Source: Chondrosia reniformis (lineage: Eukaryota > Porifera > Demospongiae > Chondrillida > Chondrillidae). From it: DNA of 64,000 bases. Position 1 is the first letter of the stretch, and each line of letters begins with the position of its first letter. Under the pieces are notes generated by a model, which was not told the origin of the DNA, searched no databases, and was given only the letters and a program-made list of their open reading frames with translations. Position numbers and translations under genes: made by a program. The stretch spans positions 436,501 through 500,500 of the forward strand of contig OX359196.1 of NCBI GenBank assembly GCA_947172415.1, read 5' to 3'. Of this stretch, positions 1 to 64,000 are shown piece after piece.

Positions 1-764
1 CTGAATTTTGTCCTAGTACTCTCGCACACACCTGACACCTCTCATGCAGGGATCTCACTGTCCTGACCAGTCTGCTGTTAACTCCATAGATCACTTGCCA
101 CATCAACTCTCTGTCTACCATGTCTTACACTACACTTCTCAAGATCCACACAAACCATCAACCTCCTTTTATTCTTCTTGATTATCTTCTTCCCCAACTG
201 TCTGACGTATATATATGTATATAGACATCAAATTTTCTAAAACTCATTTGAAATGTTTTATACATGTCTGTGAATAGTTTATAAGCTGTATTAGAGTTAC
301 TGTACATGCAGCAGTAAATGTACATAAAACTAAGCATTTTTGTTCCCGTAGGGTATTTTTTTTATTTTAAAATTAAATCAAAAAATAACAACCAATGTTA
401 AAGTACAGTTTTAACAGTCGTTTCTTTGTTTGTTACACTTTTGATTTCTCCACTGAGGTGTTGAGAGAACGATTTCTATACATTCCAAAGGCACCTAAAC
501 TCTACAGATTAAACAAGAAAACAACTATTCACTGCAAGTTACGTATAATACATTATATGTATAAGCACAATTGACAGTCTATACAGTTTACAAATATGGT
601 AAGTACTTTAATTTTAATGGAGGTTTACAAATGATATATCACGCAGAGAGGGTAATAAAGCTCATAATGTGGTCACTGTAAATGAATACAGTCCACTGAA
701 TCACAATAAATGTACATTAACCCAAGCTATACATTCACTGACCCTGATAATTACAAACACAGTT
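1..764. other. AT-rich flank with no supported gene
   Basis: No gene can be supported here. An acceptor-like CAG at about 47-49 is followed by a short open frame ending near 171, which could be the last exon of a gene entering from the left. It is too short and too unlike anything I recognise to call. From about 340 to 764 the sequence is A/T-rich and non-coding, and probably holds the 3' UTR of the minus-strand gene whose stop is at 765-767. Confidence 0.4.
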
Positions 765-1921
765 TTAGGCTTCGAATGGCATCACAATAGTGGTTGGGGT
801 AACTTCATGAAGTCTGGTTAGAAGCCCATTGTTCTCCAAACAATGACCAGTGGTTTCTACAATCTGACCACTAGCAGGATTGAGTTACTACATAAACATG
901 CTGACACTACAGCTGATATATGGTTTCAAGAACTTATAGAACTTGCACTATGATAATCTTGGCATTAACAGTTGTTGTCCAGGCAACCACCAGTGATGTG
1001 ACATAATAGACACATAGTACGTACATGTATGACCTAATGATGATACAAGAATACAACTTGAGGTAAATCGGATGTACCTTTGAAAATTGTTGACTTTTTC
1101 CAAAATATTTAGTAGGCATTGTGTGAACTGTCGGAGCCTTTGATCTAATAGAGAACATATGTTACTTCAATATACTCGGTGCTTGTGTATGTGACTGTTT
1201 GGGAAGTGCAGCCTGGTAGCCTTAAGTGGCGATGGCTTAATGCGCCCAGGCAGTCGGGCTATGTACCTGGGCGGGCGGCCTGGTAGCCTTAAGTGGCGAG
1301 GGCTTAATGCGCCCAGGCAGTCGGGCTATGTACCTGGGCGGGCGGCCTGGTAGTCTTAAGTGGCGATGGTTTATACGCGTCCAGGTATAGCCCTGTGCCC
1401 CTTAACCAGAACTGGTTGGCATTTATCTACACCTTAATGTATGTACATGCATGGGCACTTTAATAATAATAATAATAATATAGAGGTACATATATAAGCA
1501 TTTATGTAGAGTTACATAGATATTAATTATATGTTCACATACAAAATGGCAAATAGTGAATCTACCATTAGGATGTCTACATATACATTAGACGTACACA
1601 TATTCTGGGATGGGCTTATACTTACCCGTATGTTCCATTCGAAGTTGAGTAGACAGGATTTGTATCTTTTCTTTCATAACCTTTGAACCATGCTGCATGG
1701 ACAAGGTACTCATTGCATGTTTGAAATCACAGGATCTGTAAATTCTAACCTGGGTGGTTGAATCTATCTGGGATTTTCTTGACACTATAGTAGTCAGTTG
1801 TTAGCTCTTCCTGATCTACTTCCTGCTCGGACCTTGAACAATCTTCGTTTGATTTCTCTTTATCTCGAGCTATTTCTTTGATGCACACGTGACCAGATTC
1901 ATCTTCTTTCCTCGTATCCAT
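765..1921 (-). CDS. PIERCE1: PIERCE-family ciliary microtubule inner protein
   Basis: Piercer of microtubule wall proteins lie in the lumen of ciliary doublet microtubules and help attach outer dynein arms. I read four exons on the minus strand: 1750-1921, 1626-1692, 1078-1144 and 765-863. Their phases are consistent and give 134 residues. The diagnostic features are DYYSVKKIPDRFNHPAWFKGY across exons 1-2 (residues 44-63), the PVYSTSNGTYG stretch, and SKAPTVHTMPTKYFG in exon 3. These match the DFYRV..LPGRFN.P.WFRGY and SRAPTVHEMP blocks known from vertebrate PIERCE1 (C9orf116). The C-terminus in exon 4 (ENNGLLTRLHEVTP) is less conserved. The ATG at 1919-1921 opens exon 1. The next gene diverges from the same promoter, which holds an X-box. 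Vertebrates have two paralogues; whether this one is PIERCE1 or a pro-orthologue of both is not decided. Family call is secure; the exon 4 boundary is less so. Confidence 0.82.
1211..1385. repeat. 67-bp GC-rich tandem repeat in PIERCE intron 2
   Basis: Near-identical units begin at 1211, 1278 and 1345, a period of 67 bp, with the third copy partial and diverged. Each contains complementary CCTGGGCG and CGCCCAGG blocks that could pair within or between units. The tract is strikingly GC-rich against an AT-rich intron. Confidence 0.85.
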
Positions 1922-2220
1922 TGCTTGTACAAACGTCGCAATATAAAACTAAAACTCTGCCATTTTGTTTACCTCGCCTTGTTGCTAGGCAACGGTGAGC
2001 GTGACTATATTGTAACATTAGAGAAGCCTACTTTCCTGACGCTAAAACGATATGGCTTTGTCAGCCTTTTAGAATGAATCTGATCGATTTGTGTACACAC
2101 ATGAGTGAAAAAGGAAATTCACATGCATAACATTGTAACATCGATGGGAACTAGCTAGGTTGGAAGTACAAGGTGACGTCATGGCCGATTTGGTGTTGCA
2201 TAGATACGGGCAGTGTAGTG
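1922..2220. promoter_or_regulatory. Divergent promoter of the two ciliary genes
   Basis: This 299-bp segment separates the ATG of the minus-strand PIERCE-like gene from the preferred ATG (2221) of the plus-strand SPMIP1-like gene. It must hold both promoters. The one recognisable element is the X-box at 1981-1993. A plus-strand open frame of 62 codons across 1889-2077 overlaps exon 1 of the minus-strand gene and is a shadow. Confidence 0.7.
1981..1993. promoter_or_regulatory. RFX X-box (GTTGCTAGGCAAC)
   Basis: The 13 bases form a perfect inverted repeat, GTTGC-TAG-GCAAC, matching the X-box consensus bound by RFX transcription factors that switch on ciliary genes across animals. It lies 60 bp upstream of the PIERCE-like ATG and about 230 bp upstream of the SPMIP1-like ATG. 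Being symmetric, it could serve both. The motif is seen directly; its function is inferred. Confidence 0.85.
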
Positions 2221-2748
2221 ATGGACACCCAGTGGCAGAACTTTTGCGTGGAAAGCATCAACAAGGAAGCTTCTCTGAGGTTCCAATGGCATTTGCGTTA
2301 CTCCAAGCAGTTTGCCAAAACATCTTTTAATTCTAAACCCAAAAAAGAGGGAATGAAATTTGGGAATGAAACTGCCCAAAGATTGAGACTCCTCGAAGAG
2401 CAAAGTTCTAATGATAAGCCACAGCCGACCAACCAGCGAGCATCTTCCCAAGACAAACCAGCCACGCGCCAAAGAATCGATTTTAACATCACTGACATGC
2501 GTCCTGCCACGCCCAACACCAGAGCTCTATTGTATTCAGGGTTAAGCGCCCATGGGGAGGGGCGCAAGGCGTATCTGGCGAAGAGAAGGGAACATGGACC
2601 AGATGAGAAGTACGAGTTTCCCCTCATGACTTCCTCCAACTATGGCTGGAAGATAAATGACTATGTGGTCCTGAAGAAATCTCCATGTGGCCGCACTTCT
2701 GTCATCAGAGACTCATTCTACCGTCCAAGTGGCATCATCCTAGGATGA
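2221..2748 (+). CDS. SPMIP1: SPMIP1 (ATP6V1FNB)-like ciliary protein
   Basis: A single-exon frame. I prefer the ATG at 2221 (MDTQWQNF, 175 residues) over the in-frame ATG at 2173, because the family begins shortly before the N-terminal KEA.LR..W block (here NKEASLRFQWHLRYSK). The centre carries MRPATPNTRALLYSGLSAHG, then GEGRKAYLAKRREHGPDEKY and SSNYGWK. This resembles, from memory, the small sperm/ciliary microtubule inner protein SPMIP1 (formerly ATP6V1FNB), which is of similar length. The shared promoter and X-box with a PIERCE-family gene support a ciliary role. No signal peptide or membrane segment is visible and the protein is basic. The exact family name is moderately confident; that it is a real gene is more so. 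Confidence 0.6.
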   Translation: MDTQWQNFCVESINKEASLRFQWHLRYSKQFAKTSFNSKPKKEGMKFGNETAQRLRLLEEQSSNDKPQPTNQRASSQDKPATRQRIDFNITDMRPATPNTRALLYSGLSAHGEGRKAYLAKRREHGPDEKYEFPLMTSSNYGWKINDYVVLKKSPCGRTSVIRDSFYRPSGIILG

Positions 2749-2965
2749 AGAAATATTGACCCAAATATTACATAAACACTATTATTTTGTATATTCAATG
2801 TATTGTTAATTAATCATTATTCTTATTAATCTAAGTATACATGTACGTACATGTGATATATTTCATGAGATGGAGTATATTTGAGCATGAACAACAATTA
2901 TCAATCAAGGATATTTACCTACAATAAACTTCATCAGCCATAAAAATGAGGGTAATGTGGTGAAT

Positions 2966-3109
2966 AAGGGAGGCGTGGCATGGGTTGATTTGTAAGGGAG
3001 GTGTGGCATGGGTTGATTTGTAAGATAGGTGTGGCATTGGCTGATTTGTAAGGGAGGTGTGGCATTGGCTGATTGTAAGGGAGGTGTGGCATTGGCTGAT
3101 TTGTAAGGA
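2966..3109. repeat. 28-bp minisatellite
   Basis: About five imperfect copies of a unit containing GTGTGGCATTGGCTGATTTG. The 72-codon minus-strand frame across it is a repetitive reading with no coding merit. Confidence 0.8.
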
Positions 3110-3458
3110 AGTCTTACAGTAAATGCATTTCATTGAGGTTGGTGAAAGCTAACAGTATGTGTTTGTGTAATACCATCCTGCTGAAGCCATTTTATAGGTT
3201 CTGATATGTGAAATTGCCGATATAGCCTATTCCAGGCTGAAAAATAATTTACTGGGAAAATTCTCTGAAGTCTGATTACATCCTTAAAGAGACAAAGCCT
3301 CCCTGACATCATAGATTAGTCATTGCTTTTAACCTAAGCTATTTTGTACATTACACCCAATATATCTTAAACACGTCCTTCTTTATGTAATAGCATTGTT
3401 ATTTGGGAAATAAGGTGTTACAAATACATATACCTTATGTTGTCATTTTATATTTCAG

Positions 3459-3560
3459 GGCCAGGCAGCTGTTTCTGAAAAAAATTCTTAGAATCATCAT
3501 GATCAGACCCAGTGGAGCAGAAAAGCATAGAAAAGAACTTGACCTAATCCAAAGCTCTTA
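3459..3560. repeat. MITE-like repeat, decayed inverted pieces
   Basis: GGCCAGGCAGCTGTTTCTG is followed about 30 bp later by CAGACCCAGTGGAGCAGAA. These are parts of the dispersed repeat seen better at 7400-7640 and 15600-15765, here in opposite orientations. It lies between genes. Confidence 0.5.
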
Positions 3561-4220
3561 CCAGGTGTTTAGTTCCTTAAAGTTCTATATAAGCTATAGT
3601 TTTCCTTTTTGTAATGTCTGTAGTATGTGGGAAAGAGTAATGCAATAGATTATGCATGTCAAAGAATTGCTCCACTCATTTTCTATATGTATATGGTCTA
3701 CTTTGTCAAATCTGTAGCCAAAACATCATTACCTGTGCTTCACTAAGCAATATATGAACAAAGAGCAGACAATTATATATTATATACAATTCAAGGGAGT
3801 CCTAGACTAATTACGTTACAAGCGATGTTCATGCATGTTGCTATTTGACTGTAACCATGTGCATGTGTATTGTAATGCTAAGTCTCATGCAAGTTGGTTT
3901 CATGGTGACTTGCTTATCAAAGTTTTCCACAATTACTTCCCTAACCTTTCATCACCAAATTAGGTCATTTATGACTAGATAGCTTAAATGGCTTTGCAGC
4001 AGTAGAGATTGCACCTGTACCTCCAACAAATCAACACCTGAAACCTTAAAAGTGGTGTTCTGAAGCCTAATATTTATATGCCTATATATATGTGTGATAA
4101 CATACCTTACTGACTGATATGATTAGTATATAGTGTTACAGCGCTTGTTAGAAAATCAGTTCAAGTAGAAATCAGTTTATCAAGCAGTCCAATTTTTGAG
4201 GAAAAGTAAACCTTTCTCCA

Positions 4221-6594
4221 ATGGATACTGGAGGATGCTATAGATTAGCTTTTGTGTGTCTGCTAATGTTAGGAGGTTCCACACTTGTTCTTGGTGAGTA
4301 CTTAAAGACCTTAAACCAAAGAACTAGATAGATTCCTCACTGGCTGGTGAATAAGAGTACAGATTCATGAAGACTCTATCTATTGTATGCTGAAGTGAAA
4401 TTAGTATTTTTTCTGGTAATAAGGCTTTTTAGAAGTGTAAAATAATTAAAATAATTATTTATAATGTATATTGAGTTGTTCCTTTGGTAAATGTATCTTG
4501 TATATTCAAAATAGGCGAAAAGCTGCCGGTTGTAGAATACTTTACTTCCACATTGGAATTGACGCATTTTGCAGTATTATCACGCCCACCGGTTTTTCCG
4601 ACTCAGAAAGATAACTCTACATGTACTCCTGGACAAGATGAAGACCAGAGACATTGCAAAGCCAAGCACCAAGCCATCAAACCAATCCTTATTGATGGAG
4701 ATCCAGGAAAGCCAATCTTTAGATACAAAGGTCCCCACATCTGTTTTGGTCATAATCAGACAACTTTCAATGATTCGTCCCAAGATTACTACACTTGGAG
4801 GTTTAACAGGAAACCTAATGTTACCATGGTGATTCCTACAGGGTGGTGCGTGAAGGAGGTCCGCCTCACCTATCTTGTACATGTCTGCTCGGGATACAAG
4901 GTTGATAGACCAGATTGTCATATAAGTCTTGTCCATGAAGATAACACCACTCAGGAACCAAAACTTGTTTATACAAGTAGTGAAACGGTCCCATCTCAGT
5001 TCAGGGAAATAGAGAAGATTATGTTAGACCAGTGCTACCATGCGAGGGAAGTTACTTTAATGCTGCGTCAAGCTATTTCTGACAGTACTTTAATGTTGAG
5101 TGAAGTAGAGCTCTTTAACGATGGTAAGTTGCTAGAATGTATATATTACTATTATATTATGATCATGTGATATTGTGCTATATAGTTCTACAGTATTATT
5201 TATGCAATATATAATAGTATTCTAATCTAATAAAATAAATAATGTGGTTTTAACAACCAGTTCAAACCTGCCCTTATAATGTAAATTTTATTGCTTGTTT
5301 ATTTAGAAGTGGCAGGAAGTGCTGAAAAAACTGACATACCAAAAACTACTGCAACTAGTGAGTTTAGTCTATTTTTGAAGTTGGATTATGCAAAAATTTA
5401 ATTTCTAATTTGACAACATTCTCACACTTTCTATCTATTACCTCTCCTATTCCAATAGAGGCAAAAGAATCTTCAGCAAACAACTTTGGTGCCATAGTGA
5501 CGGCCATCTTGATGACTGTTATTTTACTAACTACATCAATTATGGTTGCAATTGCCTTAGTGTGGTATTTCTACAGGAAAAGGAAAGCTAAGAGGACCAA
5601 GGCTTCCACAACGTAAGGATATAGCAACTTCCACATTGCAATCCATATATACTCTGTAGAGTGTACATACGTACATGTAGCTTCAGTACATAGACCGTCA
5701 GATTATATATATATCAGCTTGTATTGATACATATATAATTTAGAGTTGCCACAAATTAGTTCAGATGAATGAGGAAACTAATTATTTTGTTTTTAGTATA
5801 AGAGGGAAGCATAAATTTAAGATGGGACTAACTACTTATGTATGAAAAATCTAAGATACCATTTTCCTACATGCTATATGCCTATTCTGTAAAAGAGCCT
5901 ATAGGGGAACTAAACCTGAAGGGAGCTTTGGATGAAGATACAGGAGTCTTTTCTTCCTTCTTTTCCCTTCTTTCATCTTCTTCTCCACTGGGTCAGACAG
6001 CCGTTTATGTATGTATGTATGTTTGTATGTAGTATTGGTGAGATTATAAGGATTCCAGATCCCGCACTAGACAGAGACTATGACTACCCAGAGAACGTGT
6101 ACACTCCTGCCTTGGGAATACCTCCTGTCCCAGAAACTGTCACTCCCATGGTACCCAACCCTGCTTACAATTCCCTGGACATCAGGACACCCACAAACTA
6201 CATTGAGCCAGTCCCCACTAATGGATCACACTATGAGTACATTGGAGATGGCTTGTATAAGGAGGCACAACGGTATTGCTATGCCAAACCTGGTCTCTCC
6301 CACACCTACGAACTGGATGGAGAAGATGAGAGTGTAGTCTGCAGGACAGCCAATGGCTACGCTGTTCCGCAAATCATTGCACAAGACACTACCTCCAAAG
6401 AAGGGAAGGAATATTCATGTGGCTACGTGATCAATGACATCAATGATGTCTGCAGTTGGCAGGGAGAGATACATCAGACTGAACAACAAGTAGAGGGTCT
6501 CCCTTCCACAGACAATCTCAGTCAAAATAACCTTGATATACGGTCATGTCAGGATAAGAGAAACAGTCAAAATAGTTGCCATAGTTACATATGA
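4221..6594 (+). CDS. Type I membrane protein with tyrosine-rich tail
   Basis: Five exons read by splice sites and phase: 4221-4293, 4515-5123, 5307-5357, 5459-5612 and 6033-6594, giving about 482 residues. Exon 1 is a signal peptide (hydrophobic LAFVCLLMLGGSTLVLG). Residues 25 to about 235 form an extracellular domain with at least five N-glycosylation sequons (NST, NQT, NDS, NVT, NTT) and six to eight cysteines. Its end (CYHAREVTLML...LSEVELF) recalls a discoidin/galactose-binding jelly-roll fold. A transmembrane helix lies at about 254-283, followed by a basic RKRKAKR stop. The tail of about 195 residues holds about 15 tyrosines, including YDYPENVY, the PTB-type NPAY and NYIEPV, but no kinase domain. 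I infer a kinase-substrate receptor or adhesion protein. I do not recognise a named orthologue. Intron 4 contains a MITE-like copy just before exon 5. Confidence 0.8.
5840..6010. repeat. MITE-like dispersed repeat, copy 1
   Basis: From GAAAAATCTAAGATACC to CACTGGGTCAGACAGCCGTT this segment is nearly identical to 7402-7545. It sits in intron 4 of the tyrosine-tail receptor gene and ends about 22 bp before its last exon. Short plus-strand frames here belong to the repeat. Confidence 0.8.
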
Positions 6595-7001
6595 CAGTGC
6601 TCACCTCATAACACTTCATTGGATTGGAGAAAAGACTTGATTTGCAGTAAACTACATTTTATCACAACAATCAACACCCTTGTTATACTGTTGACTTGAT
6701 TCTGTATTACTTGTATGTGTCAGTTTTTTATTTTGTTTTGTAAAATATTTGCCCTATTAACAATCCTTTTGCTAATTTAATTTCCCAGTTTAAATAAGGC
6801 ATTCTATGTCCAGTTGTGAAACAAACTTTTTTTTCAAATATTCCTCCAACTCAATCATTCTGTTTCCACATTGCACATACTATAGTAATGTACTGTATGA
6901 ATTATTTATCAGGCATTGCTATATTGATACATGCAAGTTGCTTACATAAAAATAATTTTAAAGGTTAATGGAAGAACTATTTCACTAACACATGACCATT
7001 A
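6595..7001. other. Convergent 3' intergenic region
   Basis: The plus-strand receptor gene and the minus-strand histidase gene end tail-to-tail here, so both 3' UTRs must share about 407 bp. The sequence is AT-rich, with no coding or structured element that I can see. Confidence 0.5.
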
Positions 7002-10000
7002 TTATGGGATAGATTGCAATGTTTTGTTATATTCCTGAATGAATGGTTCAACTGTCTTCCATACCTAACAAAAAATAAGATATTTCATAAACATTCGATG
7101 CACACATTGGTCCCGAAATTAAGAAGATATAAAATGCCTATTATATGTATTAGGATAAGAGAGTAATAGAGCTTCATGTAGTTATTTTTGATGATTTTGT
7201 CATCTTGAATGACTGGTAGGCAATCACTGGTTGCCGTGTAATAAAACATCTATTTCCCAACCAAGATGACTTTGGTCATTCAGTTGTATAGTCTCAGACT
7301 CTGTTATAATACTTTCAGTGATATTGTACTTGCAATCTATTTTTGAACAGCACTGTGCATAATCACCCATTTCATGCGTTACATTGAACAATTCAGTACA
7401 TGAAAAATCTAAGATACCATTTTCCTACATGCTATATGCCTATTCTATAAAAGACCTGAAGAGAGCTTTTGAATGAGGATACAGGAGTCTTTTCTTCCTT
7501 CTTTTCCCTTCTTTCATCTTCTCCACTGGGTCAGACAGCCGTTTCTGGGAATTCCACCCTTCATCAGTGATCCTGGGAGTCTTTGTCTTTTCTTTATCTT
7601 GATCTTCTGTGAATCCTTGGCTCTCTATGCTAAATCTAGGGGCCATGTATTACATAAAACTGTTCAATGAGGGTAACATTTAACAATTACCCACCTGTCC
7701 TTCTCGAATAAGCTTCACAATGCTCAAAATGTCTGGAGTCATAAACCGGTCTCCATCAAGTGGCCTGTGTTTACATACAAATAGCTTAAAATATGAATAT
7801 TTGCTATCAGAAATATCACCACTAGGGTATGGCAGATAATAGCAATATCAGGAAGAAAAACTGTTATCTCATGGACTTCAATTAAAAAGTAAGTACTTTT
7901 ATGGAATTGATCCAAAGTATTGTTTGCAAACATTTTAAGTAATAAAAACATTCTCATATATGTATGTACGTACTTAAATGATTACTAACTTAACTACACT
8001 TCTGACAAGGGTATAGACAGCCTCCAGAGGTTTGGTGGTCGTGAGAGGTCTTCTGAACTCCAGTGCCTGACAGGCGGCCATCAGTTCAATAGCAACCACT
8101 ATCACAAGGTCAAAGTACAAAGTCCTTATAAGGTCATGTGGTCGAGTATGTAACTCAAGAGTCATTACAAGGTTCATGGAGAATAGCATAATAATATAAG
8201 TAATAAAAGTGAAATATTGTATATATTGCCAAGCTACATATATGTAAAGATAGTGTATATATTGCCAAGCTACATATATGTAAAGATAGTGTATATATTG
8301 CCAAGCTACATGTATATAGTACAAAGCTATATATAGTGTATATATATTTGCCAAGGAATTATGGGATAAGCCTGAGGAGCTAAGGTATGTACACTTACAT
8401 AAGCAACAGGTGGCAGACATGTGTGTTAATGAAGGACCGATAAATAGCTGTCCTTTGTCCAGCATACATGGACCAATGGACAGTCTTGTCCAAGCTCATT
8501 CAATAAGTGGTACAGTATAGTTGTGTTATATGTACATAATTACACCATTCCTATACATTACTACTTCCTATAGTGATGTTGATGGACATACAGCTAAAGT
8601 ACGTATATACATATCATTAATTATTAATATTATTATTATTAATTATTAAGTGTATTGTGTGCATACTCCACACTAGGGCTACTTGCATGTTCTGTACTGC
8701 AATGTACAAGAAATGAAAATTTTTAAAAAGAAAAAAAATCAAAAAAATCAAAGATATACAGGTACAGTGTGTGGCATACCTGTCTCTACGTGTTCTACTA
8801 CAGTGAGGGCCTTTCTGGCCGAGAAGCCTCCCATGGAAACATGATCCTCTGTACCAGCAGATGTGCTGATGGAGTCCACAGAGGATGGATGAGTCAACAC
8901 CTTGTTCTCTGACACTGGGCATGGAGAAACAGGCATCAGTGAACAAGTCACAAGAGACAGCTGTGAGGACGTTAATTACCTAAAGATGCTGCGGTACACT
9001 GGGGGATCATGAAACCTGAAGGATGAGAGAGAGAGAGAGAGAGAGAGGAAAGAGTGGGTGTGGTCATAGCTGTAACAGTGGGTGTGGTCATAGCTGTAAC
9101 AGTGGGTGTGGTCATAGCTGTAACAGTGGGTGTGGTCAAAGGATGGCAGAGAGTAACTTCAGAGAAGTGTGAAGGGATAAAGTCATAAACTAGCTGACAA
9201 CTTTAAACTTCAATCTTCTACACACTTTACAGTTCAGTGAACCATATTAACATATGTTTAATATACAAAACTTTGACACATACGGCTTGACTAACAGTTA
9301 GACAATGTTAAGGTATATCTGAACAGGAAATGATTTGAACTACACTTCCTTAAAGCAGAGATTGTCTAGGCTTTGAACACCTAATTATGTTTACAAACAA
9401 ATGACTTTATCACGCCTCACATTATAAGGGAATTTAATTGATAAATTAATTATTACAATATCACATAAGCAAGACTTAAAAATGGCATAGTGATTTCATA
9501 AAATACCATGTATTATACATAATATACGCAGCTTTAGACTACACCAATCCACATTACATGTTCTAGATTGCTGACCTACCTGAATTGAGCCCCCCCATCT
9601 CCACTAGAAAGGCTGGCATTTCATTATAAGCTAAGTAGTGCAGAAATAAAGAGCAGATCCATCTCAGTTGGTCAGCTATAGAAGAGTTGAGGTCATGCTA
9701 GGTAGGTACCTGGGTGAACCAGTCTCTCCAGTCTCCTCTCACTCATGTTGGCTAGCTCGTGTACTCCAATGGCAAGATAGTCCAGCGCCTGCGGAGATCA
9801 CAATGAAGCCGGGAATATCAACTGAATAACATACCATGTTCCATTTTTTGCTACCTTAGCAGGGTATTCCCCATGAAAATTCCCTCCAGATATGACCTCA
9901 TTTCTCCATGGCAACACCAACTATATATATACAAATATGACAGTACATTATACACAACTTGTGGTCTACTCTTGTAATTGATTTTGGACAGGGCTAACCG

Positions 10001-13000
10001 GGTTGTCCTCGGCACTGTTCATTTCTGTGTTGAGAATACCCCGTACAAAAGTGATGGTGTCGTTCACTATACCATGAACCTGCGGAGAGGAGATATTGCA
10101 GAAGCAGTGAAATGAGATGGTCAACAATTACAGAAAAAGTAAATAATCACTGTAAGGTACGTACTACATGGACCAGCCAGGTATCTTACGTAAGTCCTAT
10201 TAAAATGGCATCCAGTGATTGTCTCTCAGTCATCCAAGATGGAAAAAACAGACAGGAGGGTGTGGCAGTGTAGGGTGTGGCAGTGTAGGGCGTGGCAGTG
10301 TAGGGCGTGGCAGTGTAGGGCGTGGCAGTGTAGGGCGTGGCAGTGTAGGGTGTGATAGAGTTACGAGTGTATACCTGAGGAATGCAGCGCATGGAGTAAG
10401 GATCTTGAACTCGTGAACAATTCCAATGACTCTCTACACAAACACATTGATACATGAACAGTGTGACTTATAATTACAGGGATATACTCACTGGCTAGTT
10501 CAGATGGAAAGACATCAGAATGTAGCAAACTTCTTAGTCTATCAGCCACTAGCTTCTGCCCAACGTGGGGTCGCGCTTCATGGATAGCTGTACACACAAT
10601 TCACACATCATGTGGATTAACTACTATTACCAAAGTGTATAGAGGATACAAACATATGGCTACAGAGTGTTGCCATGGTTACTCTACCTTGATCAAAAGC
10701 CCTTACTGATCCCAAGAGACACTCAATGGTCAGTGCAGCAACTACATCTGCCTGCTTCGCTACACTGTCAGCACGAACAAGAGCTACACAAAAGAGGAGT
10801 TCTTTCATGCTACGAGACACATCTCACGTGAAATGTACAGTAACTTTAGGTGAACCAAGAATTTACTAGTTATATATAGTGTACCTAGGAGCCCCTTAGA
10901 GCCTCCCATAATCCTAAGAGCCCACTCATCTGCTCTAAAAGCCCATCCCCATAGTCTAAGAGCCCTCTCACCTATTCTAAAAGCCCATCCCCCATAGTCT
11001 AAGAGCCTCTCTCGCCTATTCTAAAAGCCCCTCCCCACATGTTCTTAAGAGCCTCTCCACCTATTCTAAAAGCCCCTCTCCATAGTCTAAGAGCCTCTTT
11101 ACCTATTCTAAAAGCCCTTCCCAATAGTCTAAGAGCCCTCATCTGCACACATCAGCAGTCTAAGCACTGACCTTCTGTCCCAATGGATGAGATCATCTGA
11201 ACCCCATTTATGAGGCTGATCCCTTCCTTAGCTGCTAGTTGAATGGAAGACAGATTGTGACTCTCCAAAACCTGCAAAGGTCATGACACAAAATGAACAT
11301 TTCACAAGACTGTGCAATGGTGAGATATATTAACAATGAGGTGAATGATTTAACAGTGAGGTGGTGTGTGAGGGGAAGTGGAGGTAGGATGGAGGTGTTT
11401 ACCATTTTGGCCTCAGCCCAGCCAGTCTTTGGGCTCCACATCAGTCCCTTCCCGATGAGCCCCAGGGCCAGGTGGGCCAGGGGAGCCAGGTCCCCAGAGG
11501 CTCCCACTGTACCCTTCTCTGGGACCCAGGAGAGGCAGTTGGCTGAGGAAGGTGAGAAGGAGCAATCAATACAGAAGTGTGTTTGACATCACAAGCATCT
11601 TACCATTCAATGCATTAACCATCTTTGTCACTGTTTCCAATCTGATTCCACTAAATTGATATGGAAATTTGGATATCCCATTAGCATAGCCCCACCCACT
11701 CCATATACTACTCACTAAAGTGTATACCATATTATCTCTAATATACGTAAGCCCAGGGCTTGTATTTTTTCAAACCCCTCTGAACCCGGGCTTTTATTGG
11801 AGACAAGTTTGTATTAGAGACCTGGGCTTATATTAGAGATAATACAGTATACATGTACGTACCTGTATCCCTTAACTAGAGTGTTGATCCTCATGGTCAG
11901 TAACATTCTGGTCAACTTTGGAGGGAGAGGAGTTCCAACTCCTGCTGCATGAGATGTGATGAGGTTCTCCTGCAGTTCACTACAGAGATAAGCAACCACA
12001 ACCATTGACACCCCATTTGGCATTATGGAGATTACACTAAGTATTGAGGTCTTTACTTAGCTCACACTTACCAAATTTTATTGGGTTCAATGTGAGTTCT
12101 GGCAAACTTGCCAAATCCAGTTGTTATACCGTAGACAGCTACCAAATTAGGGCACCAAAGAGAAGTTAGTAACTATTATAATTACATATTTATTATTATT
12201 TTTATATTTTTCATTTTTTTATTTCGTTACAATGCTGAAGTGATGGTAATTAAGACAAGAGAGGGAAACATGATTTGGAAGGAGAAGACCTAACTGTACA
12301 TACACAATAAAATATTAAAAAATGGGATAATACTTGTATATTATTGCTCATAATTAAACTTATACAAACATAGTAACTGGCCAAGAACTGGACATTAAAA
12401 TTAAAATGAGCTTCAATCAGTATTATTAGAGATAACTAAAGTAATTAGCCCAAATATTACAATGGTATGTAAATGTATCAATAGAGACAATTACATGCAC
12501 CGGGCACAGTCTGGTATCCTAGCAACCACTCACTCCTATGTTCTTGCACAACTTTGTTTACTACCTCCCTTGCACGTTGTAGGTTTTCTTTGCCCTCCTC
12601 AGAAAGAGCAATCTTTATATTACCCTCTCCAATCTTTACAAGAATATCTACATCAAGCGAGCTGCCATTCAGATATATGACCTCAATATCCTCCAAATGT
12701 CGAACATCCTTGAAATTTGGGCTTAAACAAGTTAAGGAATACACAAACATACAAAAACTATAACACGTTTTACCTCTAAACCGCATCTAGGACATATTGT
12801 GCATGTCTATCGGATAGAAGTAAAAGGATACTTGAAATAGTGCGGTGTCTCCATGCCAGATAAAGCGTTCGGGAACTCGCAAACTCCTTTCTTGGCTACA
12901 AATGCATAACAAGAAATGTTTAGATAAAAAAGCTTCAGTTTTGTATATAAATGTCAAAATATATAGATTACCAAGAACTACACAGTCCCCGTCGTGGAGC

Positions 13001-13215
13001 ACGTCTTCTATGCGATCAGAAGGGGTCAAAAGATGGTTATTAAGGCGCAAACGTAGATCATAACTCTCCACTGGAGGAATCGTTGACGACGAGCCATCTG
13101 GATGTCTTTTAACTGCTTCCTTGAGAATATCGGCAACAGTTTGTCTATCCTTCCCACAAGGCAGGACGATGGACGACTCTGAAGAATGTCCTTGAAAACT
13201 GAGAAACAATCTCAT
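7002..13215 (-). CDS. HAL: Histidine ammonia-lyase (histidase)
   Basis: Converts L-histidine to trans-urocanate and ammonia, the first step of histidine degradation, in the cytosol. I read 20 minus-strand exons: 12972-13215, 12832-12895, 12534-12721, 12072-12138, 11863-11979, 11604-11650, 11403-11542, 11172-11271, 10688-10783, 10492-10587, 10375-10433, 9999-10079, 9855-9920, 9710-9788, 9580-9630, 8980-9015, 8780-8914, 7990-8098, 7695-7764 and 7002-7064. They give 635 residues; human HAL is about 657. The MIO cofactor tripeptide is A257-S258-G259 in [11 protein letters not shown]. The catalytic-loop tyrosine is Y168 in VYGITTGFG. Exons 1-2 encode the beta-grasp N-terminus typical of metazoan enzymes. 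[12 protein letters not shown] and [14 protein letters not shown] are further family signatures. No frameshift or lost residue is seen. It is head-to-head with urocanase, the next enzyme of the pathway. Confidence 0.97.
7400..7640. repeat. MITE-like dispersed repeat, copy 2
   Basis: The most complete copy, in the last intron of the histidase gene. It shares over 100 nearly identical bases with 5840-6010, continues through CAGACAGCCGTTTCTGGGAATTCC, and is matched in reverse by 15600-15765 and 19275-19430. No coding capacity is visible, so it is probably a non-autonomous element. Open frames on both strands here are shadows. Confidence 0.8.
8217..8345. repeat. 36-bp AT-rich tandem repeat in HAL intron
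   Basis: About three and a half units containing GTATATATTGCCAAGCTACA. It lies in the intron between the exons at 8780-8914 and 7990-8098. It explains the repetitive tail of a 163-codon minus-strand frame that otherwise overlaps a true exon. Confidence 0.8.
9023..9140. repeat. (GA)n tract and 24-bp minisatellite in HAL intron
   Basis: A GAGA run at about 9023-9048 is followed by nearly four copies of a 24-bp unit containing GTGGGTGTGGTCATAGCTG. It sits just upstream, in transcript sense, of the short 36-bp exon at 8980-9015. Confidence 0.85.
10255..10352. repeat. 15-bp minisatellite in HAL intron
   Basis: Six or more copies of GGGTGTGGCAGTGTA / GGGCGTGGCAGTGTA, ending about 23 bp from the exon at 10375-10433. 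Because 15 is a multiple of three, repetitive frames stay open on both strands; these are not genes. Confidence 0.85.
10885..11150. repeat. Degenerate ~45-bp repeat in HAL intron
   Basis: Alternating CTAAGAGCC and CTATTCTAAAAGCCC phrases recur about every 40-50 bp for five to six cycles. It is contained in the intron between the exons at 11172-11271 and 10688-10783. Confidence 0.7.
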
Positions 13216-13629
13216 TTGTTGCGTTTGGTTCAGCGTCAGTGAACAAAGAAGCCTGAGTGGTGATAAATCCGGTAACCTTTTATATTAGGACTGGCTTACT
13301 TTAGTTATTCGCGTTTTTCACTTTCGCACTACCTAACCCGTTGTCATTCAAAAGAGTCACTTTGAAATTTATGTAAACGCAACAAATCGTTAGAGCTTTG
13401 CAAACGACGCACAAGCTTGAGATTAGGTTTATTTGATCTTTGTCTTGGTATGCAGTTTGTAAGCACCGCTTTTAATAATAATAAAGAGATGAAAATAAGC
13501 CTTTACTGTAACCACCATTTTATAGTTTTAACGATGACGTTTCCGTTTATCGTACGGTGGTTTGGAAGGTGTGTCCAGGGTTGGGCACAAACACCCATAC
13601 ATTAACCTAATAGCACCTTCAACCCCAAG
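13216..13629. promoter_or_regulatory. Divergent HAL/UROC1 promoter region
   Basis: The 414 bp between the ATG of histidase (13213-13215, minus) and the ATG of urocanase (13630-13632, plus) must hold both promoters. I see no TATA box and no clear shared operator. A TGACGT CRE/ATF half-site occurs at 13535-13540. The 62-codon frame at 13417-13605 has no similarity that I recognise. Confidence 0.6.
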
Positions 13630-16600
13630 ATGTCTACGCTCACAGATGTGTGTCGCGGCTTACCCATTGATCCGCTACCACCGGTCCAATCGCGGGACCA
13701 CACTGTTCCGCACGCTCCAGTACGAAACACTCGACTTGATTCGGAGGAGAGAAAGGTTACCAATTGTTAATATTGACCACATAATGTTATTGAAGGTGTA
13801 CTATGTTGTATTCTCAGCTGTCCCTACAGAACGCGTTAAGATACTTTCCTCCGCAGTGTCATAACGAGATAGCTCCGGAATTCGCTCGCGAGCTGCTGGA
13901 CTATGGGCATATCTACATGTATCGCTTTAGACCGGCTCTCCCTATGCGGGCCTACCCCATCGAAGAGTACCCAGCGAAGTGCAGACAGGCTGCCGCTATC
14001 ATGCACATGATTATGAATAACCTTGACCCCGCAGTAGCGCAGGTGCGCGATGTATACATTTAATCAATAATATACTAATCTAATTGTATTGGTTTTCCCA
14101 ACAGTTTCCTCATGAGCTGGTGACTTACGGAAATAATGGTCAAGTTCTGTCCAACTGGGCACAGGTGGGTACATGGCACTGCATCTGTCACTACTCAGTG
14201 GCAGAGCACTGGTTTGCAATGTTTTGTGTAAATGGAGGATATGCGTCAACTCCGCCCACTCTGTGGTTCCAGAGGTCTTCTATTCCACTTCTGTGGTTTT
14301 CAGCTTTTTTGTTTATGTTGTGGTCCTAATTCCATTAACTTGTTTATATAAATGTTATTATCCATCTTTCAGTCTCCTTCATTCTTCTCTTACTGCAGTT
14401 TTGGCTTGTGATGTACTACTTGGCTGAGATGACTGAGGAGCAGACGTTGGTCATGTACTCGGGACATCCCCTGGGACTCTTTCCCAGTTCCCCCTCTGCC
14501 CCCAGATTGGTCATCACTAACGGAATGGTACCTCTGGAATACCCATCTCTACATGACATTATACTGATGAGATACATAGATATACATAGTAGTTTTGTAT
14601 AGTAAGCTACTATATCTAGCTACTACAATAAAATGATAAATATTTTAATATGTGGAATGATTACTTATTCATTGGTATAATGGTTTGCAGGTGATTCCAA
14701 ACTTTTCTTCAAAGGAGGAATATGATCGCATGTTCGCAATGGGTGTTACCATGTATGGTCAAATGACAGCTGGAAGTTACTGCTATATTGGTCCTCAGGG
14801 AATTGTACATGGAACAACAGTGAGCTAATCTAACACTGCTAAATGATAATGCCTGCTGCAGCTGTTCTTATTGTATACAGTGCTCATATGTGCATGTTTA
14901 CATGGTGTAAGTATGGAAAGCATTGGGAATACTAAATAATCAGTAGCTAAAAACAATAATACATGACGGTTTAATATTATTTGAATGTGTATATTTTAAT
15001 ATAAAAGCCCAAGGCTCCTGTATTTTGATGTACCTATAGATAACAGTGATGAATGCTGGGAGGAAATACCTTGGATTAGGAGATCTCAGGGGGAAGGTAT
15101 GACCTTTGACCTTAGACCTTTAACCTTTGTTCTGTGCACTCATGTAGCCTTGTATACATAGCCAATGAGTCTACTCTGCAGGGAGAATGTTGTTTTTGTG
15201 TAGCATGACCTTGCCACCTACATGTATTTTTAGCCTAGGGACTTGTATAGTGGCACCATTCACCCCCTAATTTGCATATATGTATTTATTATATTTGCAT
15301 ATATAATATATATATATACTCTTACACATAATCAGCATATAAATGGGCTTCCTAGCCATAGATATGAATAACATTAGACATTTTATCATTTGTATGAGTA
15401 CATTAGCTGCACAAGTTTCACATTAAGTATCCTAATTTATTGATACTCAGCAACAAGTGTATTTAAACAAAACTGCCCGGAGATCTTTATCAGCATAAAG
15501 TTTCACATTGTATAGGTACTAACTGTATTTCCCTATACAGATCAATCCTTTATGTAGTTGTATACACTAAGTTGTATATAGGAATGGATACACTTGTGTG
15601 CCTTATGAGTTTTGTATGAAAACTGAAGGGGGGAATTCCCAGAAACAGCTGTCTGGCCCAGTGGAGAAGAGAAGGAGAAGGAGAAAACTCTTATATCCTC
15701 GTCCAAAGCCCTCACTAGGTTTAGTTTCCTATATAGATTTTTTACTCTAAAGTAGATGTACGTAGCATAGATTATCCATATCATGTTATAGGTGTTTGTC
15801 AGCTCTGGATTGGGTGGAATGAGTGGAGCACAGGCAAAGGCTGCCACTATTGTTGGGTGCATTGGAGTTATAGCTGAAGTGAACCCTTCAGCTCTCAGGA
15901 AGAGACACGCACAAGGGTGAGGAGAATCTACCTCTAGCTACTGCACCTACCTCCTGCACCTACCTCATTCTGTACATACCTAATTCTGTACCTACGTACC
16001 TCATTCTGTACCTACCTCCTTCTGCACCTACCTCCTTCTGTACCTACCTCCTTCTGTACCTACCTCCTTCTGTACCTATCTCCTTCTGTACCTACCTCCT
16101 TCTGCACCTACCTCCTTCTGTACCTACCTCCTTCTGTACCTACCTCCTTCTGTACCTACCTCCTTCTGTACCTACCTCCTTCTGTACCTACCTCCTTCTG
16201 CACCTATCTCCTTCTGTACCTACCTCCTTCTGCACCTATCTCCTTCTGTACCTACCTCCTTCTGTACCTACCTCCTTCTGTACCTACCTCCTTCTGTACC
16301 TACCTCCTTCTGCACCTATCTCCTTCTGTACCTACCTCCTTCTGCACCTACCTCCTTCTGTACCTACCTCCTTCTGTACCTACCTCCTTCTGTACCTATC
16401 TCCTTCTGTACCTACCTCCTTCTGCACCTACCTCCTTCTGTACCTACCTCCTTCTGTACCTACCTCCTTCTGCACCTATCTCCTTCTGTACCTACCTCCT
16501 TCTGTACCTACCTCCTTCTGCACCTATCTCCTTCTGTACCTACCTCCTTCTGCACCTATCTCCTTCTGTACCTACCTCCTTCTGCACCTACCTCCTTCTG

Positions 16601-19600
16601 CACCTACCTCCTTCTGCACCTACCTCCTTTTAATTGGTTGATTGATGTAGTTGGTTGATGGAGTGGAGCACAGATTTAGATGAAATTATTGACAGAATCA
16701 AAAGAGCTAAGAGAGAGGTTCAGCCATTGAGTATTGGTTACCAAGGCAACATAGTAGATCTGTGGTAAGATGTTACTTTCGCATTACTACATACTACGTA
16801 TATCCAAATACACCTTACCTACCCCATCCCCATCCCCAGGGAGAAACTTGTTTGGGAATACAAGGCAACAGGAGAGCTCCTTGTTGAGCTGGGCTCGGAC
16901 CAGACCAGCCTGCACGATCCCTTTGGAGGTGGGTACTATCCTGTACAGCTCTCCTTTGAGGACTCACAGGCAATGATCAGAGATGACCCGATGAGGTTTA
17001 AGGAGCTGGTGGAGGAGAGGTGAGATGTACTTGACATTTCTGCACGGCTAATGAACCTGGCCTGTACTTGTGTGCAGTCTGAGGAGACAAGTGAGTGCCA
17101 TCAACATCCTCTCAGACGTTGGGATGCACTTTTGGGACTATGGTAATGGCTTCCTGAAGGAGGCAGGGAAGGCTAATGCAGCTGTGTACAGAGGAGGGAA
17201 GAAGAATGGACCTTTCTCCTATCCTTCTTATGTGGAGGACATTCTAGGGTACAAGGATTAAAGTTTAACTTCTACCTTCTGATTGCATTGTGACATTAAT
17301 TGTATTTTTATGTATATAGCGACATCTTTTCCTTGGGATTTGGACCATTTAGGTAAGTGTGCATGTGAATGGTGGAGCTCTGGTGGTCAAAACCTGTTGT
17401 CCTGGTCCAGCAATGGCTTATTTCATTCCCTCTTCATAATGTTTGATTATAATTACTTGTGGTTGATATTATCTTAAAACCACATCTGATTACTTGTGGT
17501 TTGATATCTTAATGTTTATCCATGTTTGGCAGATGGGTTTGTACATCTGGATGTGCTGCAGATCTTCAAGTGACTGACAACATTGCACTGTCAGTGATGG
17601 AAACCATTAAGAAGAGAGGAAGTAAGACAAAGTTGAACAAGATATGTCCTTTCTTGTATGTCCATTTCTATATATTGATTGGCCATGCAGTGTCTGATTT
17701 GGCGAGGCAGCAGTATGAAGATAATGTTAAGTGGATTCAGGAGGCCAGTTCTCACAAGCTTGTGGTTGGGTCTCAGGCACGCATTCTGTACAGCAACGAG
17801 GAGGGAAGACGTACGATAGCACAGGAGTTCAACAAGGCTATAGCCAATGGAAAAATAAGGGTAGCTTGTGATAATCAGTTATATTAATGGTGCATGTACT
17901 ATTGAAATTGTAGATGTTAAGATCCTGTATGTATGTGTCAAGACCCTGTATGTGTGTGTCAAGGTCATGTATGTGTGTGTCAAGGTCCTGTATGTGTGTG
18001 TCAAGGTCCTGTATGTGTGTGTCAAGGTCCTGTATGTGTGTGTCAAGGTCCTGTATGTGTGTGTCAAGGTCCTGTATGTGTGTATCAAGGTCCTGTATGT
18101 GTGTGTCAAGGTCCTGTATGTGTGTGTCAAGGTCCTGTATGTGTGTGTCAAGGTCCTGTATGTGTGTGTCAAGGTCCTGTATGTGTGTATCAAGGTCCTG
18201 TATGTGTGTGTCAAGGTCCTGTATGTGTGTGTCAAGGTCCTGTATGTGTGTGTCAAGGTCCTGTATGTGTGTCAAGGTCCTGTATGTGTGTGTCAAGGTC
18301 CTGTATGTGTGTGTCAAGGTCATGTATGTGTGTGTCAAGGTCCTGTATGTGTGTGTCAAGGTCCTGTATGTGTGTGTCAAGGTCCTGTATGTGTGTGTCA
18401 AGGTCCTGTATGTGTGTCCGTTAGGGTCCCATTGTGCTCAGTCGGGATCATCATGATGTTAGTGGAACTGACAGTCCTTTTAGAGAAACGGCTAATATCA
18501 CAGATGGATCTAAATTTTGTGCAGGCAAGCAAAACTATATGTCCTTAAGAACATTATTTAATATAGTGGAACTTCACTCAACAACCACTTGGATAAGGGT
18601 ACCTATACGTACATGTGGTCCACTATAAAGATATGAAATATAGCTAAATAGGATTTAGGCAATTCTCTTGGAATAGGTTAATGGCAACCATTGTTTGACC
18701 CAAAGGTGACTGGTATATTTGGGTCTCACTGTCACTTCCAACTCTCTGCCTTCTTGTGTTATAGCTGCTGCTACTTGAATACTCTTTAGATATGGCTATT
18801 CAGAATGTAATTGGGGGTGCATTTAGAGGAGCAACCTGGGTTGCCATCCACAATGGAGGAGGGACTGGATGGTGAGACCATGTGTGTGTACTGATAGCAA
18901 AGAACTTAACTCAAGCAATGTTCTCTGCCATTTAGGGGTGATGTAATTAATGGTGGGTTTGGTTTAGTGCTGGATGGATCAGATGTAAGTATTGCACAAC
19001 ACTCTTGTTTCATGTATTTATGTGTAGAGTATCATATTGATTTAATATGTTCTTTAGGAAGCTGAGCAGAGAGCAAATGCTTTTCTGAGTTGGGATGTGT
19101 TAAATGGAGTAAGTGCATTGCATATCTAACTAGACTTGATTTTTTGATCATCTGAATGTACATGTACGTAAATTCATAAAAATCCATCCACTTTTGGCCC
19201 AAGTAGTGAAGATGTAGGTGTACTGTTAAACATTTTCTTCAAGTCTTCAGATAATCTATGCTGACACACATACATACCATACGTGCAAACAGCTATCTGG
19301 CCCAGTGGAGCAGAAGAATAATGAGAAGAACTTTGCGACCTCCTTCATCAAAGTTACTCACTAAGTTTAGTTCCCTATAGGCCTTTTACTGTAGAATAGA
19401 TGTAGTACGTAGGAAATTGATTACTCATTCCTATGGGCTATGAAAATCCTTTGCACACAATCACACGGATTCCTCTTCCGACATTCCATTACCAGAGACT
19501 ATTTCTATGTATGTAGGTTGCTAGGAGAAGTTGGTCAGGCAATGCGAAGGCTAGAGAGACAATATGTGCAGCAATGGCTGATAACCAGGGACTGGCTGTC

Positions 19601-19663
19601 ACAGTACCCCATGAAGTCCATGACCCCAAACTTCTAGATCAAGCATTTGCAATGCTAAATTAA
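13630..19663 (+). CDS. UROC1: Urocanate hydratase (urocanase)
   Basis: Converts urocanate to 4-imidazolone-5-propionate using tightly bound NAD+, the second step of histidine degradation. I read 18 exons: 13630-13755, 13818-14042, 14105-14164, 14399-14527, 14691-14819, 15040-15096, 15792-15916, 16651-16764, 16840-17019, 17078-17248, 17320-17352, 17533-17621, 17691-17860, 18425-18524, 18790-18871, 18936-18984, 19058-19108 and 19517-19663. They give 678 residues; human UROC1 is 676. Family blocks appear in order: VPHAPVR, YGHIYMYRFRP, GGNGQVLSNWAQ-like (here GNNGQVLSNWAQ), MYSGHPLGLFPSS, MYGQMTAGSYCYIGPQGIVHG, the glycine-rich SSGLGGMSGAQAKAA, GSDQTSLHDPFGGGYYPVQ, SRDHHDVSGTDSPFRET and VINGGFGLVLDG. 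The intron after 18524 begins GC rather than GT. Two introns are filled by minisatellites and two carry MITE-like copies. The gene appears intact. Confidence 0.97.
15600..15765. repeat. MITE-like dispersed repeat, copy 3 (inverted)
   Basis: GGAATTCCCAGAAACAGCTG, then TCTGGCCCAGTGGAG and a purine-rich stretch, is the reverse complement of the copy at 7400-7640. It lies in UROC1 intron 6 and ends about 27 bp before exon 7. It has no coding capacity. Confidence 0.8.
15935..16630. repeat. 16-bp minisatellite filling UROC1 intron 7
   Basis: About 40 copies of a 16-bp unit, TACCTACCTCCTTCTG with CACC and TATC variants, run for nearly 700 bp between exons at 15792-15916 and 16651-16764. The array ends about 20 bp before the acceptor, and its own CT-rich sequence resembles a long polypyrimidine tract. 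Variant order suggests local re-duplication of multi-unit blocks. Confidence 0.92.
17920..18420. repeat. 21-bp minisatellite in UROC1 intron 13
   Basis: About 24 copies of AAGGTCCTGTATGTGTGTGTC (with CAT and TATC variants, one copy 2 bp short) make up almost the whole intron between exons 17691-17860 and 18425-18524. Since 21 is a multiple of three, frames of 120-230 codons stay open on both strands. They are artefacts of the repeat. The last unit runs into the acceptor GTTAG before GGTCCC. Confidence 0.92.
18525..18526 (+). other. UROC1: Non-canonical GC splice donor in UROC1
   Basis: The exon ends TGTGCAG and the intron starts GCAAGC. The next exon at 18790 continues the reading exactly (FCA-D-MAIQNV). 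GC-AG introns are a known minor class with otherwise strong donor consensus, as here. Confidence 0.8.
19275..19430. repeat. MITE-like dispersed repeat, copy 4 (inverted)
   Basis: ACAGCTATCTGGCCCAGTGG followed by AGTTTAGTTCCCTATAGGCC is a diverged inverted copy of the repeat at 7400-7640. It is located in the last UROC1 intron, about 90 bp before the final exon. Confidence 0.75.
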
Positions 19664-19808
19664 CTATAAAAAAAAAACAAAGTGTTTACTATATATATCG
19701 CTGATCATATAGTATTTATAGAACTTTTAGGATTATTTGGGGACACTTGTGGTTTCCTTTATCAGAGTGCGTATATGCGGCGGGCTTTCAAAGATTGTGC
19801 AGCAGACG

Positions 19809-22800
19809 ATGGAAGCGCTAAGGAAGGAAAACGAAGAGCTACAGATTGAAGTAGATGACTTGCGTGAAAGTCTCACCAAATCAGCAATCATCGGACAAAG
19901 CCTTCTCTCTAGAAATAACGAATTAGAAGACCGTATAACTCAACAGGAGCAGGAATTTAGCAAGAGACTTGAGGTGGAGTGACAGATACTCACTCAACAG
20001 TCTAGCTATGTGTTCACCGTTGTCTTCTCTCGAAGGTGTTGGAACAAGATAACTATGTCTTGAAGAACAAGCTGGAGTCAAAGGAAAAGCTAGTGTTGGA
20101 ACAGGACCGAGAGTTGGACATAATGAGGAGCGAACAACAAGAAATTAACAAGTTGGTCCTTATCTATGCCTTGCATAGTAAGAGTTATCAAGTATGCGGG
20201 TAGTAATTCCTACAATGTGTGATTGCGAATCTGCTGCAATATATTGTTTCAGTTTTCTCCTTTAAAACTGCTGCTGTATGTAGAGGTTAATTAACCTCTT
20301 TTGTGTGGCCATATTATTAGTAGCAAATGGCACGAGTGTGCAATAGTTCCCAGAGTTTTAAAACATTATTATAATATAATATTGAAATGTAGGTATCTTT
20401 CTAATTCAAAACTACTAAAAATTGGAAACTGATATTCTTCAAAGTTATACATGTCCACCCACAGAAATCTTGATAATATTACAAATTAGATATTTTAGCA
20501 TATTTGGTTCTTTATAATGGTATTTGTAACTGCAAGCTCTCTGAATCCTGAAGGAGGTTGTCGGAGAAGGACAAGCAGAAGACAGCTGGCGAGAGGAAGA
20601 TAGTCAAGTTAGAGGCTGAACTGAGCAACTTGCAGGGAGAACTGGAAGCCATACAACTGACAGAAAGGAACTTGACAGAGAAGGTGGAACGGCAGAAAAC
20701 ACTGTTGGATGAGTGGATGCAAAAGGCAAACGAGAATATTTCACTTGGAGGTGTGGAAGATGAAGTCAGTGCATTGCAGAAGAAGATATCAGAATTAGAA
20801 AAGGAGAAAGATATGATTTTATTGAAGGTAAATTGGCTGGTTTGGATTGACTGTTTGACTGACTGAAAGATTGCCAATAGGTTCAATGTATGTTAGTGTA
20901 ATAATTGTTTATGTACGTCATATATACATGTACGTACATAATTGTATTTGTATTCTACTAAATGTTTTACTAGCAGTATTGTATTGCAGTATTGTATTTG
21001 CAGTAAGGTAGTCATTGTAGGCGGGGGAATGGCGGGAATAGGAGCTGCATCTAAGCTTTGTATCTTGTGAGGGTAATCCTCGGGTATTTCCCTACTCTAG
21101 CTACAAGATGCTGAATCAGTCACTAGTGAGTTACTGTCCAATGAGACTGGTTTGAAGGAGCGAGTCATAACCTTACAGGAGGAGCTGGAGGAATATATAG
21201 AGATGCTAAATGCAACAAGAAATGATCTCCAAGTACGTATTTTAAGTATGTGTGTTGAGGTGTGATAATTCACAGCTTAACGTTACATGTTGTAGCTTGT
21301 ATATTACATGTTTCTTTTACTGCCTTCACTGACAGTTGGCAGAGGATAAAAATGTTGGTGTGAATCAGGAGTTGCAGTTGTTAAAGCTAGAATTGAATGG
21401 AAACACAGCTGGAAGGAAGGGAAATTCCCTTTTTAGTGAGGTAAACTATGCCATACACAATGCACGCCATTTTAATCTCCACGTACACGTACATACGTAT
21501 GTACATGAAAAGGGGAATTCCCTTAACAAACTAGGGATAAACAAAATGCAAAAGTAGCAGAGTTTGGTGTAGTAATTTTCAGTGATTATTCATATAATAG
21601 AATAAGGATTACTTCTAACTGTGTCAAACTTATCTTTGGGATGGTACATCCTTCAATTTTTGAGCGTTTAGAAATGTAGTTTAGTTTCATTTCTTGGTCA
21701 AATGTTTCAACCCTGGGGGTTTTAAAGATATTATTCATATACATACGTATATATGGACATTATATGTATGTATATATATATATGTATAATATATTGTAAT
21801 TTGTACTGTATATATGTGTGTGTGTGTATACTGTTGCTTATTTTGCTGATGTCAGGTTGAGGACAGGAGGGTGGAGACGGAGAAGAGGTTCATCAGTTTG
21901 AAGGTGAAGCACGAGTCGCTGCAGAAGGCGCACAGTCTGACTCAGCAGCAGTTGAGGAAGCTAAAGGTACTGCATGTCTCATGTAGGCAGTGTGCTACTA
22001 TCGCAGATTGCTTCATACGACCCAAAGACATCTATCGGCTCTGCTACATAAAGACACCCTCACCACGGAAGACTTCTGATATGTTGTTTAAGTCGATTAC
22101 CAGTCCCCAGGAGGACAAAGCTTCCTCCCATTCAGAATATCATTCACTTGATGACGTTCAAGGGTCACAGTGGAGGAGTGAAACAGACATTTATCCAGAG
22201 AGTCTTCAATCAAATGGGTGTTCAGATGAGCTCGTAAATGTACATTCAGATGAAGATAGGGACAGTGACGTGGAGACACCAGTAGATTGTGAACCAGCCA
22301 TGTGCTATGACTTCAGTGACATCACTCAGTACACGAATCCCAAAACCACTGACCCAGGAGAGGCCGGTTACTCACAAGGAGGTGTCATTCAGATGGTGTA
22401 CAATGATCCACACAGCGAGCACAACCCTGGCTCCCCACTGCTCAGAGAACCACCATCTCCAGAGCCAGGTCCATCTCCAGAGCCAGGTCTGTCTCCATAG
22501 CTTAGCTTTTATTCACCTCATACATATATATATCAATTTGTAGCCATTTTGTTGTGGTCCAGAAAGAGAACATTTTTGTTCAAAAATAAGTGTATTCATA
22601 GACCAGTAGCTCCCTTTCATTTACATACACATGTTTAATAGAATAAATGTTACTACATACATACATAAATTATTGCTTGGAGCCGTATATACACTTAGCA
22701 TTACATACGTAGATATGTATAAGTGTAATATTATAGCATTTAGTTTTTCATTACTATCTCTATCTGTCTTAGGTGAATCAGGGAATAGTGAATCCTGGGT

Positions 22801-24920
22801 TGAGTTGGATCTCTCCAGCGACTACAGGACACCGGTCAAGACACTGACTGTCAAAATGGAGAAACCTGCAGAAGCTAACAGCCAATCAACGCCTTCTCCC
22901 TCCATTGGCAGGCACAAAAAGCAATCCTCACCTGACCAGCCCAGAGTACCCAACTTTGTCCGTGTCCTCCTGGTGTACGTTTACAATGGAATGTTTCAGA
23001 ATAGATTTGCAAGATTTAGGAAATCTTCCTCGAAATGACTTTGCTCCATTCTCATCTATTTTTCACAGTAAAGTGTCAATTGATTTTATCCACATCTATG
23101 TAACAGAAATTTATTTCTTTTATTCCAAAACTCTTTTTGATATTAGTAATGATCTCATTTTTGTTTACGTAGGATTCTTATGTATAAGATTTTATTCTAT
23201 TCTTACCATATCCCTGTTTCACATTAATATGAAATATCTGTTTTATCTATATATGTGACATTTGTTTAATGTGTGTATGTATAAGATAAAGATGATATGA
23301 GATACACTTTACATTAATTCTTTAGTCCAATCTGCAAGTCTACTTGCATGATAAAGGGAGGGCTGCGGCAGACAGTGCTCATATTCAGAGGTTGGAGCGG
23401 TCCAATGTGACACTGAGAACCCAAGTGGACCAACTGATGAACCAGTGTAGCAAGCTTCAAAAGGAGCTAGTAAGTGGAACTGCATTCAATTGTGCACATG
23501 AGGTTAGAATACACTATAATGAACACATTGTATTGGATTAGTAAAGCTACAAATTAAGTCATTAGCCTCATATGGGCAAATGGTGATATGGTTGTTGGTA
23601 TATGCAGCCGGCAGGTATAGAACACGTATTTCAAATGTCTATTTTGAACTGATTTTCTAGTTACAGAAGACCAGTTCCTTCTCTCTAGCCACTTTGCATG
23701 AATCTGGTGAAACCGTGCCAATGGAAGTTGTAAATATGTTGCAATATGAGCTTGCCAAGGCCCAACAAGCCACTTCTGATCTCAAGAAGAGGGTGGACAA
23801 GTATGAGATGGAGATCCTTTGGGGAGAAGACAAACTGAGGGAGACAGAGGGAAAGTTGAGAGGTTCAGAGCTCCAGGCCATCAGGTGAAGCTTTCTTCCT
23901 TTCAACTTGTTGGATTGTAGAGCTAATGAGCCGGGTGACATGTAGAGCTGTTAAGCCGGGTGACATGTAGAGCTACTGAGCCGGGTGACATGTACAGCTA
24001 TTGAGCTGGGTGACATGTCTAATGAACTGGGTGACAGAGCTATTAAGCCGGGTGACATGTAGAGCTACTGAGCCGGGTGACATGTAGAGCTATTGAGCTG
24101 GGTGACATGTAGAGCTATTGAGCTGGGTGACATGTCTAATGAACTGGGTGACATGTAGAGCTAATGAACTGGGTGACATGTAGAGCTAATGAGCTGGGTG
24201 ACATGTAGAGCTATTGAGCTGGGTGACATGTAGAGCTATTGAGCTGGGTGACATGTAGAGCTATTGAGCTGGGTGACATGTAGAGCTATTGAGCTGGGTG
24301 ACATGTAGAGCTATTGAGCTGGGTGACATGTAGAGCTAATGAGTTGAGTGCTGTGAATGTTACGATCATTCCACATTTTATTTGTACATGAAAAGGTACC
24401 AGAGTGAGACAGCAAAATATCAACAAAGTGTTCAGGAAGTGACTGAGAAATGCAAAGAAGGTAACCATGGTTACGACAAATTATAATTTGAAGCAGTCAC
24501 ATTGCAGTCAGTGTCTGAGAGGTTCTCTTGTAATGTCTAGAAAGCTCAAAAGTTGAAAGTCTAAAGAAAGAGCTGGAAGATGTGAAAACGGAATTATCTC
24601 AGTTGAAGAATTCTAAAGGAAGAAGGAGTCATCTAGCCCAGTCTAGCACCTCCACTAATCCAGCTGTTAAGGAACAACCACTAGTTGATGAGAACCAGAT
24701 TAGTGATTCTAATACAGGAAATGCAAATACCGGACACAATGAGAGCAAGGTTTGAATCATGTGATGGTCAGGTGACAATCATGTGATCATACAATATACA
24801 TCTGTATCTCCTCAGCAGGAAGACTGTCTTAAGTCAACTCGTGCAAGTGTGGCTGTCACGTCAGTCAAAAAGGAAAATATTACTGCTGAAGAAATTAAGC
24901 AAGAATGTCGTCAGCAGTAA
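19809..24920 (+). CDS. SPDL1: Spindly-like dynein/dynactin adaptor
   Basis: Spindly is a coiled-coil adaptor that recruits dynein-dynactin to kinetochores. I read 12 exons: 19809-19973, 20036-20151, 20557-20827, 21101-21232, 21336-21440, 21856-22486, 22773-22972, 23326-23469, 23661-23884, 24396-24460, 24541-24749 and 24816-24920, giving about 788 residues. The CC1-box equivalent is SAIIGQSLL at residues 25-33 (consensus AAxxG), which binds dynein light intermediate chain. The Spindly motif is KGNSLFSEVEDRR, with L260-F261 at its core, and binds dynactin. The C-terminus CRQQ (785-788) parallels the farnesylated CPQQ of human Spindly. An insertion rich in Ser, Pro and acidic residues (about 300-500), carried by exons 6-7, separates the coiled coils and makes it longer than the 605-residue human protein. 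The exon 3 acceptor could be 3 bp earlier, and exon 6 could end at 22468. The start is 146 bp after the urocanase stop. Confidence 0.9.
23915..24345. repeat. 25-bp minisatellite in SPDL1 intron 9
   Basis: About 17 copies of a 25-bp unit containing GAGCTGGGTGACATGTAGAG, some shortened, between exons 23661-23884 and 24396-24460. Confidence 0.88.
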
Positions 24921-25019
24921 AAATGTTTCGTAACTAAAACTGGTGACTGATGCAATAATGTAATGGTATTATGCAATGTCAATTTTGATTGGTCGAATTT
25001 TAGTTTGAATTTTGAAACG

Positions 25020-25025
25020 AATAAA
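25020..25025 (+). terminator. AATAAA polyadenylation signal of SPDL1
   Basis: AATAAA lies 100 bp after the SPDL1 stop and only 10 bp before the ATG of the next gene. Cleavage 10-30 bp downstream would fall inside the next gene's first exon. No other AATAAA occurs in the 114-bp intergenic gap. Confidence 0.6.
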
Positions 25026-25034
25026 GATTGATCG

Positions 25035-28000
25035 ATGGATTCCGATAGTGAATCTTGCCTTTCTGCAGGAATTATAGATTTATCACAATTGAGTAAATGG
25101 TCAACTGGTATGCTGATTTACTGACATTCCTACTCTGCCGAAATAGCACGCACTGCATCTTCTCAACTTTAGGAACTCCCACCGGTTTGGGCAACTTTCT
25201 ACACGCCACGGGAGATACTGGCATCTCTAGTGGTCCTTCCTACAGTAAAGAAAAGACAAAGTTCAGCGACAGCAAGCAATTTGAGCTGTCCGAAGCTAAT
25301 CAATCTGCCAAAGAGTCGACTAATGTCGAACCTGAGGTGAGAGGAGAATTGCAAAGTGTGTCACACGACACGGGATCGCCTTCAAAAGGTCAGTCCGAGC
25401 AGGAGATGCTCCCCGAGTGATAGCCAGGCTTCTCCATGTCTACCGAGCAAGTGATAATTCCTCGTATTCTCTAATAAGCCTTCCCAACCTATATGGTAAT
25501 GTCTACACCATTTCCCTAAATACATGGTTGAAATGTCGATATGAGGTTAAGGAAGCGCAAATTCTTTTCATAGACTTAATCACTCAAGGAAAACATATGG
25601 AGCTCTTTATGTACACTCATGTCTACTTTAGCCATTGTTAACAATTCAATCTCTTCCATTTGTGTATGCATAACTTCTAACAAAGGCTTCCTAAGACACT
25701 CCACATCAGATATAATTGCAATGTAGATTTAGTTACATCACATCACTAATCAAAGTATCCCTCATCTGAATATGCAGACCATTTCTTTCCTTCAGAATGG
25801 ACCCTTCCTGGAGATGATTCATTTGACTTGCTAGACCCTGCTTTTCCTGCTCCAGAAACTCTTCTCAATTTAAGTTTAGACTCAACCCACGAATCTGACC
25901 CACCCAGCTCCCCCTGTGTGGCGGATCATGATGCAAGGAGCAAGACGGAAACAGTGAAAGATATCCTCCAGAGATTGAGACATGGTTGTAGATCAAGACT
26001 GGTAGACCAGTACTACAAGGACTCTGAGGAGACAGATGGGAATGGAGAAGATGACAAGAAGATAACAGAATTTGATAGCATTTCTGAGAAGGGAGATGAA
26101 CAAGGAGATCTGGAAGAAGACGAGAGGAATGATCTCAACTGTACCCACTCCATTATAGCTTCTCCCAGGTCTACTCAAGTGTCACCTTTACTGACTGGCT
26201 GCACTCGGGAGGAGAGAGATCACATGGCCTCTCAGATTGTGGATCACATGCTCATTGACTTGACTGGTGACTTTACCTGTCCTTCTCACTGTGAGACTAC
26301 AGCCTCGCTGAACATGACCGTGTCACTCTTGGATGAGCCACTGGTATCCGTGGCAACCACCACATCGGCTGCTAACACTGGACCTCCCTCCAAACTGCCC
26401 GTCATCAAAAAGTTACCATCAAATGATCAGCTCCATAAAATAGTATGACTATATAGTTGTAACTATTTGAATGTATATTTTATATACTGATACTTCCATA
26501 GGAATGTACATATATCCACATGATATATGATAGGTATATAGTAGCCAGGCTCAAATATAGGATAAGTATTGTTTGGAAGCTAGGGGTAAATGGAACATTC
26601 TAAATGGAGGATGGGTTCAAATAAAGTCCTAGGTCAAATATTGGGAATGAATTATAGAGGCTTCTATTGGACATACGTATATGGTATATATAGCATGAAT
26701 ACAGGTATATGTCAGATGTGCGTACATGATGCCTGTTTTACAGACGGCTGAGTCCTCAGACTATGCCATCATGAAGGAAACTTGGAAGCAAGGCTACCTG
26801 CCCTCCCATCACCATGGCAACCTCAAAGTCTCACTGTCTGACTCCAACCTGACTATGGAAGGAGGTGGAGGAGATGGAGATACGTTCATAAAAGACAACA
26901 ACTCTACCACATCAACAGAAGAGGAGACTTCTCACAACAGAACGAGGACATTGGAGGATGGGTAAGGTCATTGTGTGTACGTATATACCTACCAACCAAC
27001 CTATGGTCACTATACTTGTACGTACATGTATATGTTATAATGCACGTATACATAATACATATACGTATGGGTATATGAGCAGCATACGTATGTCGTATGT
27101 ATGCTTTAGGAATGGAGGGGTCGAAGAATTGCCCATTGTCCTGTCATGTGACCATGTGACTAAGACTAAATCAACCAATCAAATCAATCGGAAGTCTCTT
27201 CTAGTCCAATCCAGACTGAAACCACCTGTCCCACCTGTGCATCCACAGGAAGTGACTAAAGACAAAACAGGAAGTAATACAGGACCCACAAGGGCACTTC
27301 CTGTAAAGCCTAATACAAGGACAGTTACTCCTTTACCCCAACCTCACGGAGAGGCGAGTGCAAAGAGCATTCCTCTCCGGCCGGCCAGCACTCCACTGCA
27401 GTGCCATTCCACTCCAATCACTGACAAGACCGCAAGGAAGAATGAGGCCAATCCATCCTTCAGTCTGAGCTCCATCAAGGGGCAGCCAGACCACTCCCAC
27501 CTGACCAGCAGTCGGACACTGGGCAAGCCCGGGGCTGCAGTGAGTAGCATAACATCATCCTTCACCATTATCAGACCTTGTCAATGAGGTCAAATGTATT
27601 GACCTGTGTGCATCTCTTGGACACACTATCCAATATACGCATCTCCATCTTTCCACTACATACGTACGTATCTGTTGATTTTACTCTCCTAATCTACGTA
27701 CATTTCCATGTAAATAAGATTTACTAAATAATTATTTGCAATTGGTCAGTTTTGTCGTTCTGTACGTAAACACGATGATTCTCTTTCCATTACCATGGCA
27801 GTGTGTGGGTGGTAAGCAACTGCCAAAGAGGAAGGGCAGACTAGTAGAAGTAGGGGCTTCCCCCAAACTACTCCCAGCTGCTGAGAACAGGCCAGCATTG
27901 CGCAAGTCCCTCCCAGTGGCACCTGGTTTGAAGAGAAAGGCACTCTATGACAGAAATGCAAAACAGTCTAATCCTACCAAACCAGCTGGTCCTGTAAAAG

Positions 28001-28341
28001 CAGTTAATCTTCACCAACTGAAACCTCCAGCTAAAGATGTAGAGAAAACAGCACTCAAGGTACACGTGGATAGAGTGTATTATATCTGTGTAGTACGTAT
28101 ATAGCTAGTTACTCACACCATGATAATGTATGATGCTTATACGTACACACAAATCAGTTCTACTGCTAAGCTTTAAAGGTACGTATGTTTCACTTTGTCC
28201 CTCAATCATTCCATTACCATTGTACATAGAATGGGTGTGTAGATTAAGTTTTTCTCTCCCTCCTGTCTCTCTATGCAGAAGAAGCCATCGAGAAAAAGTC
28301 TTCTTGTTCAACCTGCAGTTAGAGTTAAACCTTTAAAATAG
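25035..28341 (+). CDS. Uncharacterised disordered Ser/Pro- and Lys-rich protein
   Basis: Seven exons with consistent phases: 25035-25107, 25173-25388, 25796-26442, 26744-26961, 27110-27539, 27802-28059 and 28279-28341, giving 634 residues. I do not recognise the family. The N-terminal half is acidic and serine-rich, with a possible short helix (VKDILQRLRHGCRSRLVDQYY) and EEDERND acidic stretches. The C-terminal 260 residues are basic, proline-rich and low-complexity (SRLKPPVPPVHPQEV, KPNTRTVTPLPQ, LPKRKGRLVEVG), ending RKSLLVQPAVRVKPLK. RKSLLVQ occurs twice, near the start of exon 5 and at the C-terminus, suggesting a repeated short motif. No signal peptide or membrane helix is seen. A nuclear or cytoskeletal role is possible but only inferred from charge and disorder. 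Exons 5-7 seed the duplicated units to the right. Confidence 0.78.
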
Positions 28342-28808
28342 ACAAGTAATATATTCTCAATTATTTACAGAAAATAAATTGAATAATCTAATACGTTCAT
28401 ATTGGAACTGTAGCTGTAATATAATTAATTGTGGTTCAGTAAAAAAGGACCAATTTATTAAAGTTTTATAGCTCAAACTTTAATTTAGATAGTGTCTCCA
28501 TGACAATTCTTAATCGACTAGAGGACATTTGCTCCATTTTTGTTCTATACCTTTAGTGCCGCGTTGCTTATATCGTACTTATGAAGAAAACTAACATATC
28601 TAGACACACGTACTGGAACACGATATCCTGACATATCTTGGCAATGATGCCTGTGACTGCAGTCAAAGTACCGTGGGGACCGCGCAGGGTTAAAACTGAA
28701 TTTTGACATCGAACTGCAAATTGGCTACGTCATGATGTATATAATACCAGCGAGTTTCTGGAGATATTAAGTGAGTGTATAAGCAAATTTAAGAAATATA
28801 TATTGGGA
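28342..28808. other. Conserved spacer and 5' region of the small membrane gene
   Basis: This spacer is conserved at about 33357-33851 and 40469-40958, and partly at 59688-59990. It holds a segment with ACCGTGGGGACCGCGCAGGG, a TACGTCA element and a TATA box, so it is best read as the promoter and 5' UTR of the gene starting at 28809. Confidence 0.6.
28726..28746 (+). promoter_or_regulatory. CRE-like element and TATA box
   Basis: TACGTCA (28726-28732) is followed by GTATATAATA (28737-28746), about 65 bp upstream of the small membrane gene's ATG. The pair is retained in the copies near 33770 and 40875, the latter with a small TAT insertion beside the TATA box. Confidence 0.6.
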
Positions 28809-29063
28809 ATGAATTACACCACAGATTGTTCTATATCAGTAGTATTGATTGCTGTAACAGTTGCTGTTATTGCTAGTGTTATCTCCTCAATTCTCACTTA
28901 CTTCTGTTGTGTGAAGAAGAAGCATAAGAAGAGAGAGTCAGTAATTATAAGAGAGCAGAAAGACGAGTATGAAACAGTAGAGCAAGTTAAGACACATGAA
29001 GAAGTTGAGATACAACCATCACCAGCTTACGGAGTAGTCATACTGAAGAAACAAGATTTGTAA
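28809..29063 (+). CDS. Small single-pass membrane protein, copy 1
   Basis: An intronless frame of 84 residues starting MNYTTDCS. A hydrophobic helix at about residues 9-32 is followed by two cysteines (possible palmitoylation), a basic KKKHKKRE stop, and a tail with YETVEQV and PSPAYGVV tyrosine motifs. The short N-terminus carries one NYT sequon, so the topology may be N-out with a cytoplasmic tail. The tail style recalls the receptor at 4221-6594, but I see no real homology. The ATG at 28809 is chosen because the frame upstream has only a TTG. Two near-identical copies lie at 33852 and 40959, with mostly conservative differences. It could instead be the last exon of a longer gene. Function is unknown. 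Confidence 0.65.
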   Translation: MNYTTDCSISVVLIAVTVAVIASVISSILTYFCCVKKKHKKRESVIIREQKDEYETVEQVKTHEEVEIQPSPAYGVVILKKQDL

Positions 29064-29139
29064 CAGCACTAGCTATACATTCATTTCCAATACTTTTGAT
29101 AGAATAATGCAATATACAATACAAAAGCATTTACCTATA

Positions 29140-29340
29140 TCATTATTATTATTATAATTATTATTTAACGTGCCTCATAGGACAAACTGTCCTATGAGGC
29201 ACACACCAATACATCATGACAAATAAATCAGTTCAACAAAACATTAAGTCATCAATCAAAGGTCAACTAAATCTCGCAGTCCATATCTTCAAAATAATCT
29301 TAAGGATTGAGTGATGCTTGCATCCTTGATCCAGAATGGC
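29140..29340 (-). repeat. Retroposon-like element with (AAT)n tail and hairpin
   Basis: An ATT run (about 29142-29165) abuts a perfect 15-bp inverted repeat, GTGCCTCATAGGACA-AAC-TGTCCTATGAGGCAC (29170-29202). On the minus strand this reads as a short element body, a stable hairpin and an (AAT)n tail, a layout common for SINE-like or non-LTR 3' ends. The tract length differs strongly between copies: short here, about 75 bp at 34180, about 45 bp at 41290. Identity as a retroposon is inference. Confidence 0.5.
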
Positions 29341-29437
29341 AATATATATATATATAGCCACGCATTCTTTATATACTAATAATTTATATATTATTAATTA
29401 AATAAGTTAAAGCATAAAGAGCTAGTATACCCTTAAT

Positions 29438-29483
<46 letters not shown>

Positions 29484-29888
29484 TATTCTTCTAGTTAAAA
29501 ATAGATTTAAATTTGTTCGTGCAATGTAAGTAAATATATTACATCTACGTACTTATTCTAACTGATAAATATACAGAGCAAGTTACAATATACTAATTAA
29601 GGTAATCTAATATAAATGAATAAATAAAAAATATAGTATAATTAAATAATTCATATGGCTCAAAGAAAGGACCTAGAAACAGAATGGTTATATTTTCATC
29701 AAGTTTAGGGTATAAAACTCATTTTAAATTAAGAGACTTTTTATTTAGGCCTCCGTTTGTTAGAAAACGGAGGACAAAGTCTGCATATAAAAGGCCATAG
29801 GACTATAGAAAACCTATAGGAAATTTATATTCAAACCATATGTTATATTGATAAAAAAATAATTTGTCAGATAACTATGAAAGGAACA
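29341..29888. other. AT-rich 5' flank of satellite array A
   Basis: Non-coding, shared with about 41500-42028 and 60160-60688. It contains a (TAA)n tract (about 29440-29483) and a 9-bp inverted repeat CCTCCGTTT/AAACGGAGG at 29750-29773. It merges into the first, diverged satellite monomer (GTCTGTGAAAGATGACAAAG). In unit 2 the part after AAGTAAATATATT is missing. Confidence 0.7.
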
Positions 29889-31480
29889 TGTCTGTGAAAG
29901 ATGACAAAGTCAAAGCTTCATATCTTTAAATTTGATAGAGTGACAGCCCTCAATGTACATTAAATTCTGGTATACAAAGTTAATGTATTGTGAGAGATAG
30001 GGCAAATTTTAAGTTTTGTCAAAGTTTCAAAAACCCATTATCCATGTTCTATAGATGTCTTTGAATGCTGACACAAAGGTTTAGCTTCATATCACTCCAT
30101 TTGATAGAGTGACAGTCCTCAATGTACATTAAATTCTGGTATACAAAGTTAATGTATTGTGAGAGATAGGGCAAATTTTAAGTTTTGTCAAAATTTCAAA
30201 AACCCATTGTCCATGTTCTATAGATGTCTGTGAATGCTGACACAAAGGTTTAGGTTCATATCTCTCCATTTGATAGAGTGACAGTCCTCAATGTACATTA
30301 AATTCTGGTATACAAAGTTAATGTATTGTGAGAGATAGGGCAAATTTTAAGTTTTGTCAAAATTTCAAAAACCCATTGTCCATGTTCTATAGATGTCTGT
30401 GAATGCTGACACAAAGGTTTAGGTTCATATCTCTCCATTTGATAGAGTGACAGTCCTCAATGTACATTAAATTCTGGTACACAAAGTTAATGTATTGTGA
30501 GAGATAGGGCAAATTTTAAGTTTCATCAAAATTTCAAAACCCCATTGTCCATGTTCTATAGATGTCTGTGAATGCTGACACAAAGTCTTAGCTTCATATC
30601 TCTCCATTTGATAGAGTGACAGTCCTCAATGTACATTAAATTCTGGTATACAAAGTTAATGTATTGTGAGAGATAGGGCAAATTTTAAGTTTTGTCAAAG
30701 TTTCAAAAACCCATTGTCCATGTTCTATAGATGTCTGTGAATGCTGACACAAAGGTTTAGCTTCATATCTCTCCATTTGATAGAGTGAGAGCCCTCAATG
30801 TACATTAAATTCTGATATACAAAGTTAATGTATTGTGAGAGATAGGGCAAATTTTAAATTTCATCAAAATTTCAAAAACCCATTGTCCATGTTCTATAGA
30901 TGTCTGTGAATGCTGACACAAAGGTTTAGCTTCATATCTCTCCATTTGATAGAGTGAGAGCCCTCAATGTACATTAAATTCTGATATACAAAGTTAATGT
31001 ATTGTGAGAGATAGGGCAAATTTTAAATTTCATCAAAATTTCAAAAACCCATTGTCCATGTTCTATAGATGTCTGTGAATGCTGACACAAAGGTTTAGTT
31101 TCATATCTCTCCATTTGATAGAGTGACAGTCCTCAATGTACATTAAATTCTGGTATACAAAGTTAATGTATTGTGAGAGATAGGGCAAATTTTAAGTTTT
31201 GTCAAAATTTCAAAAACCCATTGTCCATGTTCTATAGATGTCTATGAATGCTGACACAAAGGCTTAGCTTCATATCTCTCCATTTGATAGAGTGACAGCC
31301 TTCAATGTACATTAAATTCTGATATACAAAGTTAATGTATTGTGAGAGATAGGGCAAATTTTAAGTTTCATGAAAATTTCAAAACCCCATTGTCCATGTT
31401 CTATAGATGTCTGTGAATGCTGACACAAAGGTTTAGCTTCATATCTCGCTATTTGATAGAGTTACAGAAATGCAGTTAAT
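29889..31480 (+). repeat. Satellite array A (169-bp monomer, about 9 copies)
   Basis: Head-to-tail monomers of 169 bp, measured between successive ACACAAAGGT phrases at 30071, 30240 and 30409. Each monomer contains TTGATAGAGTGACAG, CAATGTACATTAAATTC, AGATAGGGCAAATTTTAA and CATTGTCCATGTTCTATAG. Monomers are over 90 per cent alike by eye. The first and last are more diverged. No coding capacity. Confidence 0.95.
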
Positions 31481-32920
31481 GTACTGTTTTGTTAGTGGAA
31501 ATTGCGTAATACTATATATGGCCGACCGTTAGAAGGTATAATATTATAATAAAGACAAAATTCCATACTATATCTGAAAATCTAGAATACTTTCCCATTT
31601 TTTATACATAGGGATATGCACTGTGTAGTACTTGATTGTTATTGAAGTACTATCTATCCATATATTTTATATGGATCTCGTTAAAGTGAAATTTCGTCAA
31701 TCGACAGCCAACGAAACTGCAAAGAAAAAAAGTTGGACCATACCGAACGCTACCATCCACGACGCTCATAGGCCGGGATCGGTGGTAACGCTCTGCCGAG
31801 TTGAGCTTTGGGTGTCACTTGCGTGAGAAGAACCAGTTCTTCTCGATATGGCCGACTCATATGAATCCTTAAAGATATCAGATGCCAATCCCACATTACG
31901 TGGAACCCCCCCGAAATCCGGATTATTGGTGAGCACGTCTCTATGGCACCAACCGATTAGGAGACAGCTTCAGAGTCTAAGCGCTACCAACCTCTATGGG
32001 AACCGCAACCACCATAGAGATGTGTCCAGGTAGGCCTACTATATAAGGTTTTTCGCTTCTATTTATATGAAGTTTTGTCCAAAGAAAACGGTTGTGGTTA
32101 GGACCTTTTTTAATATATTTCTCCTTATTTCCAGATCAGTGAATTGTTTCAAGCAAGTTTAAAGACATAGGCAGTATTAGTGGTTCACCTGAAAACTGGG
32201 AAAAGCGAAAAAAATCCTGTAAGTGTCTTGATGGGCCGAGGAGAACGACTTTTCTGATCCCAATTATTTTCGAGAAATCGTCAATTTATTCCACGTTAAT
32301 TCCAGACCAGTGAATCGTTCCAAGCAATTTTACACACATACGCAGTATTTCCAATACATCTCAAAACTGTGGCATATGGATAAAAGCCTGTATGTGTCTT
32401 GGTGGAGGGAGGAGAGCGACTTTTCATGAAACAGAAAACTAGAGATAGTGAGAGGTCCGATATTTATCGCCTTGACGATATTAATGTCTATGATCGATAT
32501 TTCAACTGACCCGGCTGTAGGAATTACTCTAAGTCTAATTCCAAAACTTAAGTTTTAGCGTAATGTACCGAGATTCAAATTTCTATATATATGCTAAATA
32601 ATGTTTTCTTTAAAGAAACTGTAAGGTTTTTAAATATATATCCTGTCTATACATAAATAGCTACGCATGTATTGTATAGGGCAAATATGAACATATATTT
32701 TACACTTCAAAAACCTTTTAGAAATGTTTCATACATGCCTGTGATTACTGATATAAAGTATTAGCTTCATATGTTGGTGTTTGATAGAGTTACAGCCCTA
32801 AATGTACATTAACTACTAATAAACGAAGTTAATGTACTTATGTTTGGTGAGAAATAGGGCAAATTTTAAGTTCCATCAAAATTTCAAAAACTCATTGGAC
32901 ATACTCCATAGGTGTCTGCC
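31481..32920 (+). repeat. Cap block 1
   Basis: A conserved non-satellite block beginning near TATATGGCCGACCGTTAGAA, repeated at about 37736-39180, 54090-55200, 57901-59320 and starting again at 63955. It carries two hairpins: AGTACTT/AAGTACT (31627-31651) and ATCCATATA/TATATGGAT (31656-31676). It ends in about 1.3 highly diverged satellite monomers (32690-32920). Short frames (MDLVKVKF..., 51 codons, and MADSYES..., 61 codons ending at a donor-like TCCAG-GTAGGC) occur; the second is open only in this copy. Confidence 0.8.
31848..32029 (+). other. Possible orphan exon in cap block 1
   Basis: An ATG-led frame of 60 codons plus two bases (MADSYESLKISDANPTL...HHRDVSR) ending at a good donor, CCAG-GTAGGC. 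In the other three caps a 2-bp deletion puts a stop after MADSYES. Another in-frame reading, without an ATG, remains open there. Differences between copies are mostly amino-acid changing, which argues against a constrained protein. It may be a 5' exon or a relic. Confidence 0.25.
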
Positions 32921-32964
32921 TATGGGTATATGAGTAGCATACGTATGTGGTATGTATGCTTTAG

Positions 32965-33352
32965 GAATGGAGGGGTCGCAGAATTGCCCATTAATTTTCC
33001 TGTCATGTGACCATGTGACTAAGACTAAATCAACCAATCAAATCAATCGGAAGTCTCTTCTAGTCCAATCCAGACTGAAACCACCTGTCCCACCTGTGCA
33101 TCCACAGGAAGTAACTGCAGACAAAACAGGAAGTAATACAGGACCCACAAGGGAACTTCCTGTAAAGCCTAATACAAGGACAGTTACTCCTTTACCCCAA
33201 GCTCGCGGAGAGGCGAGTGCAAAGAGCATACCTCTTCGGCCAGCCAGCACTCCACTGCAGTGCCATTCCACTCCAATTACTGACAAGACTGCAAGGAAGA
33301 ATGAGGCCAATCCATCCTTCAGTCTGAGCTCCATCAAGGGGCAGCCAGAAGT
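32965..33352 (+). pseudogene. Truncated copy of exon 5 of the disordered-protein gene (unit 2)
   Basis: Nearly identical to 27110-27495, including the acceptor CTTTAG, but carries a 4-bp net insertion after CCCATT that breaks the original frame and reaches TGA. The rest of exon 5 and exons 6-7 are deleted: the copy jumps from GGGGCAGCCAGA to AGTAATATATTC, which in the founder lies just after the stop. The shared AGA at the joint suggests a microhomology deletion. Confidence 0.85.
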
Positions 33353-33851
33353 AATATATTCTTAATTATTTACAGTAAATAAATTGAATAATCTAATACA
33401 TTCATATTGGAACTGTAGCTATAATATAATTAATTGTGGTTCAGTAAAAATGGACCAATTTATTAAAGTTTTAGAGCTCGAACCTATAAGCTTTAATTTA
33501 GATTGTGTCTCCATGCTCCTTGTGACATTTCTTAATCGACTAGAAGACATTTGCTCCATTTTTGTTCTATACATTTAGTGCCGCGTTGCTTATATCGTAC
33601 TTATGAACATATGCGCTGGAAACTAACATATCTAGACACACGTACTGGTACACGTACTGGTACACGATATCCTGACATATCTTGGTAATGATGCCTGTGA
33701 CTGCAGTCAAAGTACCGTGGGGACCGCGCAGGGTTAAACTGAATTTTGACATCGAACTGCATATTGGCTACGTCATGATGTATATAATACCAGCGAGTTT
33801 CTGGAGATATTAAGTGAGTGTATAAGCAAATTTAAGAAATATATATTGGGA

Positions 33852-34154
33852 ATGAATTACACCACAGATTGTTCTATATCAGTAGTATTGATTGCTGTAA
33901 CAGTTGCTGTTATTGCTAGTGTTATCTCCTCAATTCTCACTTACTTCTGTTGTGTGAAGAAGAAGCATAAGAAGAGAGAGTCAGTAATTATAAGAGAGCA
34001 GAAAGACGAGTATGAAACAGTAGAGCAAGTTAAGACACATGAAGAAGTTGAGATACAACCATCACCAGCTTATGGAGTAGTCATGCATACTGAAGGAACA
34101 AGATTTGTAACAGCACTAGCTATACATTCATTTCCAAAACTTTTGATAGAATAA
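33852..34154 (+). CDS. Small membrane protein, copy 2 (altered C-terminus)
   Basis: Same as copy 1 through PSPAYGVV. A small insertion after GTCAT then changes the frame, so the ending becomes MHTEGTRFVTALAIH... and the protein is about 100 residues. Membrane helix, KKKHKKRE stop and YETVEQV are unchanged. The TACGTCA/TATA region upstream is preserved. It may still be expressed, but the new tail reads former 3' UTR. Confidence 0.55.
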   Translation: MNYTTDCSISVVLIAVTVAVIASVISSILTYFCCVKKKHKKRESVIIREQKDEYETVEQVKTHEEVEIQPSPAYGVVMHTEGTRFVTALAIHSFPKLLIE

Positions 34155-34177
34155 TGCAATATACAATACAAAAGCAT

Positions 34178-34186
34178 TTACCTATA

Positions 34187-34257
<71 letters not shown>

Positions 34258-34440
34258 TAACGTGCCACATGCATAGCACTAGGACAAACTGTCCTATGAG
34301 GCACACACCAATACATCATGACAAATAAATCAGTTCAACAAAACATTAAGTCATCAATCAAAGGTCAACTAAATCTAGCAGTCCATATCTTCAAAATAAT
34401 CTTAAGGATTGAGTGATGCTTGCATCCTTGATCCAGAATG
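34178..34440 (-). repeat. Retroposon-like hairpin element, unit 2 copy
   Basis: A long ATT tract of about 75 bp, then a hairpin broken on one arm (GTGCCACATGCATAGCACTAGGACA instead of GTGCCTCATAGGACA), with the other arm intact. Otherwise matches 29140-29340. The expanded tract explains the poly-tyrosine reading on the minus strand nearby. Confidence 0.5.
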
Positions 34441-34535
34441 GCAATATATATATAGCCACGCATTCTTTATATACTAATAATTTATATATTATTAATTAAA
34501 TAAGTTAAAGCATAAAGAGCTAGTATACCCTTTAT

Positions 34536-34581
<46 letters not shown>

Positions 34582-34638
34582 TATTCTTCTAGTTAAAAAT
34601 AGATTTAAATTTGTTCGTGCAATGTAAGTAAATATATT

Positions 34639-37600
34639 GACACAAAGGTTTAGCTTCATATCTCTCCATTTGATAGAGTGACAGCCTTCAATGTACATTA
34701 AATTCTGGTATACAAAGTTAATGTATTGTGAGAGATAGGGCAAATTTTAAGTTTTGTCAAAATTTCAAAAACCCATTGTCCTTGTTCTATAGCTGTCTGT
34801 GAATGCTGACACAACGGTTTAGCTTCATATCTCTCCATTTGATAGAGTGACAGCCCTCAATGTACATTAAATTCTGGTATACAAAGTTAATGTATTGTGA
34901 GAGATAGGGCAAATTTTAAGTTTTGTCAAAATTTCAAAAACCCATTGTCCATGTTCTATAGCTGTCTGTGAATGCTGACACAACGGTTTAGCTTCATATC
35001 TCTCCATTTGATAGAGTGACAGCCCTCAATGTACATTAAATTCTGGTATACAAAGTTAATGTATTGTGAGAGATAGGGCAAATTTTAAGTTTCATCAAAA
35101 TTTCAAAAACCCATTGTCCATGTTCTAAAGATGTCTGTGAATGCTGACACAAAGGCTTAGCTTCATATCTCTCCATTTGATAGAGTGACAGCCCTCAATG
35201 TACATTAAATTCTGATATACAAAGTTAATGTATTGTGAGAGATAGGGCAAATTTTAAGTTTTGTCAAAATTTCAAAAACCCATTGTCCATGTTCTATAGA
35301 TGTCTGTGAATGCTGACACAAAGGCTTAGCTTCATATCTCTCCATTTGATAGAGTGACAGCCCTCAATGTACATTAAATTCTGGTATACAAAGTTAATGT
35401 ATTGTGAGAGATAGGGCAAATTTTAAGTTTTGTCAAAATTTCAAAAACCCATTGTCCATGTTCTATAGCTGTCTGTGAATGCTGACACAACGGTTTAGCT
35501 TCACATCTCTCCATTTGATAGAGTGACAGCCCTCAATGTACATTAAATTCTGGTATACAAAGTTAATGTATTGTGAGAGATAGGGCAAATTTTAAGTTTC
35601 ATCAAAATTTCAAAAACCCATTGTCCATGTTCTAAAGATGTCTGTGAATGCTGACACAAAGGCTTAGCTTCATATCTCTCCATTTGATAGAGTGACAGCC
35701 CTCAATGTACATTAAATTCTGGTATACAAAGTTAATGTATTGTGAGAGATAGGGCAAATTTTAAGTTTTGTCAAAATTTCAAAAACCCATTGTCCATGTT
35801 CTATAGCTGTCTGTGAATGCTGACACAACGGTTTAGCTTCATATCTCTCCATTTGATAGAGTGACAGCCCTCAATGTACATTAAATTCTGGTATACAAAG
35901 TTAATGTATTGTGAGAGATAGGGCAAATTTTAAGTTTCATCAAAATTTCAAAAACCCATTGTCCATGTTCTAAAGATGTCTGTGAATGCTGACACAAAGG
36001 CTTAGCTTCATATCTCTCCATTTGATAGAGTGACAGCCCTCAATGTACATTAAATTCTGGTATACAAAGTTAATGTATTGTGAGAGATAGGGCAAATTTT
36101 AAGTTTCATCAAAATTTCAAAAACCCATTGTCCATGTTCTAAAGATGTCTGTGAATGCTGACACAAAGGCTTAGCTTCATATCTCTCCATTTGATAGAGT
36201 GACAGCCCTCAATGTACATTAAATTCTGGTATACAAAGTTAATGTATTGTGAGAGATAGGGCAAATTTTAAGTTTTGTCAAAATTTCAAAAACCCATTGT
36301 CCATGTTCTATAGATGTCTGTGAATGCTGACACAAAGGCTTAGCTTCATATCTCTCCATTTGATAGAGTGACAGCCCTCAATGTACATTAAATTCTGGTA
36401 TACAAAGTTAATGTATTGTGAGAGATAGGGCAAATTTTAAGTTTCATCAAAATTTCAAAAACCCATTGTCCATGTTCTAAAGATGTCTGTGAATGCTGAC
36501 ACAAAGGTTTAGCTTCATATCTCTCCATTTGATAGAGTGACAGCCCTCAATGTACATTAAATTCTGGTATACAAAGTTAATGTATTGTGAGAGATAGGGC
36601 AAATTTTAAGTTTTGTCAAAATTTCAAAAACCCATTGTCCATGTTCTATAGATGTCTGTGAATGCTGACACAAAGGCTTAGCTTCATATCTCTCCATTTG
36701 ATAGAGTGACAGCCCTCAATGTACATTAAATTCTGGTATACAAAGTTAATGTATTGTGAGAGATAGGGCAAATTTTAAGTTTCATCAAAATTTCAAAAAC
36801 CCATTGTCCATGTTCTATAGATGTCTGTGAATGCTGACACAAAGGTTTAGCTTCATATCTCTCCATTTGATAGAGTGACATCCCTCAATGTACATTAAAT
36901 TCTGGTATATAAAAATATTGTGAGAGATAGGGCAAATTTTAAGTTTCATCAAAATTTCAAAAACCCATTGTCCATGTTCTATAGATGTCTGTGAATGCTG
37001 ACACAAAGGTTTAGCTTCATATCTCTCCATTTGATAGAGTGACAGCCCTCAATGTACATTAAATTCTGGTATACAAAGTTAATGTATTGTGAGAGATAGG
37101 GCAAATTTTAAGTTTTGTCAAAATTTCAAAAACCCATTGTCCATGTTCTATAGATGTCTTTGAATGCTGACACAAAGGTTTAGCTTCATATCTCTCCATT
37201 TGATAGAGTGACAGCCTTCAATGTACATTAAATTCTGGTATACAAAGTTAATGTATTGTGAGAGATAGGGCAAATTTTAAATTTTGTCAAAATTTCAAAA
37301 ACCCATTGTCCATGTTCTATAGCTGTCTGTGAATGCTGACACAACGGTTTAGCTTCATATCTCTCCATTTGATAGAGTGACAGCCCTCAATGTACATTAA
37401 ATTCTGGTATACAAAGTTAATGTATTGTGAGAGATAGGGCAAATTTTAAGTTTTGTCAAAATTTCAAAAACCCATTGTCCATGTTCTATAGATGTCTGTG
37501 AATGCTGACACAAAGGCTTAGCTTCATATCTCTCCATTTGATAGAGTGACAGCCTTCAATGTACATTAAATTCTGATATACAAAGTTAATGTATTGTGAG

Positions 37601-37735
37601 AGATAGGGCAAATTTTAAGTTTCATGAAAATTTCAAAACCCCATTGTCCATGTTCTATAGATGTCTGTGAATGCTGACACAAAGGTTTAGCTTCATATCT
37701 CGCCATTTGATAGAGTTACAGAAATGCAGTTAATG
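34639..37735 (+). repeat. Satellite array B (about 18 copies)
   Basis: 169-bp monomers in the same orientation as array A. The array starts abruptly after AAGTAAATATATT, lacking roughly 350 bp of flank, including the CCTCCGTTT hairpin, present in units 1, 3 and 4. Variants alternate: TTCATCAAAA versus TTTGTCAAAA, CTAAAGATG versus CTATAGCTG, and CAACGG versus CAAAGG recur in blocks, indicating multi-monomer duplication. A monomer near 36900 is about 11 bp short. Confidence 0.95.
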
Positions 37736-39180
37736 TACTGTTTTGTTAGAGAAAATTGCGTAATACTTACTATATATGGCCGACCGTTAGAAGGTATAAT
37801 ATTATAATCAAGACAAAATTCCATACTATATCTGAAAATCTAGAATACTTTCCAATTTTTTATACATAGGGATATGCACTGTGTAGTACTTGATTGTTAT
37901 TGAAGTACTATCTATCCATATATTTTATATGGATCTCGTTAAAGTGAAATTTCGTCAATCGACAGCCAACGAAACTGCAAAGAAAAAAAGTTGGACCATA
38001 CCGAACGCTACCATCCACGACGCTCATAGGCCGGGATCGGTGGTAACGCTCTGCCGAGTTGAGCTTTGGGTGTCACTTGCGTGAGAAGAACCAGTTCTTC
38101 TCGATATGGCCGACTCATATGAATCCTAAGATATCAGATGCCAATCCCACATTACGTGGAACCCCCCCGAAATCCGGATTATTGGTGAGCACGTCTCTAT
38201 GGCACCAACCGATTAGGAGACAGCTTCAGAGTCTAAGCGCTACCAACCTCTATGGGAACCGCAACCACCATAGAGATGTGTCCAGGTAGGCCTACTATAT
38301 AAGGTTTTTCGCTTCTATTTATATGAAGTTTTGTCCAAAGAAAACGGTTGTGGTTAGGACCTTTTTTAATATATTTCTCCTTATTTCCAGATCAGTGAAT
38401 TGTTTCAAGCAAGTTTAAAGACATAGGCAGTATTAGTGGTTCACCTGAAAACTGGGAAAAGCGAAAAAAATCCTGTAAGTGTCTTGATGGGCCGAGGAGA
38501 ACGACTTTTCTGATCCCAATTATTTTCGAGAAATCGTCAATTTATTCCACGTTAATTCCAGACCAGTGAATCGTTCCAAGCAATTTTACACACATACGCA
38601 GTATTTCCAATACATCTCAAAACTGTGGCATATGGATAAAAGCCTGTATGTGTCTTGGTGGAGGGAGGAGAGCGACTTTTCATGAAACAGAAAACTAGAG
38701 ATAGTGAGAGGTCCGATATTTATCGCCTGTACGATATTAATGTCTATGATCGATATTTCAACTGACCCGGGCTGTAGGATTACTCTAAGTCTAATTCCAA
38801 AACTTAAGTTTTAGCGTAATGTACCGAGATTCAAATTTCTATATATATGCTAAATAATGTTTTCTTTAAAGAAACTGTAAGGTTTTTAAATATATATCCT
38901 GTCTATACATAAATAGCTACGCATGTATTGTGAGAGATAGGGCAAATATGAACATATATTTTACACTTCAAAAACCTTTTAGAAATGTTTCATACATGCC
39001 TGTGATTACTGATATAAAGTATTAGCTTCATAATGTTGGTGTTTGATAGAGTTACAGCCCTAAATGTACATTAACTACTAATAAACAAAGTTAATGTACT
39101 TATGTTTGGTGAGAAATAGGGCAAATTTTAAGTTCCATCAAAATTTCAAAAACTCATTGGACATACTCCATAGGTGTCTG
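37736..39180 (+). repeat. Cap block 2
   Basis: Nearly identical to cap block 1 (31481-32920), with the 2-bp deletion that closes the MADSYES frame. Ends in the same diverged satellite remnant, and the same junction to TATGGGTATATGAGTAG opens unit 3. Confidence 0.85.
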
Positions 39181-39226
39181 CCTATGGGTATATGAGTAGC
39201 ATACGTATGTGGTATGTATGCTTTAG

Positions 39227-40466
39227 GAATGGAGGGGTCGCAGAATTGCCCATGAATTTTCCTGTCATGTGACCATGTGACTAAGACTAAATCAATCAAT
39301 CAAATCAATCGGAAGTCTCTTCTAGTCCAATCCAGACTGAAACCACCTGTCCCACCTGTGCATCCACAGGAAGTGACTGAAGACAAAACAGGAAGTAATA
39401 CAGGACCCACAAGGGCACTTCCTGTAAAGCCTAATACAAGGACAGTTATTCCTTTACCCCAAGCTCACGGAGAGGCGAGTGCAAAGAGCATACCTCTCCG
39501 GCCGGCCAGCACTCCACTGCAGTGCCATTCCACTCCAATCACTGACAAGACCGCAAGGAAGAATGAGGCCAATCCATCCTTCAGTCTGAGCTCCATCAAG
39601 AGGCAGCCAGACCACTCCTACCTGACCAGCAGTCAGACACTGGGCAAGCCCGGGGCTGCAGTGAGTAGCATAACATCACCCTTCACCATTATCAGACCTT
39701 GTCAATGAGGTCAAATGCCTTGACCTGCATGTGTGCATCTCTTGGACACACTATCCAATATACGTATCTCCATCTTTCCACTACATACGTACGTATCTGT
39801 TGATTTTACTCTCCTAATCTACGTACATTTCCATGTAAATAAGATTTACTAAATAATTATTTGCAATTGGTCAGTTTTGTCGTTCTGTACGTAAACGCGA
39901 TGATTCTCTTTCCATTACCATGGCAGTGTGTGGGTGGTAAGCAACTGCCAAAGAGGAAGGGCAGACTAGTAGAAGTAGGGGCTTCCCCCAAACTACTCCC
40001 AGCTATTGAGAACAGGCCAGCATTGCGCAAGTCCCTCCCAGTGGCACCTGGTTTGAAGAGAAAGGCACTCAATGACAGAAATGCAAAACAGTCTAATCCT
40101 ACCAAACCTGCTGGTCCTGTAAAAGCAGTTAATCTTCACCAACTAAAACCTCCAGCTAAAGATGTAAAGAAAACTGCACTCAAGGTACACATGGATAGAG
40201 TGTATTATATCTGTGTAGTACGTATATAGCTAGTTACTCACACCGTGATAATGTATGATGCTTATACGTACACACAAATCAGTTATACTGCTAAGCTTTA
40301 AAGGTACGTATGTTTCACTTTGTCCCTCAATCATTCCATTACCATTGTACATAGAATGGGTGTGTAGATTAAGTTTTTCTCTCCCTCCTGTCTCTCTATG
40401 TAGAAGAAGCCATCAAGAAAGAGTCTTCTTGTTCAACCTGCAGTTAGAGTTAAACCTTTAAAATAG
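39227..40466 (+). pseudogene. Three-exon copy of the disordered-protein gene end (unit 3)
   Basis: Homologues of exons 5, 6 and 7 at about 39227-39660, 39927-40184 and 40404-40466, with splice sites and the final TAG conserved. The 4-bp insertion shared with the other copies breaks the exon 5 frame near its start, so there is no full-length reading from the founder's phase. A shorter product starting downstream of the shift is possible in principle. Differences from the founder are few and include amino-acid changes (for example A-to-I in the LPA.ENRP stretch), consistent with recent duplication and relaxed constraint. Confidence 0.8.
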
Positions 40467-40958
40467 ACAAATAATATATTCTTTATTATTTACAGTAAAT
40501 ATTAAAATTAAATAATCTAATACATTCATATTGGAACTGTAGCTGTAATATAATTAATTGTGGTTCAGTAAAAAAGGACCAATTTATTAAAGTTTTATAG
40601 TTCAAACTTATAAGCTTTAATTTAGATAGTGTCTCCATGATATTTCTTAATCGACTAGAGGACATTTGCTCCATTTTTGTTTTATACCTTTAGTGCCGCG
40701 TTGCTTATATCGTACTTATGAACATGTGCGCTGGAAACTAACATATCTAGACACACGTACTGGTACACGATATCCTGACATATCTTGGTAATGATGCCTG
40801 TGACTGCAGTCAAAGTACCGTGGGGACCGCGCAGGGTTAAAACTGAATTTTGACATCGAACTGCAAATTGGCTACGTCATGATGTATATTATAATACCAG
40901 CGAGTTTCTGGAGATATTAAGTGAGTGTATAAGCAAATTTAAGAAATATATATTGGGA

Positions 40959-41213
40959 ATGAATTACACCACAGATTGTTCTATATCAGTAGTATTGATT
41001 GCTGTAACAGTTGCTGTTATTGCTAGTGTTATCTCCTCAATTCTCACTTACTTCTGTTGTGTAAAGAAGAAGCATAAGAAGAGAGAGTCAGTAATTATAA
41101 GAGAGCAGAAAGACGAGTATGAAACAGTAGAGCAAGTTAAGACACATAAAGAAGTTGAGATACAACCATCACCAGCTTACGGAGTAGTCTTACTGAAGAA
41201 ACAAGATTTGTAA
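40959..41213 (+). CDS. Small membrane protein, copy 3
   Basis: 84 residues, the same length as copy 1, differing at few positions (THKE for THEE, AYGVVLLKKQDL for AYGVVILKKQDL) plus silent changes. Promoter elements are retained, with a 3-bp TAT insertion by the TATA box. It lies about 0.8 kb upstream of the largest satellite array. Confidence 0.62.
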   Translation: MNYTTDCSISVVLIAVTVAVIASVISSILTYFCCVKKKHKKRESVIIREQKDEYETVEQVKTHKEVEIQPSPAYGVVLLKKQDL

Positions 41214-41289
41214 CAGCACTAGCTATACATTCATTTCCAAAACTTTTGATAGAATAATGCAATATACAATAAAAAAGCATTTACCTATA

Positions 41290-41324
<35 letters not shown>

Positions 41325-41500
41325 TAACGTGCCTCATAGGACAAACTGTCCTATGAGGCACACACCAATACATCATGACAAATAAATCAGTTCAACAAAA
41401 CATTAAGTCATCAATCAAAGGTCAACTAAATCTAGCAGTCCATATCTTCAAAATAATCTTAAGGATTGAGTGATGCTTGCATCCTTGATCCAGAATGGCA
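41290..41500 (-). repeat. Retroposon-like hairpin element, unit 3 copy
   Basis: ATT tract of about 40 bp, then the intact 15-bp stem hairpin (41329-41361), matching 29170-29202 exactly. Confidence 0.5.
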
Positions 41501-42028
41501 ATATATATATAGCCACGCATTCTTTATTTACTAATAATTTATATATTATTAATTAAATAAGTTAAAGCATAAAGAGCTAGTATACCCTTCATATTATTAT
41601 TAATAATAATAATAATAATAATAATATATTCTTCTAGTTAAAAAAAGATTTAAATTTGTTCGTGCAATGTAAGTAAATATATTACATCTACGTACTTATT
41701 CTAACTGATATATATACAGAGCAAGTTACAATATACTAATTAAGGTAATCTAATATAAATGAATAAATAAAAAATATAGTATAATTAAATAATTCATATG
41801 GCTCAAAGAAAGGACCTAGAAACAGAATGGTTATATTTTCATCAAGTTTAGGGTATAAAACTCATTTTAAATTAAGAGACTTTTTATTTAGGCCTCCGTT
41901 TGTTAGAAAACGGAAGACAAAGTCTGCATTTAAAAGGCCATAGGACTATAGAAAACCTATAGGCAATTTATATTCAAACCATATGTTATATTGATAAAAA
42001 AAAAATGTCAGATAACTATGAAAGGAAC

Positions 42029-45000
42029 ATGTCTGTGAAAGCTGACAAAGTCAAAGCTTCATATCTTTAAATTTGATAGAGTGACAGCCCTCAATGAACA
42101 TTAAATTCTGGTATACAAACTTAATGTATGGTGAGAGATAAGGCAAATTTTAAGTTTTGTCAAAGTTTCAAAAACCCATTGTCCATGTTCTATAGATGTC
42201 TGTGAATGCTGACACAAAGGTTTAGCTTCATATCTCTCCATTTGATAGAGTGACAGCCCTCAATGTACATTAAATTCTGGTATACAAAGTTAATGTATTG
42301 TGAGAGATAGGGCAAATTTTAAGTTTTGTCAAAATTTCTAAAACCCATTGTCCATGTTCTATAGATGTCTTTGAATGCTAACACAAAGGTTTAGTTTCAT
42401 ATCTCTCCATTTGATAGAGTGACAGCCATCAATGTACGTTAAATTCTGGTATACAAAGTTAATGTATTGTGAGAAATAGGGCAAATTTTAAGTTTTGTCA
42501 AAATTTCAAAAACCCATTGTCCATGTTCTATAGATGTCTGTGAATGCTGACACAAAGGTTTAGCTTCATATTTCCCCATTTGATAAAGTGACAGTCCTCA
42601 ATGTACATTAAATTCTGATATACAAAGTTAATGTATTGTGAGAGATAAGGCAAATTTTAAGTTTTGTCAAAATTTCTAAAACCCATTGTCCATGTTCTAT
42701 AGATGTCTTTGAATGTTAACACAAAGGTTTAGTTTCATATCTCTCCATTTGATAGAGTGACAGCCCTCAATGTACATTAAATTCTGGTATACAAAGTTAA
42801 TGTATTGTGAGAAATAGGGCAAATTTTAAGTTTTGTCAAAATTTCAAAAACCCATTGTCCATGTTCTATAGATGTCTGTGAATGCTGACACAAAGGTTTA
42901 GCTTCATATTTCCCCATTTGATAAAGTGACAGTCCTCAATGTACATTAAATTCTGATATACAAAGTTAATGTATTGTGAGAGATAAGGCAAATTTTAAGT
43001 TTTGTCAAAATTTCTAAAACCCATTGTCCATGTTCTATAGATGTCTTTGAATGTTAACACAAAGGTTTAGTTTCATATCTCTCCATTTGATAGAGTGACA
43101 GCCCTCAATGTACATTAAATTCTGGTATACAAAGTTAATGTATTGTGAGAGATAGGGCAAATTTTAAGTTTTGTCAAAGTTTCAAAAACCCATTGTCCAT
43201 GTTCTATAGATGTCTGTGAATGCTGACACAAAGGTTTAGCTTCATATCTCTCCATTTGATAGAGTGACAGCCCTCAATGTACATTAAATTCTGGTATACA
43301 AAGTTAATGTATTGTGAGAGATAGGGCAAATTTTAAGTTTTGTCAAAGTTTCAAAAACCCATTGTCCATGTTCTATAGATGTCTTTGAATGCTAACACAA
43401 AGGTTTAGCTTCATATCTCTCCATTTGATAGAGTGACAGCCCTCAATGTACATTAAATTCTGGTATACAAAGTTAATGTATTGTGAGAGATAGGGCAAAT
43501 TTTAAGTTTTGTCAAAGTTTCAAAAACCCATTGTCCATGTTCTATAGATGTCTGTGAATGCTGACACAAAGGTTTAGCTTCATATTTCCCCATTTGATAG
43601 AGTGACAGTCCTCAATGTACATTAAATTCTGATATACAAAGTTAATGTATTGTGAGAGATAGGGCAAATTTTAAGTTTTGTCAAAATTTCTAAAACCCAT
43701 TGTCCATGTTCTATAGATGTCTTTGAATGTTAACACAAAGGTTTAGTTTCATATCTCTCCATTTGATAGAGTGACAGCCCTCAATGTACATTAAATTCTG
43801 GTGTACAAAGTTAATGTATTGTGAGAGATAGGGCAAATTTTAAGTTTTGTCAAAGTTTCAAAAACCTATTGTCCATGTTCTATAGATGTCTGTGAATGCT
43901 GACACAAAGGTTTAGCTTCATATCTCCCCATTTGATAGAGTGACAGCCCTCAATGTACATTAAATTCTGATATACAAAGTTAATGTATTGTGAGAGATAG
44001 GGCAAATTTTAAGTTTTGTCAAAGTTTCAAAAACCCATTGTCCATGTTCTATAGATGTCTGTGAATGCTGACACAAAGGTTTAGTTTCATATCTCTCCAT
44101 TTGATAGAGTGACAGCCCTCAATGTACATTAAATTCTGGTATACAAAGTTAATGTATTGTGAGAGATAGGGCAAATTTTAAGTTTTGTCAAAATTTCTAA
44201 AACCCATTGTCCATGTTCTATAGATGTCTTTGAATGCTAACACAAAGGTTTAGTTTCATATCTCTCCATTTGATAGAGTGACAGCCCTCAATGTACATTA
44301 AATTCTGGTATACAAAGTTAATGTATTGTGAGAGATAGGGCAAATTTTAAGTTTTGTCAAAGTTTCAAAAACCCATTGTCCATGTTCTATAGATGTCTGT
44401 GAATGCTGATACAAAGGTTTAGTTTCATATCTCTCCATTTGATAGAGTGACAGCCCTCAATGTACATTAAATTCTGGTATACAAAGTTAATGTATTGTGA
44501 GAGATAGGGCAAATTTTAAGTTTTGTCAAAGATTCAAAAACCCATTGTCCATGTTCTATAGATGTCTGTGAATGCTGACACAAAGGTTTAGCTTCATATT
44601 TCCCCATTTGATAGAGTGACAGTCCTCAATGTACATTAAATTCTGATATACAAAGTTAATGTATTGTGAGAGATAAGGCAAATTTTAAGTTTTGTCAAAA
44701 TTTCTAAAACCCATTGTCCATGTTCTATAGATGTCTTTGAATGTTAACACAAAGGTTTAGTTTCATATCTCTCCATTTGATAGAGTGACAGCCCTCAATG
44801 TACATTAAATTCTGGTATACAAAGTTAATGTATTGTGAGAGATAGGGCAAATTTTAAGTTTTGTCAAAGTTTCAAAAACCCATTGTCCATGTTCTATAGA
44901 TGTCTGTGAATGCTGACACAAAGGTTTAGCTTCATATTTCCCCATTTGATAGAGTGACAGTCCTCAATGTACATTAAATTCTGATATACAAAGTTAATGT

Positions 45001-48000
45001 ATTGTGAGAGATAGGGCAAATTTTAAGTTTTGTCAAAATTTCTAAAACCCATTGTCCATGTTCTATAGATGTCTTTGAATGTTAACACAAAGGTTTAGTT
45101 TCATATCTCTCCATTTGATAGAGTGACAGCCCTCAATGTACATTAAATTCTGGTGTACAAAGTTAATGTATTGTGAGAGATAGGGCAAATTTTAAGTTTT
45201 GTCAAAGTTTCAAAAACCTATTGTCCATGTTCTATAGATGTCTGTGAATGCTGACACAAAGGTTTAGCTTCATATCTCCCCATTTGATAGAGTGACAGCC
45301 CTCAATGTACATTAAATTCTGATATACAAAGTTAATGTATTGTGAGAGATAGGACAAATTTTAAGTTTTGTCAAAGTTTCAAAAACCCATTGTCCATGTT
45401 CTATAGATGTCTGTGAATGCTGACACAAAGGTTTAGTTTCATATCTCTCCATTTGATAGAGTGACAGCCCTCAATGTACATTAAATTCTGGTATACAAAG
45501 TTAATGTATTGTGAGAGATAGGGCAAATTTTAAGTTTTGTCAAAATTTCTAAAACCCATTGTCCATGTTCTATAGATGTCTTTGAATGCTAACACAAAGG
45601 TTTAGTTTCATATCTCTCCATTTGATAGAGTGACAGCCCTCAATGTACATTAAATTCTGGTATACAAAGTTAATGTATTGTGAGAGATAGGGCAAATTTT
45701 AAGTTTTGTCAAAGTTTCAAAAACCCATTGTCCATGTTCTATAGATGTCTGTGAATGCTGATACAAAGGTTTAGTTTCATATCTCTCCATTTGATAGAGT
45801 GACAGCCCTCAATGTACATTAAATTCTGGTATACAAAGTTAATGTATTGTGAGAGATAAGGCAAATTTTAAGTTTTGTCAAAGATTCAAAAACCCATTGT
45901 CCATGTTCTATAGATGTCTGTGAATGCTGACACAAAGGTTTAGCTTCATATTTCCCCATTTGATAGAGTGACAGTCCTCAATGTACATTAAATTCTGATA
46001 TACAAAGTTAATGTATTGTGAGAGATAAGGCAAATTTTAAGTTTTGTCAAAATTTCTAAAACCCATTGTCCATGTTCTATAGATGTCTTTGAATGTTAAC
46101 ACAAAGGTTTAGTTTCATATCTCTCCATTTGATAGAGTGACAGCCCTCAATGTACATTAAATTCTGGTATACAAAGTTAATGTATTGTGAGAGATAGGGC
46201 AAATTTTAAGTTTTGTCAAAGTTTCAAAAACCCATTGTCCATGTTCTATAGATGTCTGTGAATGCTGACACAAAGGTTTAGCTTCATATCTCTCCATTTG
46301 ATAGAGTGACAGCCCTCAATGTACATTAAATTCTGGTATACAAAGTTAATGTATTGTGAGAGATAGGGCAAATTTTAAGTTTTGTCAAAGTTTCAAAAAC
46401 CCATTGTCCATGTTCTATAGATGTCTTTGAATGCTAACACAAAGGTTTAGTTTCATATCTCTCCATTTGATAGAGTGACAGCCCTCAATGTACATTAAAT
46501 TCTGGTATACAAAGTTAATGTATTGTGAGAGATAGGGCAAATTTTAAGTTTTGTCAAAGTTTCAAAAACCCATTGTCCATGTTCTATAGATGTCTGTGAA
46601 TGCTGACACAAAGGTTTAGCTTCATATTTCCCCATTTGATAGAGTGACAGTCCTCAATGTACATTAAATTCTGATATACAAAGTTAATGTATTGTGAGAG
46701 ATAGGGCAAATTTTAAGTTTTGTCAAAGTTTCAAAAACCCATTGTCCATGTTCTATAGATGTCTGTGAATGCTGACACAAAGGTTTAGCTTCATATCTCT
46801 CCATTTGATAGAGTGACAGCCCTCAATGTACATTAAATTCTGGTATACAAAGTTAATGTATTGTGAGAGATAGGGCAAATTTTAAGTTTCATCAAAATTT
46901 CAAAAACCCATTGTCCATGTTCTAAAGATGTCTGTGAATGCTGACACAAAGGTTTAGCTTCATATCTCTCCATTTGATAGAGTGACAGCCCTCAATGTAC
47001 ATTAAATTCTGGTATACAAAGTTAATGTATTGTGAGAGATAGGGCAAATTTTAAGTTTTGTCAAAATTTCAAAAACCCATTGTCCATGTTCTATAGATGT
47101 CTGTGAATGCTGACACAAAGGCTTAGCTTCATATCTCTCCATTTGATAGAGTGACAGCCCTCAATGTACATTAAATTCTGGTATACAAAGTTAATGTATT
47201 GTGAGAGATAGGGCAAATTTTAAGTTTTGTCAAAGTTTCAAAAACCCATTGTCCATGTTCTATAGATGTCTGTGAATGCTGACACAAAGGTTTAGCTTCA
47301 TATCTCTCCATTTGATAGAGTGACAGCCCTCAATGTACATTAAATTCTGGTATACAAAGTTAATGTATTGTGAGAGATAGGGCAAATTTTAAGTTTTGTC
47401 AAAATTTCTAAAACCCATTGTCCATGTTCTATAGATGTCTTTGAATGTTAACACAAAGGTTTAGTTTCATATCTCTCCATTTGATAGAGTGACAGCCCTC
47501 AATGTACATTAAATTCTGGTATACAAAGTTAATGTATTGTGAGAGATAGGGCAAATTTTAAGTTTTGTCAAAGTTTCAAAAACCCATTGTCCATGTTCTA
47601 TAGATGTCTGTGAATGCTGACACAAAGGTTTAGCTTCATATCTCTCCATTTGATAGAGTGACAGCCCTCAATGTACATTAAATTCTGGTATACAAAGTTA
47701 ATGTATTGTGAGAGATAGGGCAAATTTTAAGTTTTGTCAAAATTTCTAAAACCCATTGTCCATGTTCTATAGATGTCTTTGAATGCTAACACAAAGGTTT
47801 AGTTTCATATCTCTCCATTTGATAGAGTGACAGCCCTCAATGTACATTAAATTCTGGTATACAAAGTTAATGTATTGTGAGAGATAGGGCAAATTTTAAG
47901 TTTTGTCAAAGTTTCAAAAACCCATTGTCCATGTTCTATAGATGTCTGTGAATGCTGATACAAAGGTTTAGCTTCATATCTCCCCATTTGATAGAGTGAC

Positions 48001-51000
48001 AGTCCTCAATGTACATTAAATTCTGATATACAAAGTTAATGTATTGTGAGAGATAAGGCAAATTTTAAGTTTTGTCAAAATTTCTAAAACCCATTGTCCA
48101 TGTTCTATAGATGTCTTTGAATATTAACACAAAGGTTTAGTTTCATATCTCTCCATTTGATAGAGTGACAGCCCTCAATGTACATTAAATTCTGGTATAC
48201 AAAGTTAATGTATTGTGAGAGATAGGGCAAATTTTAAGTTTTGTCAAAGTTTCAAAAACCCATTGTCCATGTTCTATAGATGTCTTTGAATGCTAACACA
48301 AAGGTTTAGTTTCATATCTCTCCATTTGATAGAGTGACAGCCCTCAATGTACATTAAATTCTGATATACAAAGTTAATGTATTGTGAGAGATAGGGCAAA
48401 TTTTAAGTTTTGTCAAAATTTCTAAAACCCATTGTCCATGTTCTATAGATTTCTTTGAATGCTAACACAAAGGTTTAGTTTCATATCTCTCCATTTGATA
48501 GAGTGACAGCCCTCAATGTACATTAAATTCTGGTATACAAAGTTAATGTATTGTGAGAGATAGGGCAAATTTTAAGTTTTGTCAAAATTTCTAAAACCCA
48601 TTGTCCATGTTCTATAGATGTCTTTGAATGCTAACACAAAGGTTTAGTTTCATATCTCTCCATTTGATAGAGTGACAGTCCTCAATGTACATTAAATTCT
48701 GATATACAAAGTTAATGTATTGTGAGATATAAGGCAAATTTTAAGTTTTGTCAAAATTTCTAAAACCCATTGTCCATGTTCTATAGATGTCTTTGAATGT
48801 TAACACAAAGGTTTAGTTTCATATCTCTCCATTTGATAGAGTGACAGCCCTCAATGTACATTAAATTCTGGTATACAAAGTTAATGTATTGTGAGAGATA
48901 GGGCAAATTTTAAGTTTTGTCAAAGTTTCAAAAACCCATTGTCCATGTTCTATAGATGTCTGTGAATGCTGACACAAAGGTTTAGCTTCATATCTCTCCA
49001 TTTGATAGAGTGACAGCCCTCAATGTACGTTAAATTCTGGTATACAAAGTTAATGTATTGTGAGAGATAGGGCAAATTTTAAGTTTTGTCAAAGTTTCAA
49101 AAACCCATTGTCCATGTTCTATAGATGTCTGTGAATGCTGACACAAAGGTTTAGCTTCATATCTCTCCATTTGATAGAGTGACAGCCCTCAATGTACATT
49201 TAATTCTGGTATACAAAGTTAATGTATTGTGAGAGATAGGGCAAATTTTAAGTTTTGTCAAAATTTCTAAAACCCATTGTCCATGTTCTATAGATGTCTT
49301 TGAATGCTAACACAAAGGTTTAGTTTCATATCTCTCCATTTGATAGAGTGACAGCCCTCAATGTACATTAAATTCTGGTATACAAAGTTAATGTATTGTG
49401 AGAGATAGGGCAAATTTTAAGTTTTGTCAAAGTTTCAAAAACCCATTGTCCATGTTCTATAGATGTCTGTGAATGCTAACACAAAGGTTTAGCTTCATAT
49501 CTCTCCATTTGATAGAGTGACAGTCCTCAATGTACATTAAATTCTGATATACAAAGTTAATGTATTGTGAGAGATAAGGCAAATTTTAAGTTTTGTCAAA
49601 ATTTCTAAAACCCATTGTCCATGTTCTATAGATGTCTTTGAATGTTAACACAAAGGTTTAGTTTCATATCTCTCCATTTGATAGAGTGACAGCCCTCAAT
49701 GTACATTAAATTCTGGTATACAAAGTTAATGTATTGTGAGAGATAGGGCAAATTTTAAGTTTTGTCAAAGTTTCAAAAACCCATTGTCCATGTTCTATAG
49801 ATGTCTGTGAATGCTGATACAAAGGTTTAGCTTCATATCTCTCCATTTGATAGAGTGACAGTCCTCAATGTACATTAAATTCTGATATACAAAGTTAATG
49901 TATTGTGAGAGATAAGGCAAACTTTAAGTTTTGTCAAAATTTCTAAAACCCATTGTCCATGTTCTATAGATGTCTTTGAATGTTAACACAAAGGTTTAGT
50001 TTCATATCTCTCCATTTGATAGAGTGACAGCCCTCAATGTACATTAAATTCTGGTATACAAAGTTAATGTATTGTGAGAGATAGGGCAAATTTTAAGTTT
50101 TGTCAAAGTTTCAAAAACCCATTGTCCATGTTCTATAGATGTCTGTGAATGCTGACACAAAGGTTTAGTTTCATATTTCTCCATTTGATAGAGTGACAGC
50201 CCTCAATGTACATTAAATTCTGGTATACAAAGTTAATGTATTGTGAGAGATAGGGCAAATTTTAAGTTTTGTCAAAATTTCTAAAACCCATTGTCCATGT
50301 TCTATAGATGTCTTTGAATGCTAACACAAAGGTTTAGTTTCATATCTCTCCATTTGATAGAGTGACAGCCCTCAATGTACATTAAATTCTGGTATACAAA
50401 GTTAATGTATTGTGAGAGATAGGGCAAATTTTAAGTTTTGTCAAAATTTCAAAAACCCATTGTCCATGTTCTATAGATGTCTGTGAATGCTGACACAAAG
50501 GTTTAGCTTCATATCTCTCCATTTGATAGAGTGACAGTCCTCAATGTACATTAAATTCTGATATACAAAGTTAATGTATTGTGAGAGATAGGGCAAATTT
50601 TAAGTTTTGTCAAAATTTCAAAAACCCATTATCCATGTTCTATAGATGTCTGTGAATGCTGATACAAAGGTTTAGCTTCATATTTCCCCATTTGATAGAG
50701 TGACAGCCCTCAATGTACATTAAATTCTGATATACAAAGTTAATGTATTGTGAGAGATAGGGCAAATTTTAAGTTTTGTCAAAATTTCTAAAACCCATTG
50801 TCCATGTTCTATAGATGTCTTTGAATGCTAACACAAAGGTTTAGTTTCATATCTCTCCATTTGATAGAGTGACAGCCCTCAATGTACATTAAATTCTGGT
50901 ATACAAAGTTAATGTATTGTGAGAGATAGGGCAAATTTTAAGTTTTGTCAAAATTTCTAAAACCCATTATCCATGTTCTATAGATGTCTGTGAATGCTGA

Positions 51001-54000
51001 CACAAAGCTTAGCTTCATATCTCCCCATTTGATAGAGTGACAACCCTCAATGAACATTAAATTCTGGTATACAAACTTAATGTATGGTGAGAGATAAGGC
51101 AAATTTTAAGTTTTGTCAAAGTTTCAAAAACCCATTGTCCATGTTCTATAGATGTCTGTGAATGCTGACACAAAGGTTTAGCTTCATATTTCCCCATTTG
51201 ATAGAGTGACAGTCCTCAATGTACATTAAATTCTGATATACAAAGTTAATGTATTGTGAGAGATAGGGCAAATTTTAAGTTTTGTCAAAATTTCTAAAAC
51301 CCATTGTCCATGTTCTATAGATGTCTTTGAATGCTAACACAAAGGTTTAGTTTCATATCTCTCCATTTGATAGAGTGACAGCCCTCAATGTACATTAAAT
51401 TCTGGTATACAAAGTTAATGTATTGTGAGAGATAGGGCAAATTTTAAGTTTTGTCAAAATTTCTAAAACCCATTGTCCATGTTCTATAGATGTCTTTGAA
51501 TGCTAACACAAAGGTTTAGTTTCATATCTCTCCATTTGATAGAGTGACAGCCCTCAATGTACATTAAATTCTGGTATACAAAGTTAATGTATTGTGAGAG
51601 ATAGGGCAAATTTTAAGTTTTGTCAAAGTTTCAAAAACCCATTGTCCATGTTCTATAGATGTCTGTGAATGCTGATACAAAGGTTTAGCTTCATATCTCC
51701 CCATTTGATAGAGTGACAGTCCTCAATGTACATTAAATTCTGATATACAAAGTTAATGTATTGTGAGAGATAGGGCAAATTTTAAATTTCATCAAAATTT
51801 CAAAAACCCATTGTCCATGTTCTATAGATGTCTGTGAATGCTGACACAAAGGTTTAGTTTCATATCTCTCCATTTGATAGAGTGACAGTCCTCAATGTAC
51901 ATTAAATTCTGGAATACAAAGTTAATGTATTGTGAGAGATAGGGCAAATTTTAAGTTTTGTCAAAATTTCAAAAAACCAATGTCCATGTTCTATAGATGT
52001 CTGTGAATGCTGACACAAAGGTTTAGCTTCATATTTCCCCATTTGATAGAGTGACAGTCCTCAATGTACATTAAATTCTGATATACAAAGTTAATGTATT
52101 GTGAGAGATAGGGCAAATTTTAAGTTTTGTCAAAATTTCTAAAACCCATTGTCCATGTTCTATAGATGTCTTTGAATGCTAACACAAAGGTTTAGTTTCA
52201 TATCTCTCCATTTGATAGAGTGACAGCCCTCAATGTACATTAAATTCTGGTATACAAAGTTAATGTATTGTGAGAGATAGGGCAAATTTTAAGTTTTGTC
52301 AAAGTTTCAAAAACCCATTGTCCTTGTTCTATAGATGTCTGTGAATGCTGACACAAAGGTTTAGCTTCATATCTCTCCATTTGATAGAGTGACAGTCCTC
52401 AATGTAAATCAAATTCTGATATACAAAGTTAATGTATTGTGAGAGATAGGGCAAATTTTAAGTTTTGTCAAAATTTCAAAAACCCATTATCCATGTTCTA
52501 TAGATGTCTGTGAATGCTGACACAAAACTTAGCTTCATATCTCCCCATTTGATAGAGTGACAGCCCTCAATGTACATTAAATTCTGGTATACAAACTTAA
52601 TGTATTGTGAGAGATAAGGCAAATTTTAAGTTTTGTCAAAATTTCAAAAACCCATTGTCCATGTTCTATAGATGTCTGTGAATGCTGACACAAAGGTGAA
52701 GCTTCATATCTCCCCATTAGATAGAGTGACAGTCCTCAATGTACATCAAATTCTGATATACAAAGTTAATGTATTGTGAGAGATAGGGCAAATTTTAAAT
52801 TTCATCAAAATTTCAAAAACCATTGTCCATGTTCTATAGATGTCTGTGAATGCGGACACAAAGGTTTAGTTTCATATCTCTCCATTTGATAGAGTGACAG
52901 CCCTCAATATACATTAAATTCTGGAATACAAAGTTAATGTATTGTGAGAGATAGGCAAATTTAAAGTTTTGTTAAAATTTCAAAAAACCATTGTCAATGT
53001 TCTATAGATGTCTGTGATTGCTGATAAAAAGGTTTAGCTTCATATCTCTCCATTTGATAGAGTGACAGCCCTCAATGTACATTAAATTCTGGTATACAAA
53101 GTTAATGTATTGTGAGAGATAAGGCAAATTTTAAGTTTTGTCAAAATTTCAAAAACCCATTATCCATGTTCTATAGATGTCTGTGAATGCTGACACAAAG
53201 GCTTAGCTTCATATCTCCCCATTTGATAGAGTGACAGTCCTCAATGTACATTAAATTCTGGAATACAAAGTTAATGTATTGTGAGAGATAGGGCAAATTT
53301 TAAGTTTTGTTAAAATTTCAAAAAACCATTGTCCATGTTCTATAGATGTCTGTGAATGCTGACACAAAGGTTTAGCTTCATATTTCCCCATTTGATAGAG
53401 TTACAGCCCTCAATATACATTAAATTCTGGTATTCAAAGTTAATGTATTGTGAGAGATAAGGCAAATTTTATGTTCCATCAAAATTTCAAAAACTCATTA
53501 GACATGCTCTATAGGTGTCTGTAAATGCTGACACAAAGTGTTAGCTTCATATCTCTCCATTTGATAGAGATACAGCCCGTAATGTACATTAAATTCAGGT
53601 ATACGAAATTAATATAAGGTGAGAGATAGGGCAAATTTTATGTTCCATCAAAATTTCAAAAACCTATTGGACATTCTCTATAGATGTCTGTGAATGCTGA
53701 CACAAAGTGTTAGCTTCATATCTCACCATTTGATAGAGTTACAGCCCTCAATGTACATTAAATGCTGGTATTCAAAGTTAATGTATGGTGAGAGATAAGG
53801 CAAATTTTATGTTCCATCAAAATTTCAAAACCTCATTGGACATTCTCTATAGATGTCTGTGAATGCTGACACAAAGTGTTAGCTTCATATCTCTCCATTT
53901 GATAGAGTTACAGCCGGCAATGTACATTACATTCCAGTATATGAAATTAATGTATGGTGAGCGATAAGGCAAATTTTAAGTTCCATCCAAATTTCAAAAA

Positions 54001-54089
54001 CTCATTGATCATTCTTAATAGATGTCTGTGAATGCTGACACTAAGTCACAGCTTCATATATATCCAATTGATAGAGTTACAGAACTACA
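42029..54089 (+). repeat. Satellite array C (about 71 copies, with higher-order repeat)
   Basis: The largest array, about 12 kb of 169-bp monomers. Two main variants interleave: one with GTGAATGCTGACACAAAGG and TTTCCCCATTTG, another with TTTGAATGTTAACACAAAGG and TCTCTCCATTTG. Private variants recur 1,352 bp (8 x 169) apart: TGGTGTAC at 43799 and 45151, CAAAAACCTA at 43859 and 45211, GATTCAAAAA at 44531 and 45883, GAATGCTGAT at 44401 and 45753. The last five or so monomers (from about 53380) belong to a diverged second family (ACACAAAGTGTTAG, TTATGTTCCATC). Confidence 0.96.
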
Positions 54090-55205
54090 GTTAATGTATT
54101 GAATTGTTAGAGAAATTGCGTAATACTATATATGGCCGACCGTTAGAAGGTTTACAATATAGACAACATTCCATTCTATATCTGAAAATCCAGAACACTT
54201 TCCAATTTTTTATACATAGGGATATGCACTGTGCAGTACTTGATTGTTATCGAAGTACTATCTATCCATATATAATATATGGATGTCGTTAAAGTGAAAT
54301 TTTGCCGATCGACGGCCAACGAAACTCCAAAGAAAAAAAGTTGGACCATACCGAACGCTACCATCCACGACGCTCAGAGGCCGGGATCGGTGGTAACGCT
54401 CTGCCGAGTTGAGCTTTGGGTGTCACTTGCGTGAGAAGAACCAGTTCTTCTCGATATGGCCGACTCATATGAATCCTAAGATATCAGATGCCAATCCCAC
54501 ATTACGTGGAACCCCCCCGAAATCCGGATTATTGGTGAGCACGTCTCTATGGCACCAACCGATTAGGAGACAGCTTCAGAGTCTAAGCGCTACCAACCTC
54601 TATGGGAACCGCAACCACCATAGAGATGTGTCCAGGTAGGCCTACTTTATAAGGTTTTTCGCTTCTATTTATATGAAGTTTTGTCCAAAGAAAACGGTTG
54701 TGGTTGGGGCATTTTTTTACAAATTTCTCGTTATTTCCAGATCAGTGAATTGTTCCAAGCAAATTTAAAGACATAGGCAGTATTAGTGGTTCATCTGAAA
54801 ACTGGGGAAAGCGGAAAAAAACAGTAAGTGTCTTGATGGGCCGAGGAGAACGACTTTTCTGATCCCAATTATTTTCGAGAAATCGTCAAATTATTCCACT
54901 TTAATTCCAGACCAGTGAATCGTTCCAAACAATTTTACACGCATACGCAGTATTTCCAATACATCTCAAAACTGTGACAAATGGATAAAAGCCAGTATGT
55001 ATCTTGATGGAGATAGGAAAGCGACTTTTCTTGATGCCGAAAATTAGAGATATTGCGAGTAGACTGATATTTATCGCCTCTACGATATTAATGTCTATGA
55101 TCGATATTGCAACTAGACCGGGCTGTATGAATTACTCAATTCCTAATTTAAATTTTAGAATTGAGAGAATAATGTACCGATAAAAATAGATTCTTATTTC
55201 TAGAC
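54090..55205 (+). repeat. Cap block 3 (shortened)
   Basis: Matches cap block 1, but is more diverged after about 54700 and stops near 55200 with ATAAAAATAGATTCTTATTT. It goes directly into satellite array D, without the gene-end copy or small membrane gene. Its first part agrees with cap 4 (for example GGTTTACAATATAGACAACA), so caps 3 and 4 are closest relatives there. Confidence 0.8.
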
Positions 55206-57900
55206 AAGGTATACAAAGTTAAAGTATGGTGAGATATAAGGCAAATTTTATGTTCCATCAAAATTTCAAAAACTCATTGAACATGCTCTATAGATGTCTG
55301 TGAATGCTGACACAAAGTGTTAGCTTCATATCTCTCCATTTGATAGAGTTACAGCCCGCAATGTACATTAAAGTCAGGTATACGAAATTAATGTATGGTG
55401 GGATATAAGGCAAATTTTATGCTCCATCAAAATTTCAAAAACCTATTGGACATTTTCTATAGCTGTCTGTGAATGCTGACACAAATTGTTAGCTTCATAT
55501 CTCTCCATTTGATAGAGTTACAGCCGGCAATGTACATTACATTCCAGTATACGAAATTAATATATGGTGAGATATAAAGAAATTTTATGTTCCATCAAAA
55601 TTTCAAAAACTCATTAGACATGCTCTATAGATGTCTGTTAATGCTGACACAAAGTGTTAGCTTCATATTTCTCCATTTGATAGAGTTACAGCCCTCAATA
55701 TACATTAAATTCTGGTATTCAAAGTTAATGTATGGTGAGATATAAGGCAAATTTTATGTTCCATCAAAATTTCAAAAACTCATTAGACATGCTCTATAGA
55801 TGTCTGTAAATGCTGACACAAAGTGTTAGCTTCATATCTCTCCATTTGATAGAGTTACAGCCCTCAATGTACATTAAATTCTGGTATTCAAAGTTAATGT
55901 ATGGTGAGAGATAAGGCAAATTTTATGTTCCATCAAAATTTCAAAAACCTATTGGACATTCTCTATAGATGTCTGTGAATGCTGACACAAAGTGTTAGCT
56001 TCATATCTCTCCATTTGATAGAGTGACAGCCCTCAATGTACATTAAATTCTGGTTTTCAAAGTTAATGTATGGTGAGAGATAAGGCAAATTTTATGTTCC
56101 ATCAAAATTTCAAAAACCTATTGGACATTCTCTATAGATGTCTGTGAATGTTGACACAAAGTGTTAGCTTCATATCTCTCCATTTGATAGAGTTACAGCC
56201 GGCAATGTACATTACATTCCAGTATACGAAATTAATGTATGGTGAGAGATAAGGCAAATTTTATGTTCCATCAAAATTTCAAAAACTCATTAGACATGCT
56301 CTATAGATGTCTGTGAATGCTGACACAAAGTGTTAGCTTCATATCTCTCTATTTGATAGAGATACAGCCCGCAATGTACATTAAATTCAGGTATACGAAA
56401 TTAATGTATGGTGAGAGATAAGGCAAATTTTAAGTTCCATCAAAATTTCAAAAACTCATTAGACATGCTCTATAGATGTCTGTTAATGCTGACACAAAGT
56501 GTTAGCTTCATATCTCTCCATTTGATAGAGTTACAGCCCTCAATATACATTAAATTCAGGTATTCAAAGTTAATGTATGGTGAGAGATAAGGCAAATTTT
56601 ATGTTCCATCAAAATTTCAAAAACTCATTAGACATGTTCTATAGGTGTCTGTAAATGCTGACACAAAGTGTTAGCTTCATATCTCTCCATTTGATAGAGA
56701 TACAGCCCGTAATGTACATTAAATTCAGGTATACGAAATTAATATAAGGTGAGAGATAAGGCAAATTTTATGCTCCATCAAAATTTCAAAAACCTATTGT
56801 CCATGTTCTATAGATGTCTCTGAATGCTGACACAAAGGTTTAGCTTCATATCTCTCCATTTGATAGAGTGACAGCCCTCAATGTACATTAAATTCTGGTA
56901 TACAAAGTTAATTAATGTATTGTGAGAGATAGGGCAAATTTAAAATTTCATCAAAATTTCAAAAACCCATTATCCATGTTCTAAAGATGTCTGTGAATGC
57001 TGACACAAAGGCTTAGGTTCATATCTCCCCATTTGATAGAGTCACAGTCCTCAATGTACATTAAATTCTGGTATACAAAGTTAATGTATTGTGAGAGATA
57101 GGGCAAATTTTAAATTTCATCAAAATTTCAAAAACCCATTGTCCATGTTCTATAGATGTCTGTGAATGCTGACACAAAGGTTTAGCTTCATATCTCTCCA
57201 TTTGATAGAGTGACAGTCCTCAATGTACATTAAATTCTGGTATACAAAGTTAATGTTTTGTGAGAGTTAAGGCAAATTTTAAATTTCCTGAAAATTTCAA
57301 AAACCCATTGTCCATGTTCTATAGATGTCTGTGAATGCTGACACAAAGGTTTAGCTTCATATCTCTCCATTTGATAGAGTGACAGCCCTCAATGTACATT
57401 AAATTCTGGTATACAAAGTTAATGTATTGTGAGAGATAGGGCAAATTTTAAATTTCATCAAAATTTCAAAAACCCATTGTCCATGTTCTATAGATGTCTG
57501 TGAATGCTGACACAAAGGTTTAGCTTCATATCTCTCCATTTGATAGAGTGACAGCCCTCAATGTACATTAAATTCTGATATACAAAGTTAATGTATTGTG
57601 AGAGATAGGGTAAATTTTAAATTTCATCAAAATTTCAAAAACCCATTGTCCATGTTCTATAGATGTCTGTGAATGCTGACACAAAGGTTTAGCTTCATAT
57701 CTCTCCATTTGATAGAGTGACAGTCCTCAATGTACATTAAATTCTGGTATACAAAGTTAATGTATTGTGAGAGATAGGGCAAATTTTAAGTTTTGTCAAA
57801 ATTTCAAAAACCCATTGTCCATGTTCTATAGATGTCTGTGAATGCTGACACAAAGGTTTAGCTTCATATCTCGCTATTTGATAGAGTTACAGAAATGCAG
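55206..57900 (+). repeat. Satellite array D (about 16 copies, two families)
   Basis: The left two thirds are diverged second-family monomers (ACACAAAGTGTTAGCTTC, ATTAATGTATGGTGAG, AGACATGCTCTATAG). The right third, from a chimeric monomer near 56790 (CCTATTGTCCATGTTC), are first-family monomers. Period stays at 169 bp. The order of families is opposite to arrays C and E. Confidence 0.94.
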
Positions 57901-59320
57901 TTAATGTACGGTTTTGTTAGAGAAAATTGCGTAATACTATATATGGCCGACCGTTAGAAGGTTTACAATATAGACAACATTCCATTCTATATCTGAAAAT
58001 CCAGAACACTTTCCAATTTTTTATACATAGGGATATGCACTGTGCAGTACTTGATTGTTATCGAAGTACTATCTATCCATATATAATATATGGATGTCGT
58101 TAAAGTGAAATTTTGCCGATCGACGGCCAACGAAACTCCAAAGAAAAAAAGTTGGACCATACCGAACGCTACCATCCACGACGCTCAGAGGCCGGGATCG
58201 GTGGTAACGCTCTGCCGAGTTGAGCTTTGGGTGTCACTTGCGTGAGAAGAACCAGTTCTTCTCGATATGGCCGACTCATATGAATCCTAAGATATCAGAT
58301 GCCAATCCCACATTACGTGGAACCCCCCCGAAATCCGGATTATTGGTGAGCACGTCTCTATGGCACCAACCGATTAGGAGACAGCTTCAGAGTCTAAGCG
58401 CTACCAACCTCTATGGGAACCGCAACCACCATAGAGATGTGTCCAGGTAGGCCTACTTTATAAGGTTTTTCGCTTCTATTATATGAAGTTTTGTCCAAAG
58501 AAAACGGTTGTGGTTAGGACCTTTTTTAATATATTTCTCCTTATTTCCAGATCAGTGAATTGTTTCAAGCAAGTTTAAAGACATAGGCAGTATTAGTGGT
58601 TCACCTGAAAACTGGGAAAAGCGAAAAAAATCCTGTAAGTGTCTTGATGGGCCGAGGAGAACGACTTTTCTGATCCCAATTATTTTCGAGAAATCGTCAA
58701 TTTATTCCACGTTAATTCCAGACCAGTGAATCGTTCCAAGCAATTTTACACACATACGCAGTATTTCCAATACATCTCAAAACTGTGGCAAATGGATAAA
58801 AGCCTGTATGTGTCTTGGTGGAGGGAGGAGAGCGACTTTTCATGAAACAGAAAACTAGAGATAGTGAGAGGTCCGATATTTATCGCCTTGACGATATTAA
58901 TGTCTATGATCGATATTTCAACTGACCCGGCTGTAGGAATTACTCTAAGTCTAATTCCAAAACTTAAGTTTTAGCGTAATGTACCGAGATTCAAATTTCT
59001 ATATATATACTAAATAATGTTTTCTTTAAAGAAACTGTAAGGTTTTTAAATATATATCCTGTCTATACATAAATAGATAGAGCAAATATGAGCATATATT
59101 TTACACTTCAAAAACCTTTCAGAAATGTTTCATACATGCCTGTGATTACTGATATAAAGTATTAGCTTCATAATGTTGGTGTTTGATAGAGTTACAGCCC
59201 TAAATGTACATTAACTACTAATAAACAAAGTTAATGTACTTATGTTTGGTGAGAAATAGGGCAAATTTTAAGTTCCATCAAAATTTCAAAAACTCATTGG
59301 ACATACTCCATAGGTGTCTG
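57901..59320 (+). repeat. Cap block 4
   Basis: Left part agrees with cap 3; the right part (from about 58500) agrees with caps 1 and 2, so it may be recombinant. Contains both hairpins and the diverged satellite remnant, then the junction to unit 4. Confidence 0.8.
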
Positions 59321-59366
59321 CCTATGGGTATATGAGTAGCATACGTATGTGGTATGTATGCTTTAG

Positions 59367-59688
59367 GAATGGAGGGGTCGCAGAATTGCCCATTAATTTT
59401 CCTGTCATGTGACCCCATGTGACTAAGACTAAATCAACCAATCAAATCAATCGGAAGTCTCTTCTAGTCCAATCCAGACTGAAACCACCTGTCCCACCTG
59501 TGCATCCACAGGAAGTGACTGCAGACAAAACAGGAAGTAATACAGGACCCACAAGGGCACTTCCTGTAAAGCCTAATACAAGGACAGTTACTCCTTTACC
59601 CCAAGCTCCCGGAGAGGCGAGTGCAAAGAACATACCTCTTCGGCCAGCCAGCACTTCACTGCAGTGCCATTCCACTCCAATCACTGAC
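59367..59688 (+). pseudogene. Truncated exon 5 copy (unit 4)
   Basis: Matches the start of exon 5 with the same 4-bp insertion, then breaks after CCAATCACTGAC and joins TGGAATTGTAGCTATAAT, a spacer sequence found at about 33409 in unit 2. Exons 6-7 are lost, with a different breakpoint from unit 2. Confidence 0.85.
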
Positions 59689-60247
59689 TGGAATTGTAGC
59701 TATAATATAATTAATTGTGGTTCAGTAAAAAAGGACCAATTTATTAAAGCTCAAACTTATAAGCTTTAATTTAGATAGTGTCTCCATGACATTTCTTAAT
59801 CGACTAGAGGACATTTGCTCCATTTTTGTTCTATACCTTTAGTGCCGCGTTGCTTATATCGTGCTTATGAACATGTGCGCTGGAAACTAACATATCTAGA
59901 CACACGTACTGGTACACGATATCCTGACATATCTTGGTAATGATGCCTGTGACTGCAGTCAAAGTACCGTGGGGACCGCGCAGGGTTAAAATCATCAAAA
60001 CTGTCCTATGAGGCACACACCAATACATCATGACAAATAAATCAGTTCAACAAAACATTAAGTCATCAATCAAAGGTCAACTAAATCTAGCAGTCCATAT
60101 CTTCAAAATAATCTTAAGGATTGAGTGATGCTTGCATCCTTGATCCAGAATGGCAATATATATATAGCCACGCATTCTTTATTTACTAATAATTTATATA
60201 TTATTAATTAAATAAGTTAAAGCATAAAGAGCTAGTATACCCTTCAT

Positions 60248-60284
<37 letters not shown>

Positions 60285-60688
60285 TATTCTTCTAGTTAAA
60301 AATAGATTTAAATTTGTTCGTGCAATGTAAGTAAATATATTACATCTACGTACTTATTCTAACTGATATATATACAGAGCAAGTTACAATATACTAATTA
60401 AGGTAATCTAATATAAATGAATAAATAAAAAATATAGTATAATTAAATAATTCATATGGCTCAAAGAAAGGATCTACAAGCAGAATGGTTATATTTTCAT
60501 CAAGTTTAGGGTATAAAACTCATTTTGAATTAAGAGACTTTTAATTTAGGCCTCCGTTTGTTAGAAAACGGAGGACAAAGTGTGCATATAAAAGGCCATA
60601 GGCCTAAAGAAAACCTATAGGCAATTTATATTCAAACCATATGTTATATTGATAAAAAAAAATTGTCAGATAACTATGAAAGGAACAT
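59689..60688. other. Unit 4 spacer with small membrane gene deleted
   Basis: The spacer follows units 1-3 to GCGCAGGGTTAAAA near 59990, then jumps to ACTGTCCTATGAGGCAC, the right arm of the hairpin element. The TATA promoter, the small membrane gene, the ATT tract and the left hairpin arm are therefore missing. The rest (60010-60688) is the AT-rich flank, including CCTCCGTTT/AAACGGAGG. Confidence 0.75.
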
Positions 60689-63600
60689 GTCTGTGAAAGC
60701 TGACAAAGTCAAAGCTTCATATCTTTAAATTTGATAGAGTGACAGCCCTCAATGTACATTAAATTCTGGTATACAAAGTTAATGTATTGTGAGAGATAGG
60801 GCAAATTTTAAATTTCATCAAAATTTCAAAAACCCATTATCCATGTTCTATAGATGTCTGTGAATGCCGACACAAAGGCTTAGGTTCATATCTCTCCATT
60901 TGATAGAGTGACAGTCCTCAATGTACATTAAATTCTGGTATACAAAGTTAATGTATTGTGAGAGATAGGGCAAATTTTAAATTTCATCAAAATTTCAAAA
61001 ACCCATTATCCATGTTCTATAGATGTCTGTGAATGCTGACACAAAGGCTTAGCTTCATATCTCTCCATTTGATAGAGTGACAGCCCTCAATGTACATTAA
61101 ATTCTGGTATACAAAGTTAATGTATTGTGAGAGATAGGGCAAATTTTAAATTTCATCAAAATTTCAAAAACCCATTATCCATGTTCTATAGATGTCTGTG
61201 TATGCTGACACAAAGGCTTAGCTTCATATCTCTCCATTTGATAGAGTGACAGTCCTCAATGTACATTAAATTCTGGTATACAAAGTTAATGTATATATAT
61301 TGTGAGAGAAAGGGCAAATTTTAAGTTTTGTCAAAGTTTCAAAAACCCATTGTCCATGTTCTATAGATGTCAGTGAATGCTGACACAAAGGTTTAGCTTC
61401 ATATCTCTCCATTTGATAGAGTGACAGCTCTCAATGTACATTAAATTCTGGTATACAAAGTTAATGTATTGTGAGAGATAGGGCAAATTTTAAGTTTCGT
61501 CAAAATTTCAAAAACCCATTATCCATGTTCTATAGATGTCTGTGAATGCTGACACAAAGCTTAGCTTCATATCTCCCCATTTGATAGAGTGACAGCCCTC
61601 AATGTACATTAAATTCTGGTATACAAAGATAATGTATTGTGAGAGATAATGCAAATTTTAAATTTCTTCAAAATTTCAAAAACCCATTGTCCATGTTCTA
61701 TAGATGTCTGTGAATGCTGACACAAAGGTTTAGCTTCATATCTCCCCATTTGATAGAGTGACAGTCCTCAATGTACATCAAATTCTGATATACAAAGTTA
61801 ATGTATTGTGAGAGATAGGGCAAATTTTAAGTTTTGTCAAAATTTCAAAAACCCATTGTCCATGTTCTATAGATGTCTGTGAATGCTGACACAAAGGTTT
61901 AGTTTCATATCTCCCCATTTGATAGAGTGACAGTCCTCAATGTACATTAACTTCTGATATACAAAGTTAATGTATTGTGAGAGATAGGGCAAATTTTAAG
62001 TTTTGTCAAAATTTCAAAAACCCATTATCCATGTTCTATAGATGTCTTTGAATGCTAACACAAAGGTTTAGTTTCATATCTCTCCATTTGATAGAGTGAC
62101 AGTCCTCAATGTACATTAAATTCTGGTATACAAAGTTAATGTATTGTGAGAGATAGGGCAAATTTTAAATTTCATCAAAATTTCAAAAACCCATTGTCCA
62201 TGTTCTATAGATGTCTGTGAATGCTGACACAAAGGTTTAGCTTCATATCTCTCCATTTGATAGAGTGACAGCCCTCAATGTACATTAAATTCTGGTATAC
62301 AAAGTTAATGTATTGTGAGAGATAGGGCAAATTTTAAGTTTTGTCAAAATTTCAAAAACCCATTGTCCATGTTCTATAGATGTCTGTGAATGCTGACACA
62401 AAGGTTTAGCTTCATATCTCCCCATTTGATAGAGTGACAGTCCTCAATGTACATTAATGTATGGTGAGAGATAGGGCAAATTTTATGCTCCATCAAAATT
62501 TCAAAAACCTATTGGACATTCTCTATAGATGTCTGTGAATGCTGACACAAAGTGTTAGCTTCATATCTCTCTATTTGATAGAGATACAGCCCGCAATGTA
62601 CATTAAATTCAGGTATACGAAATTAATGTATGGTGAGATATAAGGCAAATTTTATGTTACATCAAAATTTCAAAAACTCATTAGACATGCTCTATAGGTG
62701 TCTGTAAATGCTGACACAAAGTGTTAGCTTCATATCTCTCTATTTGATAGAGATACAGCCCACAATGTACATTAAATTCTGGTATACGAAATTAATGTAT
62801 GGTGAGAGATAGGGCAAATTTAAAGTTCCATCAAAATTTCAAAAACTCATTAGACATGCTCTATAGATGTCTGTTAATGCTGATACAAAGTGTTAGCTTC
62901 ATATCTCTCCATTTGATAGAGTTACAGCCCTCAATATACATTAAATTCAGGTATTCAAAGTTAATGTATGGTGAGAGATAAGGCAAATTTTATGTTCCAT
63001 CAAAATTTCAAAAACTCATTAGACATGCTCTATAGGTGTCTGTAAATGCTGACACAAAGTGTTGGCTTCATATCTTTCCATTTGATAGAGATACAGCCCG
63101 TAATGTACATTGAATTCAGGTATACGAAATTAATATAAGGTGAGAGATAGGCAAATTTTATGCTCCATCAAAATTTCAAAAACCTATTGGACATTCTCTA
63201 TAGATGTCTGTGAATGCTGACACAAAGTGTTAGCTTCATATCTCTCCATTTGATAGAGTTACAGCCGGCAATGTACATTACATTCCAGTATACGAAATTA
63301 ATGTATGGTGAGAGATAAGGCAAATTTTATGTTACATCAAAATTTCAAAAACTCATTAGACATGCTCTATAGATGTCTGTGAATGCTGACACAAACTGTT
63401 AGCTTCATATCTCTCTATTTGATAGAGATACAGCCAGCAATGTACATTAAATTCAGGTATACGAAATTAATGTATGGTGAGAGATAAGGCAAATTTTAAG
63501 TTCCATCAAAATTTCACAAACTCATTAGACATTCTCTATAGATGTCTGTTAATGCTGACACAAAGTGTTAGCTTCATATCTCTCCATTTGATAGAGATAC

Positions 63601-63954
63601 AGCCCGTAATGTACATTAAATTCAAGTATACGAAATTAATGTATGGTGAGAGATAGGGCAAATTTTAAGTTCCATCAAAATTTCAAAAACTCATTAGACA
63701 TGCTCTATAGATGTCTGTTAATGCTGTTAGCTTCATATCTCTCCATTTGATAGAGTTACAGCCCTCAATGTACATTAAATGCTGGTATTCAAAGTTAATG
63801 TATGGTGAGAGATAAGGCAAATTTTATGTTCCATCAAAATTTCAAAAACCTATTGGACATTCTCTATAGATGTCTGTGAATGCTGACACTAAGTCACAGC
63901 TTCATATATATCCAATTGATAGAGTTACAGAACTACAGTTAATGTATTGAATTG
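60689..63954 (+). repeat. Satellite array E (about 19 copies)
   Basis: 169-bp monomers of the first family to about 62450, then, through a shortened chimeric monomer (ACATTAATGTATGGTGAG), second-family monomers to the end. A monomer at about 61290 has a 6-bp ATATAT insertion, and one near 63725 lacks GACACAAAGT. Confidence 0.95.
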
Positions 63955-64000
63955 TTAGAGAAATTGCGTAATACTATATATGGCCGACCGTTAGAAGGTT
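63955..64000 (+). repeat. Start of cap block 5, cut by window end
   Basis: TAGAGAAATTGCGTAATACT and GGCCGACCGTTAGAAGGTT match the starts of caps 3 and 4, so the macro-array continues beyond the window. Confidence 0.85.

Follow-up and report, generated by a model that had tools for sequence, protein, structure and literature searches.

A recent eight-monomer duplication within a 169-bp array of a dispersed composite repeat of the sponge Chondrosia reniformis

Organization of the composite repeat

The window, a stretch of 64,000 nucleotides of the Chondrosia reniformis genome, contains five tandem arrays of a 169-bp monomer (A1 to A5), copies of a spacer (S) and four copies of a host segment (H). 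All these features are given on the plus strand.

27066–29887, +, host segment H, copy 1 (includes the frame 28707–29063)
29888–31467, +, 169-bp array A1 (TRF)
31468–32507, +, spacer S, copy 1 (CpG observed/expected 0.99)
32508–32918, +, S2, tail of the composite element, about 1.5 degenerate monomers (about 78% identity)
32919–34637, +, host segment H, copy 2, with an internal deletion
34638–37721, +, 169-bp array A2 (TRF)
37722–38763, +, spacer S, copy 2 (sequence comparison)
39183–42028, +, host segment H, copy 3
42029–54082, +, array A3, the main 169-bp satellite, 70 whole monomers (TRF, monomer table)
54088–55207, +, spacer S, copy 3 (aligns to S up to 55180)
55208–57892, +, 169-bp array A4, two subfamilies (TRF, monomer table)
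57893–58923, +, spacer S, copy 4 (sequence comparison)
59321–60686, +, host segment H, copy 4, with an internal deletion
60687–63930, +, 169-bp array A5, two subfamilies (TRF, monomer table)
63936–64000, +, spacer S, copy 5, start only (runs on into locus L009)

Arrays of variable length alternate with the spacer of about 1.05 kb, and together they form a composite repeat. Of the 14 stretches with arrays that were examined, 12 have S next to an array. L019 and L020 show no S, and L020 carries an unrelated 1.6-kb spacer. Main-type copies on several chromosomes pass from array to S at one and the same phase of the monomer, and in L024 four S copies are spaced 2,473 bp. A genome search for S returned 976 first-look candidates; all 40 that were scored match at 95–100% over nearly all of the 1,035 bp and lie on at least 10 chromosomes. 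Two S fragments (L018:8744-8905 and L014:5862-5996) end before reaching the core of the spacer described below.

Within the window, H and the composite element have been duplicated together, whereas H is not found in L012–L024. Locally, the two have been amplified jointly, as a series of the form H-(array-S)-H-(array-S). The frame 28707–29063 in the first copy of H resembles a single-pass membrane protein.

The components differ in CpG content. The observed/expected ratio is 0.99–1.07 in S, 0.02–0.15 in the arrays, 0.47–0.52 in H and 0.35 in the unique part. A high ratio does not set S apart, since the unrelated spacer of L020 also reaches 0.72. No sponge satellite of this kind was found among the matches listed in the open-licence literature on sponge and Chondrosia repeats (titles and abstract starts), and the words "satellite" and "centromere" are absent from the main text of the C. 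reniformis genome paper.

The duplication in array A3

A3 comprises 70 whole monomers, of which 66 measure 169 bp and four 168 bp. Monomers 1–66 form one subfamily and monomers 67–70 a divergent second one. Three stretches of repeated monomers are considered here.

42534–43040, +, local dimer repeat of 338 bp (same variant set in monomers 3 and 5)
43410–44761, +, block of eight monomers, first copy, 1,352 bp (monomer table, lag-1,352 comparison)
44762–46289, +, second copy of the block, the match continuing for about 176 bp beyond it (lag-1,352 comparison)

A first-pass annotation of this DNA had noted four pairs of variant sites (43799/45151, 43859/45211, 44401/45753 and 44531/45883), each exactly 1,352 bp apart, and a dimer pair (42571/42909) at 338 bp; all these spacings are correct. 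The variants had also been described as private. This holds for three of the pairs, where the 21-mer holding the variant occurs in the window only at the two named sites, but not for 44401/45753, because its 21-mer recurs at four further places in the window.

Monomers 9–16 and 17–24 differ at two of 1,352 bases (first-copy positions 44002 and 44507), in agreement with the proposal of two almost identical 8-mers. Apart from these two positions, the sequence from 43410 to 44937 is free of mismatches at lag 1,352, and the duplicated block therefore extends from about 43,410 to 46,289, slightly beyond the 43,540–46,250 first suggested. With eight monomers it forms the longest near-identical run in A3, compared with at most five when the order of monomers 1–66 was shuffled 2,000 times.

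In a monomer-by-monomer comparison with the block included, lag 8 has a z-score of -4.6 in A3. When monomers 17–24 are cut out and the ends joined, it falls to -2.4 (p 0.01), weaker than lags 2, 4 and 6 (-3.2, -3.8 and -3.2, respectively), and within monomers 25–66 alone lag 8 gives p 0.12. Outside the duplication A3 thus has a dimer rhythm rather than an eight-step rhythm, and a multi-monomer unit repeated several times at high identity is not found in this array, which holds two copies of the 8-mer only. The 1,352-bp periodicity of A3 is a single duplication event.

The first-pass annotation had invoked recent unequal exchange. This process, or a local duplication of equivalent effect, is well supported by the two differences in 1,352 bases and by recent duplications of other sizes elsewhere. 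L019 contains a lag-12 run of 11 monomers with no differences, and further runs occur at lag 7 in L020, lag 5 in L016, lag 17 in L018 and lag 3 in L021. We infer unequal exchange or replication slippage as the mechanism of this one recent tandem duplication of eight 169-bp monomers.

A near-invariant core in the spacer

Each of the four full S copies in the window contains a core that hardly varies; two short motifs at the core ends are listed for copy 1.

31713–32037, strand unset, minus reading favoured, core of S copy 1, 325 bp, RNA-like candidate
37971–38293, strand unset, core of S copy 2
54321–54643, strand unset, core of S copy 3
58132–58454, strand unset, core of S copy 4
31725–31731, -, run of seven T at one core end, putative pol III terminator-like signal
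32040–32046, - (TATATAA on the plus strand), TATA-like box at the other core end, putative role

Across 18 main-type S copies (six divergent copies excluded), six of 323 core columns are variable, compared with 114 of 604 in the flanks (Fisher p 1.8e-16). In the left flank, 48–49 of 194 bases separate the three C4 copies from the main consensus, but in the core one base of 323–325 does. The most divergent core (L015:872-1231) carries 10 substitutions in 323 bases and a 37-base insertion, and in two divergent copies the TATA-like box is altered or interrupted.

A protein was rejected as the product of the core, which has no reading frame open throughout in either orientation and whose copies are polymorphic for a 2-base indel. 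Searches of Rfam gave no match for the core at E values up to 10 and none in the whole window at gathering score. Three Rfam matches to S or the monomer were considered as known RNAs and discarded, all being far below their gathering scores. No tRNA or tmRNA was found in the window (bacterial code), and k-mers of the core have no exact match in viral_contigs or genome_contigs. The predicted RNA fold improves only slightly on those of shuffled sequences, with a z-score of -2.0 for the minus strand (7 of 200 shuffles as good) and -1.75 for the plus strand (9 of 200).

A TATA-like box and a T run flanking a conserved block are compatible with a pol III-type gene, although motifs this short carry little weight where DNA is AT-rich. 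Our best guess is that pol III would transcribe the core from the minus strand. We tentatively propose that each S may be an active copy of an undescribed RNA gene family of about 280–300 nt, read on the minus strand from the TATA-like box to the T7 run. Hundreds of copies would be dispersed in the genome and kept uniform by selection together with gene conversion across chromosomes, with the CpG-poor 169-bp arrays serving as intergenic spacers.

The arrangement is reminiscent of RNA genes repeated in tandem with repetitive spacers, such as ribosomal units with their intergenic spacers and 5S and snRNA arrays. Both combine a conserved, transcribed-like block with a variable, repetitive spacer and are homogenised by exchange. 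Unlike in those arrays, the sponge core fits no Rfam family, its units are dispersed over at least 10 chromosomes and its transcription is putative.

Variants of the core occur in shuffled combinations across chromosomes and S types, which lends plausibility, if short of an even chance, to the alternative that the core is not a gene and that gene conversion focused on it creates the appearance of conservation. All three pairs of core variants fail the four-gamete test, as do 57 of 96 left-by-core pairs. Recombination also reaches the left flank, where 81 of 496 pairs fail. Against conversion as the whole explanation, variation falls sharply at both core edges, roughly at the T7 run on one side and the TATA-like box on the other, and S has stayed CpG-rich within a CpG-poor window.

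Dispersal and origin of the repeat

A 30-mer of the monomer has 3,324 forward and 3,097 reverse matches in the genome (up to three mismatches). Among the matches listed, places on C1 range from 70 kb to 10.33 Mb of its 10.41 Mb, and monomer or S matches occur on at least 12 of the 14 chromosomes, on both strands. The family is thus a dispersed satellite, with tandem arrays of one monomer type at many places. Concentration at one site per chromosome is not observed, given the many places on C1 and the at least 12 of 14 chromosomes reached among the matches listed.

Dispersed arrays in both orientations, with monomers of 160–180 bp and common flanking modules, are described for Cg170/Cg_HINE of the Pacific oyster (PMC7492417). 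By analogy, the sponge arrays could be internal repeats of a non-autonomous transposon of Helitron or Helentron type, with S as a flanking module. We regard such an origin as unlikely. The oyster element has a subTIR-microsatellite-palindrome plan and a maximum of 29 monomers (PMC7492417). The longest exact inverted repeat in S is 10 bp, and the sponge arrays are longer, A3 reaching 70 monomers. In addition, the sponge arrays alternate with a spacer of about 1.05 kb that holds the near-invariant core; this spacer sits between arrays and recurs with them instead of marking one end. H, the neighbour on the left in the window, is absent from L012–L024.

In the alpha satellite of human centromeres, whose monomer is about 170 bp, unequal exchange generates near-identical multi-monomer blocks and higher-order repeats. 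The 8-mers of A3 share the near-identity (99.85%) and the monomer length, which is close to nucleosomal. The first-pass annotation read them as higher-order structure typical of large homogenising satellites, centromeric ones among them. In a true higher-order satellite of this type, repeated unequal exchange would spread an eight-monomer unit through the array. Besides the overall lag-8 signal of A3, this reading has a counterpart in L009, the next-but-one array past the window end, with a lag-8 z-score of -3.0 and a six-monomer run (monomers 8–13 versus 16–21) with six differences in total. The L009 duplication is an event separate from that in A3, because other monomer types are involved, and it is the sole result leaning towards higher-order structure. 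A tendency towards eight-monomer steps may therefore exist at the A3/L009 locus.

We nevertheless consider a true centromeric higher-order satellite very improbable. Each of the two blocks, in A3 and in L009, is present in two copies only, and lag 8 in A3 falls behind lags 2, 4 and 6 once the second A3 copy is removed. None of 11 other arrays (A2, A4, A5, L012, L014, L016, L018, L019, L021 and two in L020) has a lag-8 z-score of -2 or below, and the steps vary, L019 peaking at lag 9 and one L020 array at lag 11. Since A3 represents one duplication, other lags prevail in most of the other arrays tested and the L009 monomers differ, the data do not establish eight as the unit of the whole family. 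In contrast to alpha satellite, positions are dispersed along chromosomes and on both strands, and a chromosome-wide homogenised unit is not among the features seen. A link of the 169-bp satellite with centromeres is not supported.

False duplication of monomers during assembly is scarcely credible. At 12.05 kb, A3 is comparable in length to an average HiFi read (0.80 million reads totalling 10.31 Gb in the C. reniformis genome paper). However, two bases distinguish the copies, the roughly 2.9 kb that they occupy together fit easily into a HiFi read, and the primary assembly has a consensus quality of QV 69.8 (genome paper).

The 1,352-bp periodicity is thus probably explained by one recent tandem duplication of eight monomers in an array of a dispersed composite repeat, in which the arrays change fast and the S core stays nearly invariant. 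A3 is one segment of this repeat, whose arrays change rapidly in length and pattern. The core may be kept by selection, acting on it as a cis element or as an RNA that is transcribed, or else by gene conversion among the copies.

On its own, the 8-mer reflects the usual turnover of satellite DNA. Of wider interest is the composite repeat, in which rapidly changing arrays alternate with a core almost constant from chromosome to chromosome, and which therefore offers a direct test case for selection on a product versus focused gene conversion. Were the core transcribed, it would constitute a large RNA gene family missing from Rfam.

The eight-monomer duplication in A3

The main 169-bp satellite array of the window, A3, comprises 70 whole monomers, most of them (66) 169 bp long and the other four 168 bp. 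The first-pass annotation had described two near-identical 8-mers (eight-monomer blocks of 1,352 bp) in this array, and monomer-by-monomer comparison bears this out: monomers 9-16 and 17-24 share their variants and the order of these variants, with two differences. At the base level, the duplication is delimited as follows.

Eight-monomer duplication in A3
43410-44937 versus 44762-46289: 8-mer duplication, mismatches at 44002 and 44507

The two 8-mers diverge by 0.15%, and the run of eight near-identical monomers is longer than in any of 2,000 order shuffles of monomers 1-66 (maximum 5). All four variant pairs of the earlier description are spaced by exactly 1,352 bp, and its dimer pair is separated by 338 bp. 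Three of the four variants regarded as private are confined to their pair within the window, while the one at 44401 also occurs at four further sites.

The same annotation read these repeats as a higher-order structure. In A3, mean differences by lag (the step between compared monomers) follow an even-odd rhythm, with z values of -3.4, -3.3, -3.4, and -4.6 at lags 2, 4, 6, and 8 (below chance). Removal of the second 8-mer copy leaves lag 8 at z -2.4, with stronger signals at lags 2, 4, and 6, and monomers 25-66 alone give a lag-8 p of 0.12. By the annotation's own proposed test, A3 beyond the one duplication thus has a dimer rhythm instead of an 8-step periodicity.

Recent duplications elsewhere, in stretches fetched from outside the window, have other lags: 12 and 9 in L019, 7 in L020, 5 in L016, 17 and 3 in L018, and 3 in L021. 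In a shuffling test, a lag-8 z of -2 or below was absent from 11 of 12 arrays other than A3. The sole exception, L009, just beyond the window end, has a lag-8 z of -3.0, and its signal (L009:2325-4690) comes from a six-monomer run, 8-13 versus 16-21, with six differences. Because these monomers are of different types from the A3 block, with their nearest relatives mostly in the window arrays A4 and A5, this is an event separate from that in A3. That the locus shows two lag-8 events may be coincidence or a slight preference. On the simplest view, the block size is accidental, as unequal exchange or slippage would give. Since lag 8 fades without the second copy and most other arrays tested use other step sizes, the higher-order reading is not supported, and the 8-mer duplication itself is ordinary.

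Host segment and locus history

A host segment, H, was duplicated together with the element formed by an array and S, the spacer of about 1.05 kb that alternates with the arrays. H and the element alternate at the locus; as far as 74,298 (extended window coordinates), H occurs five times and the element four times. H was not found in L012-L024.

H copies, with exon-like frames
27066-29887
32919-34637
39183-42028
59321-60686
L009:7735-L010:298

From its residues, one H frame looks like a putative single-pass membrane protein; Pfam gave weak matches below the cut-off and none better. This frame is open in three of the four window copies (118, 134, and 119 aa). Diverged relatives of it are present in L011. 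Aligned H pieces diverge by about 2.5-10% and main-type S copies by 0-5% (S 34-632). On the assumption of similar rates and no conversion, the 0.15% between the two 8-mers would place their duplication among the youngest of these events.

The gene-bearing part of the window also contains unrelated minisatellites, one of them directly 3' of the frame matching urocanase.

Other features of the window
2155-2748, +: frame matching sperm microtubule inner protein 1
15945-16629: minisatellite, period 16
17513-17887, +: frame matching urocanase C-terminal domain
17915-18417: minisatellite, period 21
23916-24350: minisatellite, period 25

Genomic spread of the arrays and the spacer

The genome searched comprises 117,379,552 bases in 15 contigs, from C1 (10,409,357 bp) to C15 (17,451 bp), with the window at positions 436501-500500 of C8. 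The odChoReni1.1 assembly of Chondrosia reniformis is described as 117.37 Mb in 14 chromosomes, with scaffolds of up to 10.41 Mb and a mitochondrial genome that measures 17.45 kb (PMC12181767). A monomer 30-mer, allowing up to three mismatches, matches 3,324 times on the forward strand and 3,097 times on the reverse; a reversed-control 30-mer gave none in the same search. At 169 bp per match, the satellite would occupy roughly 1.1 Mb, about 0.9% of the genome. Among the matches listed, monomers lie on C1, C2, C3, C4, C6, C8 (the window contig), C9, C10, and C11, and S on C1, C4, C5, C6, C8, C9, C10, C11, C12, and C14, together at least 12 of the 14 nuclear chromosomes. The 169-bp repeat is a dispersed satellite. 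The suggestion of a centromeric array is therefore not supported, the listed C1 monomer matches, for example, spanning 70 kb to 10.33 Mb.

Sixteen stretches of 10 kb were fetched for comparison. Arrays occur in 14 of them; the two that hold none, L010 and L011, lie downstream of the window. As some stretches adjoin each other (L013-L014, L015-L016, L017-L018) or the window (L009), the 14 represent about 11 places. S is present in 12 of the 14. L019 is array throughout, without S, and in L020 another spacer of 1.6 kb (3564-5166), which does not match S and is rich in short GTAAAG/CTTTAC-type motifs, lies between arrays. A genome search with S yielded 976 first-look candidates, and all 40 that were scored match at 95-100% identity. 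Main-type S joins the array at one monomer phase on different chromosomes, and L024 holds four S copies spaced by 2,473 bp. Divergent S types, found in L017, L018, and L023 (C4, C6) and once on C11 (L015), are flanked by inverted 169-like sequence of 76-88% identity.

When 560 full-length monomers (408 distinct rows in the alignment) are compared, variation is lowest at positions 105-130 of the monomer consensus, with a mean minor frequency of 0.015 per 13-base window (0.024-0.091 in other windows). This part of the monomer may hold a binding site.

The conserved core of S

A stretch of S of about 325 bp scarcely varies across the aligned copies.

Cores in the window
31713-32037
37971-38293
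54321-54643
58132-58454

With 25 further cores in L009-L024 (26 BLAST rows), the total is 29, of which 28 are whole and one is split between L013 and L014. The alignment took in 24 S copies, without the five truncated at stretch ends. In the 18 main-type copies, six divergent ones being excluded, variable columns number 6/323 in the core versus 114/604 in the flanks (Fisher p 1.8e-16); this p is descriptive, as core boundaries were set after viewing the variation profile, and the counts are not independent, as copies within one stretch are related. Among the six divergent copies, the three from C4 have, relative to the main consensus, 48-49 differences in 194 left-flank positions and one in 323-325 core positions. 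The two L023 copies have three core differences each, and an odd L015 copy has ten plus a 37-base insertion. The S fragments L018:8744-8905 and L014:5862-5996 end before the core. Each pair of the three common core variants is found in all four combinations; copies on different chromosomes have therefore undergone recombination or conversion, unless the same mutations arose more than once.

An Rfam search of the core at E up to 10 gave no match, no reading frame spans it, and a 2-base indel segregates among its copies. The core is flanked by TATATAA (32040-32046) and seven A (31725-31731), which on the minus strand would read as a TATA-like box followed by a T7 run about 300 bp on; a weaker plus-strand alternative would combine an AT-rich stretch near S position 200 with T5 near 582. 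Folding is mildly better than in shuffles on both strands (7/200 and 9/200 as good). The CpG o/e is 0.99-1.07 in S, 0.02-0.15 in arrays, 0.47-0.52 in H, and 0.35 in the unique part of the window. The high value of S fits a putatively unmethylated unit; it is not peculiar to S, since the unrelated L020 spacer reaches 0.72.

The uniformity of the core may be kept by selection or by focused conversion, and it is this conserved core, rather than the 8-mer, that is the part worth pursuing.
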